Of a DNA stretch of 64,000 nt, positions 1 to 64,000 are shown piece by piece. Every line of letters begins with the position of its first letter. Position 1 is the first letter of the stretch. Location: the NCBI RefSeq assembly GCF_003952385.1, contig NZ_CP034444.1, positions 3,906,001 to 3,970,000 of the forward strand, in the 5' to 3' direction. The stretch comes from Mesorhizobium sp. M1D.F.Ca.ET.043.01.1.1. Its GTDB lineage: Bacteria > Pseudomonadota > Alphaproteobacteria > Rhizobiales > Rhizobiaceae. The notes beneath the pieces were generated by a model, which was given only the letters and a program-made list of their open reading frames with translations, ran no database searches and was not told the origin of the DNA. Both the position numbers and the translations under genes were made by a program.

Positions 1-1
1 G

Positions 2-223
2 TTAGACGGTTTTGTACGCAGCGCGGCAATCGAGCTTGGGCGGGGGCTGCGGATCAATCTGGTCAGTCCGACTCTCGTACAGGAGTCGGTTCAGCTCTAC
101 GGCGACTTCTTTCCTGGCACCGCGGCGGTGCCGGCGAGCGAGGTGGCGCTCGGCTACGTCAAGAGCGCAGAGGGCAGTCAAACGGGTCGAGTTTATCGCA
201 TGGGTTGGGTCAGAGACGCCTAA
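2..223 (+). CDS. Short-chain dehydrogenase/reductase, C-terminal part (cut by window edge)
   Basis: The reading frame is open from the first codon and ends at TAA 221-223, giving 73 residues. The segment runs from the helix after the catalytic Tyr-Lys (DGFVRSAAIELG) through the strand and loop motif INLVSPTLV, which is typical of SDR enzymes just before the substrate lid. It ends in GRVYRMGW, a short tail as in small SDRs of about 200 residues. The nucleotide-binding and catalytic parts lie outside the window, so the substrate cannot be inferred. It is followed by decayed genes and not by an intact operon partner. The SDR assignment rests on motif recognition only. Confidence 0.6.
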   Translation, partial: LDGFVRSAAIELGRGLRINLVSPTLVQESVQLYGDFFPGTAAVPASEVALGYVKSAEGSQTGRVYRMGWVRDA

Positions 224-262
224 TCTGACCAACAATGAACGTCGCGCTAACGGAGGACAAGC

Positions 263-353
263 ATGCCCAGGCAACTCTGCATCGGAGGTAGGTGGGAACT
301 CGGTGGTAGAGCGGCCCAATTTCGATGTGACAAACCCTGCGCATCGTTCTGCG
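263..353 (+). pseudogene. Aldehyde dehydrogenase N-terminal remnant
   Basis: An ATG at 263, preceded by GGAGG at 252-256, starts a peptide with IGGRW, the usual N-terminal motif of aldehyde dehydrogenases. After about 20 codons the recognisable continuation (FDVTNPAHRS) is in another frame. The original frame ends at a stop at 389-391. Only the first ~30 codons of a ~480-residue enzyme remain. The original start signal is preserved but the body has been deleted. Confidence 0.5.
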
Positions 354-461
354 GAGGGGGCATCAACTTGTGGATGTCGCTCCATGAATAGGCAGCGGGT
401 GGTCGGCTTAGAAAATGCCCATCAAGGCGCACTATCGTCGTTGCAGGCGACAGGTGAATGT

Positions 462-596
462 GACGCAGGGCGCCACTTCACCCCCGTGCCAGAAGGCCAT
501 ATCCGCATCAGCCTCTGCCAGCCCGAACCTATGCTGCAAGAAGCAGCGCTCCGGCTGCGCCGTTTCGCTTCCAGCTACCGCCGCGAGGCCGCATGA
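462..596 (+). pseudogene. PLP-dependent aminotransferase C-terminal remnant
   Basis: This frame encodes a C-terminus with the motif EGHIRISLC followed by a helix rich in Leu/Arg and a stop at 594-596. That is the usual end of class I/II aminotransferases (G-x-hR-hS followed by a final amphipathic helix). The rest of the gene is absent. The stop overlaps the start of the downstream FAD dehydrogenase (ATGA at 593-596), so the aminotransferase and dehydrogenase were probably translationally coupled before the deletion that joined this end to the aldehyde dehydrogenase stub. Confidence 0.5.
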
Positions 597-3043
597 CCGC
601 CAAAGCCATTCCCGCCAAAGCAAGAGCGGTCATCATCGGTGGCGGCGTTTCCGGCTGCTCCGTCGCCTATCACCTGGCCAAACTCGGCTGGACCGACATC
701 GTGCTTCTGGAGCGCAAGCAGCTGACGTCAGGCACGACATGGCATGCCGCCGGCCTGATCGGCCAGTTGCGCGGCTCGCAGAACATGACCCGGCTGGCGA
801 AATATTCCGCCGACCTCTACGTCAAGCTGGAAGCCGAGACCGAGGTCGGCACCGGCATGCGCCAGGTCGGTTCGATCACCGTGGCGCTGACCGAGGAGCG
901 CAAGCACGAGATCTACAGGCAAGCATCGCTGGCGCGTGCCTTCGATGTCGATGTCCGCGAGATTTCTCCCAATGAAGTCAAGCAGATGTATCCGCATCTG
1001 AATGTCTCGGACGTCGTCGGCGCCGTGCATCTGCCGCTCGACGGCCAGTGCGACCCCGCAAACATCGCCATGGCGCTGGCCAAGGGCGCGCGCCAGCGCG
1101 GCGCCACCATCGTCGAGAACGTAAAGGTCACCAAGGTCCATACCAGGGCCGGCCGCGTCACCGGCGTGTCCTGGGCGCAAGGCGAAGAGCAAGGCACGAT
1201 CGAGGCCGACATCGTCGTCAATTGCGCCGGCATGTGGGCGCGCGAACTGGGAGCGCAGAACGGCGTCACCATCCCGCTACACGCCTGCGAGCATTTTTAT
1301 CTCGTCACCGAGCCGATCCCCGGCCTCACCCGTCTGCCGGTGCTGCGGGTGCCGGACGAGTGCGCCTACTACAAGGAAGACGCCGGCAAGATGATGCTGG
1401 GCGCCTTCGAGCCGGTGGCCAAGCCGTGGGGCATGGACGGCATAAGCGAGGATTTCTGCTTCGACCAACTGCCTGAGGACATGGAGCATTTCGAGCCGAT
1501 CCTCGAAATGGGCGTCAACCGCATGCCGATGCTGGCGACCGCCGGCATCCACACCTTCTTCAACGGTCCGGAGAGTTTTACGCCCGATGACCGCTACTAT
1601 CTCGGTGAGGCGCCGGAGCTGTCCGGCTACTGGATGGCGACCGGCTACAATTCGATCGGCATCGTCTCCTCCGGCGGCGCCGGCATGGCGCTGGCGCAGT
1701 GGATCAATGACGGCGAAGCGCCCTTCGACCTGTGGGAGGTCGACATCCGCCGCGCCCAGCCATTCCAGAAGAACCGACGCTATCTCAAGGAGCGCGTCTC
1801 CGAGACGCTCGGCCTGCTCTATGCCGACCATTTCCCCTATCGGCAGATGGCGACCTCGAGGAATGTCCGCCGCTCGCCCCTGCATGAGCATCTGAAGGCG
1901 CGCGGCGCGGTGTTCGGCGAAGTCGCCGGCTGGGAGCGCGCCAACTGGTTCGCACGCGAGGGCCAGGAGCGCGAATACCGCTATTCCTGGAAGCGGCAGA
2001 ACTGGTTCGACAACCAGCGCGAGGAACACCTCGCGGTCCGAAACAAGGTCGGCCTGTTCGACATGACCTCGTTCGGCAAGATCCGTGTCGAAGGCCGCGA
2101 CGCCTGTGCCTTCCTCCAGAAGCTCTGCGCCAACGACATGGACGTCGCGCCGGGCAAGATCGTCTACACCCAGATGCTCAACCAACGCGGCGGCATCGAG
2201 AGCGACCTGACGGTCTCGCGCCTGTCGGAGACGGCGTTCTTCCTCGTCGTCCCAGGCGCCACGCTGCAGCGTGACCTCGCCTGGCTGCGCCGCCATGTCG
2301 GCGGGCAGTTCGTTGTCGTCACCGACGTAACGGCGGCCGAAAGCGTGCTCTGTCTCATGGGTCCGGATGCGCGAAAGCTGATCCAGAAGGTCAGCCCGAA
2401 CGATTTCTCCAATGAGAAAAATCCGTTCGGCACATTCCAGGAGATCGAGATCGGCATGGGCCTGGCCCGCGCCCACCGCGTCACCTATGTCGGCGAGCTC
2501 GGCTGGGAACTCTATGTCTCGACCGACCAGGCAGCACACGTTTTCGAAGCGATCGACGAGGCCGGTGCCGATGTCGGCCTGAAACTCTGCGGCCTGCACA
2601 CGCTGGATTCCTGCCGCATCGAAAAGGCTTTCCGGCATTTCGGCCACGACATCACCGACGAGGACAATGTGCTGGAGGCCGGCCTCGGCTTCGCGGTGAA
2701 GACCGCCAAGGGCGACTTCATCGGCCGCGATGCCGTGCTGCGCAAAAAGGAAGCCGGCCTGTCACGCCGGCTCGTCCAGTTCCGGCTTAAGGATCCAGAG
2801 CCCCTGCTCTTCCATAACGAGGCGATCCTGCGCGACGGCAAGATCGTCGGTCCGATCACATCAGGCAATTACGGCCATCACCTCGGCGGCGCGGTAGGGC
2901 TGGGTTATGTGCCATGCCGGGGCGAGAGCGAGGCCGATGTGCTGGCTTCATCCTACGAGATCGAAATCGCCGGCGAACGCTTCGCGGCGGAAGCATCGTT
3001 GAAGCCGATGTACGATCCGAAGGCTGAAAAAGTGCGGGCCTGA
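593..3043 (+). CDS. FAD-dependent dehydrogenase with GcvT domain (sarcosine/dimethylglycine dehydrogenase family)
   Basis: The protein is 816 residues, normal for the dimethylglycine/sarcosine dehydrogenase family. A DAO-type FAD domain starts near residue 12 with the dinucleotide motif GGGVSGCS. The motif GTTWHAAGL carries His51, the position that binds FAD covalently in this family. The C-terminal half (about 430-810) is an aminomethyltransferase (GcvT) fold, which in relatives passes the methylene group to tetrahydrofolate. By family the enzyme oxidatively demethylates an N-methyl amino acid such as dimethylglycine or sarcosine in the cytoplasm; the exact substrate is not visible. The start overlaps the stop of the upstream aminotransferase remnant (ATGA). 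The convergent operon carries an MttB-type methyltransferase and a betaine-type importer, which fits methylated-amine catabolism. Confidence 0.88.
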   Translation: MTAKAIPAKARAVIIGGGVSGCSVAYHLAKLGWTDIVLLERKQLTSGTTWHAAGLIGQLRGSQNMTRLAKYSADLYVKLEAETEVGTGMRQVGSITVALTEERKHEIYRQASLARAFDVDVREISPNEVKQMYPHLNVSDVVGAVHLPLDGQCDPANIAMALAKGARQRGATIVENVKVTKVHTRAGRVTGVSWAQGEEQGTIEADIVVNCAGMWARELGAQNGVTIPLHACEHFYLVTEPIPGLTRLPVLRVPDECAYYKEDAGKMMLGAFEPVAKPWGMDGISEDFCFDQLPEDMEHFEPILEMGVNRMPMLATAGIHTFFNGPESFTPDDRYYLGEAPELSGYWMATGYNSIGIVSSGGAGMALAQWINDGEAPFDLWEVDIRRAQPFQKNRRYLKERVSETLGLLYADHFPYRQMATSRNVRRSPLHEHLKARGAVFGEVAGWERANWFAREGQEREYRYSWKRQNWFDNQREEHLAVRNKVGLFDMTSFGKIRVEGRDACAFLQKLCANDMDVAPGKIVYTQMLNQRGGIESDLTVSRLSETAFFLVVPGATLQRDLAWLRRHVGGQFVVVTDVTAAESVLCLMGPDARKLIQKVSPNDFSNEKNPFGTFQEIEIGMGLARAHRVTYVGELGWELYVSTDQAAHVFEAIDEAGADVGLKLCGLHTLDSCRIEKAFRHFGHDITDEDNVLEAGLGFAVKTAKGDFIGRDAVLRKKEAGLSRRLVQFRLKDPEPLLFHNEAILRDGKIVGPITSGNYGHHLGGAVGLGYVPCRGESEADVLASSYEIEIAGERFAAEASLKPMYDPKAEKVRA

Positions 3044-3545
3044 GTTACAAACACCTATAGGAATGAGTGGATAGCTGCGCAACGCGTCTTCGCAAGGGAT
3101 GCAGCTTCGATACGTAACGCGAGCAATTATACGTCAAGCGTCTAGGTGTCCGTATCCCCAATGCCGTCTCTTGTTGGGAGACCTTGAAAGTAGTGATGCT
3201 GGCCAAGGCCCGAGAGATATCAGCCCTAACCGCGGTGGAGCGGCTCAAGGCCTTGTAGGCAGACGTCCTCAGTACCGGTCCCTACGATCGACCACAGCCG
3301 TGGGTGGGTGGCAAGTCTTCAATAGGACCAATTTAAATGTGTCAGATCGGCGGTGGTAAAATGGGCGTGCGGATTTAAAGCCCGTTGCGTCCACCGCGCG
3401 TGGATCGCCCGGGCGGAACGTAAGTCATCGCCGCGAAAGGGCGACGGCGGGGTCCTTCACGAAAGTAGTTTCAGACTGTTCAGCATGCAGGGCGCCGGGG
3501 CACTGCGCGAGCACTTCTACTAAGCACGGGACAAGGTCGGTTCGC
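3044..3545. other. Intergenic region between convergent genes, no gene recognised
   Basis: These 500 bases lie between the convergent dehydrogenase and proV-like genes. Short open stretches on the plus strand (for example near 3140-3250 and 3450-3525) read like worn protein fragments, but I could not assign a family. I saw no obvious intrinsic terminator with a T-run. Confidence 0.4.
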
Positions 3546-4739
3546 TCATTTCTTGCCTTCGTCGCTGTGAGCAGAGAGCGCAGCTGTGTCCATATCGATT
3601 GATCTTCCAGAGCTTGTTGGGCGGATTGAGGGGGCAGAGCTGCCCCCGTACCGGCAAATTTTTCCCGATTTCAAACCACTCACGGCCTTGGGGCTCGATA
3701 TCACGCCTTGAATTCCTGAAAACAGGGCGCGCCGGGTGACGACGCCCGCCGGCTCGCTGCCGTCATAGACTGCGATCAGATCGCCGCCATCCGCAGCGGT
3801 GCTGATCACAGCGGAGAGCTTGTCAGTGGTTTGCACGCGGGGGAGCGCTTGGAATTTCTTTTCAGAAAGCGTCGCTATGCTGTCCCGCGGCTGCATGATC
3901 TTCCTGGCAGTGACGAGATTGAGCAGCGAAATGCCTGAGACGAAATCAGCGACATAGCGGTCCTTGGGCGCGGTTACGATGTCTTCCGGCGTTCCCACTT
4001 GAACGAACTTACCATCCTTCATGATCGCAATACGATCGCCCAGGCGAATGGCTTCGTCGAGGTCGTGTGTGATAAACACCGTTGTTTTCTGGACGACCTT
4101 CGCGAGGTCTAGGAACTGCTGTTGGAGTTGGCGGCGGATCAACGGGTCGAGCGCTGAGAACGGCTCGTCCAGTAACAGGATCTGCGGGTCTGCCGCCATG
4201 GCACGGGCAAGCCCCACCCGCTGCTTCATCCCGCCCGAGAGCTCGTCCGGGTAACGCTCGCCCCAACCGCTCAAGTCAACGAGCTTGAGGTTTTCTTCCG
4301 CCACGCGGCGGCACTCCTTGCGTGATTTGCCTCGGAGTTCGAGACTGAGGGAAACATTGTCGTAGACGGTGCGGTGCGGCAGCAGCGCCATGTGCTGGAA
4401 GACCATGCCGACCGTCTCTGAGCGAAGGGTCCGGAGTTCAGACGGCGAAAGTTTGTTGATGGCATTTCCGCCGATCCGAACCTCGCCTGCGGTTGGTTCG
4501 ATCAGCCGATTGAGATGGCGGACAAGCGTCGATTTCCCTGAGCCGGACAGCCCCATGATGCAAAAGATCTCGCCGGGCTCGACCGAGAAGGACACATCGG
4601 CCACACCCAGAACGCAATCGAATTCTTCAAGGACTTGCCTCTTGCTGAACCCGCGATCGCGGGCCGCCGCGAGGGCTTTCCCTTTGCGCGTCCCGAAAAT
4701 TTTCCACAAGCCGGAACAGACGATGGCGGGTATAGTCAT
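3546..4739 (-). CDS. proV: Glycine betaine/proline-type ABC transporter, ATP-binding protein
   Basis: The 397-residue protein matches the ProV/OpuAA type. It has Walker A GLSGSGKS, the ABC signature LSGGMKQR, Walker B ILLLDEPFSALD and an H-loop in FITHDLDEA. The N-terminal region before Walker A is the long form typical of quaternary-amine importers. Residues ~275-345 correspond to the accessory (CBS-like) domain. The last ~45 residues (Ser/Pro/Lys rich, no recognisable fold) look unlike the family and may come from a frameshift at the 3' end. The gene is the last of a minus-strand set ProW-ProX-ProV behind a methyltransferase and a second binding protein. It energises uptake of betaine-like compounds at the inner membrane. 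Confidence 0.88.
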   Translation of the reverse strand: MTIPAIVCSGLWKIFGTRKGKALAAARDRGFSKRQVLEEFDCVLGVADVSFSVEPGEIFCIMGLSGSGKSTLVRHLNRLIEPTAGEVRIGGNAINKLSPSELRTLRSETVGMVFQHMALLPHRTVYDNVSLSLELRGKSRKECRRVAEENLKLVDLSGWGERYPDELSGGMKQRVGLARAMAADPQILLLDEPFSALDPLIRRQLQQQFLDLAKVVQKTTVFITHDLDEAIRLGDRIAIMKDGKFVQVGTPEDIVTAPKDRYVADFVSGISLLNLVTARKIMQPRDSIATLSEKKFQALPRVQTTDKLSAVISTAADGGDLIAVYDGSEPAGVVTRRALFSGIQGVISSPKAVSGLKSGKICRYGGSSAPSIRPTSSGRSIDMDTAALSAHSDEGKK

Positions 4740-4782
4740 GTGCGGAACTCTCGATAGTGTGTTGTGCCTATCTTCAGACCGT

Positions 4783-4811
4783 AATCGGCCGGCGGATGCC
4801 GCCGGCCGATT
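4783..4811 (-). other. Perfect 13-bp stem-loop between proX and proV
   Basis: The arms AATCGGCCGGCGG (4783-4795) and CCGCCGGCCGATT (4799-4811) are perfectly complementary around a 3-base loop. The hairpin sits just after the stop of the binding-protein gene and before the ATPase gene. No T-run follows on the minus strand, so it is more likely an mRNA-stabilising or attenuating hairpin that raises binding protein over ATPase, as in many ABC operons, than a full terminator. Confidence 0.65.
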
Positions 4812-4825
4812 TAAACCTCAGAGCC

Positions 4826-5797
4826 TCACTTGGCGGCCTTGGCTTCAGCGATCCACTTTTCCCAATCAGCGTGGTGAGCGGCGATCCAGTCGGTTGCGTG
4901 TTTCATGATCTGCTCGTTGCTCTTTTCACCATTGGCAACCTTTTGATTTTCCGCGTTGACGTCCGCAATCGGGATCTGCACGAGCTCAAAGAATTTCTTG
5001 GCTTTCGGGTTGGCTTTCAGCCAAGTCGTATTGGCGATGATCTTCTGGTCGTTCACGGCGAAGCCAAGATTCCCGAGGCCTTCAACAACTGTGTTGCCGG
5101 TCTCCGCGTCAGGAAGAGAGGTGTTCTTGACGTTGAGCCAGACAACCTCCTTGCCTGGGCGGAGAATGGCAGATACCCACAGCGGCGTCCAAGTGTAGTA
5201 CAGTGTCGGCTTGCCAGCCTTGATGCGTTCGATCGCGTCAGGAATGATGGCGAAATAGCCGCCTTGCTTTTCCTCGACGGTATCACGCAGGCCATAGGCG
5301 TCGAGCTGATGCTCGATCACGCGTTCGCAGCCCCACCCCGGTTCGCAACCGTAGAGGTCTGCCTTTCCATTCCCGTCGATGTCGAAAAGCTTGGCCTTCT
5401 CGGGATCCTTGAGGTCCTCAAGATACTTGATGCCAGTGGCGTCGGCCGTTTTCTTATCGATCAGATAGCCCTGCAGGCTGTTCTTGATTAGGGTGCCGAC
5501 GCTCATCAGCTTTTCATCGCCGCCTGATGCTTTCCAGAAAGTGTCGTGAAGCGGAACCCAGTGCACCGCATAAAAGGTGAGATCGCCGTTAGCTACAGCG
5601 GTATGCGCCAGCTGAACTTGAACCTGGGTCAGGTCAGCTATGTTATAGCCGAGCTCCTTGAGACCCTCATCCACGACAAATGTCTGGAACAGCTCTTCTG
5701 TCGCTCCGCTCCAGGCCGGCATGACCTGATCTGCCATTGCCGGCACCGCATAGCCAGCCATCACGGCCATGGCCAGCGCCACACATTTTATCTTCAT
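4826..5797 (-). CDS. proX: Glycine betaine-type ABC transporter substrate-binding protein
   Basis: The 323-residue periplasmic binding protein is of the OpuAC/ProX family. It begins with a Sec signal peptide (positively charged start, hydrophobic core, AMA-DQ cleavage site near residue 22). The mature part shows the family's Trp-rich features, including MPAWSG near the start, AVHWVP in the first lobe and YTWTPLW in the second. Such aromatic residues form the cation-pi cage for quaternary ammonium ligands in known members. It lies 28 bp downstream of the permease gene and is followed by a strong stem-loop. Ligand identity (betaine, choline, dimethylglycine or other) cannot be read from sequence. 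Confidence 0.88.
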   Translation of the reverse strand: MKIKCVALAMAVMAGYAVPAMADQVMPAWSGATEELFQTFVVDEGLKELGYNIADLTQVQVQLAHTAVANGDLTFYAVHWVPLHDTFWKASGGDEKLMSVGTLIKNSLQGYLIDKKTADATGIKYLEDLKDPEKAKLFDIDGNGKADLYGCEPGWGCERVIEHQLDAYGLRDTVEEKQGGYFAIIPDAIERIKAGKPTLYYTWTPLWVSAILRPGKEVVWLNVKNTSLPDAETGNTVVEGLGNLGFAVNDQKIIANTTWLKANPKAKKFFELVQIPIADVNAENQKVANGEKSNEQIMKHATDWIAAHHADWEKWIAEAKAAK

Positions 5798-5824
5798 CGT
5801 TTCCTCCCTGTGTGAGCAAATTGC

Positions 5825-6757
5825 TCAGCTTCTGTGACTAGTTGTTAAGGTGACGGCCCTGAAAAGTCCCACCGGACCTTGATGCCAGAGCTCGCCCGGC
5901 CTTCGCTTCTGTGTCGACAGCGAATGCGTGAAGCGATCCAGCACGATGGCCAGCGCGACGATGCCCAGGCCCCCGACTGTCGCCAAACCCACATCAAGAC
6001 GGCCTATGCCGCGCAGCACCGTCTGGCCCAGTCCACCAACAGCGATCATCGAACCGATGACCACCATCGATAGCGACATCATCAGCGTCTGGTTGATGCC
6101 GGCCATGACGGTGGGTAGCGCAAGCGGCAGCTGAGCCTTCCACAGAAGCTGACGCTCCGTAGCGCCGAAGGCGCGCATGGCTTCGATCACCTCTTCCGGT
6201 ACCTGCCGTATGCCGAGGTTCGTAAGGCGGATCAGCGGCGCAACCGCAAAAATTACCGTAACGATCACGCCCGGCACGTTGCCGATACCGAAGAGCATCA
6301 CAATGGGAACCAGGTAGACGAACGCTGGAATGGTCTGCATCCCGTCAAGGATCGGACGCATCACCACAAATACTCGCTCGCTCCGCGCCGCCCAGATACC
6401 GAGCGGAATGCCAAGCATCACCGCTACGACGAGCGAAGTCAGCACAATTGAAAGCGTCGTCATGGCGTCCTGCCAGACGCCGATGAGACCCATAAAGATG
6501 AGAGCGCCGACGATAACCCCGGCGACCTTCCGTCCGCCGAACTGCCAAGCCGCCAGGCCCGCAACGATGATCATCACGACCGGAGGAACCGAATGGAGCG
6601 CTATGCCGAACCACTGCAGTAGAAGGTCGAAGGGCGCCTTGACCGATTGAAAGAACGGCCTGTAGTGATCAACAACCCAGCGCAGCCCGATAGTCATCCA
6701 ATCAGCGAGAGGGATTACCCCGCACTCAAAAGGATCTAGTATTCCGCACTTACCCAT
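5825..6757 (-). CDS. proW: Glycine betaine-type ABC transporter permease
   Basis: The 310-residue membrane protein is of the ProW type with an N-terminal extension and about six hydrophobic segments. The cytoplasmic EAA loop is visible as EAMRAFGATERQLLWKAQLP, the contact site for the ATPase. Family members form a dimer with two ProV subunits in the inner membrane. It is the first gene of the W-X-V trio and lies about 300 bases downstream of the oligopeptide-type binding protein gene. The C-terminal tail after the last membrane segment (GELWHQGPVGLFRAV) is poorly conserved. Confidence 0.87.
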   Translation of the reverse strand: MGKCGILDPFECGVIPLADWMTIGLRWVVDHYRPFFQSVKAPFDLLLQWFGIALHSVPPVVMIIVAGLAAWQFGGRKVAGVIVGALIFMGLIGVWQDAMTTLSIVLTSLVVAVMLGIPLGIWAARSERVFVVMRPILDGMQTIPAFVYLVPIVMLFGIGNVPGVIVTVIFAVAPLIRLTNLGIRQVPEEVIEAMRAFGATERQLLWKAQLPLALPTVMAGINQTLMMSLSMVVIGSMIAVGGLGQTVLRGIGRLDVGLATVGGLGIVALAIVLDRFTHSLSTQKRRPGELWHQGPVGLFRAVTLTTSHRS

Positions 6758-7036
6758 GTTGCTGTTCTCCAGAAGCTTTCTCGCTCGAAAACTTGCTACG
6801 CCACCAGGGTCCAGGGGAATATCGCGGCGTCGCGCTAAAGTTAGTTGTGTGCAATAGGTGCTCCGGATTCCGCAAGGCCCTACGGCAGGTAGAGCTACTC
6901 TTCTATTCCTGAGCAGGTCGCACCGTTACCGACAGATGCGCAGTTCTCCCTGCTTCATGGTGCCATCGTCCAGACTTCACCGTCCTGTTCACCCGACGAC
7001 GTCCATCTGGACACCACGCTCCGGACCAGGCCTGCC

Positions 7037-7061
7037 CTCCAGTCGGCGTGCTCGACTGGAG
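7037..7061 (-). other. Stem-loop just after the binding-protein gene
   Basis: CTCCAGTCG (7037-7045) and CGACTGGAG (7053-7061) form a perfect 9-bp stem with a 7-base loop. It starts 4 bases after the stop of the minus-strand binding-protein gene. No T-run follows. As with the hairpin after proX, this position suggests 3' end protection or partial termination. Confidence 0.5.
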
Positions 7062-7064
7062 CCT

Positions 7065-8714
7065 TCAGGCGGCGAGCCAGACGTTCTGCAGATCCATTTG
7101 AAACGTCGGGTGAATTACGTAGTTCTGGACCTTTTTGTTCATGTGACCGAAGAGGCTTTGCCAGAACGGCTGGATGATCACTCCGGAGTCCTGCAACACG
7201 TCCTCGATGTTCTTCATAAACTCTTTGCGCTCGGCAGCGTCACTCACGGAGAAGGCCTTCTTGAGCTTGGCGTCAAACTCGGGGTTTGAATAAGCGGTCT
7301 CATTCCAGGCTTCGCCAGTGCGATAGGCCAATGCAAGAACCTGAACGCCGAGGGGGCGCATGTACCAGACGGTCAGCGAATATGGGTACTTTGACCAGTC
7401 ATTCCAGAATGTCGAACCCGGAAGCACAGTACGTTTGACCTTGAAACCGGCCTCGCGCAGCTGGGCCGCGATGGCGTCCCCGGTGTTTTTCTGCCAATCC
7501 TCGTCGATCGAGATCAACTCATGCTCGAAGTCTGTATGTCCGGATTGAGCAATGAGTTTCCTCGCGCCCTCTACGTTCCGGCTCTTTTTGGGCAGAGCAT
7601 AATATTCCGGATGAATTGGGCTGACGTGATGGTTTTCGCCGACCGTTCCCCGCCCTGCATAGCCGAGTTGAAGGACAGCGTTGTTATCGACCGCCATCTG
7701 CAGCGCGTTTCGGACCTTCTTGTCGTCATATGGTTTGTGGGCGGTGTTGGTGCGGCACACGAGCGTCGTTGCCGTTGCGACTTCCGATTTTACCAGGTCC
7801 ATCTTGTCCAGAATGTCGATGAAGTCAGCCGGAGTCTCCAGATTGAGATCGACCTCCCCGGACTCGAAAGCAGCCACCGTCGCCTGGAAGTCGGTCCCAT
7901 AATCGACGAACTGCACGCCATCGAGCAACGCCTCGCCGCCCCACCACTTGCCATCCTGCCGGCGTTTGACTTCAGCCTTGCTGCCGACCAAGTAGGATAC
8001 CAGTTCAAATGGACCCGTCCCAATCGGCTTCGTGACTGGGTCGGCGCCGCCGGCATCGAAACTGGGGTGGACGATCAGCCCGGGATAGTCGGTGAAATTC
8101 GCGATTATGGCGATGTCGGGGTCGCTTAGCTCGAGTTTGACGGTATAATCATCGACCTTGACGATCGCTCCATCTCTCGCCTTGCCGTTCTTGGCATCGA
8201 TAAGCCCCCCGACACGAGCGGCCATCGAGTTGCCCGAGACGCCCTTCTCGCACCACCGGGTTATGTTGAAGATTACGTCATCGGCGTCGAATGTATCGCC
8301 GTTGTTCCAGGTGACGCTCTTCCGGACGTGGAAGACATACTCCGTCGCGTCCTCATTGATCTCCCAGCTTTCCAGCAGAACAGGTTCGAACGTGAACTCA
8401 TGTGTGTAACGGACGAGCGGCTCCAGCCAGCAACGAGAGATGTTGGCAAGTTCCACCCAGTCATAGGTACGCGGGTCTTTCTGCGCCTTGACGGGCATTG
8501 AGACGCGCAGAATTCCGCCCTTCTTCTGTTCAGCGGCGCGCACCGATTGGGGAAATGCCACGCCGATCAGGCTATAGGCCATCGCACCCGAGGCGCCGAA
8601 TGTACTTGCAAGCGCAAGGAACTCACGCCGGTCCATCGTGCCTGCTTTGACCTCGCTCGCCATCTTATCGATGGAAGCTGGAACGCGATCCCCATTGCTT
8701 CTGAAAAACGCCAT
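7065..8714 (-). CDS. ABC transporter substrate-binding protein, family 5 (oligopeptide/nickel type), without its own permease
   Basis: The 549-residue protein is of the DppA/OppA class. A twin-arginine-like export signal ([10 protein letters not shown] near residue 30, then a hydrophobic stretch ending in VRAAE) precedes the mature domain. Typical family segments include [12 protein letters not shown] and the ligand-lobe motif RNALQMAVD. No DppB/C/D/F genes accompany it. It is bracketed by the MttB-type methyltransferase and the ProWXV importer, so it may serve a distant permease or act as an orphan receptor. The start at 8714 lies 60 bp behind the methyltransferase stop, in line with one transcript. 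Confidence 0.82.
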
Positions 8715-8773
8715 GTTTCTTCTCCCTAATTTTATTGTTCCCGGTCCATTTATTCATGGGCGCCTGGCTGGAC

Positions 8774-10312
8774 TTAGGCGAGGCTCGGGGAAATATCCTC
8801 CTGGCGTTTCGCCACAAACGCATCGAGTTCCTCGCGGACGGCAGGGTCCATCGGCGGCTGCTCGTAGCTCGCGATGATTGCTGTCGCCTTCTCCCTGCAG
8901 CGCTGTGCCATGTCCTTGGAACCTTTGACCTTCCACTGCTCGTAGCTTAGGTAGTCGAGGATCTCCGGCGCGATGAACGCGTCCTTGAAGCGCTTGAGCG
9001 TGAAGGAATCTCCGAGATAGTGGCCGCCGGGTCCGATGCGGCGGACGGCTTCGAGCGCATCCTCGAAATATTCGAATGATATGCCCCGCGCGTATTTCTC
9101 GATGAGCAGGTTCTGTTCAGCATCGGCGATGAACTTCGCCATGCAGCACACCAGACCGGCTTCATCCCAGCCGCCGGCATGCATCATAAGGTTGGAGCAG
9201 GCGCTGGCGCCGGACATGTAGGCGATGGCTGATTCATAACCGGACTGGGCATCGAAGGTTTTGGCGGAGGATTGAGACGCAGTGGTTCGCCACGGCACGT
9301 TATAGCGCCTTGCCAGTTGTCCGATGACGGCGTTGATCAGAGTAACTTCCGGCATGCCGGACATGGGGGCGCCGCTGCGCATCGACACCGAGACGGAATA
9401 TTGACCGTAGATCATCTTGGCGCCTGGCGCGGCAAGCTGAGTATAGGCCAGCGCGGCGAGCGCCTCCGCATTCAACTGGGCGATCGTGGCGGGGATGTCG
9501 GCGGGAGTGTTGGCGGCGCCGAGCACGAATGGAGACAGCAGCACGACCTGGTTCGCGTCGGCGAAGGCGCGAAGCCCTTCCAGCATGGTCGAATCCCAGA
9601 CAAGCGGCGAGTTGCCCGACACGTGACCGATCATCACCGCGTTCTGATCCATGAATGCCTTGCCATGCACGATCTGGCCCATCGCGATCGAGTCGTCGGC
9701 ACGTTGCTTTCCGGTCGTCAGACCGAAGAAAGGCATGTTGGTTTCCACCAGGCTCGAATGATTGATGTGCAGATGGCGCCATGGCACGGCGATGTCGGTC
9801 GGCTCGCAGGTGAACCCGCCCGCGATATGGAAACCGGGCAGCATCTGGGTCAGCCGGTTCATGTTCCGGAGATCCTCGATCGTGGATGCGCGCCGCACGC
9901 CCTGAAGATCGCGGATGTTTGGCGCACCCTGCATGACGCCGAAAGTCATTGTATCTGGCGCGATCTCGAAACGCTGTGACGGATCGCGAGACGTCATTTC
10001 AAAACGGGAAGGGGCCTTGGAGATGAGATCCATGACCATGTCGGCCTCGAGGCGAACGCGGTGTTCACGGACATCCGCCCCCGCCTCTTTCCACTGCCTG
10101 ATCGCTGTCTCATCTCTGAATTCGATCCCGATCTCGCGTAGGATCGCCAGCGAAGCCTGATGAATGCGCTCAAGCTGTTCGGCGTTGACGGCCTCCACAG
10201 GTCGAATTCCGTACTTGATAGTCGAGACACGCGGCCTTCTTTCAGCCTCCCGTGCCGCAACCACCGAAGACCGGCCTCCGCGGCGTCGGTTTGCGGGAAC
10301 GTCAGTGTCCAT
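8774..10312 (-). CDS. MttB-family (trimethylamine/betaine-type) corrinoid methyltransferase
   Basis: The 512-residue protein belongs to the MttB superfamily (COG5598). Its start region (LERIHQASLAILREIGIEF) and the body segments around HIAGGFTCEP and AYMSGASACSNL are typical. There is no in-frame TAG, so this is the non-pyrrolysine branch, whose characterised members demethylate glycine betaine or other quaternary amines to a corrinoid protein. No corrinoid protein or reductive activator gene is seen here. It heads the minus-strand operon and faces the GcvT-type dehydrogenase. Inferred role: the first step of methylated-amine use. ATG 10312 is the outermost start; the conserved part begins about 30 residues later. 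Confidence 0.82.
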   Translation of the reverse strand: MDTDVPANRRRGGRSSVVAAREAERRPRVSTIKYGIRPVEAVNAEQLERIHQASLAILREIGIEFRDETAIRQWKEAGADVREHRVRLEADMVMDLISKAPSRFEMTSRDPSQRFEIAPDTMTFGVMQGAPNIRDLQGVRRASTIEDLRNMNRLTQMLPGFHIAGGFTCEPTDIAVPWRHLHINHSSLVETNMPFFGLTTGKQRADDSIAMGQIVHGKAFMDQNAVMIGHVSGNSPLVWDSTMLEGLRAFADANQVVLLSPFVLGAANTPADIPATIAQLNAEALAALAYTQLAAPGAKMIYGQYSVSVSMRSGAPMSGMPEVTLINAVIGQLARRYNVPWRTTASQSSAKTFDAQSGYESAIAYMSGASACSNLMMHAGGWDEAGLVCCMAKFIADAEQNLLIEKYARGISFEYFEDALEAVRRIGPGGHYLGDSFTLKRFKDAFIAPEILDYLSYEQWKVKGSKDMAQRCREKATAIIASYEQPPMDPAVREELDAFVAKRQEDISPSLA

Positions 10313-10411
10313 TCAGAGCCTCGCCCGCGATAGCGGAACGACCGGCGTCCCGCATTAAAACACTCGTGGCCCCGCCGTCTAAGAAGGCGTGCCGGATTTG
10401 TATCTTGCTGA

Positions 10412-10500
10412 TGATAGGCGCGGGCAATAGCCTTGAGAATGCGCAAAAGGTTTCGCTAGTCTTAAACCCACTTTATGTCCAAGTCCCTCGGGCGAAAGCT
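10412..10500 (+). repeat. Dispersed ~90-bp repeat, copy A
   Basis: Shares a core around GAGAATGCGCAAAAGG-TTCGCT and a following AAACCCA-TTTATG block with copies at 17560-17660 and 40085-40174 (both on the minus strand). The similarity extends over about 90 bases with scattered differences. All three stay open in the same frame (ENAQKVSL-like peptide). It lies 100 bp upstream of the methyltransferase start, in the opposite sense. Confidence 0.65.
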
Positions 10501-10524
10501 TTTTGCGATCCCATCACACCACTA

Positions 10525-11545
10525 GAGCAGTTCGCGTTTTATCTGATTCGGGATTCCCAAGGATGAGCAAATCAGATTTGATGTTCTGACCGTTGGAGGT
10601 CGGGACTGACGAAGGCTTATTCGATGGATCTTCGGGAGCGAGCACTGGCCCGACTTGAAGAGGGCGAGACGAGCCGTGAGGTAGCTGCGGCTCTGAGGGT
10701 GGCGGTGTCGAGCGTGATCAAGTGGGCGGCGCGCAAGCGTCGCCTTGGCAGTGCGGCACCTGGCAAGATGGGCGGTCACCGGCCCTATCTGATCGATGGG
10801 AGCATCGTGCTTTCGTCCTGGGCTAGGTCGAGCGAGATGCCAACGTGACGCTTCATCAGTTGACGGCGGCACTGGCTGAACGTGGTCTCATCATCCACCC
10901 TGCGAGCGTCGGTCACTTCCTGCATCGCGAGGGCAAGAGTTTTAAAAAACCCATTCTGCCGGCCGAGCAGTTCAAGCCCAAGCTGATGCGCCGGCGAGCG
11001 CAATGGATGCGCTACCAGACCCGCATTGACCCTACGCGCTTGGTCTTCCTGGATGAACCATGGGTCAAGACAAACATGGCGCCATTGCGCGGCTGGGGTG
11101 TGCGCGGCAAGCGGCTGATGGCCCACGCACCATATGGCCATTGGAAGACCATGACCTTCATCGCCGCGCTACGCCATGATCGGGTTGGAGGCGCCTTGGG
11201 TCATTGACGGCCCTATCAATGCGCAGGCCCTCCGTGCCTATGTCGCAACCGAGCTCATCAAAGCCCTGAAGCCGGGGGACATCGTCATTCTCGACAATCT
11301 CGGTTCCCACAAAGGCCAAGCCGTCCGCGATATCGTCAGAGCTGCTGGGGCGCGGCTCTTCTTCCTGCCGCCCTACAGTCCAGATCTCAATCCAATCGAG
11401 AAGCTGTTTGCTAAGCTCAAGCACTGCATCCGACCGTGCCGCCAAACGATCACAACGCCATCGCCCACACCCCAGGTCAGCCCAAACGAATGCAACAACT
11501 ACATGGAAAGCGCAGGCTATAAGTCAACCTAAATGCGAACTGCTC
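10525..11545 (+). mobile_element. IS630-family insertion sequence, inactivated
   Basis: Terminal inverted repeats GAGCAGTTCGC-TTT (left, from 10525) and their complement (right, ending 11545) are flanked by TA on both sides (10523-10524 and 11546-11547), the target duplication expected for IS630. The single transposase gene inside is broken by at least two frameshifts. The preserved ends suggest insertion was relatively recent compared with the other IS debris in the window. Confidence 0.85.
10624..11532 (+). pseudogene. IS630-family transposase, frameshifted
   Basis: Three consecutive pieces in changing frames rebuild a normal IS630 transposase. The first (10624 to ~10830) carries the N-terminal helix-turn-helix (SREVAAALRVAVSSVIKW). 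The second (10845 to ~11180) contains the first catalytic Asp in LVFLDEPW. The third (from ~11176) has the second Asp in VILDNLGSHK and the catalytic Glu in SPDLNPIEK. Frame changes occur near 10800-10840 and near 11180, and the last ~30 codons include a further out-of-frame patch. All DDE residues remain but no single protein can be made. Confidence 0.85.
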
Positions 11546-11549
11546 TAGG

Positions 11550-12059
11550 ACTGCAGAACCTGTGGACGTCGTTCCGCTATTCCTCTCGTGCCGTTCGGAC
11601 TAATGCTGCCCGGGCCGGCCGCGTACGGTCGTTAGGCTCCCCCTTTCCAGGCGCGTATGGGATGGACTTTCGCGATCCCTCGCTGCGGGCATCGTGTCAG
11701 CGCAAAAATTGAATGCTCCTACGAGCGGCTTTAAGCTTGTCATGAAGATGGTCTATGTCGGGCAGCAATCTTTCGCCTGTCAAAGCACTAGCGTCTGGAA
11801 TAAAGAGCGGCTGATTGCAGTAGAGTTCTTCGAACAGGCCTGAGAATTGAACCATCTGACCAGGAAGTGGCATTCAAATCGCGATTGCGGCGTGGTTGCT
11901 TGCGCATTCCGTGCCCTCATTGGCAAATAGCCGTTTGGACGGACAATTGAAGGTGCGCCCATGCATCGGCACGATCGACCTCGGAGCGTTTCTATCACGA
12001 CTCGCGGCTGTTTGAAGATGTCCTTGGGTAAATTATGAACAAGGGGAAAGGTTCTCGAC
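11550..12059. other. Intergenic region, no gene recognised
   Basis: About 500 bases follow the IS630 right end. I found no coherent coding frame, repeat or regulatory motif that I can name. The last bases (GGGGAAAGG before ATG 12060) are the preserved ribosome-binding site of the downstream pseudogene. Confidence 0.4.
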
Positions 12060-12640
12060 ATGACGTTGCCCGATCAGTTCAAGCGCACTGTAGTCATTGC
12101 GGTGGATTTACATGACTGCATCGAAGCGGATGGGGCATGGTCGATCTACAATCGAGAAGAGCTGCTGCGGAGTGCCAAGACAGCTCTCCGATGCATGCCG
12201 TGCAGCGGGGCTGCCTATTGTCTATACACAGAATTGGTATGATCCAAGAGGAGTAGACGCGCTACGTCACGAGGCTTTGAACGGCGGACGCCCATCACAT
12301 AGCGTCGGGCAGGCTGCCGAGATTCATCGTGGACCTGAAACCGGAAGCTAGCCTTGTACGAAAGCAGCGTCCCAGCGCGTTCTACAACACGAATTTGGAG
12401 ATTTTGCTGCGCCGATTGAATGCGGACCATCTTATAATGTTCGGAGCTTAAGCGAGGTTTGTTTGGAAACGACAGTGTGAGACGCGATTTCGCGCGACTA
12501 CCGCATCAGGATTTTCAAGGATGCCTGCGGCACCGCGACTGAACTGATGCATATGACGCCATGCTTGACTTGGCCAACTGGCTTTACGCAGGCTCGGTGA
12601 TCACCGCGGACAACCTAAAGAGGGCTCTGGAGGGTATGCC
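12060..12640 (+). pseudogene. Isochorismatase-family cysteine hydrolase, decayed
   Basis: Segments in three frames rebuild an isochorismatase-like hydrolase of about 200 residues. The N-terminus at 12060 reads VVIAVDLHDCI, with the catalytic-type Asp. Later pieces read AGLPIVYTQNWYDPRG, then VDLKPEASLV with SAFYNTNLE, then DAISRDYRI with FKDACGTA, and finally a C-terminus NWLYAGSVITADNL. Frameshifts lie near 12170 and 12300 and near 12450. A TGA interrupts the frame at 12478-12480 and stops the original frame near 12450. The start codon and an upstream purine-rich site are intact. Function before decay is unknown beyond the family (amide or ester hydrolysis). Confidence 0.75.
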
Positions 12641-13183
12641 AACAAGGATTGGCGCTTCGATAGGCCCACTGCATTTGCTTACACACTGGAAAACGTTAAA
12701 TCCTCTCTACAGCTCCCTTTGAGAGAGACGGCCTCTCAATTGGAAGCCTTTTAAGCAGGCCTATCGCGAAGCCAACCGCCGGCGCGTCAGCCGATCCGGG
12801 CAGTAAAAGTTGGGTGGACAGAACTGGGCGGTCAGTTCACGCCGCTGCTGCATAGGGAGGAACCCGGTTCGCGGCACTGCTACAGTTGCCTTTCAGGTTC
12901 TGTCATGTGCGGATCTTAACGCGTCACGTTGAGTTCGCTGGCCGCGTTCTCGTACTTCATGCGCGGCCACCGGTCCACGGCGAGAAGCGATTACCTCGGG
13001 TGAAGATTGTGAGGCTTGATATCAATCAGGTCTATACCCGACGCCATCCTTTCAGTCTACGAGACGCCCGGAATATGGTTTATTCGAAAAGAGTTATTCT
13101 GGGCTTGCGTGCCGCGACAATCTTGGTCGGCGATAGGTATCGAGTAGCCACATCGACAACGGGTTTGACCGGAGTAGATCAAC
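12641..13183. other. Upstream region of the first E1 operon, no gene recognised
   Basis: About 540 bases without a convincing gene. A 109-codon open stretch at 12886-13215 overlaps the E1 alpha start and has no family features. This region should hold the promoter of the E1 operon, but I found neither a -24/-12 element nor a clear -35/-10 pair. GGAG at 13171-13174 is the likely ribosome-binding site for the TTG start at 13184. Confidence 0.4.
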
Positions 13184-14218
13184 TTGGAACACAAAATAGA
13201 GGCGTCGACGTCTAACATTATGCCTGCTCAATTCGCGAGAAGCTTGTATTACGACATGGCGCGTATCAGGCAGTTTGAGAACCGGGTCGTCACCCTAGTC
13301 GATGACAACGAGATCGCCGGCGTATGTCACGAGTACAGCGGGCAAGAGGCGGTTGCGGTTGGTATTTGCGGCGCACTCACGACTTCAGACATCGTCACAA
13401 GTACCCATCGAGGGCATGGCCACACACTGGCGAAGGGCGGCGACGTTGGCAGAATGTTTGCTGAGCTGCTCGCGCGAACGGGCGGATACAATAAGGGTCG
13501 CGGCGGATCCATGCACATTGCTGACGTCGGGATTGGAATATTTGGGGCGAATGGTATCGTCGGCGCTGGAGCCCCTATAGCCTGTGGTGCGGCTCACAAA
13601 TTCAAAGCTGCTCGCGAAAACCGCGTTGCTGTTTCATTCTTCGGCGACGGAGCAATCAACCAAGGGGTCCTCCACGAGGCGATGAACCTCGCGGCGATTT
13701 GGGATCTTCCTGTCATTTTCGTCTGCGAGAACAATCAGTACGCGATCTCGACGCCTCTCAAAGAAGTCACGATCCTAGACCCTTACGTTCGCGCCCAATC
13801 CTACGGAATGCCTGGTGTGTGCGTCGATGGCATGGACGTCGAGGCCGTTTATCACGCTGCTCTCACTGCTACGGAACGCGCTCGGACCGGCAAAGGCCCA
13901 ACGTTCATTGAGTGTCAAACCTATCGCTACTTTGGGCATTATACAGGCGAGCGTCACATGAAGATGAACTATCGATCTCAAGAGGAAGTCGATCGCTGGA
14001 AGTTGCGGGACCCTATCAAGATCTGGGCGGCGCGTATGATGGAAAGTGGCTTGTGCGCTCAAGAAGACATTGAAGCTATCGATGCCGAGGTCAACATTGA
14101 GATCGATCGGGGCGTCGAGTTCGCTAGGAGCAGCCCCCCGCCGAACCCGGCCGAGGCTCTCGATTGCATGTATGCCGTGCCGTATCCGAACACTCCGGCA
14201 TGGGGAGTAGAGCCGTGA
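13184..14218 (+). CDS. TPP-dependent dehydrogenase E1 component, alpha subunit (pyruvate/acetoin dehydrogenase type)
   Basis: The 344-residue protein is of the AcoA/PdhA family. The thiamine diphosphate motif is complete: GDGA followed 28 residues later by CENN. Early motifs (GQEAVAVGICGAL, STHRGHGH, KGRGGSMHI) match the family. A TTG at 13184 with GGAG 9 bases upstream is the probable start; an ATG at 13220 is an alternative. Its last codon overlaps the GTG of the beta subunit, so the two are translationally coupled. With the beta subunit it decarboxylates a 2-oxoacid or cleaves acetoin and passes the acyl group to a lipoyl domain. The substrate is not readable from sequence. Confidence 0.88.
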   Translation: MEHKIEASTSNIMPAQFARSLYYDMARIRQFENRVVTLVDDNEIAGVCHEYSGQEAVAVGICGALTTSDIVTSTHRGHGHTLAKGGDVGRMFAELLARTGGYNKGRGGSMHIADVGIGIFGANGIVGAGAPIACGAAHKFKAARENRVAVSFFGDGAINQGVLHEAMNLAAIWDLPVIFVCENNQYAISTPLKEVTILDPYVRAQSYGMPGVCVDGMDVEAVYHAALTATERARTGKGPTFIECQTYRYFGHYTGERHMKMNYRSQEEVDRWKLRDPIKIWAARMMESGLCAQEDIEAIDAEVNIEIDRGVEFARSSPPPNPAEALDCMYAVPYPNTPAWGVEP

Positions 14219-15198
14219 GACAGCTGAGATTTCTTCAGGCCATGAACGAAGCCTACCATCAGGCCATGGGGGCAGATGAGAGTGTCATGATTATCGGGGA
14301 GGACATTCGAGGTGGAATTCGCGGTGAGACGAAAGGCCTCCATGGCGCTTTCGGCGATCTCCGCGTACTCGACACACCCATTTCCGAGGCAGCGTTCACC
14401 GGCTTCGCTACGGGGGCGGCTTTGGCCGGTTTGCGCCCAATCGTTCAGTTTCAAGTTCCCTCACTGATTTACGTCGCATTCGACCAGCTAGTCAATCAAG
14501 CGGCGAAGATGCGATTGATGTTAGGAGGTCAAGCAAATCTTCCAATCACTTACACGCTTATGGTGTCTGGATCGCGGGGTGGAAACGCGGGCCAGCACTC
14601 AGACAATCCCTATCCGTACCTCCTACACGCTGGCTTCAAGGTTGTTTGCCCTTCGAATGCCTACGACGCCAAGGGCCTCATGATCCAGGCGATCCGCGAA
14701 GACGACCCCGTCGTTTTCATAGCATCAGCCATGTCGCTTCCGCAAAAGGGTCCGGTGCCGGAGGAAATCTATGCCGTCCCTTTCGGTTGCGGTGACGTTA
14801 AGCGTGAAGGATCCGATGTCACAGTCATTGCTATCGGGCATTTAGTGCCCGAGGCTCTAGCTGTCGCTGAGCGCCTCGCCCAGGAGAAAAACATCAGCGT
14901 CGAAGTGTGGGATCCTCGGTCTCTCTTGCCGCTTGACAGGGAAGGGCTGTTGAAGTCCGTCAAGAAAACTGGCCGCGTCGTAATCTACGACGACACGAAC
15001 CGTACTTGTGGGTTCGCCGCCGAATTGAGCGCAATAATAGGGGAGCTGGCGTTTTCATCTCTCAAGGCCCCGATCAAGCGTGTCACGCGAGCTGACGTTC
15101 CTATGCCGTTCAATCTTGCGCTCGAAGCTGCTGTTCTGCCGAAGCCGCAGCAACTGGAAGACGCGATCTTAGCCGTAAGGAGCTATGCTCATGTTTGA
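14215..15198 (+). CDS. TPP-dependent dehydrogenase E1 component, beta subunit
   Basis: The 327-residue protein is a standard E1 beta (AcoB/PdhB). GTG 14215 overlaps the alpha stop (GTGA) and follows a GGGGAG ribosome-binding site, so I prefer it to the upstream ATG at 14164. Family motifs include IIGEDIRGG, SEAAFTGFATGAALAGLRPI and FDQLVNQAAKMR in the TPP-binding half. The C-terminal half carries VEVWDPRSLLPLD and an Asp-rich turn (YDDTNRTCG) that differs from the usual VHE/VEE form. It ends inside the start of the lipoyl-domain gene (ATG 15185), again indicating coupling. Confidence 0.88.
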   Translation: MRQLRFLQAMNEAYHQAMGADESVMIIGEDIRGGIRGETKGLHGAFGDLRVLDTPISEAAFTGFATGAALAGLRPIVQFQVPSLIYVAFDQLVNQAAKMRLMLGGQANLPITYTLMVSGSRGGNAGQHSDNPYPYLLHAGFKVVCPSNAYDAKGLMIQAIREDDPVVFIASAMSLPQKGPVPEEIYAVPFGCGDVKREGSDVTVIAIGHLVPEALAVAERLAQEKNISVEVWDPRSLLPLDREGLLKSVKKTGRVVIYDDTNRTCGFAAELSAIIGELAFSSLKAPIKRVTRADVPMPFNLALEAAVLPKPQQLEDAILAVRSYAHV

Positions 15199-15430
15199 AG
15201 TTCGTATCCCGAAGATGGGTGCATCGACGGTCGAGGTTGATCTTACGAAGTGGTATGTTTCGGTCGGCACCTCGGTCGTTCCGGGTCAGATTCTAGCCGA
15301 AGTGGAGTCGGAAAAAACTAACATTGAGATAGAGGCGGAGACCGCAGGCGTGGTTGCCGAAATCCTTGTTGATGAAGGGTCAGCGACGGAAGTCGGAATC
15401 GTCATCTGTCGCATCAACACCGGGCAGTAG
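15185..15430 (+). CDS. Free-standing lipoyl-domain protein
   Basis: This 81-residue protein consists of one lipoyl/biotinyl domain and nothing else. The modification hairpin is intact: VESEKTNIEIEA with Lys44 in the position that carries lipoate. It begins with VRIPKMG, the usual domain entry, and overlaps the E1 beta gene by 14 bases. In 2-oxoacid dehydrogenases this domain is normally fused to the E2 acyltransferase. Here the E2 of the same operon (16438-17508) has lost its own lipoyl lysine, so this small protein is the likely swinging arm working in trans. Biotin attachment is a less likely alternative, since the SEKTN context is lipoyl-like. Confidence 0.85.
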   Translation: MLMFEVRIPKMGASTVEVDLTKWYVSVGTSVVPGQILAEVESEKTNIEIEAETAGVVAEILVDEGSATEVGIVICRINTGQ

Positions 15431-15565
15431 AAAAGAATCACGGTTCGTTACTTATCTGACTAAACTTCAGAACCTCCGGCGATTTAAGTGCCACTCCTGG
15501 CTGCTTACGTCTGCATACCCATTGGTTAGTATTCGGAGTCAACTGCTCGTTGCTGTAGGACTACC

Positions 15566-16309
15566 ATGACGCGGGACAAACGCTTCGAAGGCAAGACGGT
15601 TTTGATTACTGGTGGAGCTCGAGGTCAAGGTGCGGCGGAAGCCGTCCAAATCGCAACGGAGGGAGGGCGGGTTGTCATCGGCGACCTCCTAGACGAGCAG
15701 GGCGAACAACTTGCAGCGACTATTGGTGAAAAAGCGTCATACGTGCATCTCGACGTCACTAGCGAGCAAGACTGGCGAAGCCTGATCCGCTGTCTGGAGG
15801 GGGAGGGGACGGGACTTCATGGTCTGGTCAACAACGCGGCGATTTATGAACCCGTGCCAATGAGGGATTCGAGCGTCGCGCTCTTCGAAAAGCACTTCCG
15901 TGTGAATCAGTTGGGTTGCTTCCTCGGTATGCGGGAAGTCTCACCTCTGATCGAGGCATCCGGCGGTGGCGCAATAGTAAACATCTCGTCTGTCGCCGGG
16001 ATGCGCGGAAGTCGAACTTGTATGGCCTACTCCGCGACGAAATGGGCCCTTCGAGGCATGACAAAATGCGCGGCCCTAGAGCTTGCGCCAGCAGGAATCC
16101 GCGTCAATTCTATCCACCCCGGGTGGGTGGAAACCGACATGCTGCTCGCCGAGGATCCGTCCGACAGAGAGCGCCAGTACGCGCTCATTCCGCTCAAGCG
16201 GGCCGGGACGGTCGACGAGGTGGCCGACCTCGTTCTCTTCCTGCTCTCGAACGAGAGCCGCTACATTACCGGGGCGGAGATCGCGATCGACGGAGGACTG
16301 TTGCTGTGA
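15566..16309 (+). CDS. SDR-family oxidoreductase
   Basis: The 247-residue classical SDR has TGGARGQG for NAD(P) binding, NNAAIYE in the central strand, a Ser in VNISSVAG and the catalytic pair AYSATK. The Gln in place of the usual Ile in TGxxxGIG is found in the 3-alpha(or 20-beta)-hydroxysteroid dehydrogenase-like group. It ends with GAEIAIDGGLLL. The gene stands between the lipoyl-domain gene and the E2 gene, so it probably belongs to the same operon and acts on the product or precursor of the E1/E2 reaction. The substrate is unknown. Confidence 0.85.
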   Translation: MTRDKRFEGKTVLITGGARGQGAAEAVQIATEGGRVVIGDLLDEQGEQLAATIGEKASYVHLDVTSEQDWRSLIRCLEGEGTGLHGLVNNAAIYEPVPMRDSSVALFEKHFRVNQLGCFLGMREVSPLIEASGGGAIVNISSVAGMRGSRTCMAYSATKWALRGMTKCAALELAPAGIRVNSIHPGWVETDMLLAEDPSDRERQYALIPLKRAGTVDEVADLVLFLLSNESRYITGAEIAIDGGLLL

Positions 16310-16437
16310 GCATTTGAGCCTTCTTAGCCCCAACATCCGTTCAGCTCGAAGATTTTTCCGCTTCGTACCCCAAGCAGAGCAGCCCGAACCCGCAAACCGC
16401 TAGCCCGCTAGATACCTCAAAAGCCACAGTAGAGCCG

Positions 16438-17508
16438 ATGCCTATCAACGTCAGAATGCCGGCCTTCGTTTCCGATATGGGAGCAGCCACCATTGTAAAA
16501 TGGATGTTCAACGAGGGGGACGACATAAAGGCCGGAGATGTTTTGGCTCAAGTATCAAGCGGTAGCGATACAGGTGAGATCAAGGCCGCTGCCGGCGGTA
16601 CTCTGGAAAGGATTGTCGTTCCGGAAGGCGCTAACGGTCTAAAAGTCAGGGACCTGGTCGCCGTTCTTGCCATAAAGACTGAAGCTGGTTCGGTTGCCGC
16701 AGCCCCTGGACAACGGTCCGACGCGCCTGGAGGCCCTGCTCCTGCAGCGTCGTCTGGAAGCAAAGGTGCCAAGGACGACGCTGTTCTTAAGCTGTTTGAG
16801 GGCGGATCATATGAACGCATACCTAACGACGGGATGCGAAGGACGATTGCACGTCGTCTGCTGACCTCGAAGCAAACCATTCCGCATTTCTATGTCGCAG
16901 TGGATTGCGAGATCGATCAGCTTCTAGGACTGCGCTCCCGACTCAACGGTGCGGCGCCTAGGGCCGCGGACGGACTGCCGGTCTACAAGTTGTCCGTCAA
17001 TGACATGGTGATAAGGGCCTTGGCGCTTGCGCTGCGTGACGTTCCGGACGCGAATGTCTCCTGGACCGAGGGCGCTATTCTTAAACACCAGCACGTCGAC
17101 ATAGGGGTAGCTGTCTCGATCGCAGGCGGTCTGATCACGCCGATCATACGCAAGGCTGAACAGAAAACACTTCAAGTCATTTCCGCCGAGATGAAGGACC
17201 TCGGCAAACGCGCGAGAGATCGCAAGCTAAAGCCTGAAGAATATGAAGGCGGCACGACATCGATCTCGAACATGGGCATGATGGGGGTCAAAGAGTTCGC
17301 TGCCGTGATCAATCCCCCCCACGCTACGATTCTGGCAGTCGGTGCGGGCAGACAGCATGTAGTCGTCAAGAGCGGTTCAATGGCCATCGCAACGGTGATG
17401 AGTGTTACCCTTTCCATCGACCATCGCTGTGTGGACGGCGTGCTCGGAGCAAAGTTGCTGCAGATATTTAAGAGCTATATTGAAAATCCTATGAGCATGG
17501 TCGCCTGA
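16438..17508 (+). CDS. Dihydrolipoamide acyltransferase (E2) with a lipoyl domain lacking the lipoyl lysine
   Basis: The 356-residue protein has an N-terminal lipoyl-like domain (1-80) and a C-terminal acyltransferase domain (about 130-356). The catalytic motif SIDHRCVDG and the conserved NPPHATILAVG are intact. In the lipoyl domain the usual ETDKA hairpin reads SSGSDTG: Ser43 replaces the lysine that carries lipoate. The peripheral subunit-binding domain expected between the two (about 35 residues, E3/E1 binding) is also missing; a short Ala/Gly/Pro linker and a direct passage to RRTIARRL take its place. The active enzyme would therefore need a lipoyl domain in trans, probably the 81-residue protein encoded 1 kb upstream. 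Confidence 0.85.
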   Translation: MPINVRMPAFVSDMGAATIVKWMFNEGDDIKAGDVLAQVSSGSDTGEIKAAAGGTLERIVVPEGANGLKVRDLVAVLAIKTEAGSVAAAPGQRSDAPGGPAPAASSGSKGAKDDAVLKLFEGGSYERIPNDGMRRTIARRLLTSKQTIPHFYVAVDCEIDQLLGLRSRLNGAAPRAADGLPVYKLSVNDMVIRALALALRDVPDANVSWTEGAILKHQHVDIGVAVSIAGGLITPIIRKAEQKTLQVISAEMKDLGKRARDRKLKPEEYEGGTTSISNMGMMGVKEFAAVINPPHATILAVGAGRQHVVVKSGSMAIATVMSVTLSIDHRCVDGVLGAKLLQIFKSYIENPMSMVA

Positions 17509-17559
17509 GCATGAGGTCCAAGTTTGGCAACTAGACGCTTGCGTTATGGCCGGCGAAGG

Positions 17560-17660
17560 TAGCGTATTCGCGATCTTGCGCATGAGCGGCTGGACATAAG
17601 CTGGGTTTACGGCCAGCGAATCCTTTTGCGCATTCTCAGGACAATTGCTGGCGCCTATCA
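17560..17660 (-). repeat. Dispersed ~90-bp repeat, copy B
   Basis: On the minus strand this region matches copies A (10412-10500) and C (40085-40174) through the block GAGAATGCGCAAAAGG and the following AAACCCAGCTTATGTCC. It lies about 50 bases downstream of the E2 stop. It shares extra downstream bases (TGCGCAAG) with copy C, so B and C are closer to each other in that part. Confidence 0.65.
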
Positions 17661-17899
17661 TTGCAAGCCAATTGGCCAGGCTGCCTATACGGGTTGTTTC
17701 TGCGGCAGAATGTTGATCCCTGTCGGACGGTGCTGGACAATGTCATTCCGTATCCGTGTCGCGGGGCCGTTTTAGTGATGATAGCCGGCAGAGTGGCACA
17801 GACCCGCAAAAGCAACAACGGGCGCCACCCGTATCGGGATCATGATCCCGGTCAATTTATTGGGGCGAGGCCAACATACAAACTTGGATCAAAGGCAGC

Positions 17900-18673
17900 A
17901 TGGATTATCTGAAGAAATTCGACCTGTCCGGCAAGCGTGCAATTGTAACCGGAGGGGGGCGCGGTATCGGGCTTGAAATCGCTCACGCTCTCGGCCAAGC
18001 GGGCGCGTCAATTGTCATCGCGGACTTGGACGCGAATAGCGCTGCTGCCGCTGCGGCCAAACTCGCATCATGCGGTATCGCGGCAAGTCATCGCGGCATC
18101 GATGTGGCAAAGCCGGATGCGGTTACGGCGCTCGCCGACGAACTGAATGCCGAACAGCCGATCGACGTCCTTATTAACAATGCCGGTATAGCCCGGATAA
18201 CCGAGGCCCTCGACACTTCCGACGCGGACTGGCTGGCAACGATGCGGGTCAATTCGGATGCTGCATTTTGGTGTGCGAGGGCCTTTGGCCGGCACATGAT
18301 CGCCCGTCGCTGGGGCAACATCGTGAACATCGGATCCATGTGCGGCATGATAGTGACGCAGCCACAGAACAACACCGCCTATATTACCAGTAAGGGCGCC
18401 ATTCACATGATGACGAAGTCGCTGGCCTGTGCCTGGGCAAAGCATAATGTGCGAGTAAATGCGGTAGCTCCAGGATATGTTACAACAGAGATGACAATTT
18501 CCCCGAGGAATGAAAGCTCATTTCAGTATGATCGATGGTTAGAGCAGACTCCGCTGGGAAGAATGGGCGAGTCCCATGAAGTTGCATCCGCGGTGCTGTT
18601 TCTTGCCAGCCCTGCATCAAGCTATTGCACGGGAGCCATCCTGTCCGTTGATGGCGGCTATACATGTATGTGA
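17900..18673 (+). CDS. SDR-family oxidoreductase (polyol/3-oxoacyl reductase-like)
   Basis: The 257-residue classical SDR has TGGGRGIG, LINNAGIA, a Ser in VNIGSMCG and YITSK as the catalytic Tyr-Lys. It ends with SVDGGYTCM, very similar to the end of the SDR at 36373-37134 (DGGYTCW). Both follow an E1 alpha/beta pair, which suggests that the two cassettes are related. ATG 17900 is the only plausible start. It is separated from the E2 gene by ~390 bases that hold a dispersed repeat, so it may have its own promoter. Confidence 0.84.
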   Translation: MDYLKKFDLSGKRAIVTGGGRGIGLEIAHALGQAGASIVIADLDANSAAAAAAKLASCGIAASHRGIDVAKPDAVTALADELNAEQPIDVLINNAGIARITEALDTSDADWLATMRVNSDAAFWCARAFGRHMIARRWGNIVNIGSMCGMIVTQPQNNTAYITSKGAIHMMTKSLACAWAKHNVRVNAVAPGYVTTEMTISPRNESSFQYDRWLEQTPLGRMGESHEVASAVLFLASPASSYCTGAILSVDGGYTCM

Positions 18674-19491
18674 GCGACGGATAATTCATTGGAAGTGACT
18701 AACTGCCGCGTCAGTAAGATGTCACTTCAGAATCAATATAAGCGTATCGATTTGGGGGAGTGGAATGTTGGTGCAGGTGCGTCGGGTGCGGAGCCACCTA
18801 AGAGCTTAAAATCGTGGCGTGAAGGATAACTTGGACGTTCGGGTTTTAGAGAGAGATCTCGTTGGGGAAAACGGGCCATGGCCTGCTATTTGGCGCATTA
18901 ACCGCCGCTGATCCGCCTGCATCCGCCGGCCGGTCGCGGTTGCGGGAAGAACATCCGCTGGCTGGCCGGAGTCAAATAAAGTCGTATAGCCGGACGATGC
19001 GTGACGATCCTGCGCAACCGCGGAATACGGATCTCCATTGCGAGATTTGTCGGGCTATCACTAAAGGCTGAGAGGTGCCCCAGATAGGCTGATGGGAAGT
19101 TGATGGCAAACTAGGCTCGGTGAGGCGACCGGTCTCACGCCACCATGACATCCCGCCGCTCGGGTGTTGGGCCGAGCCTTGACGCGCTCCATGCGAGAGC
19201 CAAGTTGACCTAAGTCTGCGCGAAACCTGTCACTCGGGACTAAGGCTAGCGAGCGCAACGTTTGATATGAATCGGCTTTATGCCAGTCGCGAGCTTTTCA
19301 GTCTGCGACTCTTCAGCCTCGTCGTCTATTCGAGGTGAGGACGAGGACGGCGCTCGCAACTTGGTCGCCGGTCCCCCTTCGACGAACACGGGTATCCCTG
19401 CCACCGCTTTTGTTCCAGCAGGTTACCCGCCGCCTTCTTGCTGAACCTCAAGGGCAGTTCGGCAAGCGCGAACGCATATGAGGATTGGACC
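18674..19491. other. Long intergenic region, no secure gene
   Basis: About 800 bases. A plus-strand stretch at 18870-19070 reads through ~65 codons and resembles, weakly and in mixed frames, an ABC-ATPase fragment (a PASAGR-IRF-GEDI-like pattern). I do not consider this proven. No promoter, IS end or RNA gene could be recognised. Confidence 0.35.
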
Positions 19492-21519
19492 ATGGATGAC
19501 ATCCGCGTTGTTACCGACTTCCCCCGCAAAGTGCGCGAGATCGAGAATGTCTGGATCCCGATGCCGGACGGGGTAAAGCTCGCTGCCCGCCTCTGGTTGC
19601 CGGAGGACGCCGAGGCGGACCCGGTCCCCGCCATCCTCGAATACCTGCCCTATCGAAAGAGGGATGGGACTGTGGAGCGCGACCAACTCACCCATCCATA
19701 CTTCGCCGGGCATGGCTATGCAGGTGTGCGCGTGGACATGCGCGGTTCGGGTGATAGCGAAGGGGTCTGCAGGGGCGAATATCTCAAACAAGAGCAGGAC
19801 GACTGTCTTGCCGTGATCGAATGGTTGGCGAAGCAATTATGGTGCTCAGGCAGTGTCGGTATGATTGGCATCTCCTGGGGCGGGTTCAACAGCCTTCAGG
19901 TTGCTGCCCGCCGTCCGCCAGCCCTCAAGGCGATAATCTCGCTGTGTTCGACCGACGATCGATACCGGGATGAATGTCACTATTTCGGCGGCGCGCTTAT
20001 GTGCGAAAATTTGATGTGGGGGGCAGCGGCTTGGGCGATTGCCATGACCCCGCCCGATCCAGCTCTTGTGGGAGAACGCTGGCGTGAGATTTGGGAAGAG
20101 CGGCTCAACGGCAACGGGATCTGGCTGCAAGACTGGTTCGCGCACCAGCGTCGGGACGATTTCTACAAGCATGGTTCTATCTGCGAGGACTATTCCAACA
20201 TCGAGATTCCTGTCTACGCGGTGGGTGGCTGGGCGGACGCCTATCCCAACGCCATCTTGCGCATGCTCGAGAACCTGCCGGGACCTCGCAAAGGCCTGAT
20301 CGGCCCTTGGGCTCATAAGTATCCTCACATCGCCATGCCCGGGCCTCGCATCGGCTTTCTCCAGGAATGCTTGCGCTGGTGGGACCAGCATCTTAAAGCC
20401 ATCCACACCGGCGTTGAGGACGAGCCGATGTTGCGCGCGTGGATTCAGGATCCTTTGCCCCCCGCCGCCATCTACGACGAGCGGCCAGGCCGTTGGATCG
20501 CTGAGCCTTCCTGGCCGACGGCGAGCATTGTCGAAAGACGGCTGTCGCTCTCACCGGGACTTCTTGCCGAAGGAGATGGCAGTGATGCTGTTCTTACGAT
20601 CTGTTCACCGTCCACTTCGGGGCTATCATCCGGTGTTTGGTGCGCGTATGGCGCAGTGCCGGACCAGCCCATCGACCAGCGCATGGAAGCCGGAAACGCC
20701 TTGGTATTCGAAACCGAGCCTCTTCTGGAGGAGGTAGACCTTCTCGGCTTCCCCGAGCTTGAGGTAACCCTCTCTTCCGACAAAGCAGTGGCAATCCTAT
20801 CGGCCACGCTTTCGCTCGTGTTTAAGGACGGCTCGGCCACCCGTGTGAGCTATGGCATTCTGAATTTGACCCATCGCCACGACGACCTCGATTTGAAGCC
20901 AATGACGCCCGGTAAGGCTGAAGCAATACGCCTGAAGCTGCGGTCTTGCGGGCAACGCTTTGAAAAAGGGCAACGCATAAGGCTCGCCATCGCCACCAGC
21001 CATTGGCCTATTGTCTTTCCTAGTCCAGAGAGGGCAAGTCTATCAATACATTGTGCGGCCAGCAGGCTTATCTTGCCGGTGCGCAAAGCGAATGCCGTAG
21101 ACTCCAAACTTGTACCGTTTCTGAAGCCAGAGAGTGCTCGGCCGATGGCAACAGAGACTATTAAGCCTGGTAAACCTTTCTGTCGCGAGGTAATCACCAA
21201 CCAAGCCACGGGCGAGACAACTTTCCGGATGGCGAGCGACGCGGGGACCGTGGTGCATCCGCACACCGGAATGGTCATTTCGGCTAAGCACAGTGACACA
21301 CTTACCATGCATCCCGACGATCCGAGCTCGGCGCGCGGAACCTCCAACTGGGAAAAGTCGTACGCCCGCGGTAACTGGAACGTGCATATTGCGCTCTCGG
21401 CCACTGTCCGCGCGCTGCGCGACGTATGGCGCATCGAGACACATATCGTGGCGAAGGAAGGCGACAAGCTTTTACTTGAACGAGACGACGTCAAGGAGTT
21501 CGCTCGGGACTTAAACTGA
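19492..21519 (+). CDS. CocE/NonD-family hydrolase (X-Pro dipeptidyl-peptidase S15 type)
   Basis: The protein is 675 residues from ATG 19492, preceded by GAGGA at a good distance. The N-terminal alpha/beta hydrolase domain has the nucleophile motif GISWGG, an Asp in VGGWADAYPN and a His in GPWAHKYPH, which form the catalytic triad. A jelly-roll C-terminal domain of the S15/CocE type follows from about residue 330. An extra C-terminal section (about 560-675) contains FCREVITNQATGETTFRM and is longer than in minimal CocE enzymes. It stands directly upstream of an oligopeptide-type ABC importer, so it may cleave the imported peptide, amide or ester. The substrate is unknown. Confidence 0.85.
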   Translation: MDDIRVVTDFPRKVREIENVWIPMPDGVKLAARLWLPEDAEADPVPAILEYLPYRKRDGTVERDQLTHPYFAGHGYAGVRVDMRGSGDSEGVCRGEYLKQEQDDCLAVIEWLAKQLWCSGSVGMIGISWGGFNSLQVAARRPPALKAIISLCSTDDRYRDECHYFGGALMCENLMWGAAAWAIAMTPPDPALVGERWREIWEERLNGNGIWLQDWFAHQRRDDFYKHGSICEDYSNIEIPVYAVGGWADAYPNAILRMLENLPGPRKGLIGPWAHKYPHIAMPGPRIGFLQECLRWWDQHLKAIHTGVEDEPMLRAWIQDPLPPAAIYDERPGRWIAEPSWPTASIVERRLSLSPGLLAEGDGSDAVLTICSPSTSGLSSGVWCAYGAVPDQPIDQRMEAGNALVFETEPLLEEVDLLGFPELEVTLSSDKAVAILSATLSLVFKDGSATRVSYGILNLTHRHDDLDLKPMTPGKAEAIRLKLRSCGQRFEKGQRIRLAIATSHWPIVFPSPERASLSIHCAASRLILPVRKANAVDSKLVPFLKPESARPMATETIKPGKPFCREVITNQATGETTFRMASDAGTVVHPHTGMVISAKHSDTLTMHPDDPSSARGTSNWEKSYARGNWNVHIALSATVRALRDVWRIETHIVAKEGDKLLLERDDVKEFARDLN

Positions 21520-21825
21520 CCGGTACTGGTCCCGCTCGGCCGGGGTTCAAATGTCGCTTTTTACAACGAGATAGTAGGTATTGACGCGTTCCAACCAGCA
21601 GTGAGGTTCACGCCATCTCCGCAACTTCTGAAGGAAAGAGTGCTGCGTCGGCAACTAGGCCGAGAGCTCATGACATAAACAGAATTTATGCCTGACGGTA
21701 TCTTTTCCGCCTGCGGCTTGGCTGCCCCATAGTATATTCCAAAGAGAAACACACCCGAGCAAGGAACGCGGGCGCCGCGGCCACGGCAAGACGCCTCGGC
21801 AAGTCGCTCGGCAAGGGGAACAGCC
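21520..21825. other. Upstream region of the oligopeptide-type ABC operon
   Basis: About 300 bases. TTGACG near 21579 could be a -35 element, but no matching -10 is convincing. The last 15 bases contain AAGGGG ahead of ATG 21826. No gene seen. Confidence 0.35.
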
Positions 21826-23409
21826 ATGGAGGACATGATGCAAAGTGTAAGCCGCCGCACCTTTCTTAGGGCAGGAGCCGCGCTAAGCGGTGGCATAATC
21901 TCTGCTGGCATGCCCTTGTCTCAAGTCATCTGGGCGGCCGAAGGCAAGGTGCTCGAGGTGCGTTCCAGTGGAGACCTGGTCACGCTGGATCCCGCTTTCC
22001 TCGGGCAGGCGGCGGAAGTAGACCTAACAAACTGTATCTATTCAAAGCTCACGCGATATAAGCCCGGCACCGAATGGGGCTGGGAGTTAGAGGCTGCAGA
22101 CAAGATCGAGCAGGTTGATCCCACGCATATCCGATTTCGCCTCAAGAAAGGCATAAAATTTAGTGGCGATTACGGCGAGCTGACGGCCAAGGATGTTAAG
22201 TTCTCTTTCGAGCGCGTCATCAAGCTCAATTCACCCATCAAGCCCCAATGGGGCTCGTTAAATCACGTCGAGGTGGAGGACGACTACAGTGGTGTTATCG
22301 TGTTCAACGCGCCATTTGCGGCTGTTTGGCTTGTTCCGCTGCCTTATGCCGTCGGCCAAATCGTTTCTGAGGCTGCGGTAAGGAAAGCCACCAAGGACGG
22401 CGGTAATTTCGGTGTGAAGCCGCCAGCATTCTCAGGTCCCTACGTGCTGGCTGACTGGAAGCCCAACCAGTACGCACTTCTCACGAGAAATCCGGACTGG
22501 TCAGGCCCCAAGCCGGGCTTCGACGAAATCCGTATCCTGCCTATTCCGGACGCTAAGGCAGCGGAACGTGCTTATCAGGCGGGCGACGTCGATTTCACCG
22601 TAGTCGGTTTGGACTCTCTCGCGGCGTTCAAGAGCAATCCGCCCGCCAACACGGAGATCGCGGAAAGGGCATCGACCCGTTATACATGGATCGGCATGAA
22701 CATGGATCATCCCAAACTGAAGGACATAAATGTCCGCAGGGCGATCCAATGGGCGATCAATGTACCACAGGTTTTAGATACCGCGTATGACGGTCAGTCA
22801 ATTGCGGCCACGGGTATTATTCCTCCAGGTATCGTTGGGCATCGCGCAAAGACTCTGGTTCCGCCGGAAGGTGATCTCTCAAAAGCCAAAGAGCTTCTCG
22901 AGAAGGCTGGGGTAAATGGTTTGACATTGAGCCTCGACTGTACAAACGACAGCCAGACTTCAGCCATAGCTCAGACGGTGCAGGCACAATTGTCCCAAGT
23001 CGGAATTTCTCTGGTGGTTAATGCCCGAGATCCCGGGACATTCTGGTCACTCGGCGTGGAGTCTGAGGGAGACAGCTGGAAGGACGTGCAGCTCTTTATT
23101 ATGACCTTCTCCGGACTGCCGGATCCGTACGACTACGTGACTTGGTTCGTGCAAGATCAAGTGGGTATATGGAACTGGCAACGCTTCCGCAGCCAACGCT
23201 TTGACGAGCTAAACGCTAAGGGACTGTCCATTAACGATCCCAACGAGCGGGCAAAGGTTTACGAGGACATGCAGGACTTGATGGAAGATTCTGGCGCATT
23301 TCGGTTCCTGACCAATGAGACCAATCCAATCCTATATCGGAAGACGCGAATGAAAGCGGCGATGCGCCCAGATGGAACCCCATTATATATCGATTTCCAG
23401 CCGGCTTAA
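21826..23409 (+). CDS. ABC transporter substrate-binding protein, family 5, Tat-exported
   Basis: The 527-residue DppA/OppA-type protein has a clear twin-arginine signal: SRRTFLRAGAALSGG near the start, ending at an IWAAEG cleavage region. Three nearby ATGs (21826, 21835, 21838) could be used; AAGGGG upstream favours the first. It is the first gene of an operon with two permeases and two ATPases, and it follows the CocE-type hydrolase. A degraded copy of its 3' end (PDGTPLYLD, WNWQRF) lies on the opposite strand at 27860-28160, just beyond the operon. The ligand is probably a peptide or a similar compound. Confidence 0.88.
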   Translation: MEDMMQSVSRRTFLRAGAALSGGIISAGMPLSQVIWAAEGKVLEVRSSGDLVTLDPAFLGQAAEVDLTNCIYSKLTRYKPGTEWGWELEAADKIEQVDPTHIRFRLKKGIKFSGDYGELTAKDVKFSFERVIKLNSPIKPQWGSLNHVEVEDDYSGVIVFNAPFAAVWLVPLPYAVGQIVSEAAVRKATKDGGNFGVKPPAFSGPYVLADWKPNQYALLTRNPDWSGPKPGFDEIRILPIPDAKAAERAYQAGDVDFTVVGLDSLAAFKSNPPANTEIAERASTRYTWIGMNMDHPKLKDINVRRAIQWAINVPQVLDTAYDGQSIAATGIIPPGIVGHRAKTLVPPEGDLSKAKELLEKAGVNGLTLSLDCTNDSQTSAIAQTVQAQLSQVGISLVVNARDPGTFWSLGVESEGDSWKDVQLFIMTFSGLPDPYDYVTWFVQDQVGIWNWQRFRSQRFDELNAKGLSINDPNERAKVYEDMQDLMEDSGAFRFLTNETNPILYRKTRMKAAMRPDGTPLYIDFQPA

Positions 23410-23424
23410 GCTTGAGCGTGAACT

Positions 23425-24363
23425 GTGTGGATCTATCTACTGAAACGCGTTTTCCTCGCGGTCGCCATTACGGTGATCGCGGTGACCCTTGTGTTCATGA
23501 TGATCCATGCGGTGCCTGGCGACCCAGCCGTTGCTCTGCTAGGTCCCCGCGCCACGCCTGAAATGATAGCGCACCTTCATCGGGAGATGGGGCTGGATAA
23601 GCCGCTTGCCGTGCAGATCGTCATTTTCTTCGAAGGGCTGCTGCAAGGCAATCTTGGTTTTGATGTGTTGAGCCAACGTCCGGTTGCGGACATAATATTC
23701 GAGCAACTTCCTTATACTATCGAACTAATCTTCGTCTCGATTTTGTGGGCGGTGGCGATTGCGGTGCCGCTCGGTTGTTATTCGGCCATGAGGCGTAATT
23801 CTGTCATCGACCAGATCGTCGCGATCATGGCAGTCGCCACGATCGCGATTCCTTCGTTCGTCATGGCTGTCTACGCACTCCTGATCTTCGCTGTCACGCT
23901 CCATTGGTTACCAGCAGTCGGAGCCGGACAGGGTTTTTTGGACGGCCTTGTTCATCTCATTCTGCCAGCCTTCGCCGTCGGGATCGGCTGGGTTGGATAC
24001 ATCTCCCGGCTGGTACGGGCATCCATGATGGAGATCCTGGGTGAAAACCATGTGCGAATGGCCCGTTCCTTCGGCATTTCCGAATGGCGCATTGTTTTGC
24101 ATTACGCGCTGCCGCTTGCGATCCTGCCGACAGTGACGATCCTCGGCGTGGGCATAGCGTGGTTGCTTTCGTCAGCTGTCTTTATCGAGGTCGTTTTCGC
24201 AAGACCAGGTATCGGTGCCTTGATTGTACAGGCGGTCAACACGCGCAACTATGCAGTCGTAATAGGGGCCGTGCTAGTCACCACTGTTGTTACTGTCTTG
24301 GCGACGACGGCGTCCGATCTGATCGCTGCCTCTCTTGATCCTCGAACCCGCGAGAAACTTTAG
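23425..24363 (+). CDS. Oligopeptide-type ABC transporter permease (DppB-like)
   Basis: The 312-residue inner-membrane permease begins at GTG 23425, 15 bases after the binding-protein stop. It has the N-terminal signature of the DppB family (short TM1, then HAVPGDPA), about six membrane segments and an EAA-type loop (MARSFGISEWRIVLHYALP). It pairs with the DppC-like permease encoded immediately downstream. Confidence 0.9.
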   Translation: MWIYLLKRVFLAVAITVIAVTLVFMMIHAVPGDPAVALLGPRATPEMIAHLHREMGLDKPLAVQIVIFFEGLLQGNLGFDVLSQRPVADIIFEQLPYTIELIFVSILWAVAIAVPLGCYSAMRRNSVIDQIVAIMAVATIAIPSFVMAVYALLIFAVTLHWLPAVGAGQGFLDGLVHLILPAFAVGIGWVGYISRLVRASMMEILGENHVRMARSFGISEWRIVLHYALPLAILPTVTILGVGIAWLLSSAVFIEVVFARPGIGALIVQAVNTRNYAVVIGAVLVTTVVTVLATTASDLIAASLDPRTREKL

Positions 24364-24364
24364 C

Positions 24365-25258
24365 ATGGCGAGCCTTGAAGCGCTCCGCGGCGAAACTGGC
24401 CCAGAGCTAGCACCCGGCAGCTTCCGTAAGACGGTGCGGCAACTGCGCAAGAACCGTCTTGGCGTCCTTGGAGCCGCGCTGGTCGCGATCGTTTTCGCAA
24501 GCGCGATCTTCGCCCCGATCATCATTACACATGATCCGACCCGCATCATGGTGGGGCCGCGCTTGGCGGACCCGTCACTACTTTTTCTTCTGGGCACCGA
24601 TCAACTGGGCCGCGACACATTCTCGCGCGTCATGATGGGCGGCCGCGTCCCGCTGCTTGTCGCCTTCGCCTCGCTAGGCAGTTCGCTGGCAGCCGGCCTC
24701 GTGCTTGGTCTGATCGCAGGCTTCGGACCGAGGTGGCTGGACAATTTGCTCCTTCTTTTATTCGATACGATCCGCTCCTTTCCGGGCATCATCTTCGCGT
24801 TGGCGATTATCGGCTTACTTGGACCCAGCCTGGCCAGCATGATTTTTGTTATCGCAATCACCTCTATGCCCATTTATGCACGGGTCGTGAGGACCCAGAC
24901 AGAGGCGCTACGCAACAGTGAATACATCGCCGCAGAACGCACTCTGGGCGCTGGCACGATGCGCATCCTGGCAGTGCACGTACTGCCTAATGTTATCGGC
25001 CCGCTTCTCATCCTCGTGAGCATGGACGTGCCCGCGGTAATCGCGGTGGAGGCCGGTCTCAGCTTCCTTGGTTTGGGCGTACGTCCACCCACGCCCGATT
25101 GGGGAGCAATCCTCAACGACGGCTATAATTACATCCAGCAGACGCCGTGGCTTGTGGTTGGCGGTGGTATTCCAATCGTCCTCGCAACGCTGGGCTTCAC
25201 ATTCCTGGGTGAGGCGCTACGCGACATGTTCGATCCAAAGCTGCGGAAAGATCTATGA
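24365..25258 (+). CDS. Oligopeptide-type ABC transporter permease (DppC-like)
   Basis: From ATG 24365, one base after the DppB-like stop, the protein is 297 residues. An upstream ATG at 24335 would overlap the previous gene and is less likely. The N-terminal OppC-N segment (RQLRKNRLGVLGAALVAIV), LGTDQLGRD and an EAA loop (AERTLGAGTMRILAVHVLPN) are typical. Its last bases overlap the next start (ATGA at 25255), so translation is coupled to the first ATPase. Confidence 0.9.
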   Translation: MASLEALRGETGPELAPGSFRKTVRQLRKNRLGVLGAALVAIVFASAIFAPIIITHDPTRIMVGPRLADPSLLFLLGTDQLGRDTFSRVMMGGRVPLLVAFASLGSSLAAGLVLGLIAGFGPRWLDNLLLLLFDTIRSFPGIIFALAIIGLLGPSLASMIFVIAITSMPIYARVVRTQTEALRNSEYIAAERTLGAGTMRILAVHVLPNVIGPLLILVSMDVPAVIAVEAGLSFLGLGVRPPTPDWGAILNDGYNYIQQTPWLVVGGGIPIVLATLGFTFLGEALRDMFDPKLRKDL

Positions 25259-26268
25259 TACCACACGATCGGTCATCGCAATCGACCACACCCCTCCTGG
25301 AGATACGTCACCTCCATCTTGATTTCGGGACACCAGAGGGGCGCATTCATGCACTGCGAAACGTGTCGCTTAATGTCGCAGCCGCAGAGGTGGTCGGCGT
25401 TGTCGGCGAAAGCGGATCTGGAAAGTCGACGCTTGCGTATACGGTGATGGGTCTGCTTTCGGAAAATGCCGATGTCACAGGTGGCGAGATCCTGTTTGAA
25501 GGGCGAGACCTGCTGAAGATGCCGGCTCAGTCGCAGCGTAGCCTGCTTGGCGATCGACTTTCCATGGTTTTTCAAGATCCAATGACTGCGCTTAATCCTG
25601 TGCGCACCGTTGAGAACCAGATGATCGACATCCAGCACCACCAGCAAAAAAGCCGGAGTGAAAAGCGTGCTCGTGCCATCGACATGCTACACCGGGTCGG
25701 AATTCCGGATCCGCAAAACCGGATCGGGGCCTATCCGCACCACTTTTCCGGCGGCATGCGTCAGCGGATATGTATAGCCATGGCGCTGCTTGTAAAACCC
25801 GTGCTCCTCATCGCCGACGAGCCGACGACTGCGCTCGATGCGACACTTGAAGTCCAGATCATCCATCTGCTCAAAAATCTCCAAAGGGAGATCGGTTGCT
25901 CCGTCCTCTTCGTATCCCATCATCTTGGAGCTGTGGCTGAGTTGTGCGACCGGGTCGTCGTCATGTATGCCGGCGAAGTGGTCGAACAAGGCGATGTGCG
26001 CAGCATATTCCGCAATCCCGCTCATCCCTACACCCGCGCCCTGCTTGAGTGCGACCCGGGGCGGCTTAAACGAACCACACGCACATTGCCGACCATTTCC
26101 GGCGAGGTGCCCAGCCTCCTGGGCTTGAAGAAGGGGTGCATCTTCAGCGCGCGATGCCCGCAGGCATATGATCGCTGTCTCGAGGAACAGCCAGTCGATC
26201 GCCCGATCAGCCCAGGGCAGACGGCACGATGCCATCTGCTCGAAGAAAATCGACTAGTTTCGGCATGA
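25255..26268 (+). CDS. Oligopeptide-type ABC transporter ATP-binding protein (DppD-like)
   Basis: The 337-residue ATPase has Walker A GESGSGKST, signature FSGGMRQR, Walker B LLIADEPTTALD and an H-loop in FVSHHLGA. The C-terminal oligopeptide-transporter domain has the Cys-containing GCIFSARCPQAYDRC motif found in DppD/DppF. The start overlaps the upstream permease gene (ATGA), and the stop overlaps the next ATPase start. Confidence 0.92.
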   Translation: MIPHDRSSQSTTPLLEIRHLHLDFGTPEGRIHALRNVSLNVAAAEVVGVVGESGSGKSTLAYTVMGLLSENADVTGGEILFEGRDLLKMPAQSQRSLLGDRLSMVFQDPMTALNPVRTVENQMIDIQHHQQKSRSEKRARAIDMLHRVGIPDPQNRIGAYPHHFSGGMRQRICIAMALLVKPVLLIADEPTTALDATLEVQIIHLLKNLQREIGCSVLFVSHHLGAVAELCDRVVVMYAGEVVEQGDVRSIFRNPAHPYTRALLECDPGRLKRTTRTLPTISGEVPSLLGLKKGCIFSARCPQAYDRCLEEQPVDRPISPGQTARCHLLEENRLVSA

Positions 26269-27269
26269 GTGCCCTTGTCAGTGTTCGGGACCTCTGCGTC
26301 CGCTTCCGCACGATGGGGCCGCTTAAAGCGCTCGCGACCGGGACAAATGCGCCTTTCATCGACGCGGTATGCAGTGTTTCTTTTGAAATTCACAAGGGTG
26401 AGACGCTGGCCCTTGTCGGCGAGAGCGGCTCCGGAAAATCCACCGTCGCTCGCACGATGATTGGCCTGCAGCGGGCGGTGAGCGGCAGCATCAGCTTCGA
26501 TGGGCAGGAACTCACGGACCTCAGTGCGGTAGAACGCAAGCCCTACTTGCGACGCATGGCGATGACGTTTCAGGATCCGATCGGTTCACTTTCGCCCAGG
26601 CTGACGGTGCGATCGATCTTGACCGAGCCTTTCCGCATCCATGGGCTGAAGGATCGCGATTTAGGAGCTGAAGCGACGCGCCTCCTGCGGATGGTGGGCT
26701 TGCCGGCCGATTTTGTTGGCCGCTATCCTCATCAACTCTCCGGTGGTCAAGCCAGGCGCGTCAGCGTGGCGCGCGCCCTAGCGCTCAATCCGGACTTGAT
26801 CATCGCCGATGAGCCGACCGCGGGCTTGGATGTCTCGGTGCAAGGCGAGGTGCTAAATCTTCTCACTCGCCTGCAGGACGAACTAGGCATCGCGATCCTG
26901 ATAATCACGCACAACCTCAATGTAGTGCGCCACATAACTGACCGCATGGCAATCATGTATCTCGGCCGCTTCATTGAAGTCGGCACGACGCAGAGTATTT
27001 TCCATCAGCCAAGCCATCCCTATACCGAAGCGCTGCTTGCGGCCAATCCCGAACCGGACCCAGACGCAGTGCTCAACAGGATTGAGCTCAAGGGCGAAGT
27101 GCCAAGCGTGATGTACCGGCCATCCGGCTGCGAGTTCCACACCCGGTGTCGTTACGCTCAAGATCGCATCTGTGGCCGCGTCGCTCCCCCATCCTCAGTG
27201 AGCCTGCAGGACCCGGAGCACAGCTTTAGATGCCATTTCCCGTTAAGCTCCAAATCGTTGACCTGCTGA
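26265..27269 (+). CDS. Oligopeptide-type ABC transporter ATP-binding protein (DppF-like)
   Basis: From ATG 26265 (ATGA overlap with the DppD-like stop) the protein is 334 residues; the ATG at 26229 is possible but lies inside the upstream gene. It has Walker A GESGSGKST, a signature with LSGGQARR (Ala-Arg where Arg-Gln is usual), Walker B LIIADEPTAGLD and an H-loop in IITHNLNV. The C-terminal GCEFHTRCRYAQDRI motif matches DppF. This is the last gene of the importer operon. Decayed DNA follows. Confidence 0.9.
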   Translation: MSALVSVRDLCVRFRTMGPLKALATGTNAPFIDAVCSVSFEIHKGETLALVGESGSGKSTVARTMIGLQRAVSGSISFDGQELTDLSAVERKPYLRRMAMTFQDPIGSLSPRLTVRSILTEPFRIHGLKDRDLGAEATRLLRMVGLPADFVGRYPHQLSGGQARRVSVARALALNPDLIIADEPTAGLDVSVQGEVLNLLTRLQDELGIAILIITHNLNVVRHITDRMAIMYLGRFIEVGTTQSIFHQPSHPYTEALLAANPEPDPDAVLNRIELKGEVPSVMYRPSGCEFHTRCRYAQDRICGRVAPPSSVSLQDPEHSFRCHFPLSSKSLTC

Positions 27270-27859
27270 ACGTTCATCCCTCGCGGAAACTGGGGGCCGA
27301 TTTGTTTAAAATCTTGGCTGGGCTTAGGCAATTTGTCAGGCGCGAAGCCTTTCATCAGCGCAACAGACCGCGGGTCTGGCGTAATGCATTGGCATTCCAT
27401 GGCGAGCAATTGGGGTGTTCCGGCCGAACAGCCGAACCCGGCGATTGCGACGGCGTAACATAAAAACGGGGTGGCCTCGAGGGCTTCGCAACTGGGGAAC
27501 TGCGGTTGGTGGGCACCCTCGGCAGGCGTCCATGGTTCAGCTGTGCCGCACAAGCAGTGCCCGGTTCGCGCGCCCTATGAGGGTACGGCTTATGGGGGTA
27601 AGGCGGAGGCGCCCACTGTTCCCGCCGGCGCGCTAATAACGAATGGGGCATCAACATCATGCTGCGCATCAAATTCAATGATTGAATCTGGCATCCAGGG
27701 ACCGATAACCTCGGGCAACCGGTGTCCGTGTCCGCTATGTAGTAAGCGCCTATGAAGTGGCGGCGCTCCTCTACACGTATTTCGCGAGCGCCGAATCGTT
27801 CTGGCTTAGAATAGCGGTCCTGGAACGCTTCTTGTTGGGACGAAAGCCACAGATGTCGC
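27270..27859. other. Decayed region after the ABC operon, nothing identified
   Basis: About 590 bases with open stretches on both strands (for example 27355-27903 on the minus strand) but without family features. The position between an intact operon and a fragment of the same binding-protein family suggests leftover DNA of an older, duplicated transporter locus. Confidence 0.35.
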
Positions 27860-28160
27860 TCAGCCCGAAACTGGCTTGCAATCGAGATATAGTGGGGTTC
27901 CATCTGGGCGCATTGCCGCCTGCACCTTCGTTGTGCGATACACGACGGGAGTGGCCCCGTGGGTCAGGAATCGGAAATTCCCCGGATTCTTCCATGAGGT
28001 CCAGCATCTCCTCGTAGAGCTTTCCACGCTCATTAGGTCAGCGATGGAGAGTCCCTTGACGTTCAGTTCGTCATAACGTTTCGCTCCGGAAGCGTTGCCA
28101 ATTCCAAACGCCAACTTGAGCCTGCGTGGTACGCATCCGGTGAAGACCGCAGACGTGCGT
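27860..28160 (-). pseudogene. Remnant of a family 5 substrate-binding protein (3' end)
   Basis: On the minus strand two frames rebuild the C-terminal ~95 residues of a binding protein closely related to the one at 21826-23409. QVGVWNWQRFRS is followed, after a frameshift near 28100, by YDELNVKGLSI, then FRFLT, and it ends AAMRPDGTPLYLD plus a short tail and a stop. The intact paralogue has the same words with few changes. The fragment points back toward the operon, as after an inverted duplication followed by decay. Confidence 0.75.
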
Positions 28161-28208
28161 ATCTGGTGGCCAGAGAACCTGAGCACCGGAGTGCTGGGGT
28201 CAAGCTTT

Positions 28209-28400
28209 CGATGGGGAGACGCGATGATGTTCTTCGAGGAGGAGTTTGACCTCCTCGAAGCCTTCATCGGTGAAGATCCCGTCGTCATCATTGGCGCCGT
28301 AGACCCAGATGACGCCGTCCTAATCCGGGACACAAAGGGGGTGAACTCCCGTCTCGACGGCGCGGGCGTCGCCGCCGTTGCAAAGGCGGTCGTCGCCATC
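28209..28400 (-). pseudogene. Unidentified decayed reading frame
   Basis: A minus-strand frame with an internal TAG reads as plausible protein on both sides of the stop. CNGGDARAVETGVHP comes first, then DGVIWVYGANDDGIFTDEGF and a helix EEVKLLLEEHHR. I do not recognise the family. It lies between a binding-protein remnant and a transposase remnant. Confidence 0.3.
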
Positions 28401-28423
28401 CGCTCGTACCATGCCGCAGCGAG

Positions 28424-29129
28424 TCAAAGCGGCCCGCATCTGACCCTGCCTCTGTCAACCAAGGACAGCCGTGCGGTGCTCGTGACGCTTAAGGTGGAAG
28501 CGGAAGGTGAGGCGCTGATGGCGGCCGAGCAGGCACGCGCCTTGGGGTGCTTGTGAGCGGCGTAGTTGTCAAGAACGACGTGGATGGCCCTGCTGGCCGC
28601 CACCTCGGCATCGACAGCGTTGAGTGAGGCGGATGAATTCCTGGTGACGATGGCGCTGCATGTTCCTGCCGATAACGGTGCCATCGAGCACGGTAAGGGC
28701 GGCAAACAGGGTGGTCGTGCCGTTGCACTTGTAGTCGTGGTCGTGGTGCCGAGCCTACCCTTCATGGGCAGGCCGGGCTGGGTGCGGTCGAGCGCCTGGA
28801 TCTGGGCTCTTCTCGTCGACCGACAACAGGATAGCGTGAGCCGGTGGATCAACTAGTGGCATGGCCGACGACGTTGCGCAGTTTGTCGACGAACTGCGGA
28901 TCGTTGCAGAGCTTGCACTGGCGCGCCACACGCAAGTCTTGAACTTACCAGATTGCCGCATGATCTCGAGGGTGCCCACGCCGTCGCTGCTCAACAGAAT
29001 GATCTCTGCGCGCCAAACGTGCTTCTGCAGCGCACTGCGATGGGCGCGCTGATCAGAGAGAGGCTGACGATCAATCGAAGAAACGGTGAGGTATATTCCT
29101 GTGCGCATGTACCAGACTCGCATGCGCAC
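28424..29129 (-). pseudogene. IS630-family transposase remnant
   Basis: Minus-strand pieces in several frames match an IS630 transposase. The N-terminal part has RAEIILLSSDGVGTLEIMRQ and GKFKTCVW, the middle has LLSVDEKS and IQALDRTQPGLP, and the later part has FLNAVDAEV and [14 protein letters not shown], which contains a catalytic Asp. The C-terminal catalytic Glu region is not recovered and no terminal repeats were found. It is different from the IS630 element at 10525-11545 and more degraded. Confidence 0.75.
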
Positions 29130-29391
29130 TCACAAAAGGGAATCCTCAGCCGAACTCTTATGTCAGGCGTAAACCACTAGCACGACAGGGCTCCCGGCAA
29201 AGCTCTGGGATCGACAGATTGCCCATTGCGGCGCGCTGGAAGGCTACCTGGTTCCAGTTGTGGTCGCAGGCACCCCAGAGCACGAATGCAGATGAATTGA
29301 CTTTATATCGAGCAATATTTTTTCCGCCTTTAGCATCCAAGAAATCCGGTCTTAGATCCACGTAAGAGTGAGCCACTAGGGCGGCCTTAAC

Positions 29392-30723
29392 ATGTCCTCG
29401 TTTTCGATTGTGAACCACAAAATTGATCCCACGCGAGTGGCAAAAGCACTTAAGCCGGATGGGAGCATGGATGACAACGATCGGGTTGAAATTGGGCCGA
29501 CGGACGTCGCCTTTGCGGAGTGGGCAGCCTTGGGCCTGACCACGCCCAACCTAGATCGTATGCGCAAGACCCGTCTTGATCGGATTGTTCTGCAACTCCG
29601 CCAAAGAGACTATGCGGGCGTGCTCTGCTTCGACCCGCTGAACATACGATACGCTTCAGATTCCTCGAACATGCACATATGGATCATGCACAATCCGTCA
29701 CGAGCTGTGTTCGTATCGGCCGACGGCTATGTCGTTCTCTGGGATTTCCATCGTTGCAGCCACCTGTCAACCTATCTGCCGCTCATCAACGAAACCCGGG
29801 ATGGCGGGGCCGGCTTTTACTATTTCGTTGCCGGCGACCAAGAAGAAGCAGTCGCCAAGGACTTTGCCGGACAAATTGACGAACTGTTGCGCCGCTCTGG
29901 TGGCAAAAACCGTCGTCTTGCCGTCGACAAGATCGAAATCCCCGGCCTTCGTGCGCTAGATGCAGTTGGCATCGAGGTTTGCAACGGCATGCAGCTCATG
30001 GAGCACGCCAGGGCCATTAAGGGAATCGACGAGATCAACGCCATGCGCTGCTCTCTCGCGACCTGCGAGATTGCCGTTGCCAAAATGCGAGAACGTTTGC
30101 AGCCCGGCATAGCCGAAACGGAACTTTGGTCGGTTCTTCATGCCGAAAACATCGCACGTGGTGGCGAGTGGATCGAAACGCGCATTTTAACTTCCGGCCC
30201 GCGCACGAACCCCTGGATGCAGGAGGCCGGCCCCCGTCGCATTGTCTCAGGAGACCTCGTCGCCTTCGACACCGATATGGTGGGCCCGTACGGCATGTGT
30301 GCCGACTTCTCCCGCACTTGGCACTGCGGTGACGGCCGACCCACCGAAGCACAGCGAAGGCTGCACGACATAGCCTACGAGCACGTAGCTGCAAACATGG
30401 CTATGCTAAAGCCGGGCGTCTCTTTCACCGAACTCACTCAGCGCAGCCACAAGCTTCCCGCGGATTTCGTCAAGCAGCGATATGGCGTCATGATGCATGG
30501 CATTGGTCTTTGCGACGAATATCCCGCGATTCTCTATCCTGAAGACTTCATCCCGGGAGCATTCGACTATGTTCTCGAGCCCGGAATGACCCTGTGCGTC
30601 GAGGCTTATATCGGTGCCGTCGGTGGGCGGGAAGGCGTAAAACTGGAAGAGCAGGTGCTCGTGACCGAGAGCGGAGTTGAAAATCTCACGAGATGCCCGT
30701 TTGATGAGGCTTTGGTGGCCTAG
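29392..30723 (+). CDS. dddP: DddP-family protein (candidate DMSP lyase, M24 fold)
   Basis: The 443-residue protein has the M24 'pita-bread' fold and matches DddP, which cleaves dimethylsulfoniopropionate to dimethyl sulfide and acrylate. The N-terminal block NDRVEIGPTDVAFAEWAA and FDPLNIRYASDSSNM are family hallmarks. The six metal ligands known for marine DddP all have counterparts with the same spacing: Asp293, Asp295, Asp305, His369, Glu404 and Glu419. The start at 29392 is preceded by a weak purine stretch, and the conserved part begins soon after. The gene stands alone between a decayed IS630 and a decayed ATP-grasp fragment. Similarity is by recall, not by search. A related M24 activity on another substrate remains possible. 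Confidence 0.8.
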   Translation: MSSFSIVNHKIDPTRVAKALKPDGSMDDNDRVEIGPTDVAFAEWAALGLTTPNLDRMRKTRLDRIVLQLRQRDYAGVLCFDPLNIRYASDSSNMHIWIMHNPSRAVFVSADGYVVLWDFHRCSHLSTYLPLINETRDGGAGFYYFVAGDQEEAVAKDFAGQIDELLRRSGGKNRRLAVDKIEIPGLRALDAVGIEVCNGMQLMEHARAIKGIDEINAMRCSLATCEIAVAKMRERLQPGIAETELWSVLHAENIARGGEWIETRILTSGPRTNPWMQEAGPRRIVSGDLVAFDTDMVGPYGMCADFSRTWHCGDGRPTEAQRRLHDIAYEHVAANMAMLKPGVSFTELTQRSHKLPADFVKQRYGVMMHGIGLCDEYPAILYPEDFIPGAFDYVLEPGMTLCVEAYIGAVGGREGVKLEEQVLVTESGVENLTRCPFDEALVA

Positions 30724-30879
30724 GGATTTCGGCCGAGTCTCTTCAAATTGTCCAATTCTTGAGAGATCCGCGGAAAAGCTGTTTGTTGCGCATCTGGCTC
30801 AGCACTTTTGCGGAAGTTGGCTTTTCGTTGGTCCAACTCGCCCGCCTACATTCGTAGAAAGGGGGGTGGAGGCATCCAA

Positions 30880-31270
30880 GTCCATGGTCGACGCCCTGAC
30901 CCGCGAGTGCTGTCGATACTCTGACCAGCAGTCGGGCAGTGGCAGCTGTGGCGTCAGATTTGCAGCAAGTCCGCTGTTAGCCTCCGAACACACGGTCTCT
31001 GTTGGGGGTGGCGCATGTGGCCATTCCGCCAAGGATATTGGTCGAATTGCAGGCAATAGCCGGTCAGTGTCAGGTCACACTGGGTTGGCGCTTCGTGACG
31101 ACGATTTTCGTGTAGCAGACATTTCGCTGAGTGGTTTGCATGCTCTCGATCTTGGCTGGGGACACAACAATGTGGAGCTTCGGTGTATGGAGCGCGGATC
31201 GGTCGTCATCGTTCGGCGTGTTCGGTGCTCCATGGGGCGGTCAATTCATCTGCTTACGTCACAGCCGGGA
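30880..31270 (+). pseudogene. ATP-grasp ligase remnant (fourth family copy)
   Basis: A plus-strand frame contains worn pieces of the ATP-grasp family seen at 37726-38934 and 60019-61257. VDALTRECCR corresponds to LDALIHECSR. GSGSCGVRF with SEHTVSVGG corresponds to GSGSIGVRL with AEHTTYLLGG. RVADISLSGLHALDLGWG and NNVELRC with GSVVIV correspond to the ATP-binding core. Large parts between them are missing, so it is a deletion derivative. Confidence 0.7.
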
Positions 31271-31353
31271 CCTGCTTGACAAGAAACCTGAGGCAGCGCG
31301 ATACTATGAGAAGTCCCTCCTGTCGTGACGGAACGCTATCTCGGAGGATAAAT

Positions 31354-31554
31354 ATGCACTATTCCCTAGATATACATGCCGAGGCTGGGCGTTTGTTGGA
31401 AGAGAAATGCTGTGCGATTTCCGCCCTACTGATCACGACTCCCCTGGTCGGCTTGCTTTTCGCATTTGCGTCACAGGGGACAAATCTTTTTGACTCTACT
31501 AACCCGGAGAGGGCCTTCCTCCAGAGTTCTTCGATCGTGCTGCCGCCGCGCTGA
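31354..31554 (+). CDS. Small hypothetical membrane protein
   Basis: This 66-codon frame starts at ATG 31354 with a good ribosome-binding site, GGAGG at 31343-31347. It encodes one likely membrane segment (residues ~21-40, ISALLITTPLVGLLFAFA) followed by a polar tail. I recognise no family. It lies between the ATP-grasp remnant and IS91-type debris, so it could also be the 5' end of a longer gene cut by rearrangement. Confidence 0.4.
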   Translation: MHYSLDIHAEAGRLLEEKCCAISALLITTPLVGLLFAFASQGTNLFDSTNPERAFLQSSSIVLPPR

Positions 31555-31837
31555 GCAAGTCCAATAAGTCTGCCACGGATGTAGCTAAGCTGAGCGTCCG
31601 ACGGAAACGCCCCAGTGTTGATTTTTCGAGCTTTCTCTGACTTGCCTGTCGGAGTCCACCAGAGGCGATCCGTCGCGACGCAGCCTAGTGCTACTTTGGC
31701 AGATTTTTGGCGATGTGGGCATTTTGAGGATTGAACGAAGCCGCTAACGCGGCATTTGGCGGATCGGTTTGCAGGAACGCTTCTGTTTTGAAGGATCGCG
31801 GCTGTTGAAGCGCAATCTGAGAACAGGAGCTACAGAA

Positions 31838-32643
31838 ATGGCCAAGTTGACCCCAGTTCCCCGGCGCATGATCGAGGATATGACGATCCGTAATCTGCCG
31901 CCGGCCACGCAGCGATCCCCACGTGCATGCCGCGGCGAAGTTTTCGCGCTACTTGGCCGTTCGCCGGACCGGCTCGGTCTGGAGGACGTGCGCGCCTTCC
32001 AAGTTCATTTGATGTCGACCGGAATCTCGTGGCTGCGCTGAACCAGACGGTGTGCGCGCTGCGGTTCCTCTACGGCGTGACGCTGGGCCATGCCGAGAGT
32101 CCGGAGCGGATCGTCTATGCTCGCTCGCTACGCACGCTGCCGGTGGTATTGAGCGCCGACGAAGTCGTGGCCTTCCTAGAGGCGGTGCCGAGCCTGAAGT
32201 GCCGTACGGCCCTGACGACGGCCTAAGAGCAGGTCTCAGTGCTTGGAGACTGTCGGGCTGAAGGTCGGCGACATCGACAGCGGTCGCGGGGTGATCCGTG
32301 TTGAGCACGGCAAGGGCGACAAGGACCGCACCGTGATGCTGTCGGCGCAGCTTCTGCGCATCTGCGAGTCTACTGGCGGCTTGGCGAAGCCGCGGGACTG
32401 GCTGTTTCCCGCGCGCGGGTGTTATTTGGGCTTGTCGTTCGGCGCGTGCGGCCGCCTAAGCGGGTGACGGTCCACACGCTCAGGCACAGCTTCGCCACGC
32501 ATCTTCAGAACGCACCGACATCCGCACCATCCAGGTTCTACTCGGCCACAACAATCTGTCCGGCGGCGCGCTACGCTAAGGTCTCGAACAGCCTCATCCG
32601 ACGCACGACAAGCCCGGCTGAACATCGAGGTGCCGCCAGGGTG
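31838..32643 (+). pseudogene. Tyrosine recombinase associated with IS91-type elements, decayed
   Basis: Fragments in three frames rebuild a XerC/D-like integrase of about 290 residues. ATG 31838 starts MAKLTPVPRRMIEDMTIRN, then GRSPDRLGLEDVRAFQVHL follows. After a frameshift near 32030 come TVCALRFLYGVTLGH and LPVVLSADEVV. After a TAA near 32224 comes VGLKVGDIDSGRGVIRVEHG. The last part has HTLRHSFATHL, with the catalytic His and Arg, and a worn RYAKVSNSLIRRTT in place of the Tyr region. Such integrases typically precede IS91-family transposases, as here. Confidence 0.82.
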
Positions 32644-32655
32644 AGTGGTACCGCC

Positions 32656-33180
32656 ATGTCGGCGAGACTGAAGGTGGCGGATATCTTCCGCCGCCATGGC
32701 GAAGTATATAGACAGGTTCATGACGGCTATCTAGGCTCGCATCGAGCGGCGTGTGATGAGCGCGATCGAGCTCTGCCGGACCGCCGAACTGGGCGGCCAG
32801 TCTACGGCTGCCGCTCCTGCGGTCGATCCGCGTGGCCTACAATTCCTGTCGCAGCCGGCACAGTCCCAAATGCCAGGGTCAGGCCTGCCGGGACTGGCTT
32901 GCCGCACGCCAGAATGAACTGCTGCCGGTGCTCTATCACGCAGTGTTCATGCTGCCGGCTGAGGTTGCTGCGATCCCTTTCACAAGGCGGCACCTTATAC
33001 GCGGCCGAAACGCCTGCGCGCGAAGCCAATCTCAGGCATTTGGGAGCTGAGATCGGCCTCATCGCGGCGCTGCATAGCTCTCATCTACCATCCCGCCTGA
33101 TTGTATCGTACCGGGTGGTGGTGTCTCGCCCGACGGCACACGCTGGATCTCGTGCAGGCCGGGCTCTTTTTACTCGTGCG
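32656..33180 (+). pseudogene. IS91-family transposase remnant
   Basis: ATG 32656 begins with VADIFRRHGEVYRQ, the start typical of IS91-type Rep/transposases. In another frame YNSCRSRHSPKCQGQ matches the Cys-rich zinc motif (YNSCRNRHCPKCQG), with two of its Cys changed, and WLAARQNELLPV follows. Later HLGAEIGLIAALH and a worn HHPHVH region are seen. Several frameshifts and deletions make it inactive. Confidence 0.78.
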
Positions 33181-33315
33181 CGTGCTGTCGCGCCTGTTTC
33201 GCTGGCGCATGACACGGAAGACGCGCTTGTGATTGACGGCCGGTTCGCCGTCTTTCGCGTTCCCTGTTCGTCAGGGCTGTGATGCGACGATCGCCATAGG
33301 TCGGGCGTTCGTCGA

Positions 33316-33832
33316 TCAGGCGGCGACCAGCTCCAAGAGCCCATCGTCATCGGGGTTGCGATAAGGCCCGCGCGGCTTCACCAGGCGATGCAACTCATGG
33401 AGATGGGAACGCGCCGCCCCGAGGGTCTCGGCAACGGCCTTCATCGGGAACCGTCCCTCGGCTGCGACAAGAGCCGCAAGTTCGGTTTTTTGACTCCGAC
33501 CTGGCCAGCGCGTCTTTGAGGATCTCCACTTCCATGGTCTTGCGGCCGAGAAGCCGCTCGAGGTCGCGAAGGCGCTCTTCAAGCCGCCGCACTTCCGAAC
33601 TCCCGACCACAGATTCGTCCGATCCCACCGCAGCCGTTCCGCCTTCCTTCAATAAACGGCGCCAACGATACAAGAGATTTGGCGCCACGCCTCATCGTGC
33701 GGCGACAGAGGACACGGTCTCACCCGGAAGGAAACTCTCCTCGATAATCTGCAGCTTCTGTTCGGTCGTCGTCCAGTGTCGGCGCCGTACCTCCCCGGTG
33801 ATCAGTTCAATCCGTCGACAGTCGTCAGCCAT
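33316..33832 (-). pseudogene. IS3-family transposase orfA/orfB remnant
   Basis: On the minus strand ATG 33832 starts a classical OrfA: ADDCRRIELITGEVRRRHW, then EQKLQIIEESFLPGETVSS. A TGA interrupts it before GVAPNLLYRWRRLLKEGG. A leucine-zipper-like helix (VRRLEERLRDLERLLGRK) follows. A shifted frame then gives the start of OrfB (FPMKAVAETLGAARSHL, RPRGPYRNPDD-like) before truncation near 33316. The catalytic part of OrfB is absent. Confidence 0.82.
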
Positions 33833-34220
33833 AAGCCTGTGCTTGAGGATATCCCCAAGCCTCCCGCGTTAGGCCGACTGTCCGGCCGAAATGGGGGCCA
33901 GTTCAGGATCCGACATTGTTGGCGAACTTCGAACAAAGGAGGTCTGTGCAGTTCTTTCACGACGCCTTTCTTCGATGAAGAACAGTGTAATGCGAGCCTT
34001 CAGGTCAAATGGCATGACGCATGCACAGGGTTGTGCGAGCCGGAAGGAACAAGGCCATGCTGACAGAGAACCAGATGAAAGTGCCTGCCGAGATCGTGCC
34101 TCGCCAGGAGAATGCCGAAGAGACCCGCCACGTACCTTCGGAGCTCGAGCACGAGGATTTAGCCGATGCGCGCTGTTGGAATGCAGGCGATCGCCCCTTG
34201 CTGACGGGCAGGGTTGGGTC
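33833..34220. other. Upstream region of the second E1 operon
   Basis: About 390 bases between the IS3 remnant and E1 alpha. The reading frame of E1 alpha is open through it, but the family start is at 34221. It contains a possible sigma54 element (34010-34025). A 60-codon frame at 34021-34230 has no known features. Confidence 0.4.
34010..34025 (+). promoter_or_regulatory. Possible sigma54 (-24/-12) promoter
   Basis: TGGCATG-ACGC-ATGCA has the GG-N10-GC spacing and matches the consensus TGGCAYG-N4-TTGCW at all but one of the fixed positions. It lies ~195 bases before the E1 alpha start. No TGT-N10-ACA site was found in the 150 bases upstream, so dependence on NifA is not supported. Confidence 0.3.
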
Positions 34221-35204
34221 ATGCAGTTGAAGGGCGATCGTAGGCTAGAGGCTTTTCGACGGATGCTTCGCATCCGCCGATTCGAAGAAGAAGGTAGGCG
34301 CCTGTTCAACGGTGGTCAGATCCCTGGTTGGTTTCACACGACCGTGGGTCAGGAAGGCGCTATCGTCGGAGCAAGCCTCGCCCTCCGGGACGATGACGCC
34401 ATGACCGGAACACACCGTTCGCATGGCCATCCGATTGCGAAGGGCGCGCATTTGCAGGCGCTTATGGCAGAACTGATGGGTAAGGAGGGCGGCGTTTGTA
34501 AGGGGCGTGGCGGTTCGATGCATTTTGCGGACAGTTCAGTGGGGATTATCAGTGAATCGGGAATCGTCGGAGGGGGCATTCCTCTTGCCACAGGATGCGC
34601 ATTTAGCGCCAAGGTGCGCGGCGTCGATCAGGTTACCCTTTGCTTTTTCGGCGACGGAGCAGTGAACCAGGGCACTTTTCACGAGAGCCTCAACATGGCC
34701 TCGTTGTGGAGGCTTCCCGTCATTTATCTTTGCGAGAACAATGGCTATGCAATGACCACCTCCGTAGCAACAAGCCACGGACAGCCGGACATTGCCCTAC
34801 GAGCGGCAGGTTACGGAATTCCAGGAGAAATAGTAGACGGACAGGACGTCAGTGCCGTCTATCAATCTGCGGCATATGCGGTCACGCGAGCACGCGCGGG
34901 GCAGGGACCCACTCTCATAGTGGCCAACACTTATCGGTTCGATGAACACAATATAGGCTTGGCCGTTTCTGGGGAGCCTTATCGACAGGTCGCAGAAGTC
35001 GAGGCACACAAACGCGACCGGGACCCAATTTTGCTATATCGCACTGTGCTGCTCGAAGAGGGTGTAAATGAAGAGACTCTAGCAACCATCGAGCATGAAG
35101 TGGCCCAAGCCGTCACACAGGCCGTACAGTTTGCTTTGGCTAGCCCCATGCCCCGGCCCGAAACGTTGCCCGACTATATGTTCGTGTCGACCATTGCCCG
35201 CTAA
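34221..35204 (+). CDS. TPP-dependent dehydrogenase E1 component, alpha subunit (second copy)
   Basis: From ATG 34221 the protein is 327 residues, the normal family length. The frame is open further upstream to 33891, but that part has no E1 similarity. The TPP motif is intact (GDGA followed by CENN). THRSHGHPIAKG and CKGRGGSMHF match AcoA/PdhA. It is a diverged paralogue of the gene at 13184-14218. It is followed 19 bases later by its beta subunit. No lipoyl protein or E2 accompanies this cassette, so the E1 may use another complex or act as a carboligase without E2. Confidence 0.87.
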   Translation: MQLKGDRRLEAFRRMLRIRRFEEEGRRLFNGGQIPGWFHTTVGQEGAIVGASLALRDDDAMTGTHRSHGHPIAKGAHLQALMAELMGKEGGVCKGRGGSMHFADSSVGIISESGIVGGGIPLATGCAFSAKVRGVDQVTLCFFGDGAVNQGTFHESLNMASLWRLPVIYLCENNGYAMTTSVATSHGQPDIALRAAGYGIPGEIVDGQDVSAVYQSAAYAVTRARAGQGPTLIVANTYRFDEHNIGLAVSGEPYRQVAEVEAHKRDRDPILLYRTVLLEEGVNEETLATIEHEVAQAVTQAVQFALASPMPRPETLPDYMFVSTIAR

Positions 35205-35223
35205 GGGTGGGCTGGAGGGATTA

Positions 35224-36231
35224 ATGGATGTGAAAGACGATACCCACAGAGACGCAGCCACGCCCGGTCCCCATATTCAGATGACCTATTTTGAGGCAAT
35301 CGTGCAGGCCCAGCTAGAGGAAATGCATCGGGATGAGCGCGTTGTATTGTTGGGAGAGGACGTCTCAGTTCATGGCGGCGGCAAGCTTATCGAATGCTTC
35401 GGCAAGAACCGGGTTTGGAACATGCCAATTTCAGAAGGCAGTTTTACGGGACTTGGCATCGGGGCTGCCATCAATGGTTTGCGACCGATTGTAGACATTT
35501 CAACTGCCAGTTTCATCTATCTCGCTTGTGACCAGATTGTAAACCAGGCCTCAAAATTGCGGTATATGACTGGGGGCCAGATAGACATCCCAATCGTCTT
35601 TCGCTGCTGTATGTTCTCGACGGGCTCCGAAGCGGCACAGCATGCCGACCGGCCTTACCCGCTTTTTATGAACGTGCCGGGCCTTAAGATTATCAGCCCG
35701 ACCAGCGCTGCCGATATCAAAGGCCTCATGAAATCCGCCATTCGCGACGGCGATCCTGTGCTCGTCTTCGAGGACACCCGCCTCTGGCCTCTCAAAGGCG
35801 ACGTCCCCACGGATCCGGACCATTTAATCCCAATTGGCAAAGCGGACGTGAAGCGCGAGGGGGAGCACGTTACCGTCGTTGCCATCGCCGGTGCTATCAG
35901 GCCGACCATGGAAGCTGCCAACTACCTCATCGAGGAAGGCATTTCGGTCGAAGTGATCGATCCACGTACATTGAAGCCGCTCGATTATGAGGCAATCAAG
36001 ATGTCAATCGAGAAGACCGGACGGCTGATTATTGTCGAGAACGGACACCGTATCTGCAACGTCGGAAGTGAAATCGCAGCGGTGATGGCGGAAGAGTCCT
36101 TCGATCTTTTGAAGCGACCTATCTTGCGGCTGAGTGCTCCAGATATTCATGTCCCATTCAGTCCGGCTCTTGAGAAGGACTTTTTTCCAACACGGGACAG
36201 CATTGTTGGCGCCATACGACAGTTACTCTGA
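35224..36231 (+). CDS. TPP-dependent dehydrogenase E1 component, beta subunit (second copy)
   Basis: The 335-residue protein starts at ATG 35224 behind GGAGGG. The first ~20 residues are an extra polar extension compared with the copy at 14215. Family motifs include LLGEDVSVHGG, SEGSFTGLGIGAAINGLRPI, DQIVNQASKLRYM and VEVIDPRTLKPLD. The late motif IIVENGHR resembles the usual VHE/VEE site. Together with the alpha subunit it forms a heterotetrameric E1. Confidence 0.87.
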   Translation: MDVKDDTHRDAATPGPHIQMTYFEAIVQAQLEEMHRDERVVLLGEDVSVHGGGKLIECFGKNRVWNMPISEGSFTGLGIGAAINGLRPIVDISTASFIYLACDQIVNQASKLRYMTGGQIDIPIVFRCCMFSTGSEAAQHADRPYPLFMNVPGLKIISPTSAADIKGLMKSAIRDGDPVLVFEDTRLWPLKGDVPTDPDHLIPIGKADVKREGEHVTVVAIAGAIRPTMEAANYLIEEGISVEVIDPRTLKPLDYEAIKMSIEKTGRLIIVENGHRICNVGSEIAAVMAEESFDLLKRPILRLSAPDIHVPFSPALEKDFFPTRDSIVGAIRQLL

Positions 36232-36372
36232 GTTCCCAAAAAACGCATGAATGGAAGTAACACAGCAACTGCCGTTATCGTCGCAGTAGGAGGTGATAAG
36301 ACGCGCTTAGAAAAAGAAGGCAGGCCATCAGACGATAGGCGGGAAACATTCCAGAAGGGATAGGGCTTATAC

Positions 36373-37134
36373 ATGAGTAAATCATTCATCGATGGCAGAT
36401 TCGGTCTGAGTGGGAAGACCGCTTTGGTGACCGGCGGAGCACGCGGCATCGGATTGCAAGTCGCGCTTACATTACAAGAAGCTGGCGCCGATATAATTCT
36501 CACTGGAAGGGATCGGGTTCGCGTGGCCGCGGCGGCAGATCAGTTTCCAGTCAAGCCTAAAGTCTATCAGCTCGATGTTAGGGACTCGCAGGCGGTACGC
36601 GATCTCGCCGATGGCATCGCCGTTTGCCCTGACATCCTTATTAACAATGCCGGGGTGTCCCGCGCGGCGCCGACGAAATATACCACCGACGAGGATTGGC
36701 GAGCTGTCCTTTCAGTCAACTTGGACGGCCTGTTCTACTGCAGTCGCACCTTCGGCTCTCTCATGGCGGAGCGCGGTTCCGGCGTGATTGTAAATATCAG
36801 TTCGATATGTGGAGATGTTGTCACCCGACAGGAATCCGTAGTCACGGCTTACAATGCGAGCAAGGCGGGGGTAACTATGGTAACCAAAACCCTTGCTTGC
36901 GAATGGGCAAGATCTGGGGTTCGGGTGAACGCAGTGGCGCCTGGATTCGTACAGTCAGAGATGACCGACCAGTATCCTGTAGAAGTGGTCAGGGCATGGT
37001 CTGATCGGACGCCAATGGGCCGCTTCGGCCAACCTCATGAGATTGCATCTGCCGTCCAATTTCTTGCTAGCGACGCGTCAACCTATATCACGGGAACGGT
37101 ATTGTTGGTGGATGGTGGCTACACTTGCTGGTGA
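36373..37134 (+). CDS. SDR-family oxidoreductase (second E1-linked SDR)
   Basis: The 253-residue classical SDR has TGGARGIG, LINNAGVS, VNISSICG and YNASK. It ends DGGYTCW. The closest relative in this window is the SDR at 17900-18673, also behind an E1 pair. It starts at ATG 36373, ~140 bases after E1 beta. In this family members act on polyols, hydroxyacids or 3-oxoacyl compounds. Here it may reduce or oxidise the E1 product. Confidence 0.85.
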   Translation: MSKSFIDGRFGLSGKTALVTGGARGIGLQVALTLQEAGADIILTGRDRVRVAAAADQFPVKPKVYQLDVRDSQAVRDLADGIAVCPDILINNAGVSRAAPTKYTTDEDWRAVLSVNLDGLFYCSRTFGSLMAERGSGVIVNISSICGDVVTRQESVVTAYNASKAGVTMVTKTLACEWARSGVRVNAVAPGFVQSEMTDQYPVEVVRAWSDRTPMGRFGQPHEIASAVQFLASDASTYITGTVLLVDGGYTCW

Positions 37135-37147
37135 GATTTTCTATTGG

Positions 37148-37450
37148 TTAATTCTGGTGGGCCATCCTGCTGCCTGGGGTGACAAAGCAAGATGATCTAC
37201 CCATCGAAGTTTCTGTGCGTCGCACTACTTGATCCATAGTTTCGTAGTCAAAAGCACGGTGAACGTCAACCGAATCGATGAAGCTATCCAGCAGTTTGGC
37301 GGTGCGTTCTTGAGGCCGCTGTAGGTTAGGTGTAAGGCCGTTCACCAAGCTCGTTTGAATGACAGTTCGCGCGACGAGCAGAAGCTCGTGCATCGTACCT
37401 TCTCCCAGACGCTCCCCAGCCAGCTGAGTGATGTAGACACCGGTCATCAC
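37148..37450 (-). pseudogene. Possible remnant of a GntR/FadR-type regulator (FCD domain)
   Basis: A 100-codon minus-strand frame contains a helical pattern (MHELLLVARTVIQTSLV, later AFDYETMDQVVRRT) resembling the ligand-binding FCD domain of GntR-family regulators. No DNA-binding domain is present. The call is weak. The alternative is a chance open frame. Confidence 0.3.
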
Positions 37451-37725
37451 CCGTTGCCATGGGATCTCTGGTCCTTCACCAGGATCGGTGCGGCGGTAAC
37501 GGATCCCATCATCGCGCCTCTCATTCCCCAGCCGACTTGCGCGAGAAGAATAGGCCTATATTGCGGCAACCAAGACACTCTTTTTGGTGGTCATGACGTC
37601 ACATCCTGCAACAGATAAATACAACTACTTCACAAGAATTTACCAATCGCAAACCACGAGCAGTGGTATGTTGGACGAACTCACGCGCGGAAAAAAACCA
37701 GACAAGCTATTCGGAGTCGACAAAC

Positions 37726-38934
37726 ATGAAAAGAAGAGCGCTTATCCTGATCGAGGGTACAAGGAACAATGGTCCTCTATATGTCCAAGCGGCCCGAAGT
37801 CTTGGCCTGCACTCGATTACCCTGGCGGCTGATCCACTTAGGCACTACTATCATGCCGCAGAAGACAGTGAGGTAATCTGTGTGGACACATCCAATCTCG
37901 ATGCGCTGATTTGCGAGTGTGTTCGGCTGCATGCGACCTATGATATTGCTGGGATTACGAGCTCGGAGGAAGCTGCATATGCGACAGTCGGCATGCTCTG
38001 TCGACATTTCAATCTGCCAGGTCCGAACGCCGAATCGGTTGAACGATGCTGCGATAAATTCACTCAACGTCAGCTGCTTGGGCAAGCCGACATTCCAATT
38101 CCTGCCTACGCGTTGGCAACGAATGCGAGCGAGGTTGTAAGCTCTGCCGCTAAAATCGGCTTTCCTGTAATTGTAAAACCAGCCACGGACACCGGCGGCA
38201 GCGAGGGGGTCCGATTGTGCGGCAGTAGCGAGGAGCTAATCCAGCATACTGCTTATCTATCAAGCAGGTGGAGTACATGGCAGTCCCCAGCAAGAATATT
38301 AGTGGAACAATTTGTGAAAGGCTTTCATTATTGGGTGGAGATGATGGGAGATGACGTCATTGGAATCGCCTCTCTCGAATTCGGTCCCTCGCCGCATTTC
38401 GTATATAATAGATGCGCCTATCCGGCCTTGCTTACCAATGAAGAGGATGAGCGCATCGCCGATGTTTCACTGAGGTGTTTACAGGCTCTCGACCTTCACT
38501 GGGGTCCGACCAACGTTGAACTCAGGTGGACGGCACATGGGCCGGTCGTCATTGAAGTAAATCCGCGTATGTCGGGCTCGCCCGGTGTTGAGCTAGTTGA
38601 GCTAGCTTGCGGTATCAATCTTATCCGAGAGCACATTAAACTCGTGATCGGCGATGAGGGCGATTTGCGCGGAACCCGTTCAGAAACTGCTGCTGCGCAA
38701 TTCCTAGTTCCTGAACGGGACGGCGTTCTCGATTGGATCGATGGCGTCAGCCGGGCGGCTGCTGTACCTGGCGTCGCCAAAGTGAAGCTTTACCTTGAAC
38801 CAAACACCACGATCAAAAGGAGAGGCGATCACCGAGACTTAATCGGATATGTGACCGCCAGCTCGCCTGACATCGCTCGGACGGAGGCGATACTTCAGCG
38901 GGCCGTCGGCTTAATTGAGTGGTCGGTTACATAG
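37726..38934 (+). CDS. ATP-grasp ligase (carbamoyl-phosphate-synthase-like fold), copy 1
   Basis: The 402-residue protein starts at ATG 37726 behind GGAG with 9 bases spacing; an upstream ATG at 37663 lacks such a site. An N-terminal domain (1-110) binds the acceptor. The ATP-grasp core includes FPVIVKPATDTGGSEGVRL (phosphate and adenine Lys), LVEQFVKGFHYWVEM, and the metal-binding pair in VELRW and VVIEVNPRMSG. The C-terminus (about 320-400) has PGVAKVKLYLEP. Such stand-alone enzymes join a carboxylate to an amine via acyl phosphate, as in amino-acid ligases. It follows the second E1/SDR cassette. Three more family copies lie in the window, and the substrate is unknown. Confidence 0.86.
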   Translation: MKRRALILIEGTRNNGPLYVQAARSLGLHSITLAADPLRHYYHAAEDSEVICVDTSNLDALICECVRLHATYDIAGITSSEEAAYATVGMLCRHFNLPGPNAESVERCCDKFTQRQLLGQADIPIPAYALATNASEVVSSAAKIGFPVIVKPATDTGGSEGVRLCGSSEELIQHTAYLSSRWSTWQSPARILVEQFVKGFHYWVEMMGDDVIGIASLEFGPSPHFVYNRCAYPALLTNEEDERIADVSLRCLQALDLHWGPTNVELRWTAHGPVVIEVNPRMSGSPGVELVELACGINLIREHIKLVIGDEGDLRGTRSETAAAQFLVPERDGVLDWIDGVSRAAAVPGVAKVKLYLEPNTTIKRRGDHRDLIGYVTASSPDIARTEAILQRAVGLIEWSVT

Positions 38935-40084
38935 GTTCGATTTCCCTTGCTACCTGGCGGAGCGGCGCTTGTGTCCACCGTGTGGTGTTGCCGGGTTCAA
39001 GCGCCAGCCGCTGAAGATGATGAAGCCGACGTGCATCATTGTTGAAGCTGCTGAAGCGCTAGCGCAGCGAAGAAGAACCGCCAGGGAGCCATACGATCAG
39101 CGGATGGCGCACAGGATCGCTGGTCCTCGACGCACCCGTTTCCGGTTAACCTCCGAGCCAGCGACTGTCGGCCCTCCAACAGGGAAACCGGCAGTCCCGC
39201 GCGCGTCCGCAACAGCGGACGGTTGTCGTGCGTAGGACGGAGGAAATTCGCCCCTGCCTCGGGCGGTGAACGGGACAGCCGTAGGAGCGTCAGCAAAGCG
39301 CAGGCCGCAGGACGGGACGCGGGACGACTTTCCCCGTCCGCGGCGATCCGCATGTGTTTGCGTCAGGAGAAAGGCTGACCGGACGAAAGGCGCACTGCCG
39401 CTTCTCGAAAGTCCGGTCGCTGATCAGCGACGTGCGGTAGGATCGGCCATAGCAGGGCCGAGTTCCCCCTGGAAGAAAAAACAGGTGTTGCACCCGTCGG
39501 GTCCCCCTCAATTGCTGGGCAGCCTGTTAACTTCCAGCCTGGCATACTCGCTCTCCAGGTCGTCTTGCGCGGGTTCGGCAATTCCTCGAGCGTCAGCTCC
39601 ACGGCCAAGATCGCCCGCTCAACGATCTCACCCGCGTCGAGCTCGGCCAGGCCCGAATCAATACCGGCCCAGCTGGTTGGCTGCCAGTCGCAGGAGACTG
39701 AGATTCTGCATGGCAGAGTTTACTCGGCAAGCGCCAGCCAGCGCTCTCGGTGGGCCGCATTCATACCCCAACAGAGCGCGTTCAAAGCTGAGGTTGCCGC
39801 CAAGGCGCTGTCAAGCAGAGGCTTATCGCGAAATAGAGACGTACGGGCTGCGATCGTTCGAAGGTCGTCGAACGATCGACCTGATTGCAGACCGCGCATA
39901 CGCCTACGAGGCCCGGGGGTACGTCCTGGGATGTTTTAGAACAGCCATGCCCGCATTACTCCAGGAGCTTGGCGCAAGGCAACGGAGGCCTACGAGTTCT
40001 GCTGCACCCGGACAAGGAGCCCGTGTGCCGGTACTCACCAAACCGCCAGCTGGTTCCGAAATAAGGCGATGTCGCAGGTCCGAA
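38935..40084. other. Long region without a recognisable gene
   Basis: About 1.15 kb between the ATP-grasp gene and the dispersed repeat. A 305-codon plus-strand frame (39266-40183) and several minus-strand frames are open, but composition is Arg/Ser/Pro-rich, as in shadow frames, with no motif. It is probably decayed DNA. The 300 bases from 40175 to 40493 before the next SDR are equally featureless. Confidence 0.4.
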
Positions 40085-40174
40085 CAGCTTGCGCACGACT
40101 GCGCGAGGCATAAACTGGTTTTAACCCTAGCGAAACCTTTTGTGCATTCTCAGGGCAGTTGCTGGTGCTTACGA
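40085..40174 (-). repeat. Dispersed ~90-bp repeat, copy C
   Basis: On the minus strand it carries GAGAATGCACAAAAGG-TTCGCT and the AAACCAGTTTATG block shared with copies A (10412-10500) and B (17560-17660). It lies ~320 bases upstream of an SDR gene and reads away from it. Confidence 0.65.
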
Positions 40175-40493
40175 TTAGAATGACACAAGCAAGGCTCGGC
40201 TTGCCGGATCCTGAGTATGTAATACTCCGCTTCCGCCGCTGCAGAAGCCAGTCGTCGGGGGGAACTTCGGCGGGGGGAAGGAAGCCGCGGGTCTCGATCA
40301 GCGGGATGGCATCTGGGTTTGAGGTAGCAGAACCGGGGAAGCGTCTTCACCGCTTCCCCGTCGATCCTGCGGATAGGGGCAGAGCTTGGCAAGCTAGTCC
40401 GCTCGGCAGATCGCAGAGGCGGTGGCATCGCCCAGACCATCGTGCCTCACGCGATGTCCCGCTGCCTATGCATGTCGCTCGTCGAAGTGAAGG

Positions 40494-41246
40494 GTGGAAA
40501 GGCAGTTGGATAAAAGGTTTGCAGGTAAGGTGGCTCTCGTGACGGGCGGGCGTAGCGGCATCGGTCTTGCGACTGCGCGACGTCTAAGGGACGAGGGCGC
40601 TCGCGTGTTCACCGCTCAACGTGGTGAGGACCGGGAATTCGAGGCCATTTCGGTCGACTTCACAGCTCCGACCAAGGCGGCTCATGCTATCAAAGCGGTT
40701 GTCGAACGGGCGGGACGGCTCGATGTCCTGGTAAACAACGCCGGGGTCATGCAGGAGGCGCTCGTCGAAGATATGAGCCTAGCAGATTGGGAGAGGACGA
40801 TCGCCATAAATCTGACCACCCCATTCGTGCTGATAAAGGCGGCGATGCCTCACCTGCGGTCCACTGGCGGCGCGATCGTGAATGTCGGATCGATCGAGGG
40901 GCTGGGATCCAACCCGAAACACGCGGCCTATTGCGCCTCCAAGGCTGGTCTCCACGGTCTCACCCGCGCGGTTGCGATCGACCACGGCGCCGAAGGTGTG
41001 CGCTGCAACGCTGTCGCGCCTGGCTGGATCGACACCGACCTGAACTTGGATTTCATCGAGAGCATGCCGGACCCCAAGCGCTTTCGCCAGCAGATCGGTA
41101 ATATCCATCCAATTGGGCGAACGGGGAAGCCGGAGGAGGTCGCGAACCTCGTAGTCTGGCTGGCTTCGCCAGAATCCTCGTTTATCACCGGTCAGGTGTG
41201 GACGATCGATGGAGGCCGAATGGCGAAGCTCAGTCTGCCACAGTAG
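40494..41246 (+). CDS. SDR-family oxidoreductase
   Basis: The 250-residue classical SDR has TGGRSGIG, LVNNAGVM, a Ser in VNVGSIEG and YCASK. Its C-terminus is VWTIDGGRMAKLSL. The probable start is GTG 40494; a TTG at 40506 is possible. The gene lies upstream of the convergent exporter and the LuxR/radical SAM locus. Whether it belongs to that pathway is uncertain. The substrate is unknown. Confidence 0.84.
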   Translation: MERQLDKRFAGKVALVTGGRSGIGLATARRLRDEGARVFTAQRGEDREFEAISVDFTAPTKAAHAIKAVVERAGRLDVLVNNAGVMQEALVEDMSLADWERTIAINLTTPFVLIKAAMPHLRSTGGAIVNVGSIEGLGSNPKHAAYCASKAGLHGLTRAVAIDHGAEGVRCNAVAPGWIDTDLNLDFIESMPDPKRFRQQIGNIHPIGRTGKPEEVANLVVWLASPESSFITGQVWTIDGGRMAKLSLPQ

Positions 41247-41310
41247 AACCTGCGCAGGTTTGCCAAGCCGGACTTCATTGGACACCGCTCTCTTAAAAGG
41301 TGTTTGACAG

Positions 41311-41328
41311 CTTAGGTTGCAACCTGAG
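41311..41328. promoter_or_regulatory. 18-bp palindrome, possible regulator site
   Basis: CTTAGGTTGCAACCTGAG is an inverted repeat with one mismatched pair (core GGTTGCAACC). The length and symmetry resemble LuxR-type operator boxes, and a LuxR gene lies 2.8 kb away. It sits between the 3' ends of two convergent genes, which is an odd place for an operator, so function is unproven. Confidence 0.25.
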
Positions 41329-41633
41329 CGAAACGTTTGCGTTGTGCCCGGTATGAAAGAGGTCTAGGATTTCGGAGGATCTCTTGCAGTATAGTTCTAG
41401 AATTTTCTAAGCGAAAATTAACGAGCTTAAGTTCTGCGCAATGCAAGCGAAACAGGAGTATGATGGACGGTACCTTATGTTTTTTTGGATGGGAGTCGGT
41501 TTCAGCGGACACCTCCATGTGCTTCCCAATATACGTCGACCGGGCTAGATTTGGGATGTCGTGAGACGGCGATACATTTTGTACCGGGAATGGGCGCTCT
41601 CGCGGTCGGGCACTCGATCCTGATACTTGGCGC

Positions 41634-43445
41634 TCAGGCCAGGCCCATCGCTAGTTCCAACGCCTGCCGTTCGAAGAGGCGGCGGTAAATGCCACCATCG
41701 AGATCGATCAGCGCGGCATGATCGCCGTCCTCCATGATGCGGCCACGGTCGAAGACGAGCAGCCGATCGAGCGAGCGGACCGTCGACAGCCGGTGTGCGA
41801 TGACGAGTGTGGTTCGACCCACCATCAACCGATCCACCGCTTGTTGAATGAGCACCTCGGATTCCGAATCGAGGCTCGATGTGGCCTCGTCAAGAATAAG
41901 GATCGGCGCGTTCGCCAGGAAGGCGCGCGCGATCGCCACGCGCTGGCGCTCGCCGCCGGAGAGCTTCAAACCTCTTTCGCCGACCAATGTCCCATAGCCC
42001 TTCGGCAGGGGCGCGATGAAGTCATGCGCACTGGCCAGCCGTGCCGCTTGCTCGATTTCGGCCTGGCTCGCGCCAGGCCGGCCATAGGCGATGTTCTCGG
42101 CAAGCGACCTGTGAAACAGGATAGGCTCCTGCTGCACGATCGCGATCTGCGAACGGAGCGACTCTTGGGTCACCTCGGAGACGTCCTGGCCGTCTATCAG
42201 GATCCGGCCGCCGCTCAGGTCGTAGAGTCTCTGGATGAGCTTCACGAATGTTGACTTGCCGGAACCGGAAGGTCCAACCAACCCAACCCTTTCGCCAGCC
42301 TCAATCGACAGCGAACATTGGCTATAGATCGGCAGGGGATGGTTGGCGTAACGGAAGTGGACGTTCTCGAAATCGATGCGGCCCGTCGTGATCCGGATCG
42401 GCTTGGCCTCTGGACGATCCGCAACATCCAGCTGCTGATTGTGGATGGCCACCAGTTCTTCCATATCATTAACCGAGCGTTGCACGGTGCGGACATGCAT
42501 GCCGGCATCACGCAGATAGCCCTTCAGGACGATGAAGGACGTGAGAACATAGGCTATCTCGCCCGGCGTTGCCTGTCCATGCGACCACAGAAGCAGGGCA
42601 TATCCGACCACCGCCACCCTGAGCGCAACCAAAGTGACGCCTTGGGTTGAGTCGACGATCGTTCCGCGCACCCAACTCCGGCGCGCGCGGTGCCGCCATT
42701 TGGTCATGATATTTTCAAGCCGCTGGTCTTCGCGAACCTCGGCGCCGAAGCCTTTGACCACAGCGTTGCAACTGACCGCGTCCGCAAGCGCGCCGCCGAG
42801 CTTTGTGTCCCATTGGTTGGCAAGGCTCGCCGCCGGCGCGACATAGCTGAGCGACAGCGAAATCGAAAACGCTAGATAGATCAGAGAGCCGCAAGCAAAG
42901 ATCACGCCCATGACCGGCCAGTGCCAGCCGAGCAGCGCCGTCGAACCTACCAAGATGATAAAGGACGGGAACAGCGCGACCAATATTGTGCTGTTTAGAG
43001 GGTCGAGCGCCCACATGCCGCGCGTTATCTTGCGCACTGTCGAGCCGGCGAAGCTGTTCGCATGCCAGTCTGTCGAAAAGCGCTGGACATGATAGAACGC
43101 TTCGTTCGCGACATCGGACATCATCTTCAGCAAAAGATCGTTCAGGCCAATGACGGCGATGTGGCGCATGGCGATGGCAACGAGCGCAAGCGCAATCGGT
43201 ACAGAGAAGGCTGCAAGGGCCGAATGCCAGGCTGGTGCTGCCACAGCAGCGCCGCCTGCAACAGCATCGATGAGACGACCTGAATAGACCGGCATCAGCA
43301 CGTCAGCCAGCGTGGAGGCAAGCATCGCAGCCGTGATGATCGCGAGCCGCACCGGCTGCCGGCTCCAGTGGCGGACAGTGAAGGCGAGTACGTGGCGACC
43401 AGTGGCGCCGCGTCCATGGACGGGGAAACGTTTCATAGTTTCCAA
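41634..43445 (-). CDS. ABC exporter, fused membrane and ATPase domains (MsbA/ABCB type)
   Basis: The 603-residue half-transporter has an N-terminal six-helix membrane domain (about 20-330) and a C-terminal ATPase. The ATPase has Walker A GPSGSGKST, signature LSGGERQR, Walker B ILILDEATSSLD and an H-loop in VIAHRLST. It would work as a homodimer exporting a lipid, peptide or small molecule. It is divergent from the LuxR gene with ~670 bases between them, next to the radical SAM/aminotransferase/oxygenase locus, so it is a candidate exporter for that product. A decayed piece of a related ATPase (GRIGFESVNYRDGNHP) lies at 46784-46940. Confidence 0.88.
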   Translation of the reverse strand: METMKRFPVHGRGATGRHVLAFTVRHWSRQPVRLAIITAAMLASTLADVLMPVYSGRLIDAVAGGAAVAAPAWHSALAAFSVPIALALVAIAMRHIAVIGLNDLLLKMMSDVANEAFYHVQRFSTDWHANSFAGSTVRKITRGMWALDPLNSTILVALFPSFIILVGSTALLGWHWPVMGVIFACGSLIYLAFSISLSLSYVAPAASLANQWDTKLGGALADAVSCNAVVKGFGAEVREDQRLENIMTKWRHRARRSWVRGTIVDSTQGVTLVALRVAVVGYALLLWSHGQATPGEIAYVLTSFIVLKGYLRDAGMHVRTVQRSVNDMEELVAIHNQQLDVADRPEAKPIRITTGRIDFENVHFRYANHPLPIYSQCSLSIEAGERVGLVGPSGSGKSTFVKLIQRLYDLSGGRILIDGQDVSEVTQESLRSQIAIVQQEPILFHRSLAENIAYGRPGASQAEIEQAARLASAHDFIAPLPKGYGTLVGERGLKLSGGERQRVAIARAFLANAPILILDEATSSLDSESEVLIQQAVDRLMVGRTTLVIAHRLSTVRSLDRLLVFDRGRIMEDGDHAALIDLDGGIYRRLFERQALELAMGLA

Positions 43446-44112
43446 GCGGGCGCATCAACACGCTCGGTCCCAAAGACGTTAAAAGACAAAACTAGAATTT
43501 TCGACCTCCCCCATAACAGCATCAATTTTGGCGGGCAGCTCCTGCCGCCTCACGACGGTGATGTTCAAAAGTCGTGCCAACTGAGCGGGAACATCCGAAG
43601 GACAAATTCAGCAGGTTACCGAGCCTGGAGAAAGTCAGCCGCGATCCAGTCGAATACTTTTGCTACGGCTGCCCAGCTCGGGAGATTGGAAAAGAAGGTC
43701 GACGTATCGATTGAATTGTGAACTTGTTCTTTCTCCATCCGATAAGCGGAGTGAGTGCATCACGTTGCCTCGATCAAATAAGTACAGTTGCCATGCAGCT
43801 TTCTCAGGCCCGGGACTTAGGTGCTGATTTCAAAAGCGCGCCGCGAATACGTTCCTGCCCATATTCCGTCAATCGAATGCTCGACTGTCGGATTGTGCGC
43901 TCCCCGACACAGTGCTGTTCGGTTCGCCTCCTGGGTACCTCCCCCAGTCGATTGACGACCTGAAGAAGAAGCTTCGCTCGCAAGCTGGCACGACTCTTGA
44001 GGGTACTCCAGGTGGCGAAAGGAACTCCGGCTCGAGTCCCGTTGACTTCGGATGTTGCGAGGCTGGGCTGGAGCAAACTTTGCACCGATGAGAACGCAAT
44101 GAAGGAGGCATC
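43446..44112. other. Divergent intergenic region between exporter and LuxR gene
   Basis: About 670 bases. GAAGGAGG before ATG 44113 is a strong ribosome-binding site. A GG-N10-GC pattern at 44069-44084 (TGGAGCA-AACT-TTGCA) has a good -12 but a poor -24. No lux-box-like palindrome was found. Other frames have no family features. Confidence 0.4.
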
Positions 44113-44856
44113 ATGGAACTCCCGCAGGTGGAGTTAGACCTATTCCTCGAGATGACTGATGATATCGCTCAATCCGAACAGTTGTTCGAACGGATGTCTG
44201 CGTTTGCGCTGAAGTTCGATTGCCCGTGGATTGCCTATGGCCCGCTCGCATCAAAACAGGGGGTTTTCAAGCCGAACCGAGAGGGTTCTGTGGTGATGTG
44301 GAATTATCCTGCTGAATGGCAGGAGCGCTACTCGAGAATGGGCTATGCCAAAATAGACCCACTCATCAAGAAAGGTCGAAAGGAGGCGGGGCCCTTTCGA
44401 TGGAGCGAGGTGTATACCGATGAAAGCATAACTGAAGATGGACGCCGCGTCTTGGACGAAGCAGCAACATTCGGCTTGAGGTCAGGCGTTACCGTCCCAT
44501 TACATGGCCCTGGTGACAGCTTTAGGTTTGTGAGTTTTGCTCAATCCTCGGACTGCGAATTGCAGAATAGAACGATCACCTACCTGCAAATGGCCGCGCT
44601 GCGGTTTCATCGGATGGTTACGAAGTTCGACACTACGACTGCGTCGGAACGAGTACATAACCTGTCTCCGAGAGAAATACATTGCATTGATTGGGTGTCG
44701 AAAGGAAAATCGTCATGGGAAATAGGAACTATTTTAGGCAGATCACGAAATACGATAGATTTCCATTTAAAAAATGTAATGCGGAAGTTGGATGCGACCA
44801 GCAGAACGGTAGCTGTTGTAAAAGCTTTGAAACTTGGGATTATCGAACCGCCGTAG
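44113..44856 (+). CDS. LuxR-family regulator with autoinducer-binding domain
   Basis: The 247-residue protein has an N-terminal acyl-homoserine-lactone-binding domain (about 15-165) and a C-terminal LuxR helix-turn-helix (about 180-245: LSPREIHCIDWVSKGKS, then EIGTILGRSRNTIDFHL). The ligand-domain positions conserved in TraR/LuxR can be traced: Trp and Tyr in the WNYPAEWQERY segment, Asp-Pro in KIDPLI, Trp in FRWSEVY and Gly in FGLRSGVTVP. No luxI-type synthase is in the window, so it is an orphan or acts with a synthase elsewhere. Its position between an exporter and a biosynthesis locus suggests control of one or both. Confidence 0.9.
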   Translation: MELPQVELDLFLEMTDDIAQSEQLFERMSAFALKFDCPWIAYGPLASKQGVFKPNREGSVVMWNYPAEWQERYSRMGYAKIDPLIKKGRKEAGPFRWSEVYTDESITEDGRRVLDEAATFGLRSGVTVPLHGPGDSFRFVSFAQSSDCELQNRTITYLQMAALRFHRMVTKFDTTTASERVHNLSPREIHCIDWVSKGKSSWEIGTILGRSRNTIDFHLKNVMRKLDATSRTVAVVKALKLGIIEPP

Positions 44857-44869
44857 GTGCGCAGCTAGT

Positions 44870-45060
44870 TCTCCGCCCGTAGTAGCGCGCGTGATAGCCG
44901 AGAGCTCCGGCGTGCGCTCGCTCTTCGAAGCCCCAGCGCCTCGTCCATCTCGGCCTCGAGCACCTCCTGCATCACCCACCTCGTTCGATCTATCCGGGTT
45001 TCAAAGCAGAATGTCTTTGACGGCAGCGCTGGCGGTCTTACTTTCCGTCTTGATCATGGC
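44870..45060 (-). pseudogene. IS256-family transposase N-terminal remnant
   Basis: Minus-strand frames give KTASAAVKDILL, then VMQEVLEAEMDEALG, then GASKSERTPE, the order found near the start of IS256-family transposases. Frameshifts and a stop separate the pieces. Only the first ~70 codons are left. It ends just before the NifA-type promoter region. Confidence 0.7.
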
Positions 45061-45181
45061 GGCGTTCCTTCCAGGGAATCGGTGACGTTGAGCACCACCC
45101 TGTCATGACCGCCCGCTCTCAGCGAATTTGCAGAACTCAGCACGCCATTCTGTCTTAAGCGACTGACGCATGAGTGATGTG

Positions 45182-45197
45182 TGTCCAAAATCTGACA
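45182..45197 (+). promoter_or_regulatory. NifA upstream activator site 1 (TGT-N10-ACA)
   Basis: TGT (45182-45184), ten bases, ACA (45195-45197). It overlaps a small palindrome TCTGAC-AGCC-GTCAGA (45191-45206). It lies 112 bases upstream of the -24 element and exactly 30 bases, about three helical turns, from the second site. Confidence 0.7.
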
Positions 45198-45211
45198 GCC
45201 GTCAGAAAACA

Positions 45212-45227
45212 TGTCGGGTTCAAAACA
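45212..45227 (+). promoter_or_regulatory. NifA upstream activator site 2 (TGT-N4-T-N5-ACA)
   Basis: TGT-CGGG-T-TCAAA-ACA matches the full NifA consensus including the central T. It lies 82 bases before the -24 element, within the usual range for NifA sites. Confidence 0.75.
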
Positions 45228-45293
45228 GCGGAGCGTCTTGGGCCTGTCGGGCTTTTCGAAGCCTATCACGCAGTAACTGCGCGCCAAGGGCAC

Positions 45294-45309
45294 TGGCACG
45301 GCCTTTGCT
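45294..45309 (+). promoter_or_regulatory. Sigma54 promoter, full -24/-12 consensus
   Basis: TGGCACG-GCCT-TTGCT matches the RpoN consensus TGGCACG-N4-TTGCW at every fixed position. Transcription would start near 45320 and read toward the radical SAM gene at 45700. Together with two TGT-N10-ACA sites upstream this is a complete NifA-type promoter. Confidence 0.85.
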
Positions 45310-45347
45310 GGTCGAGGTGCGGCAATATAGTGTGAGGGTTAAGCCGC

Positions 45348-45467
45348 ATGAGAACACGGAACTCGCTCGACGTAAGGGATGATCGACCTCATCCAGAAAG
45401 CTTCTCTCCGGCGGGTTCGAGGGTGCTGCGCGCGCATCTCGGCGACGGGCCAGCGATCGACGATTGA
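45348..45467 (+). CDS. Possible small peptide directly behind the NifA-type promoter
   Basis: ATG 45348 follows GAGGG at 45334-45338 (9-base spacing) and opens a 39-codon frame ending at TGA 45465-45467. It is the first translatable frame after the predicted transcription start (~45320). The peptide is charged and contains SFSPAGS and HLGDGPAIDD, with no Cys and no known family. An overlapping frame (45379-45597, 72 codons, seven Cys) is an alternative but has a poor ribosome-binding site. Either could be a leader, a peptide substrate of the radical SAM enzyme, or nothing. Confidence 0.25.
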   Translation: MRTRNSLDVRDDRPHPESFSPAGSRVLRAHLGDGPAIDD

Positions 45468-45699
45468 GGCTACATCTCCGGAGCGAGTGATGCCTCGAAA
45501 ATTGCAATGCTGTCTCTGGTCCGACGCGCTGGAAGTTTGTGAAGAGTCGGCCCGGCAAATCGGCGAACCGGTCGGCTTAGGCTGCGAAAAAGGGTAGATG
45601 GCCGCGTTGCCGCGGTGGATCAACAGGCGGTGTCAGAAAGCCAAAGGCACACGTACACTATCGTGGCGCTTCGCAGGAGGTAGATGGGAGTAATCACCA

Positions 45700-46707
45700 G
45701 TGATTTTACCGGAACTTCGCTCAGCAAACACAGCCGGCAGGGTTTTGGAGATAACGACGACCACGGGATGTGTCGTAGGATGTTCATATTGTCCCCAGGA
45801 CAAGTTCGCGGTCCGGCAAAGAAAAGTGTCTCATGCGAGTCATCTGGGTCTTGAAGATTTCAAGCGGTGTCTGGCCCGCGTACCGACTTCCGTCGACATT
45901 GGTTTTGCGGGATACTCCGAACCTTGGCTCAATCCGGACTGCACCGAAATGGTGGAGCACGCCTTCGCCAAAGGCCATGGCATCAGGATTTTTACGACGC
46001 TGGTGGGAATGAACGGGCAGGACCTGCAGCGATTGCAAGCCTTGCGCTTGGGCGTATTCGTGGTCCATGTTTTCGATGACGGCACCTACATGAACAGCCG
46101 CCTGGTCGGAGACAAGTATCGCGATCTGGTTCGTCAACTCGTCGACGCGGACATCCCCTTGATCCGATTCGTGGCCTTGGGCGAGCCCCACCCAGATATA
46201 GCCGACATTATTCCTACCGAAGCACTGATAAAAGCGCGGCCGGTGAGCAGTAGGGGTGGAAGCGTCGACCCTAAGATCGTTGCACCACGTCAGCCAGTGC
46301 TCGGAGCCCTAACCTGCGTGGACGAACGACAGTATCGGAATGTTCTTCTTCCAAACGGCGACGTCACCCTGTGCTCCATGGATTTTGAACGGAGTCACGT
46401 ATTGGGCAACCTTCTATATGAGGGTTACTCCGATCTGTTTGAAAAGCCAGTTTTTCGCGAAATCGTCGACCGCATGAATGGAGCGGATGGTTTTCTGCTT
46501 TGCAGAATGTGTGAATTCGCCGATCCAAACGACCGGACCTGGGCGGATGCCGGCCGAGAGGGCGTGCCTGGCAATGCGGATGGCCCCACGACAAATGCAC
46601 CTGCTCGCGACGCCATCGTGTTTTCGCGTGAGGCGCGGCAGTGGGCCTCGACCACATCGAAAGGGGTCTTCGGCTTCCAACCGAGCTTGTCGGCCTGCCT
46701 GCCTTGA
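45700..46707 (+). CDS. Radical SAM/SPASM-type enzyme
   Basis: The 335-residue protein starts at GTG 45700, preceded by GGGAG with 9 bases spacing (an AGGAGG lies slightly further up). The iron-sulfur/SAM motif is CVVGCSYC (CxxxCxxC) near residue 24. A GFAGYSEPWL segment corresponds to the GGE region. A C-terminal Cys cluster (LTCVDERQYRN, then VTLCSMDFE, then LLCRMCEFA) fits an auxiliary cluster of the SPASM type. The last ~50 residues are low in features and may be read-through into decayed DNA. It lies ~390 bases downstream of the NifA/sigma54 promoter. Possible roles are peptide or small-molecule modification. Confidence 0.85.
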   Translation: MILPELRSANTAGRVLEITTTTGCVVGCSYCPQDKFAVRQRKVSHASHLGLEDFKRCLARVPTSVDIGFAGYSEPWLNPDCTEMVEHAFAKGHGIRIFTTLVGMNGQDLQRLQALRLGVFVVHVFDDGTYMNSRLVGDKYRDLVRQLVDADIPLIRFVALGEPHPDIADIIPTEALIKARPVSSRGGSVDPKIVAPRQPVLGALTCVDERQYRNVLLPNGDVTLCSMDFERSHVLGNLLYEGYSDLFEKPVFREIVDRMNGADGFLLCRMCEFADPNDRTWADAGREGVPGNADGPTTNAPARDAIVFSREARQWASTTSKGVFGFQPSLSACLP

Positions 46708-46783
46708 GGTAACGCCGATCACAGGTCAACCTCGGTCGGACGGAAACAGCGTTCGTCGATCCCGATCAGCGCTTGATTACTTA

Positions 46784-46940
46784 CTCACGGCCCACCTCGT
46801 CAACGCCTTCAGCCTCCCAGACGATCTCCTGTTCGACTCGCCTGAAGGCAGCAGCCCCAGCTGCGGCCGGGGATGGTTGCCGTCGCGGTAGTTGACGCTC
46901 TCGAAACCGATGCGGCCCTTCGCCAGCGCGTCTCCCGGTT
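46784..46940 (-). pseudogene. ABC exporter ATPase remnant
   Basis: On the minus strand GRIGFESVNYRDGNHPRP corresponds to GRIDFENVHFRYANHPLP of the exporter at 41634-43445, that is, the entry of its ATPase domain. The following frame has no Walker motif and soon ends. This looks like the debris of a second, related exporter gene between the radical SAM and aminotransferase genes. Confidence 0.5.
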
Positions 46941-46944
46941 GCTT

Positions 46945-47577
46945 CCGCCTGGCCTACGAACGGGCTTTCCGTCAAGGGGGTCCACGGCGGCCCCGCCCTT
47001 TTGATCCGGCGGCTCGGGCCAGTTATCGCGCAAGAGATCGGAATCCGCATTCTTCTCAAAGAGAGCGTGGCTTTCGCTGTGTCATCGGTCATCAAATAGT
47101 TTCTTGAATCAGGTTGGTGTCCGCAGCCCGAGGTTGAACGGCGAATATTGATGACCGCCGCGAAGCCGCTCGCTCGCTACGGCGCCATCGAGGAGCGCGC
47201 TCGCGAGCGGCTTCGCTACCGCCGAGCGACACAACCTCTGGCGACGCGACCCTGCTGATCTCCTTGGACCCATTCATTTGTGCGGAGGCGCTATGGGCAG
47301 CGATGGGTGGGTACGTCAACTACCTGATGCCATAGTATCGGTGCTTTCGCGGAAGGTTTAGAAGCCATCTTGTTGCAGCACATTCCCCGAAGACATCCGA
47401 ATGGAGGGCAACGCAACCAACAATATTCAATGAGGATCCCGGCACCACCAGACCAAACCCAGACCAAACAAAGCTGCCTCCGGCATTCTGCTTCAATGTT
47501 AAACGACGAACATATGCCGCAAACCACTAGCCATTAAACAGCTCTCTTCTTTGACGACTATGTGCAGAGGACTTAAT
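46945..47577. other. Intergenic region between the radical SAM and EctB-like genes
   Basis: About 630 bases, mostly featureless. It contains a strong inverted repeat at 47160-47216. No sigma54 or TGT-N10-ACA element was found before the aminotransferase gene, so it either depends on read-through from the upstream promoter or has its own unrecognised one. Confidence 0.35.
47160..47216. repeat. 14-bp perfect inverted repeat
   Basis: GCGAAGCCGCTCGC (47160-47173) and GCGAGCGGCTTCGC (47203-47216) form a GC-rich hairpin with a 29-base loop. There is no T-run. It could be the end of a lost mobile element or an mRNA structure in the leader of the EctB-like gene. Confidence 0.5.
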
Positions 47578-48834
47578 ATGGACACCGACGCTTTCACGGC
47601 TCATGAATCTAGCGTTCGTCGTTATTGCCGGGCGTTCCCCACCGTCTTTACGAAGGCCCTTGGGGCGACGATCTGGGACGAGACGGGTAAGCCCTTTATC
47701 GATTTCCTGGTGGGTTCCGGCGCACTCAACTACGGGCACAACAATCCGGATATTATGGCGCCGGCGATTGAATATCTCGTCGGTGAGAACATTCTTCTGT
47801 CGCTTGATATGCATACGGCGGCAAAGCGTGACTTCATTGAAGGGTTCGTCGATTGGATCCTGAAACCCAGAGGCCTTTCATACAAGATTCAGTTTCCTGG
47901 GCCGACCGGCACGAACGCCAACGAAGCGGCTCTGGCGCTGGCGCGAAAATACACCGGCCGCTCGAGCGTCATGGCCTTTACGAATGCGTTCCACGGCATG
48001 TCGCTCGGCTCTCTAGCGGTGTCGGGCTCGGCCTCAACCAGGGAACTGGGAGGCGTCGCTCGCCACGATGTGATCCGTGTTCCCTATGACGGCTATCCGA
48101 GCCAAGCTTTCGATTCCGCCAGTTACATCGACAGCGTTTTGAGCGACCCGGGGAGCGGCATAGAAAAGCCTGCCGCAATCATTCTGGAGACCATCCAGGC
48201 AGAGGGCGGCATGAACGCCGCATCCGCAGCGTGGCTCACGGAAATTCAGCGCATTTGCCGCACGCATGGCATTGTTTTTATCGTCGACGACATCCAGGCA
48301 GGTGCGGGCCGAACTGGCGACTTCTTCTCATTCGAGTCTGCAAAAATCGAACCGGATATTGTTTGTCTTTCTAAGTCCCTTAGCGGTTCAGGTAGTCCGT
48401 TGTCCATCGTTCTGATTCGACCCGACTTGGATATATGGAAGCCCGGAGAACATAGCGGGACCTTCAGAGGAAACAATTTCGCCTTCGTGACGGCAGGAGC
48501 CATGTGCAAGATGTGGTCGGATAGGAAATTTACTGCAGGTGTCGAGCGGACAGCCGTCAGGCTGCAAACGCACCTCGATCGCCTGGTTGCGAAATTTCCA
48601 AGATACATCGAACAGAAGCGCGGCCGCGGTCTGATGGCCGGCCTGAAATGCCGTTCACCGGCAGTTGTCGGCCGCGTGCACGATGTCGCATTCGAAAATG
48701 GCCTTCTTATCGAATCCTCGGGGCCAAATCGCGACGTTATCAAAGTCCTCCCGCCGATAACCATCACCGATGCCGAACTCGATCGTGGCATCACCATCCT
48801 TGAACACGCACTACAGGAGCAAGACAATGCCTAG
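47578..48834 (+). CDS. EctB/DoeD-like class III aminotransferase (diaminobutyrate-2-oxoglutarate type)
   Basis: From ATG 47578 (behind AGAGGA) the protein is 418 residues. Its opening HESSVRRYCRAFP resembles the start of EctB (ESEVRSYCRSFP-like). PLP-enzyme motifs include FPGPTGTNANEAAL, the Asp in FIVDDIQAGAGRTG and the Schiff-base Lys in CLSKSLSGSG. EctB moves an amino group between glutamate and aspartate semialdehyde/2,4-diaminobutyrate. The other ectoine genes (ectA, ectC) are absent, so the product probably feeds a different pathway. It overlaps the following oxygenase gene by 8 bases, so the two are co-translated. Confidence 0.85.
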   Translation: MDTDAFTAHESSVRRYCRAFPTVFTKALGATIWDETGKPFIDFLVGSGALNYGHNNPDIMAPAIEYLVGENILLSLDMHTAAKRDFIEGFVDWILKPRGLSYKIQFPGPTGTNANEAALALARKYTGRSSVMAFTNAFHGMSLGSLAVSGSASTRELGGVARHDVIRVPYDGYPSQAFDSASYIDSVLSDPGSGIEKPAAIILETIQAEGGMNAASAAWLTEIQRICRTHGIVFIVDDIQAGAGRTGDFFSFESAKIEPDIVCLSKSLSGSGSPLSIVLIRPDLDIWKPGEHSGTFRGNNFAFVTAGAMCKMWSDRKFTAGVERTAVRLQTHLDRLVAKFPRYIEQKRGRGLMAGLKCRSPAVVGRVHDVAFENGLLIESSGPNRDVIKVLPPITITDAELDRGITILEHALQEQDNA

Positions 48835-49666
48835 TCAGATATCTCAAGTGCCAGCCATCTCGCCGGTTTCGATCAAAGAACGGACCGGGTCGATCAACAC
48901 GGCGGAGATCATCTCGGTCCTGAAAGGTGAGCTCACCGCTCTGCACATCAAGCAAGCTTTCAGCACCGAAGTAGCAGAGGAGATCACTACGAACTTTATT
49001 GGAAGCTCCGGTCTCAGAGAGCGTAAAGATGGTGTGCCCGGACAATATGTCGGTGCATCTCACTACAGAAAGGATGCAGCCACCTATTTCGCAGACGCCG
49101 AAAACGCGCGGCCGTACGTCGATGCCCTTTTTAAGAATTTGGTTGACCCGGTTCGAGCAGTATTCGGGGCGTTGAAGCGAGAGCTTCACAACCAGGGAAT
49201 CGAATTGCGGCTAGCGCGTTCCGAACACGGCCAGGCCAATGTTTGTCGCGGCCTCAGTTGGTCGGGCACAGGCACGTTTTCCTTGGATCCCCACGACGAC
49301 GTCGCTCAAGTCTTACGTGCTGGCGATGATTACGAGCTTTCTGCGGTGGCGCACAATACGGTCGCAGCGCTCAACCTCTATCCCAGCATGCCTGAGGAAG
49401 GCGGCAATCTGAAGCTCTGGAGCCACAAGCCGACGGTTGCGGACCGGATATCGCAAGGTGTGGAGACCACTGGATACCCCTATTCGGCAGCCTATCTGGA
49501 GGCCGTCCCTTGCCGCGAGTTCGAGCTCAAAACTGGGGATATCGCCCTAATCGATGGCGGCTTCGTTCACGGGGTTACCGGTCAATCAGGCAACGGAAAG
49601 CGTCGCGTGCTGCTGAATTGCTTTTTCGGATTTGCGCGGCCAGATCTTGTTCTCTGGTGGACCTGA
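48827..49666 (+). CDS. 2-oxoglutarate/Fe(II)-dependent oxygenase
   Basis: The 279-residue protein starts at ATG 48827, inside the end of the aminotransferase gene and behind CAGGAGC. A double-stranded beta-helix core is indicated by HxD in DPHDDVAQ, the distal His in DGGFVHGV, and an Arg in KRRVLLNCFFG for 2-oxoglutarate. These are the iron triad and co-substrate positions of the family. The N-terminal ~100 residues are specific to this subgroup. Coupling to an EctB-like aminotransferase suggests hydroxylation of an amino-acid-derived intermediate. The exact substrate is unknown. Confidence 0.8.
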   Translation: MPSQISQVPAISPVSIKERTGSINTAEIISVLKGELTALHIKQAFSTEVAEEITTNFIGSSGLRERKDGVPGQYVGASHYRKDAATYFADAENARPYVDALFKNLVDPVRAVFGALKRELHNQGIELRLARSEHGQANVCRGLSWSGTGTFSLDPHDDVAQVLRAGDDYELSAVAHNTVAALNLYPSMPEEGGNLKLWSHKPTVADRISQGVETTGYPYSAAYLEAVPCREFELKTGDIALIDGGFVHGVTGQSGNGKRRVLLNCFFGFARPDLVLWWT

Positions 49667-49669
49667 GTG

Positions 49670-50110
49670 GATGTCCCCGACCGCGGGTCATATCGGCCTG
49701 AGTGGGAGCGCCGCGGCGAACAGAAGCCACAAAAGCTCCTGAACCGTCTAGCAGGAGCGGGAAGTAGTCGGCGGTGGCCAGGGAGGCGCCGCCGACGTCG
49801 TCCTGATTGTGGGCGATACAGGTGCCGCCCCTCCGGTGTTCAGCTTTGATTGTGCCGATGACGGGCTCGACCGCGTGGCGGTTCCCTTGTCTCGCGATTC
49901 ATTTCCGGTGTCATGTTCCACCTAGTGCTGAAAACTCCAACCTGGGCTTTGCGGCACGTTGTGCCAGGATGCGCCGGCTACTCAGGGCAGAAGAACTCTT
50001 CACCCCAGAACTGGGTATTCGGGTCTCTCCACCCAGGGCGCGCCAGCTCCTCATCCGACAGACTGAAGGTGTCTTCGGGATCATATCAGACGGCCATCAG
50101 CCGCATCGGA
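49670..50110 (-). pseudogene. IS5-type transposase remnant with internal deletion
   Basis: Minus-strand pieces match the same transposase as the larger copy at 51505-52670. FSLSDEELA and NTQFWGEEFF come from the N-terminal third, then directly VEPVIGTIKAEHRRGG and a worn FPLLLDGSGAFVASV come from the C-terminus. The middle of the gene is missing. It separates the 2OG-oxygenase from the alpha-oxoamine synthase, so it may have been inserted into a once continuous operon. Confidence 0.7.
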
Positions 50111-50190
50111 ATTCGGCGGTTCGCAATTTGGATCACGTGAGACTGGGGAGCCAATTTACCGCAAATATGCACTTTTGAAAGGACGTCCAA

Positions 50191-51462
50191 ATGTCTCCGG
50201 TGGAATTCACAGCGGGCGCTGCAAACGCCAGTCATTTCCGCAACACCGCTTCGGTCATTGATCGGACGCGAATGCATTTCGAACGGGCTCACCAACGTGG
50301 TCTCATGGGTGTTTACGGGCGGTCTTTAGAGGGGAGGGCGGTCATGATCACGGAGGGCGAGCGTCGAGGCGATACCATGGCCGACTACGTACGTTGTTGC
50401 TACCTCGGCTTGGACAATCATCCAGCTATCGTTGCAGGCGCGGTTGCCGCGATAAAGGAATACGGATCACTCCACTGGTCTTGTGCACGCACGCGCCTGA
50501 ATTTCGGACTCGTTGGTGAACTTGAGGGATTGCTTTCCCAACTCTTTGGGGCGCGGATTATTACTTACTCGACGGTTATGATTGCCAACATGGGCGCACT
50601 GCCAATCATCGCCTCCGGACATTTAACGGGAGGTCAAAGACCTGTCATGGTGTTCGACCGTCTGGCACATGCCTCGCTTGCCTTTCATAAGCCAGTTGTG
50701 GCCGAGGAGACCCAAGTCGAGACAATTCCTCACAATGACCTCGATGCTTTGGAGCAGCTTTGCCGCAAGCATCCAATCGTCGCTTACGTCTGCGATGGCG
50801 TCTATTCGATGGGCGGCTTCGCGCCGATCGAAGGGCTTCTTGAGTTGCAGGAAAAGTATGGCCTTTTTCTTTACATCGACGACGCACACGGAATTTCACT
50901 ATTTGGCGAAAGTGGCGAAGGTTTTGCGCGCTCGCAATTACCCAACGAGCTAGGTGAGCGCACGATCGTCGCGGCGTCCCTCGCCAAGGGCTTCGGCGCG
51001 TCGGGCGGCATGCTCATGCTGGGAACGGCATATCAAGAAGAGCTATTTCGTTGCTACTCCATTCCGCATGCCTTCTCGGCTTCGCCCAACGTTGCAGCTG
51101 TCGGTGCCGCTATGGCCTCGGCGAAAATCCACCGCACGAGCGAGCTCAGGGTTCGCCGAGATCAATTGATCGACCGCATCGCCCTGTTCGACGATCTCAT
51201 CAACACAGATCAGCGAGGCGCTCCTCTGCCAATTCGCATGATTAATGTGGGCGATGAATTTGCGGCTATTGATTTCGCAGCACGCCTATTCGATGATGGC
51301 TTTTACACTTCCGTCACGTTCTTTCCGACGGTCGCTCGGGGCCATGCGGGCATACGCATCTGTCTTACAGCGAGTCACGATCTGTCAGACTTGGCGCGGC
51401 TCTGTAATAAGATTCAGATCCACGGACAATCCGTGTTTACCGCAACAGAGGAGCCTCACTGA
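50191..51462 (+). CDS. Alpha-oxoamine synthase (BioF/KBL/CqsA fold)
   Basis: The 423-residue PLP enzyme has the family word pattern YLGLDNHP near residue 70, the Asp-His pair in YIDDAHGISLFG, and the Schiff-base Lys in SLAKGFGASGG. ATG 50191 follows GAAAGGAC. Such enzymes condense an amino acid with an acyl-CoA with loss of CO2; the fold includes 8-amino-7-oxononanoate synthase, 2-amino-3-ketobutyrate ligase and the CqsA/LqsA autoinducer synthases. It has a longer N-terminus (~50 residues) than BioF, and no other biotin genes are near. It ends the LuxR/radical SAM locus and may build its carbon skeleton. Confidence 0.85.
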   Translation: MSPVEFTAGAANASHFRNTASVIDRTRMHFERAHQRGLMGVYGRSLEGRAVMITEGERRGDTMADYVRCCYLGLDNHPAIVAGAVAAIKEYGSLHWSCARTRLNFGLVGELEGLLSQLFGARIITYSTVMIANMGALPIIASGHLTGGQRPVMVFDRLAHASLAFHKPVVAEETQVETIPHNDLDALEQLCRKHPIVAYVCDGVYSMGGFAPIEGLLELQEKYGLFLYIDDAHGISLFGESGEGFARSQLPNELGERTIVAASLAKGFGASGGMLMLGTAYQEELFRCYSIPHAFSASPNVAAVGAAMASAKIHRTSELRVRRDQLIDRIALFDDLINTDQRGAPLPIRMINVGDEFAAIDFAARLFDDGFYTSVTFFPTVARGHAGIRICLTASHDLSDLARLCNKIQIHGQSVFTATEEPH

Positions 51463-51504
51463 ACACCAAGAATTGTCAGTCGTCCGTGAACAACGAGATT
51501 AGTC

Positions 51505-52670
51505 AGGCTTCGAGTCCTCTCGGCTGACTGGGCTGCGATGAGAAGCCACAAAACCTGTGAACCAGTTGAGCAGGAGGGAGAAGTTGTAGCCGGCGGCGGC
51601 GTTGAGGGCGTCGCCCTGCTGGCCGGCGAGGAGTTGCGGCTCATCCGGTGCTCAGCCTTGATGTGGCCGATGCTCTATGGGCTTGCGAGCGTGTGGCCGC
51701 CATAGGGATTGCCGGGCAGCGCTTTTTGCATGCAGGGCGAACTGGCCGCCCGGACGCTTCAGCGTGGTGGCCACCGACACCTTCCCCCCGAACTCGTAGG
51801 GCATATGCGCCTTCCCTTGCCAATGCATTCCACCTCGTGCGCGTGCAGGCAGTAGATCTTGCGGACGCGCTGGCGCTGACGTTGCTGGAGAACGGTGGCG
51901 GCCTGGTAGAGCGGCCATTTGAAGAGCGCGTCCAGCCCCGCATTGCCGGCGATCTGGCGACCAATGTCGCGAATGGTCCGGCCGACATAGTCTTGAGCCT
52001 GCGCAGCGCCTTGTTGGCCCGCTTGAACTGCTTGGCGTGGGCATAGCGCTGGTGGCTGATCAGCGCCAGCTTGCCGACCCGCACATAGCTCTGGCGCAAA
52101 TGGAGGCCCGTCCTCTTGGCCAGCCGCACCAGCCGCTCGCGCGCCCGGTGGATGAGCTTGGCGTCGGTCGGGAACATGACGTTCTTCGGCTGCACGGTGG
52201 TGTCGGTCCTCGGACTGATCCGGGGATCACCTGGCGCGTGTCGGCCGGCTTCATCGCCCCGGTCTTGACCGCAAGGCTGAGTCTCGCCTGCAACAGCGCC
52301 ACGATCCGCTCCTCGCCCATGCGGCTGCGCCAACGCGTCATCAACGAGCGGTCGAACGGCAGCGTATGGCAAAAGAACGTCTCCCGGTGAGATACTGGAA
52401 ATAGGGGTTCTCCACCCAGCGCTCGCACAGCACCTCGTCGGACAGGTTGAAGGTGTGCTTGAGGATCGCCAGCCCCGCCATCAGCCGGGTCGGCAGCGGC
52501 GGCATGCGGGGGCCGTCCGAATAGACCGCGCCAAAACGCTCCTCCAGCATCGGGCAGTCGATCGCATCCGCCAGCCGCACCAGCTCGTGCTTCATGCTGA
52601 TGATCTGGTCGAGCCTGGAGCGGAACAGGTCCTGCTCTCCCGTCTCGCGCTTCTCGCGTGGCCCCGACAT
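51505..52670 (-). pseudogene. IS5-type transposase, frameshifted
   Basis: ATG 52670 starts SGPREKRETGEQDLFRSRLD. Then come LPTRLMAGLAILKHTFNLSDEV and WVENPYFQY. After several frame changes LMTRWRSRMGEERI, the catalytic-type DTTVQPKNVMFPTDAKL, QSYVRVGKLALISHQRYAHA and a C-terminal FSLLLNWFTGF can be read. This is a full-length IS5/IS1182-like transposase with at least four frameshifts and a deletion. A shorter copy of the same IS is at 49670-50110, so the alpha-oxoamine synthase gene is bracketed by two copies in the same orientation. Confidence 0.82.
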
Positions 52671-53079
52671 TCGCCGTCCCTCGATTCGCCCGCCGCCGGC
52701 CGAGCGAATCACGTTTCGGTTACAGCGTCTATGAAGCGCCCCGCCCACTTGTCTGATTCTAGGAAGGCAGACTATGTACAAAGGGCCGATTCAATTTGAA
52801 TTCTAGAACAATCGTCATGCCACTCCATATGTAGCAAACCATTTAGTATGCGAAGGATGCGACACTTCCCGCTCTCGGGACTGGTCAACATGAGCTGAAA
52901 AAGGAAGGCTGCGACTTCGCAAAGCCCGGCGTGAGACTGGGCTGCTTGCGGAGCCGTCATGCCTTTGATCATCTTGTCGCAAAAAGAGCTGCCGCTCACG
53001 ACCGCATCGCTCTCGGCGAATCAAAGAGCACGGAAAACGTGTATCGGATCGGGCACACTCACCATCGTAAGCTGCCATG
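52671..53079. other. Intergenic region, no gene recognised
   Basis: About 410 bases upstream of the IS5-type pseudogene. Short frames on the minus strand show no family features. The IS left end may lie here, but I could not pair terminal repeats. Confidence 0.35.
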
Positions 53080-53590
53080 ACAGGTCGAATGTTCGCAAGT
53101 GCGACCTCGGCAAGCTGCGAGGTGGCGACCTTTACGTACAATGGCGTTGTGTTGATGCTTCGGTGCCCTAGAAGATCGACGACCTCGTTGACCGGCCTTC
53201 ACTGCTTGACGAGCTGGGTAGCAAGACTGTGGCGCAGGAGATGCGCACCTGCGACTCGCCCGAGTTCAACCCCGCCATGTCGCAAACGCGCATTTGAATG
53301 CTGCCACGGGCGGCGTGAAGGACAGGAACAGATACGGACTATCCACCTTCGGTCGAGCGCGCAGGACGTAGTCGGCGAGCGCGGCGCCGGTCTCCTCGAG
53401 CGGCGGCGCCACCCGATCCCGCTTGCCCTTGGTGCGCCGGACCGATACCTCGCCAGCACGCCAGTCGATATCCTGCAGCTGAATGGCGCGTAGCTCACCG
53501 TTGCGAATGCCCGTCGTGGCGAGTAGCAGCAGGGCTCGATCGCGGATGTCGACGGGCGTCGTTGCGCCGATCGCATCGATTGTCGCCGAA
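53080..53590 (-). pseudogene. Tyrosine recombinase (integrase) remnant
   Basis: Minus-strand frames give DRALLLLATTGIRNGELRAI (with the first catalytic Arg region), LQDIDWRAGEVSVRRTKGK, then YVLRARPKVDSPYLFLS, and in a shifted frame HLLRHSLATQLV, which has the His-x-x-Arg motif. The terminal Tyr region is not recognisable. It is an XerC/D-like or island integrase fragment, inactive. Confidence 0.72.
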
Positions 53591-53619
53591 GGTCATCCCA
53601 TGAAGACGCGGCGGCAAAT

Positions 53620-53894
53620 GCGCCAAACCGCTTTGATGGGTCCGCGGCTTCGGTGCCGGCGAAGCCCTCCGCCTCTACCTGCTGGCCATCCAGGCCCAGA
53701 AGCAACTGGTCCTCGGGCAGGCCCTCCGCCCTTGGCCCGAAGCGATAGCGCTGCAACTCCTTGATGATTTGGCGGAGCCTCTCATTCTCCGCACGCGCGG
53801 CCAGAAGCATCGCCTGAAGCCAAAACCTCGAGGCGTTGACGGCTGAGCACGTCCTCGCTGCTGTCGAGCATCCGCTGTCGCTATCGGCCACCAC
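53620..53894 (-). pseudogene. IS66-family transposase (TnpC) N-terminal remnant
   Basis: The minus-strand frame reads AENERLRQIIKELQRYRFG, then AEGLPEDQLLLGL, the leucine-zipper-like start of IS66 TnpC proteins. It then passes directly into the integrase fragment in another frame, so the junction is a deletion or insertion scar. Confidence 0.7.
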
Positions 53895-54154
53895 CTCCCG
53901 CCAATGAGGCGTCCTTGGAACGACGCGGCCGAGATCCTGTCATGGTGGCCTTCGGATGTGAGAAGTCGCCGCCGTGCGCGTGATGCCAGGGCTCGCTTGG
54001 CTTGACCACGGCCCTGTCCGAAGGCAGCCTGTTCCAGGCGTTCGCCATGGCCCCTAGTGCAGCAGGTCCGTAAGTTCGCGCATGCGCAGAATGTGCGGGA
54101 GTGGCCGGCGCCGCGTCCTTCGTCACTGAATGGTTTGTGCCGCCGGCCGACAGA

Positions 54155-54943
54155 TTAAGAGGGGGCGAACTCACCGCCGTTGACATCGATGATGGCGCCG
54201 TTAATGAAGTCGGAATCCGAGCGAACAAGAAACTTAATGACGCGGCTGATGTCTTCGGGCCTGCCGAGCCGGCCGATCGGGATCCGCGCGAGTGCAGCGC
54301 GGTTTCCGGGCCTCTCGGGCGGTCCCGTCATATTGCTTAAGACACGGCCAGGGCAGATCGTGTTCACCGTGATACCAAGCCCGGCGTATTCGCTCATGAT
54401 CGACCGGGCGAGCCCTGCAAGCGCGCTCTTCGAGGCAACGTAGCTCGCTCCGGCGATCTTCGGCTGCGTACGCGCCGCGAGTGAACTGATCAGGACGATA
54501 CGGCCTTGCCGGGCTTCCGCCATACCGGGCAACACCTCGCGGCAACAGAGGAAGGCGCCCGTGAGGTTCACCCGGATAACATCATCCCATTTGGCAAGCG
54601 GCATATGGCCGAGAGCGACACGCTGATCGTTTGGACCTTTCGGCGAGTAGCCAGCATTGCAGACAAGCGCGGATACCGTTCCCCACCGCTCGCGGACATT
54701 GGCGAAGAACCGGCAGACGCCGCGTTCGTCACGGAGGTCGACCGTGTCGGCGTGGATATTCCAAGCTGGAAAACGGGCGCGTAGATCGACAGCGGCAGCC
54801 TCCACCCGCTCTCTCGTCTGGCTGAAGAAAGCGACGCGCCAGCCAGCGTCGATTAGATGCGCGACGGTCGCAAACCCGATCCCGGTTGCCCCGCCGGTGA
54901 CGACCGCAACGCCCATTGATTTGGTGTTTTCTGTCGTCATCAA
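54155..54943 (-). CDS. SDR-family oxidoreductase
   Basis: The 262-residue classical SDR has TGGATGIG, VCNAGYSPKG, a Ser in VLISSLAA and YVASK. The tail IIDVNGGEFAPS is normal. It is the last gene of a minus-strand set after an aminotransferase and a broken TPP enzyme; its start lies within 10 bases of the end of that pseudogene. The frame is undamaged. With its neighbour dead, it may be on the way to loss or may be used elsewhere. Confidence 0.84.
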   Translation of the reverse strand: MMTTENTKSMGVAVVTGGATGIGFATVAHLIDAGWRVAFFSQTRERVEAAAVDLRARFPAWNIHADTVDLRDERGVCRFFANVRERWGTVSALVCNAGYSPKGPNDQRVALGHMPLAKWDDVIRVNLTGAFLCCREVLPGMAEARQGRIVLISSLAARTQPKIAGASYVASKSALAGLARSIMSEYAGLGITVNTICPGRVLSNMTGPPERPGNRAALARIPIGRLGRPEDISRVIKFLVRSDSDFINGAIIDVNGGEFAPS

Positions 54944-54949
54944 ACGGAA

Positions 54950-55720
54950 CCCACGTCGCGCACGACGTTCTGGTCAACCGCGCCGCCGAAAAGGGAAAGA
55001 GCAGGATGGGCGTTGGGGGCGGCGACGACCTTGACTAGCCACGGCCTTTCAGAGGCGAGCGCCTCGAGAGCAGGCCCTATGTCGTCCGGTACCCTGACGA
55101 CGGTCGCGCCGCAACCGCACGCCCGGGCGATTGCTGCGTGGTCGACTGGAGCGAAATGGCAGGCGCTCGTACAGGGTCCTAACGGCATTGCTTCGGCATG
55201 CCTTTGGAAGCCGAGCACGCCATTCTTTAGCACGATTACGACGACGGACACGCAGTTGCGTACCATCGGCGCGGCGGCGCCACAGGTCGATGTGTTGGAG
55301 GATTTGACAAAGAGCGTTGATCGTGACCGCAGCATGGACCACGAGGCACAGCGCCTCGTAGGTGCAACCGACCTCGGTTGGATCGACGCCGATATGGATG
55401 TTGCACGCGCCAGGCGTGATCTGGCGCCAACTGTCTGTTCCATTCTGGTTGGTGCGCGTTCCGACAGGCTCGCCTTGAAAGCCTCCGGAAGTGATGGCAC
55501 GAGGATGGCCGCGGGCGGCCCGTTTTGGGTGGTAACCACTGCAATCCTGCTTAAGACGCGTTCAAAGTCGTCTGCCATGGCGCCCCCCATCTTCTCCTGC
55601 CGGTAGGCGAGCTGGCGGGATGCCAATCGTACCGCAGGCGAGGAGGACGGCAGACGGCAGGCTCTGGCCAAACAAGGGCTTCAACGCACGCGCGATCGCC
55701 TGTGCGACGGTTTCTTCCAT
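54950..55720 (-). pseudogene. TPP-dependent acetolactate-synthase-like enzyme, decayed
   Basis: ATG 55720 lies 4 bases after the upstream aminotransferase gene and opens EETVAQAIARALKPLFGQSL, the start of a TPP enzyme of the acetolactate synthase class. Further pieces in other frames are EKMGGAMADDFERVLSRIAVVTTQNGP-like, then IGVDPTEVGCTYE, and a C-terminus with SVVVIVLKNGVLGFQ, FAPVDHAAIARACGC and ALASERPWLVKVV. About half of the usual 550 residues are deleted and several frameshifts are present. In cut form it cannot work. Confidence 0.75.
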
Positions 55721-55723
55721 GAT

Positions 55724-57082
55724 CTAACCCGTGATAGTGTCGAGGAGCGCCGCGCGCTGAATTAGGAAGCGGTCGAAAGCATTTGCGACGAAGGCGATCT
55801 CATCCTCCCCCATCGGTGTTGAGAGGCAAGCGGCGGCCGCTTTGGGCAGAATGATGCCTTCCGTGGCGAAGAAGCGAGTTAATTCCGTCATCACGGCCAC
55901 CTCCTGTAGGGTAAGGAAACTTTCTCGGAACTCTCGCGGCGGCTTGCGCCGCGGGTGAAGGCGAAAGAGGGAAGTGGCTCCAGTGACGCTGAAAGGGGCG
56001 CCGTGCCGCGCGATGATGCGTTCGAGCCCGTTTCGCAGTTTGTCCCCCAGCCGCTCGAGGTAATCGAAGGCAGCGCGGTCGAGGGCTTCCATCGCGGCGA
56101 GTCCTGCTGCCATCGAGAGCGGATTGGCTGAAAAGGTGCCGCCCTGCGGCAGAGCAGGACCGCCTGATGCGGCCTCGAAGACTGCCATCACCTCGCTGCG
56201 GCCTCCGATCGCGCCGATGGGGAGCCCGCCGCCAATGATCTTGCCGAGCGCGAAGAGATCGGGGGCGAGCCCATAGAGCGCAGAGGCGCCTTCGTAACCC
56301 TGTCGGAGGTTGAGAACCTCGTCGCTGATAACAAGGATACCGTGACGACGGGCCGTCTCTTGGATGGCGGATACGAAATCCGGCGTGGGCGAAATGAGCC
56401 CACTGCGGCTCGGCATGGGATCAACGAGGACGGCTGCGAGACGCCCTGCATGTTCCGTGATCAGCCGGCGCGCGCCCTCGGCGTTGTTGAAGCGCAAAAT
56501 CACAACGTCATCGAGCACAGCTGGCGGCATGCCGCGATAAGAAAGAGTGGGCGCGGGATGTTCGGGATCGCCCCACGTTTGAGGCGTTGCAGCCTGGCTG
56601 ACCTCGACCCAGTCGTAGGCGCCGTGATAGGCTCCCTCGATCTTGGCAATGGCGGGACGTCCCGTGAACGCCCGCGCCGCCTTAATCGCAAACATGACCG
56701 CCTCGGTACCGGTATTGACGAAGCGGATGCGGTCAAGATGCGGAATTCGGGCGCAGAGAAGCTCAGCAAGATCGATTTCAATCTCGGTCGGGTTGGCGAA
56801 GCAGCATCCGCTTCTGAGCTGCTGCGTCACGGCCTCGATCACGGGCGGGAAGGCGTGGCCATGGATGAGGGTCGTGAAGTTGCCGTTGAGGTCTAGGAGA
56901 CGACGGCCATCAACGTCGACAAGAAACGCACTCTCTCCGTGATGCATGTAGCGGGGAATGGGATCGCGCTCGATAGTGATCCGCGTGGTGCCGTCCGGGA
57001 AAACCCTGCGCGCCCGGCCGAAAGTCTCGGCAGAACGGGGTCCGACGAGCGGAGGGGGGGGCAGGGCTGGTTGCTCTAACAC
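55724..57082 (-). CDS. Class III aminotransferase (glutamate-1-semialdehyde aminomutase-like)
   Basis: The 452-residue PLP enzyme has RFVNTGTEAVMFAIKAARAFTG in the cofactor-binding region, Asp in LVISDEVLNLRQG, and the Schiff-base Lys in ALGKIIGGGLPIGAIGG. The opening resembles the HemL-like group used in secondary metabolism. A true HemL for haem synthesis is expected elsewhere in the genome, so this is more likely an aminotransferase or mutase of an accessory pathway. It heads a minus-strand operon with a TPP enzyme (now broken) and an SDR. ATG 57082 is the likely start. Confidence 0.83.
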   Translation of the reverse strand: MLEQPALPPPPLVGPRSAETFGRARRVFPDGTTRITIERDPIPRYMHHGESAFLVDVDGRRLLDLNGNFTTLIHGHAFPPVIEAVTQQLRSGCCFANPTEIEIDLAELLCARIPHLDRIRFVNTGTEAVMFAIKAARAFTGRPAIAKIEGAYHGAYDWVEVSQAATPQTWGDPEHPAPTLSYRGMPPAVLDDVVILRFNNAEGARRLITEHAGRLAAVLVDPMPSRSGLISPTPDFVSAIQETARRHGILVISDEVLNLRQGYEGASALYGLAPDLFALGKIIGGGLPIGAIGGRSEVMAVFEAASGGPALPQGGTFSANPLSMAAGLAAMEALDRAAFDYLERLGDKLRNGLERIIARHGAPFSVTGATSLFRLHPRRKPPREFRESFLTLQEVAVMTELTRFFATEGIILPKAAAACLSTPMGEDEIAFVANAFDRFLIQRAALLDTITG

Positions 57083-57310
57083 CGCGGCTATCCTCTTGCT
57101 GTGGCCTGGGAATTACTCGCGCGACATAGCCGCCGCAAAAAATCAGAAGACAATTGTCCACCGCAGATAAGTTCAATTGCCTAGAGGTTCCCAGAAACAA
57201 AATTAGGTATCATTCACTTTGCGACGACCGCACTTGATTTTGCACTACAAGTTTCCTCTTCAATAGCTTCCCCTGGTGCGGCGACTTGAGGGGCTGATGA
57301 TTGTCTTTGT

Positions 57311-58997
57311 TCACGGAAATGGAGAGATCGACCAACTGATTAAGTTCACCGCACGCTGAATTATCGCCTCGGTCCGGACACGGTCGGGTGAAGCGGCTAT
57401 GACATGTCCCATGCGATCTCGATAGTCGCCTTTCCTCACGATAGGGGTATTGGGCTCGACACAAAATTGCACCTCTGCGACACCCGGTACAGCAGCAGCC
57501 TGACTGCCGCCATGGATCCAATCGACGATGCCATCACGGTCAGGAATTAGGACCCGGACGGCCACAATGTGTGAATGCCTTCTGCGCAAATCCCATTCGT
57601 GGCCGACGGCAAGCTTGATGTGTTCGGTGATAAGATCGACTCCATAAGCCAGCCGAACCAATTGAGAACCCGTCCCGCCCAAAAGTCGCGGATTCACTTC
57701 AATGACGACAGGGCCAAGCTTCGTCCACCGGAGTTCAACATTCGTGGGACCCCAGCCAAGGCCGAGAATTCGCAAGCAGCTCAGCGAAACGTCGGCGATT
57801 CGCTCGTGCTCGTCATCTGTCAGCGAGGCTGGCTGGGTGCCGCTATGAAAGACGAAATGCGGTGGGGGGCCGTAGTCAGCGGCGGCAATCGCAACGACCT
57901 CATTTCCCATTATCTGAGCGATATAATGCGGACCATTCGCGTATTCTTCAACAAGTATCCTCGGCGAAGATCGCCAAATGTGCTTCCCACCCAATAGGTA
58001 GGTGGTATGTTCGGCTAACTCATCGACGGTGCTGCATAATCGCACACCGATGCTGCCGCTGCCTATGGCTGGCTTCAGAATCACCGGCAGGCCGATCTCG
58101 GCGGCAGAGATTTCAACCTCCGCTGCATTCGCTGCTAAGCGATAAGCAGGTATTGGAATGCCGGCCTCCGCGAGGAGCTGACGTTGAGTAAATTTGTCGC
58201 AGCATTGTTCAATCGATGCGGGGTTCGGTCCCGGTAGATCGAAATGCAGGCAGAGCTTGCCAACTGTCGCGTAGATCGACTCGTCGTCGCCCGCAAAGCC
58301 AGTAATGCCAGCAATGTCATACGTCGCACGTAGCCGCGAACATTCGTGAATCAGCCATCGATTGTCTGTATCGCAATCCAGGTGAAGTCGAGGTCCTCGA
58401 GTCCGGCCCAGGCATACTCCGCACGCGGCGTCATTTCCCTTATCGACGAATTAAGCGGACCTTTCGCAGTATTCAACAAGTATTCGGGAAGTGCCGTGTG
58501 GGGGCCGTGGGCAGATTTCGCAGTCAGGCGGTCTGTACGCACCGTGCGCGGTATGCTGGCCAGAATCACGCGGCAGGCGGATCCGGCGCAGGTTACGCTG
58601 ATTGTGTGGGGGAAGCATATGAGCGGCCTCCGCGAGGAGCTGGATGCTGGATTCGTGTCAGCGCATCGAGATTGTCTGTATCGACACGGATTGTCTCGAC
58701 ACTTTCCGCCGCAAGGTAGTCATACCGAGCAGGATCAGCCGACAGGGTAATTGGATGGAAACCAAGACTCTGGGCCGCTTGGACGTATCGCAGACCAATT
58801 ACCCTATGACCTTCAACTAGGATAAGCGCTCTCGTTGCTCTTGGCATCCATTTCTCCATTGCGAGCTGCGGCGGTCCGGGCGTAAACAGGGTATTAGCCT
58901 CTTTCAGCGCGCCTGACCTCAGATTTAAGATGAACCTATAACCTTCAGGGACTTGCGCTCGCAAAGATTCTATAAATTTATTTGAAGCATTTGTTGC
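57311..58997 (-). pseudogene. ATP-grasp ligase, broken inverted copy
   Basis: This is the minus-strand partner of the intact gene at 60019-61257. The 5' part (58997 to ~58665) and the 3' part (~58375 to 57311) match it, but ~300 bases of other DNA separate them. A 15-base block (GATTGTCTGTATCG-like) is present on both sides of the insert. The core ATP-grasp words are present (LPVILKPAIGSGSIGVRL, RILVEEYANGP, VVIEVNPRLLGG, PGVAEVQFCVEP). From about residue 1 to the ATP-grasp loop the copies are nearly identical; after RILVEEYANGP they differ at about a third of the positions. Confidence 0.8.
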
Positions 58998-59459
58998 ATG
59001 TATTCGCGGAGCGTCTAGATACCTGAGTAATTCGTCCACACCGCCTAATCCGGTGAAGTCGATTTCGGCGGCCACATATCCCGACGCGGCGACCGCCATT
59101 TGCGTGAGCTTGTTTACGAAGAGGCGTCGGTTAGGGCACGGGTCTACAGCTCCGGGAGAGGATCGGCTTGAAAAGAGCTGCCGTTGGTGTGGCGCGCGAA
59201 CGCGGTGATATACATACGACGCTTGAAACCGGCGAGCTCTTAAATGCGATGCACGATCGCCTGAGGCGTCCCTGCGGGGACGAGAGCCTAGCTATTCCGC
59301 TGATCGGGGTTGCACCGCTGGCTTAGCAAGGTGCGTCGTTCCCATTGAACGCTCGTCCCGTAAAGTCCCATCATGCGGCGAACCAATATTGACCACGAAG
59401 AACCGTGTGGCTAGTCAAAAGCTCACGAGGGGAATATCCGCTGCAAACGGCCGCCGTCT
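58998..59459. other. Spacer of the inverted repeat, no gene recognised
   Basis: About 460 bases between the repeat arms before the IS3 remnant. A minus-strand frame continues upstream of the broken ATP-grasp copy to 59099 (AEIDFTGLGGVDELLRYL), so an N-terminal extension of that gene cannot be excluded. Nothing else recognisable. Confidence 0.35.
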
Positions 59460-59700
59460 CCTCGATCGCGCTCCTCGATCGCGCCAAGATCGGCTGCACA
59501 ACGCAGCGCACAGCGGATGGGCCGGCCAGAGGATAGCGGTATGCTGGGAGGTGTCCCCACCGAGGCTACCGAGAAAGCTGAAGGCTCTTGGAAGCGGGAG
59601 CTGCGCCAGGCCAATGAGATCCTGCGCAAGGCGATGCTTGGTTTGCGGTGGCGGAGTTCGATCGTCTTTAGAGACGATACTCGCCTTCCGCGGAGAAGAG
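59460..59700 (+). pseudogene. IS3-family orfA C-terminal remnant
   Basis: Plus-strand frames read GVPTEATEKAEGSWKRELRQANEILRK in pieces. ELRQANEILRKA is the well-known coiled-coil end of IS3-family OrfA, followed in another frame by FAVAEFDRL. The rest of the element is missing. The fragment sits inside the spacer of the ATP-grasp inverted repeat. Confidence 0.65.
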
Positions 59701-60018
59701 GTTGGTCGAGCCGATCCGTCGATCTGAGGTGCTGCCGAACGCCGTGTCACATGGGATTCACTTGTCGCTGAGCTACCTGCAAGTTCCTTTTTTTGGCCTT
59801 ATCCAAGTTCCTGCCGACTCCGTGCTTGTCTTCGCGGGTTCACCGTGGTTCCCGGTTACCAGCACGTTGCAACAAATGCTTCAAATAAATTTATAGAATC
59901 TTTGCGAGCGCAAGTCCCTGAAGGTTATAGGTTCATCTTAAATCTGAGGTCAGGCGCGCTGAAAGAGGCTAATACCCTGTTTACGCCCGGACCGCCGCAG
60001 CTCGCAATGGAGAAATGG

Positions 60019-61257
60019 ATGCCAAGAGCAACGAGAGCGCTTATCCTAGTTGAAGGTCATAGGGGAATTGGTCTGCGATACGTCCAAGCGGCCCAGAGTC
60101 TTGGTTACCATCCAATTACCCTGTCGGCTGATCCTGCTCGGTATGACTACCTTGCGGCGGAAAGTGTCGAGACAATCCGTGTCGATACAGACAATCTCGA
60201 TGCGCTGATTCACGAATGTTCGCGGCTACGTGCGACGTATGACATTGCTGGCATTACTGGCTTTGCGGGCGACGACGAGTCGATCTACGCGACAGTTGGC
60301 AAGCTCTGCCTGCATTTCGATCTACCGGGACCGAACCCCGCATCGATTGAACAATGCTGCGACAAATTTACTCAACGTCAGCTCCTCGCGGAGGCCGGCA
60401 TTCCAATACCTGCTTATCGCTTAGCAGCGAATGCAGCGGAGGTTGAAATCTCTGCCGCCGAGATCGGCCTGCCGGTGATTCTGAAGCCAGTCATAGGCAG
60501 CGGCAGCATCGGTGTGCGATTATGCAGCACCGTCGATGAGTTAGCCGAACATACCACCTACCTATTGGGTGGGAAGCATATTTGGCGATCTTCACCGAGG
60601 ATACTTGTTGAAGAATACGCGAATGGTCCAGACTACGGCGCTTACGCAATGGGAAATGAAATCGTTGGGATAGAGGCTGCTGTATATGGCGGCCAGCCGC
60701 ATTTCGTCTGTAGTGAAGGAACCTTCCCAGCCCCGCTCATTGATGACGAGTACAAACTTATGGCCGATGTTTCGCTGAGTTGCTTGCGATCTCTCGGCCT
60801 TGGCTGGGGGCCAACCAGTATCCAATTCCGATGGACGACACGTGGTCCAGTCGTTATTGAAGTCAACCCGCGGCTTGGTGGTGGTCCTCAACCGGTTCAT
60901 CTGGCTTACGGAGTCGACCTCGTCACCGAACACATCAAGCTTGTCATCGGTCGCGAATGTAACCTGCGCAAAAGCCATTCACATATCGCGGCCTGGCGCT
61001 CATTGTTTCCTGATCGCGATGGCATCCTCGATTGGATCCATGGCGGCAGTCAGGCTGCTGCTGTACCGGGTGTCGCCGAAGTCAAATTTTATGTTGAGCC
61101 CAAGACGCCGATCATCAGGAAGGGCGATTACCGAGACTCCATGGGGTACATTATCGCCGTTTCATCCAACCGTTCTCGGACAAAGTCGATACTCCAGCAA
61201 GCCATCGACCTAATCGACTGGTCGATCACACCATTTCCGACTGAACAGGAACAATAA
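60019..61257 (+). CDS. ATP-grasp ligase (carbamoyl-phosphate-synthase-like fold), copy 2
   Basis: The protein is 412 residues from ATG 60019, which has GGAG 6 bases upstream and aligns with the start of copy 1 (RALILVEGHRGIGLRYVQ vs RALILIEG). The frame is open upstream to 59845, and that stretch is also conserved in the inverted copy, so a longer form is possible. Core motifs are LPVILKPVIGSGSIGVRL, RILVEEYANGPDY and VVIEVNPRLGGG; the adjacent QFRW replaces the usual VELRW, so one presumed metal-ligand Glu differs. The C-terminal section has PGVAEVKFYVEPKTP. It probably forms an amide or peptide bond on a small carboxylate. It lies 490 bases upstream of an M24 hydrolase. Confidence 0.85.
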   Translation: MPRATRALILVEGHRGIGLRYVQAAQSLGYHPITLSADPARYDYLAAESVETIRVDTDNLDALIHECSRLRATYDIAGITGFAGDDESIYATVGKLCLHFDLPGPNPASIEQCCDKFTQRQLLAEAGIPIPAYRLAANAAEVEISAAEIGLPVILKPVIGSGSIGVRLCSTVDELAEHTTYLLGGKHIWRSSPRILVEEYANGPDYGAYAMGNEIVGIEAAVYGGQPHFVCSEGTFPAPLIDDEYKLMADVSLSCLRSLGLGWGPTSIQFRWTTRGPVVIEVNPRLGGGPQPVHLAYGVDLVTEHIKLVIGRECNLRKSHSHIAAWRSLFPDRDGILDWIHGGSQAAAVPGVAEVKFYVEPKTPIIRKGDYRDSMGYIIAVSSNRSRTKSILQQAIDLIDWSITPFPTEQEQ

Positions 61258-61750
61258 TCGGTTCCTCGTCTCTCCGCACCAGCGCAGATGTCCCAGCCAA
61301 AGAGTGATCGTTGCCGAACATTGGTGCGATTGAGAGCACGAAAGAGATGCGGAGCCATAGCTATACTTTGCGATCCGTGGCGAATCGCGATCGGTTGATT
61401 TTTGCTGATTCACAGAAGCCTCGTGCTTTGCTTTCCGCGACACGATCGTGAGTGGCGACTGATTACCTGCGCTCCAAAGGGGCTTTGCGCGAGCTAGGCT
61501 TCGCTTGATCAGGCGGCCGCCACCTGCTGAACAAGTCTCTCGGAGACATCTTGCAGCCAGATGACGTCGATATGGAAACTGCATTTGACCATGGCCGCTG
61601 GGCGTTCAATCGTCTGACTTCTCTAGCCGCGAGTTGAACAACAAGCACAGGACGATCAAGCCTCAGCGACCGGATTGTGCTGGCCAGTCTTAGCGGAGGC
61701 TGTGTCATTGTTGCGCGAATGCAAACCTCAAAAATCAATGGAGTAGACTC
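61258..61750. other. Intergenic region, no gene recognised
   Basis: About 490 bases before the M24 gene. A minus-strand frame (61463-61738) is open but has no motif. GGAG at 61740-61743 precedes ATG 61751 with suitable spacing. Confidence 0.35.
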
Positions 61751-62920
61751 ATGACGATCCCAAAGGGTGTACAGGCATTTCCACGCACTGAATACCTGCG
61801 CCGGCTGTCCGCCGTGAAGGCTGAAATGGAGGGACGCGACGTGGACGTACTGCTCGTTTTGGACGCTTCCAATATCACTTATCTTTCAGGCTATACCACG
61901 CCGTCCGGATATGTTCCTCAGGCGCTTGTGATTGACGGGGTGGCTGAGGAGCCGACATTCATCCTTCGTCGTTGCGATGCGCCGGCGGCCATGTACGAAT
62001 GTTTCATGGAACAGGATAAGATCATCGGCTACCCGGAAGCGCTCATTGGCAATCTAGCCAACGACGGATACGATGCCGTCATCGACTTCCTGAATGAAGC
62101 TGGTCTCGCGAAACGGGGGCTGGGTATCGAGATGTCGAGCCTGCCTGCAGCGACATCGGAAAAGTTCAAGTCACGGCTGCCTGAGGCTCGCGTTGTAGAC
62201 TGCACCAAGCTTGTCAGCTGGCTCCGCCTAGTCAAATCCGATCTCGAAATAGAAGTCATGCGGGAAGCCGCCGCCATTTCCGACGCCGCGATGAAGCGCG
62301 CCAGCGAAGTCATACGTGCCGGTGTAGCGGAAGCCGACGCGGCGGCAGAGATCGCGGCGGCGTTAATCCGGGGAGCGAATGGAAAGCCGGGAACGGCGCT
62401 GAAGGCCTTCTATCTCTGCGCCTCGCCTCGGATAGGTACCTGTCACATTCCGTGGACGGGGGACGTGTTCCGCGACGGGTCCCAGATCAATCTCGAACTC
62501 GGCGGCACTCGCCATGGATATTCCGCGGGCCTCATGCGTACTTTCTCGATCGGCGCCCCGTCCGAACGCCTGCGCCGCATTCATGAGGCCCAGGTCGAAG
62601 GCCTTGAGGCGGCACTCGCCGCAGTCCGGCCGGGATCAACGTGCAGCGAAGTGGCCAACGCGTTCTACAAGACGCTCCGCAAACACGGTTTCGAAAAGGA
62701 AACGCGCTGCGGCTACGCGCACGGCATTGGCTGGCTCGAACCGACTGCAAGCCTCCGGGATGGCGACACGACTGAGCTGAAGCCGAACATGACCTTTCAT
62801 TTGATGCTGGGCAACTGGATTGAGGACGACTTCGGTTACGTGATCAGCGAGACATTCCGGGTCGCCGGCACCGGCGCTGAGGTAATCACAAACACGCCGC
62901 GGAAGATCTTCGAAATCTGA
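61751..62920 (+). CDS. M24-fold hydrolase without metal ligands (creatinase/ectoine hydrolase-like)
   Basis: The 389-residue protein has an N-terminal creatinase domain (about 10-150) and a C-terminal pita-bread domain. In metallo-M24 enzymes two Asp, one His and two Glu bind metals. Here the first Asp position is Glu249 (INLELGG) and the second is Gly260 (GYSAGLMRTF). The fourth ligand in MTFHLMLG is His instead of Glu. The His in YAHGIGW and the Glu in ISETFRV remain. This pattern fits metal-independent members such as creatinase and ectoine hydrolase (DoeA/EutD) and not an aminopeptidase. The substrate may be a small guanidino or cyclic amidine compound. It is downstream of ATP-grasp copy 2. 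Confidence 0.8.
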   Translation: MTIPKGVQAFPRTEYLRRLSAVKAEMEGRDVDVLLVLDASNITYLSGYTTPSGYVPQALVIDGVAEEPTFILRRCDAPAAMYECFMEQDKIIGYPEALIGNLANDGYDAVIDFLNEAGLAKRGLGIEMSSLPAATSEKFKSRLPEARVVDCTKLVSWLRLVKSDLEIEVMREAAAISDAAMKRASEVIRAGVAEADAAAEIAAALIRGANGKPGTALKAFYLCASPRIGTCHIPWTGDVFRDGSQINLELGGTRHGYSAGLMRTFSIGAPSERLRRIHEAQVEGLEAALAAVRPGSTCSEVANAFYKTLRKHGFEKETRCGYAHGIGWLEPTASLRDGDTTELKPNMTFHLMLGNWIEDDFGYVISETFRVAGTGAEVITNTPRKIFEI

Positions 62921-63429
62921 ACGGGCAATCGTGTCCGGTCGCCTATCTATTCGATCGTGTTGATGTCAGGCGCTTCTAAGTTGTCCGAATCGCCGGCGTT
63001 TTGATGTCCTCCGGAGGGTCTTGCTTCTCTCCGGATTGGCTCTTGGGATTAGAAGAATGGCGGAAAGATCTGTTCGGCGTCTGATTCAATGATGCGATCA
63101 GCACGTGGACCGTAGCGAACTCCCTCCGAAGGACTTCTGTCCGCCAGTTGGCGGATTTGAGGTGACACTAGTTGCGATGGCTTCTGGAGCGATTGCGGTC
63201 AAGCTTGTTAGTGCTTCATGTCCTATTCGATTGTTCGATCGGTTGGCGACCATCTCCTCGTCCTGACTTGGCTTCGGCTGTGCCGCGGGGGACTGGCCGG
63301 TCGTGTTGGCCGGCAGGTCATCGCGTGCGCGACGTGGCTTTGATGGAGCTACGAGCCCGATGGCTGCGATCGCGGCTGGTCTCGCGGCGCACCGCGACGA
63401 TTTCCAGATCCGTGCCTTCCTCATCGAAC
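62921..63429. other. Intergenic region, no gene recognised
   Basis: About 500 bases. A minus-strand frame (63318-63500) contains QAMRLFDEEGTDLEIVAVRR, which reads like real protein but matches no family I know. No terminator with a T-run was identified after the M24 gene. Confidence 0.35.
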
Positions 63430-63620
63430 AGGCGCATGGCTTGGCCTCGTGCCACGGCAATACAGTACCGGAGGGAAGCCGACTGTCCGCCGCATCTCAA
63501 AACCAGGAAGCCGCTTATCTGCGAATTCTGTTAATCCAGGCGGCCAGCTTCGGCGCATGGCTGCAGAATGCCGCGCCGCGGCTTCATCGCAGCAAGCTCG
63601 CCACGGCACTGGCTATCGCT
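63430..63620 (+). pseudogene. IS110-type transposase fragment, C-terminal part
   Basis: A plus-strand frame reads EAAYLRILLIQAASFGAWLQ and RLHRSKLATALA, resembling the end of IS110/IS116 transposases (YLR-LLV-A-A, then a basic helix and ALANK). It is in the opposite orientation to the neighbouring IS110 fragment, so the element has been split by an inversion. Confidence 0.45.
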
Positions 63621-63649
63621 GAAGCGCCAAAGTCCCGACAGCGATCGAA

Positions 63650-63960
63650 GGCTTCGCTGTGCCGATCGCCGCGACCAGGAGATCATCGGCGCGACGCCGG
63701 CACGCTCATCAGGCGACGGCAGTTCGCCTCGTTCTGGCTGATCTCCTCGATCTCCTGGCTGACCGTTTCGATGAGCTCGTCGAGCCACAGCCAGTCCTCG
63801 TAGAGTCCAACGATCGGATCGCTCATGCGCGGCGATATCTCGTCGGCACGGTTCTCCAGGATTGCGAACTGCGAGTTGCGAAGTGCTCTCGCGCCGGGCA
63901 GCACGGCAATACCGTGCTGCGCAATGGCTGGACATTCGGCAGCACCGAAACGAGGTGACG
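63650..63960 (-). pseudogene. IS110-type transposase fragment, middle part
   Basis: The minus-strand frame reads LYEDWLWLDELIETVSQEI, then NEANCRRLMSVP. This is the coiled-coil region and the RRLMSVPGVGP-like motif that precede the C-terminal transposase_20 domain of IS110-family proteins. The motif is broken directly after SVP by a frameshift (VAAIGTAK in another frame). The N-terminal DEDD catalytic part would lie beyond the window end. Confidence 0.6.
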
Positions 63961-64000
63961 GCCATCTAAACCGCCACCCCCCAGTGCGCGAGAAGCATGG

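Follow-up and report, generated by a model that had tools for sequence, protein, structure and literature searches.

A predicted NifA/sigma54 promoter of the TlpA family, joined to an acdS remnant upstream of a radical SAM gene in Mesorhizobium

What does a promoter with NifA/sigma54 architecture control when the gene behind it codes for a radical SAM enzyme, and how did it come to be there? Promoters of this kind are already known; what is new in this case is the gene under control and the way in which the promoter reached it. The locus lies in a stretch of 64,000 nucleotides, here called the window, to which positions refer unless the genome or another locus is named. The features needed for the argument are the following:

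45171 to 45361 (ends approximate), + strand: segment homologous to the promoters and leaders of TlpA genes.
45182 to 45197, + strand: UAS1, TGTCCAAAATCTGACA, TGT-N10-ACA, by its motif a putative NifA site, unchanged in most of the fused loci described below.
45212 to 45227, + strand: UAS2, TGTCGGGTTCAAAACA, TGT-N10-ACA with a central T, the exact match being lost in several loci, including L046 and L015.
45294 to 45309, + strand: -24/-12 element, TGGCACG-GCCT-TTGCT, with a predicted transcription start at about 45320.
45367 to 45477, + strand: acdS (ACC deaminase) remnant, identified by homology to the 3' end of the gene, frameshifted and with a stop.
45700 to 46707, + strand: radical SAM/SPASM gene (radSAM), GTG start, 335 amino acids, the native stop after codon 280 being replaced by TGG.

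The initial annotation had described two TGT-N10-ACA sites with a 30-bp spacing and a central T in the second, followed by an element which fits the RpoN consensus at every fixed position, and all of them are present as listed. The two UASs start exactly 30 bp apart, the central T is found in UAS2 only, and 66 bases lie between UAS2 and the -24/-12 element. Measured from start to start, the UASs precede this element by 82 and 112 bp, within the range of about 60–200 bp expected of a NifA/sigma54-dependent promoter. GG and GC of the element are correctly spaced, and its location places the predicted +1 near 45320.

A search of the same genome with positions 45040–45700 gives seven matches besides the query itself. 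Three of them are upstream of TlpA-like redoxin genes: L003/L084 (2221369), L088 (3888532) and L006/L089 (3895125). A fourth, L086 (3811086), precedes what is left of a TlpA gene, about 57 residues. L085 and L090 cover the sequence from 45367 onward and not the promoter part, L085 being the 3' end of a 350-amino acid ACC deaminase frame, and L087 matches 45040–45086 only. The homology to the TlpA family spans the UAS pair, the -24/-12 element and the leader, and extends to about 45361 at most matches. We have aligned 15 upstream regions of TlpA type with the window, 11 hand-picked from related loci and 4 from its own genome. Two exact UASs 28–29 bp apart are found in nine of them, the rest having one or a changed copy; eight have an exact -24/-12 element (TGGCACG-N4-TTGC) and seven a variant of it. 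Judged by this homology, the segment belongs to a family of predicted NifA/sigma54 promoters heading TlpA-like redoxin genes, with three such genes in this genome. No single TlpA promoter stands out as the donor, the forks in the tree being open.

L086 (3809586–3812716 in the genome) is a case of its own. Its TlpA-type promoter, with a remnant of the first 57 residues of TlpA, is upstream of another frame, which by eye resembles the small subunit of glutamate synthase. It is perhaps another gene brought under the TlpA promoter family.

Homology to acdS starts at 45367 and reaches the start of radSAM in the acdS-radSAM spacer of locus L037, with 78% identity. A small frame at 45379–45597, previously placed at the beginning of the transcript, begins in acdS sequence, followed by a frameshift and then a stop. 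As an out-of-frame reading of the acdS tail, it is ruled out as a gene or a peptide precursor. The radical SAM gene, also proposed to lie behind the promoter, is indeed the first real gene downstream.

We have compared 71 related radSAM loci, with one genome per species (L058 and L079 come from a single strain, on separate contigs). Many of these loci are near-copies, so the counts given here are not independent. The promoter is found ahead of radSAM in 37 of them, which we call fused loci, and homology to the acdS tail is present in all 37. Conservation of the motifs in front of orthologous radSAM genes gives a mixed picture. All 12 fixed bases of the -24/-12 element are kept in 19 fused loci, one (L033) is a single base off with TGGCAAG, and 17 have the damaged form TAGCTCG; the remaining 34 loci have other contexts, namely 8 with acdS followed by radSAM, 25 from other genera than Mesorhizobium, and L080, which is broken. 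The 8 loci (L037, L039, L045, L049, L050, L051, L075 and L076) have what appears to be the older arrangement, in which acdS, whole or broken, immediately precedes radSAM on the same strand. In five of them a TlpA gene starts 4.4–4.6 kb upstream in the same direction, with its -24/-12 element 4.6–4.75 kb upstream, and nifX-associated, fdxB and exopolysaccharide-repressor genes are located between TlpA and acdS. TlpA was not found within the available flanking DNA of the other three.

The junction with acdS is not the same in all fused loci. Relative to the acdS-to-radSAM reference, the acdS homology of 26 chickpea-type loci begins at position 904, with L037 nearest (78–82%), and that of 11 Lotus-type loci at 957–978, with L039 nearest (82–84%). 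The window locus belongs to the chickpea-type group, which has the longer acdS tail. We have built a radSAM tree from 29 sequences of our choice, 28 of the 71 loci plus the window. The chickpea-type group joins L037 with a support of 100/100, and the Lotus-type group is placed apart from it, beside L039 in an unresolved fork. A single join for all Mesorhizobium fusions is rejected, as a single fused clade on this tree gives a p-AU of 6e-5, in a test of 29 hand-chosen rows with a grouping suggested by results already seen. The two breakpoints and the AU rejection indicate that the fusion was made at least twice; either this, or there was a later exchange at the junction, which would itself be a second join. 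The promoter of acdS itself was also considered as a source and rejected: the -24/-12 scores upstream of 27 acdS genes and of the genome's own one are too low. The best is 10.0 (L039), with 8.5 in chickpea-type loci, versus 17.1–24.2 in the training set, and the R7A-type acdS 17-mer is found only in L040, L044 and L046 among six loci searched.

In the older order, the TlpA promoter would have been followed by the co-directional TlpA, nifX-associated gene, fdxB, exopolysaccharide repressor, acdS and radSAM. A rearrangement would then have fused the leader of this promoter directly with the acdS 3' end and left radSAM as the first intact gene. In bacteroids, UAS-bound NifA would contact the sigma54 polymerase at the -24/-12 element by looping, and the transcript would begin near 45320 and cross the dead acdS remnant before reaching radSAM. 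Our best explanation of the locus, which we consider probable, is a sigma54 promoter of TlpA type, activated by NifA, which is fused to the acdS tail and now drives radSAM. Its architecture, descent and conservation, read from the sequence like the junction and the gene itself, support a NifA/sigma54-type promoter at this site, which is likely to be active in bacteroids; NifA binding, NifA control, the start site and expression in nodules are what we infer from them for this promoter.

A matching promoter has been recorded in M. loti R7A. Sullivan et al. 2013 list 16 promoters for ICEMlSymR7A, among them 'Nr msi281' with CTGGCACGGCCTTTGCT (PMC3538637, Table 1), and the window has the same 17 bases. 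In the available part of that paper, the 2.3 kb behind 'Nr msi281' contain a noeL fragment but no complete annotated gene, the table entry being 'no annotated genes', and this promoter is outside the 15 tested ones (PMC3538637). Locus L046, from M. loti CJ3sym, has the 17-mers of Nr msi281 at 9652, msi280 at 11777, msi276 at 17934 and acdS at 20409, which is the R7A order. From the first of these there are 2315 bp to the start of a lysine-monooxygenase gene, and inside them, unlike in the listed description, we find an intact radSAM frame together with a GDP-mannose dehydratase (noeL) fragment. The same 17-mer is found in NZ_AP023255, where the radSAM gene is annotated. The window differs from this Lotus-type locus in its chickpea-type junction with the longer acdS tail.

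Expression of msi276 in R7A nodules falls from 553 to 14 units without nifA2, according to the available text (PMC3538637), and its 17-mer falls in the TlpA promoter family. The msi276-274 promoter has a homologous UAS pair, -24/-12 element and leader, but a TlpA remnant and fdxB genes follow it in place of radSAM, and its -24/-12 sequence is TGGCATGACGTTTGCT. The promoters labelled 'nifH frag' and 'nifQ frag' in Table 1 of the same paper (PMC3538637) are also comparable, as far as that table describes them, in that a NifA promoter reaches a new gene behind a fragment of an old one. In the window, however, the fragment does not represent the 5' part of the gene to which the promoter belonged; it comes from the 3' end of acdS.

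Behind radSAM, Lotus-type islands contain genes for a lysine N6-hydroxylase (msi280), a PhyH dioxygenase and a cupin-MetRS didomain protein (11967–17395 in L046). The same three genes are found in the window's genome near 2.22 Mb (L112, 7022–11786), ahead of a TlpA promoter. The didomain protein resembles hydrazine synthetases; a review counts the R7A protein Q8KGM6 among those identified, in its available part (PMC11705231), and msi280 is reported as NifA2-dependent in R7A in the accessible text of PMC3538637.

Conservation was measured at 24 fixed motif positions and 127 flanking positions, each compared to the window. Eight Lotus-type loci agree at 23–24 motif and 88–94 flanking positions. 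The corresponding values are 24 and 83 for the promoter L003 in the same genome, 24 and 81 for the TlpA promoter of L051, and 20 and 67 for L006. The near relative L013 (24 and 124) is uninformative. Motif positions are not favoured in the TAGCTCG group (22 and 118 in L028, 21 and 119 in L015). The radSAM frame is intact in 61 of the 71 loci, and its dN/dS is 0.13 between the window and L046, codons being compared without gaps; one of 17 pairs, L062–L063, reaches 0.78. The gene is under purifying selection.

Could the resemblance be due to chance? Single UAS-like sites are common: TGT-N10-ACA alone appears 10 times in the window versus 7.9 expected, which is not unusual. TGGCACG-N4-TTGC, on the other hand, is found without mismatch only at 45294–45309, with 0.026 occurrences expected per 64 kb (both strands, window dinucleotide make-up). 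The expectation per window is 4e-4 when at least one UAS is required 60–200 bp upstream and about 4e-6 when two are required, for a pattern which was fixed after being seen. The exact -24/-12 pattern appears 10 times in the 7.13-Mb genome, versus once for a reversed control pattern. The matrix score of the window element (20.8) is no evidence, because the training set of R7A promoters includes its own 17 bases. The combination of UASs and -24/-12 element is far beyond chance, and coincidence is contradicted by a homologous family with conservation in L003, L046 and L051; we regard it as practically negligible. A sigma54 promoter under another activator, such as an NtrC-like protein, with incidental UAS-like sites, also deserves consideration. 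The genome has one uninterrupted nifA (2259476), an interrupted one (3832855), three rpoN and two nifH genes, and contains six further non-curated activator-type matches, so more sigma54 activators may exist. Nevertheless, the UASs are conserved in the TlpA family and in M. loti, and family member msi276 depends on NifA2 in the part of PMC3538637 available, which makes another activator very improbable. As for gene content, the genome has two symbiosis gene sets, at about 2.21–2.26 Mb and 3.77–3.97 Mb.

A more serious alternative is a decaying relic, a promoter left from a deleted TlpA-acdS unit which may still fire, with radSAM unimportant here and both drifting. The acdS tail is dead, the native radSAM stop is lost in the window, and the -24 region is damaged in 17 of the 71 loci, with UAS2 also lost in 7 of these 17. 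L033, L036, L058 and L079 have the promoter with a broken or short radSAM, L033 and L036 being near relatives. The radSAM frame is intact in the loci with the damaged -24 region; these loci, the lost stop in the window and the four loci with a broken or short radSAM also weigh against our main explanation. Against a relic, however, the dN/dS of radSAM is low, motif positions have been kept while about 30% of the flanking bases changed, and the join appears to have been made twice, so we find a relic unlikely. The reach of the transcript is a separate matter, which involves the following features:

46655 to 46858, - strand: match to the noeL-like (GDP-mannose dehydratase) fragment of L046.
47551 to 48834, + strand: EctB-like aminotransferase, by position the orthologue of M. 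loti msi260, probably a separate transcript.
48827 to 49666, + strand: Fe/2OG oxygenase of WelO5/HilA type, its start overlapping the end of ectB.
50191 to 51462, + strand: alpha-oxoamine synthase (AOS) family protein, outside the conserved unit.

The initial annotation had the transcript continue into these three genes, and a single NifA-driven transcript for one biosynthetic pathway would agree with their common strand, with the lack of any + strand terminator found in 46500–47600, and with the presence of ectB and the oxygenase near radSAM in 30 of the 71 loci (the oxygenase accompanies ectB in all 30). In R7A, msi260 is also NifA2-dependent, with 1339 units in nodules and 5 without nifA2; the same source, in its available part, gives it no NifA promoter, and its authors judge direct activation by NifA highly unlikely (PMC3538637). 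Against a single transcript, radSAM and ectB are separated by 843 bp (46707–47551) with the noeL-like fragment on the opposite strand, the distance is variable (ectB is 3.2–4.1 kb off in four loci), AOS is found in 3 of the 71 loci, some of which end early, and in M. loti CJ3sym ectB is apart from this promoter. In CJ3sym the oxygenase again comes after the ectB orthologue (84%), and the msi262 17-mer is located on the opposite strand at a distance of 0.9 kb from the ectB start, which makes this orthologue very probably msi260. As msi260 is NifA2-dependent without a NifA promoter and apart from the promoter studied here, ectB does not need this promoter. We therefore do not maintain the long transcript, whose probability we consider quite low. 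A NifA promoter of ectB's own was also sought and rejected, with a best -24/-12 score of 9.8 within 600 bp.

Other parts of the window deserve mention. Two further NifA-type -24/-12 elements (43564–43580 (-), 43894–43909, 43985–44001 (+)), which share an A at -12 with M. loti nifH, are directed towards an MsbA-like ABC exporter (41634–43445, - strand) and a LuxR-type autoinducer-binding regulator (44113–44856, + strand). The element ahead of luxR is conserved together with its UAS in all 26 loci with luxR, and the ABC element in 26 of 26. NifA control of a quorum-sensing regulator, if true, would be noteworthy by itself. The window also codes for three proteins with ATP-grasp and L-amino-acid-ligase domains (37663–38934, 57311–58084 and 59845–61257), as well as M24 peptidases and a peptide-binding transporter protein.

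Turning to the enzyme, its SPASM profile score is 25.9 (cut-off 21.5) and its Radical_SAM score 23.3, below the cut-off of 29.5. Among 22 aligned sequences the CxxxCxxC cysteines C24, C28 and C31 are nearly invariant, and the C-terminal C206, C225, C268 and C271 are invariant. BtrN is a radical SAM dehydrogenase of butirosin biosynthesis with one auxiliary cluster. The predicted fold of the radSAM enzyme and its sequence profile are both nearest to BtrN, so that oxidation is our best guess for the reaction, but identity is 22% and the neighbours of radSAM are nif genes, which it adjoins in several rhizobial genera. We have found no paper on this gene in the literature on radical SAM with NifA, acdS and symbiosis islands, including the available parts of PMC4999443, PMC7643969, PMC10454721 and PMC11387232, nor in that on hydrazine with rhizobia. 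Of 21 Bradyrhizobium loci, 10 have a separate strong -24/-12 element in front of radSAM, although some scores (15.4, 16.2) are below the training range. A UAS-like repeat is present in five of these ten, just 25 bp before the site, so NifA, beyond mere sigma54, is less certain in this genus. No good -24/-12 element was found within 700 bp in the 8 acdS-radSAM loci and in 4 loci of Sinorhizobium, Ensifer and Cupriavidus. This is a point against our main explanation, and the Bradyrhizobium sites are a point in its favour. We may speculate that rhizobia have put the same BtrN-like enzyme under nitrogen-fixation control several times, counting two joins of a TlpA promoter to an acdS tail in Mesorhizobium and the unrelated Bradyrhizobium site, with an existing promoter for it in R7A. 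Bacteroids might then oxidise an undescribed substrate, conceivably a rhizopine-like cyclitol or amino sugar, a possible but tentative interpretation to which we would not commit ourselves.

In summary, a candidate gene can be supplied for a NifA promoter of the model Lotus symbiont behind which no gene had been listed as annotated. It is therefore a named candidate member of the symbiotic NifA regulon, with orthologues in several rhizobial genera. The locus would also illustrate how control may be kept or remade while symbiosis islands lose genes: the promoter and a dead gene tail stay, and the next gene comes under it.
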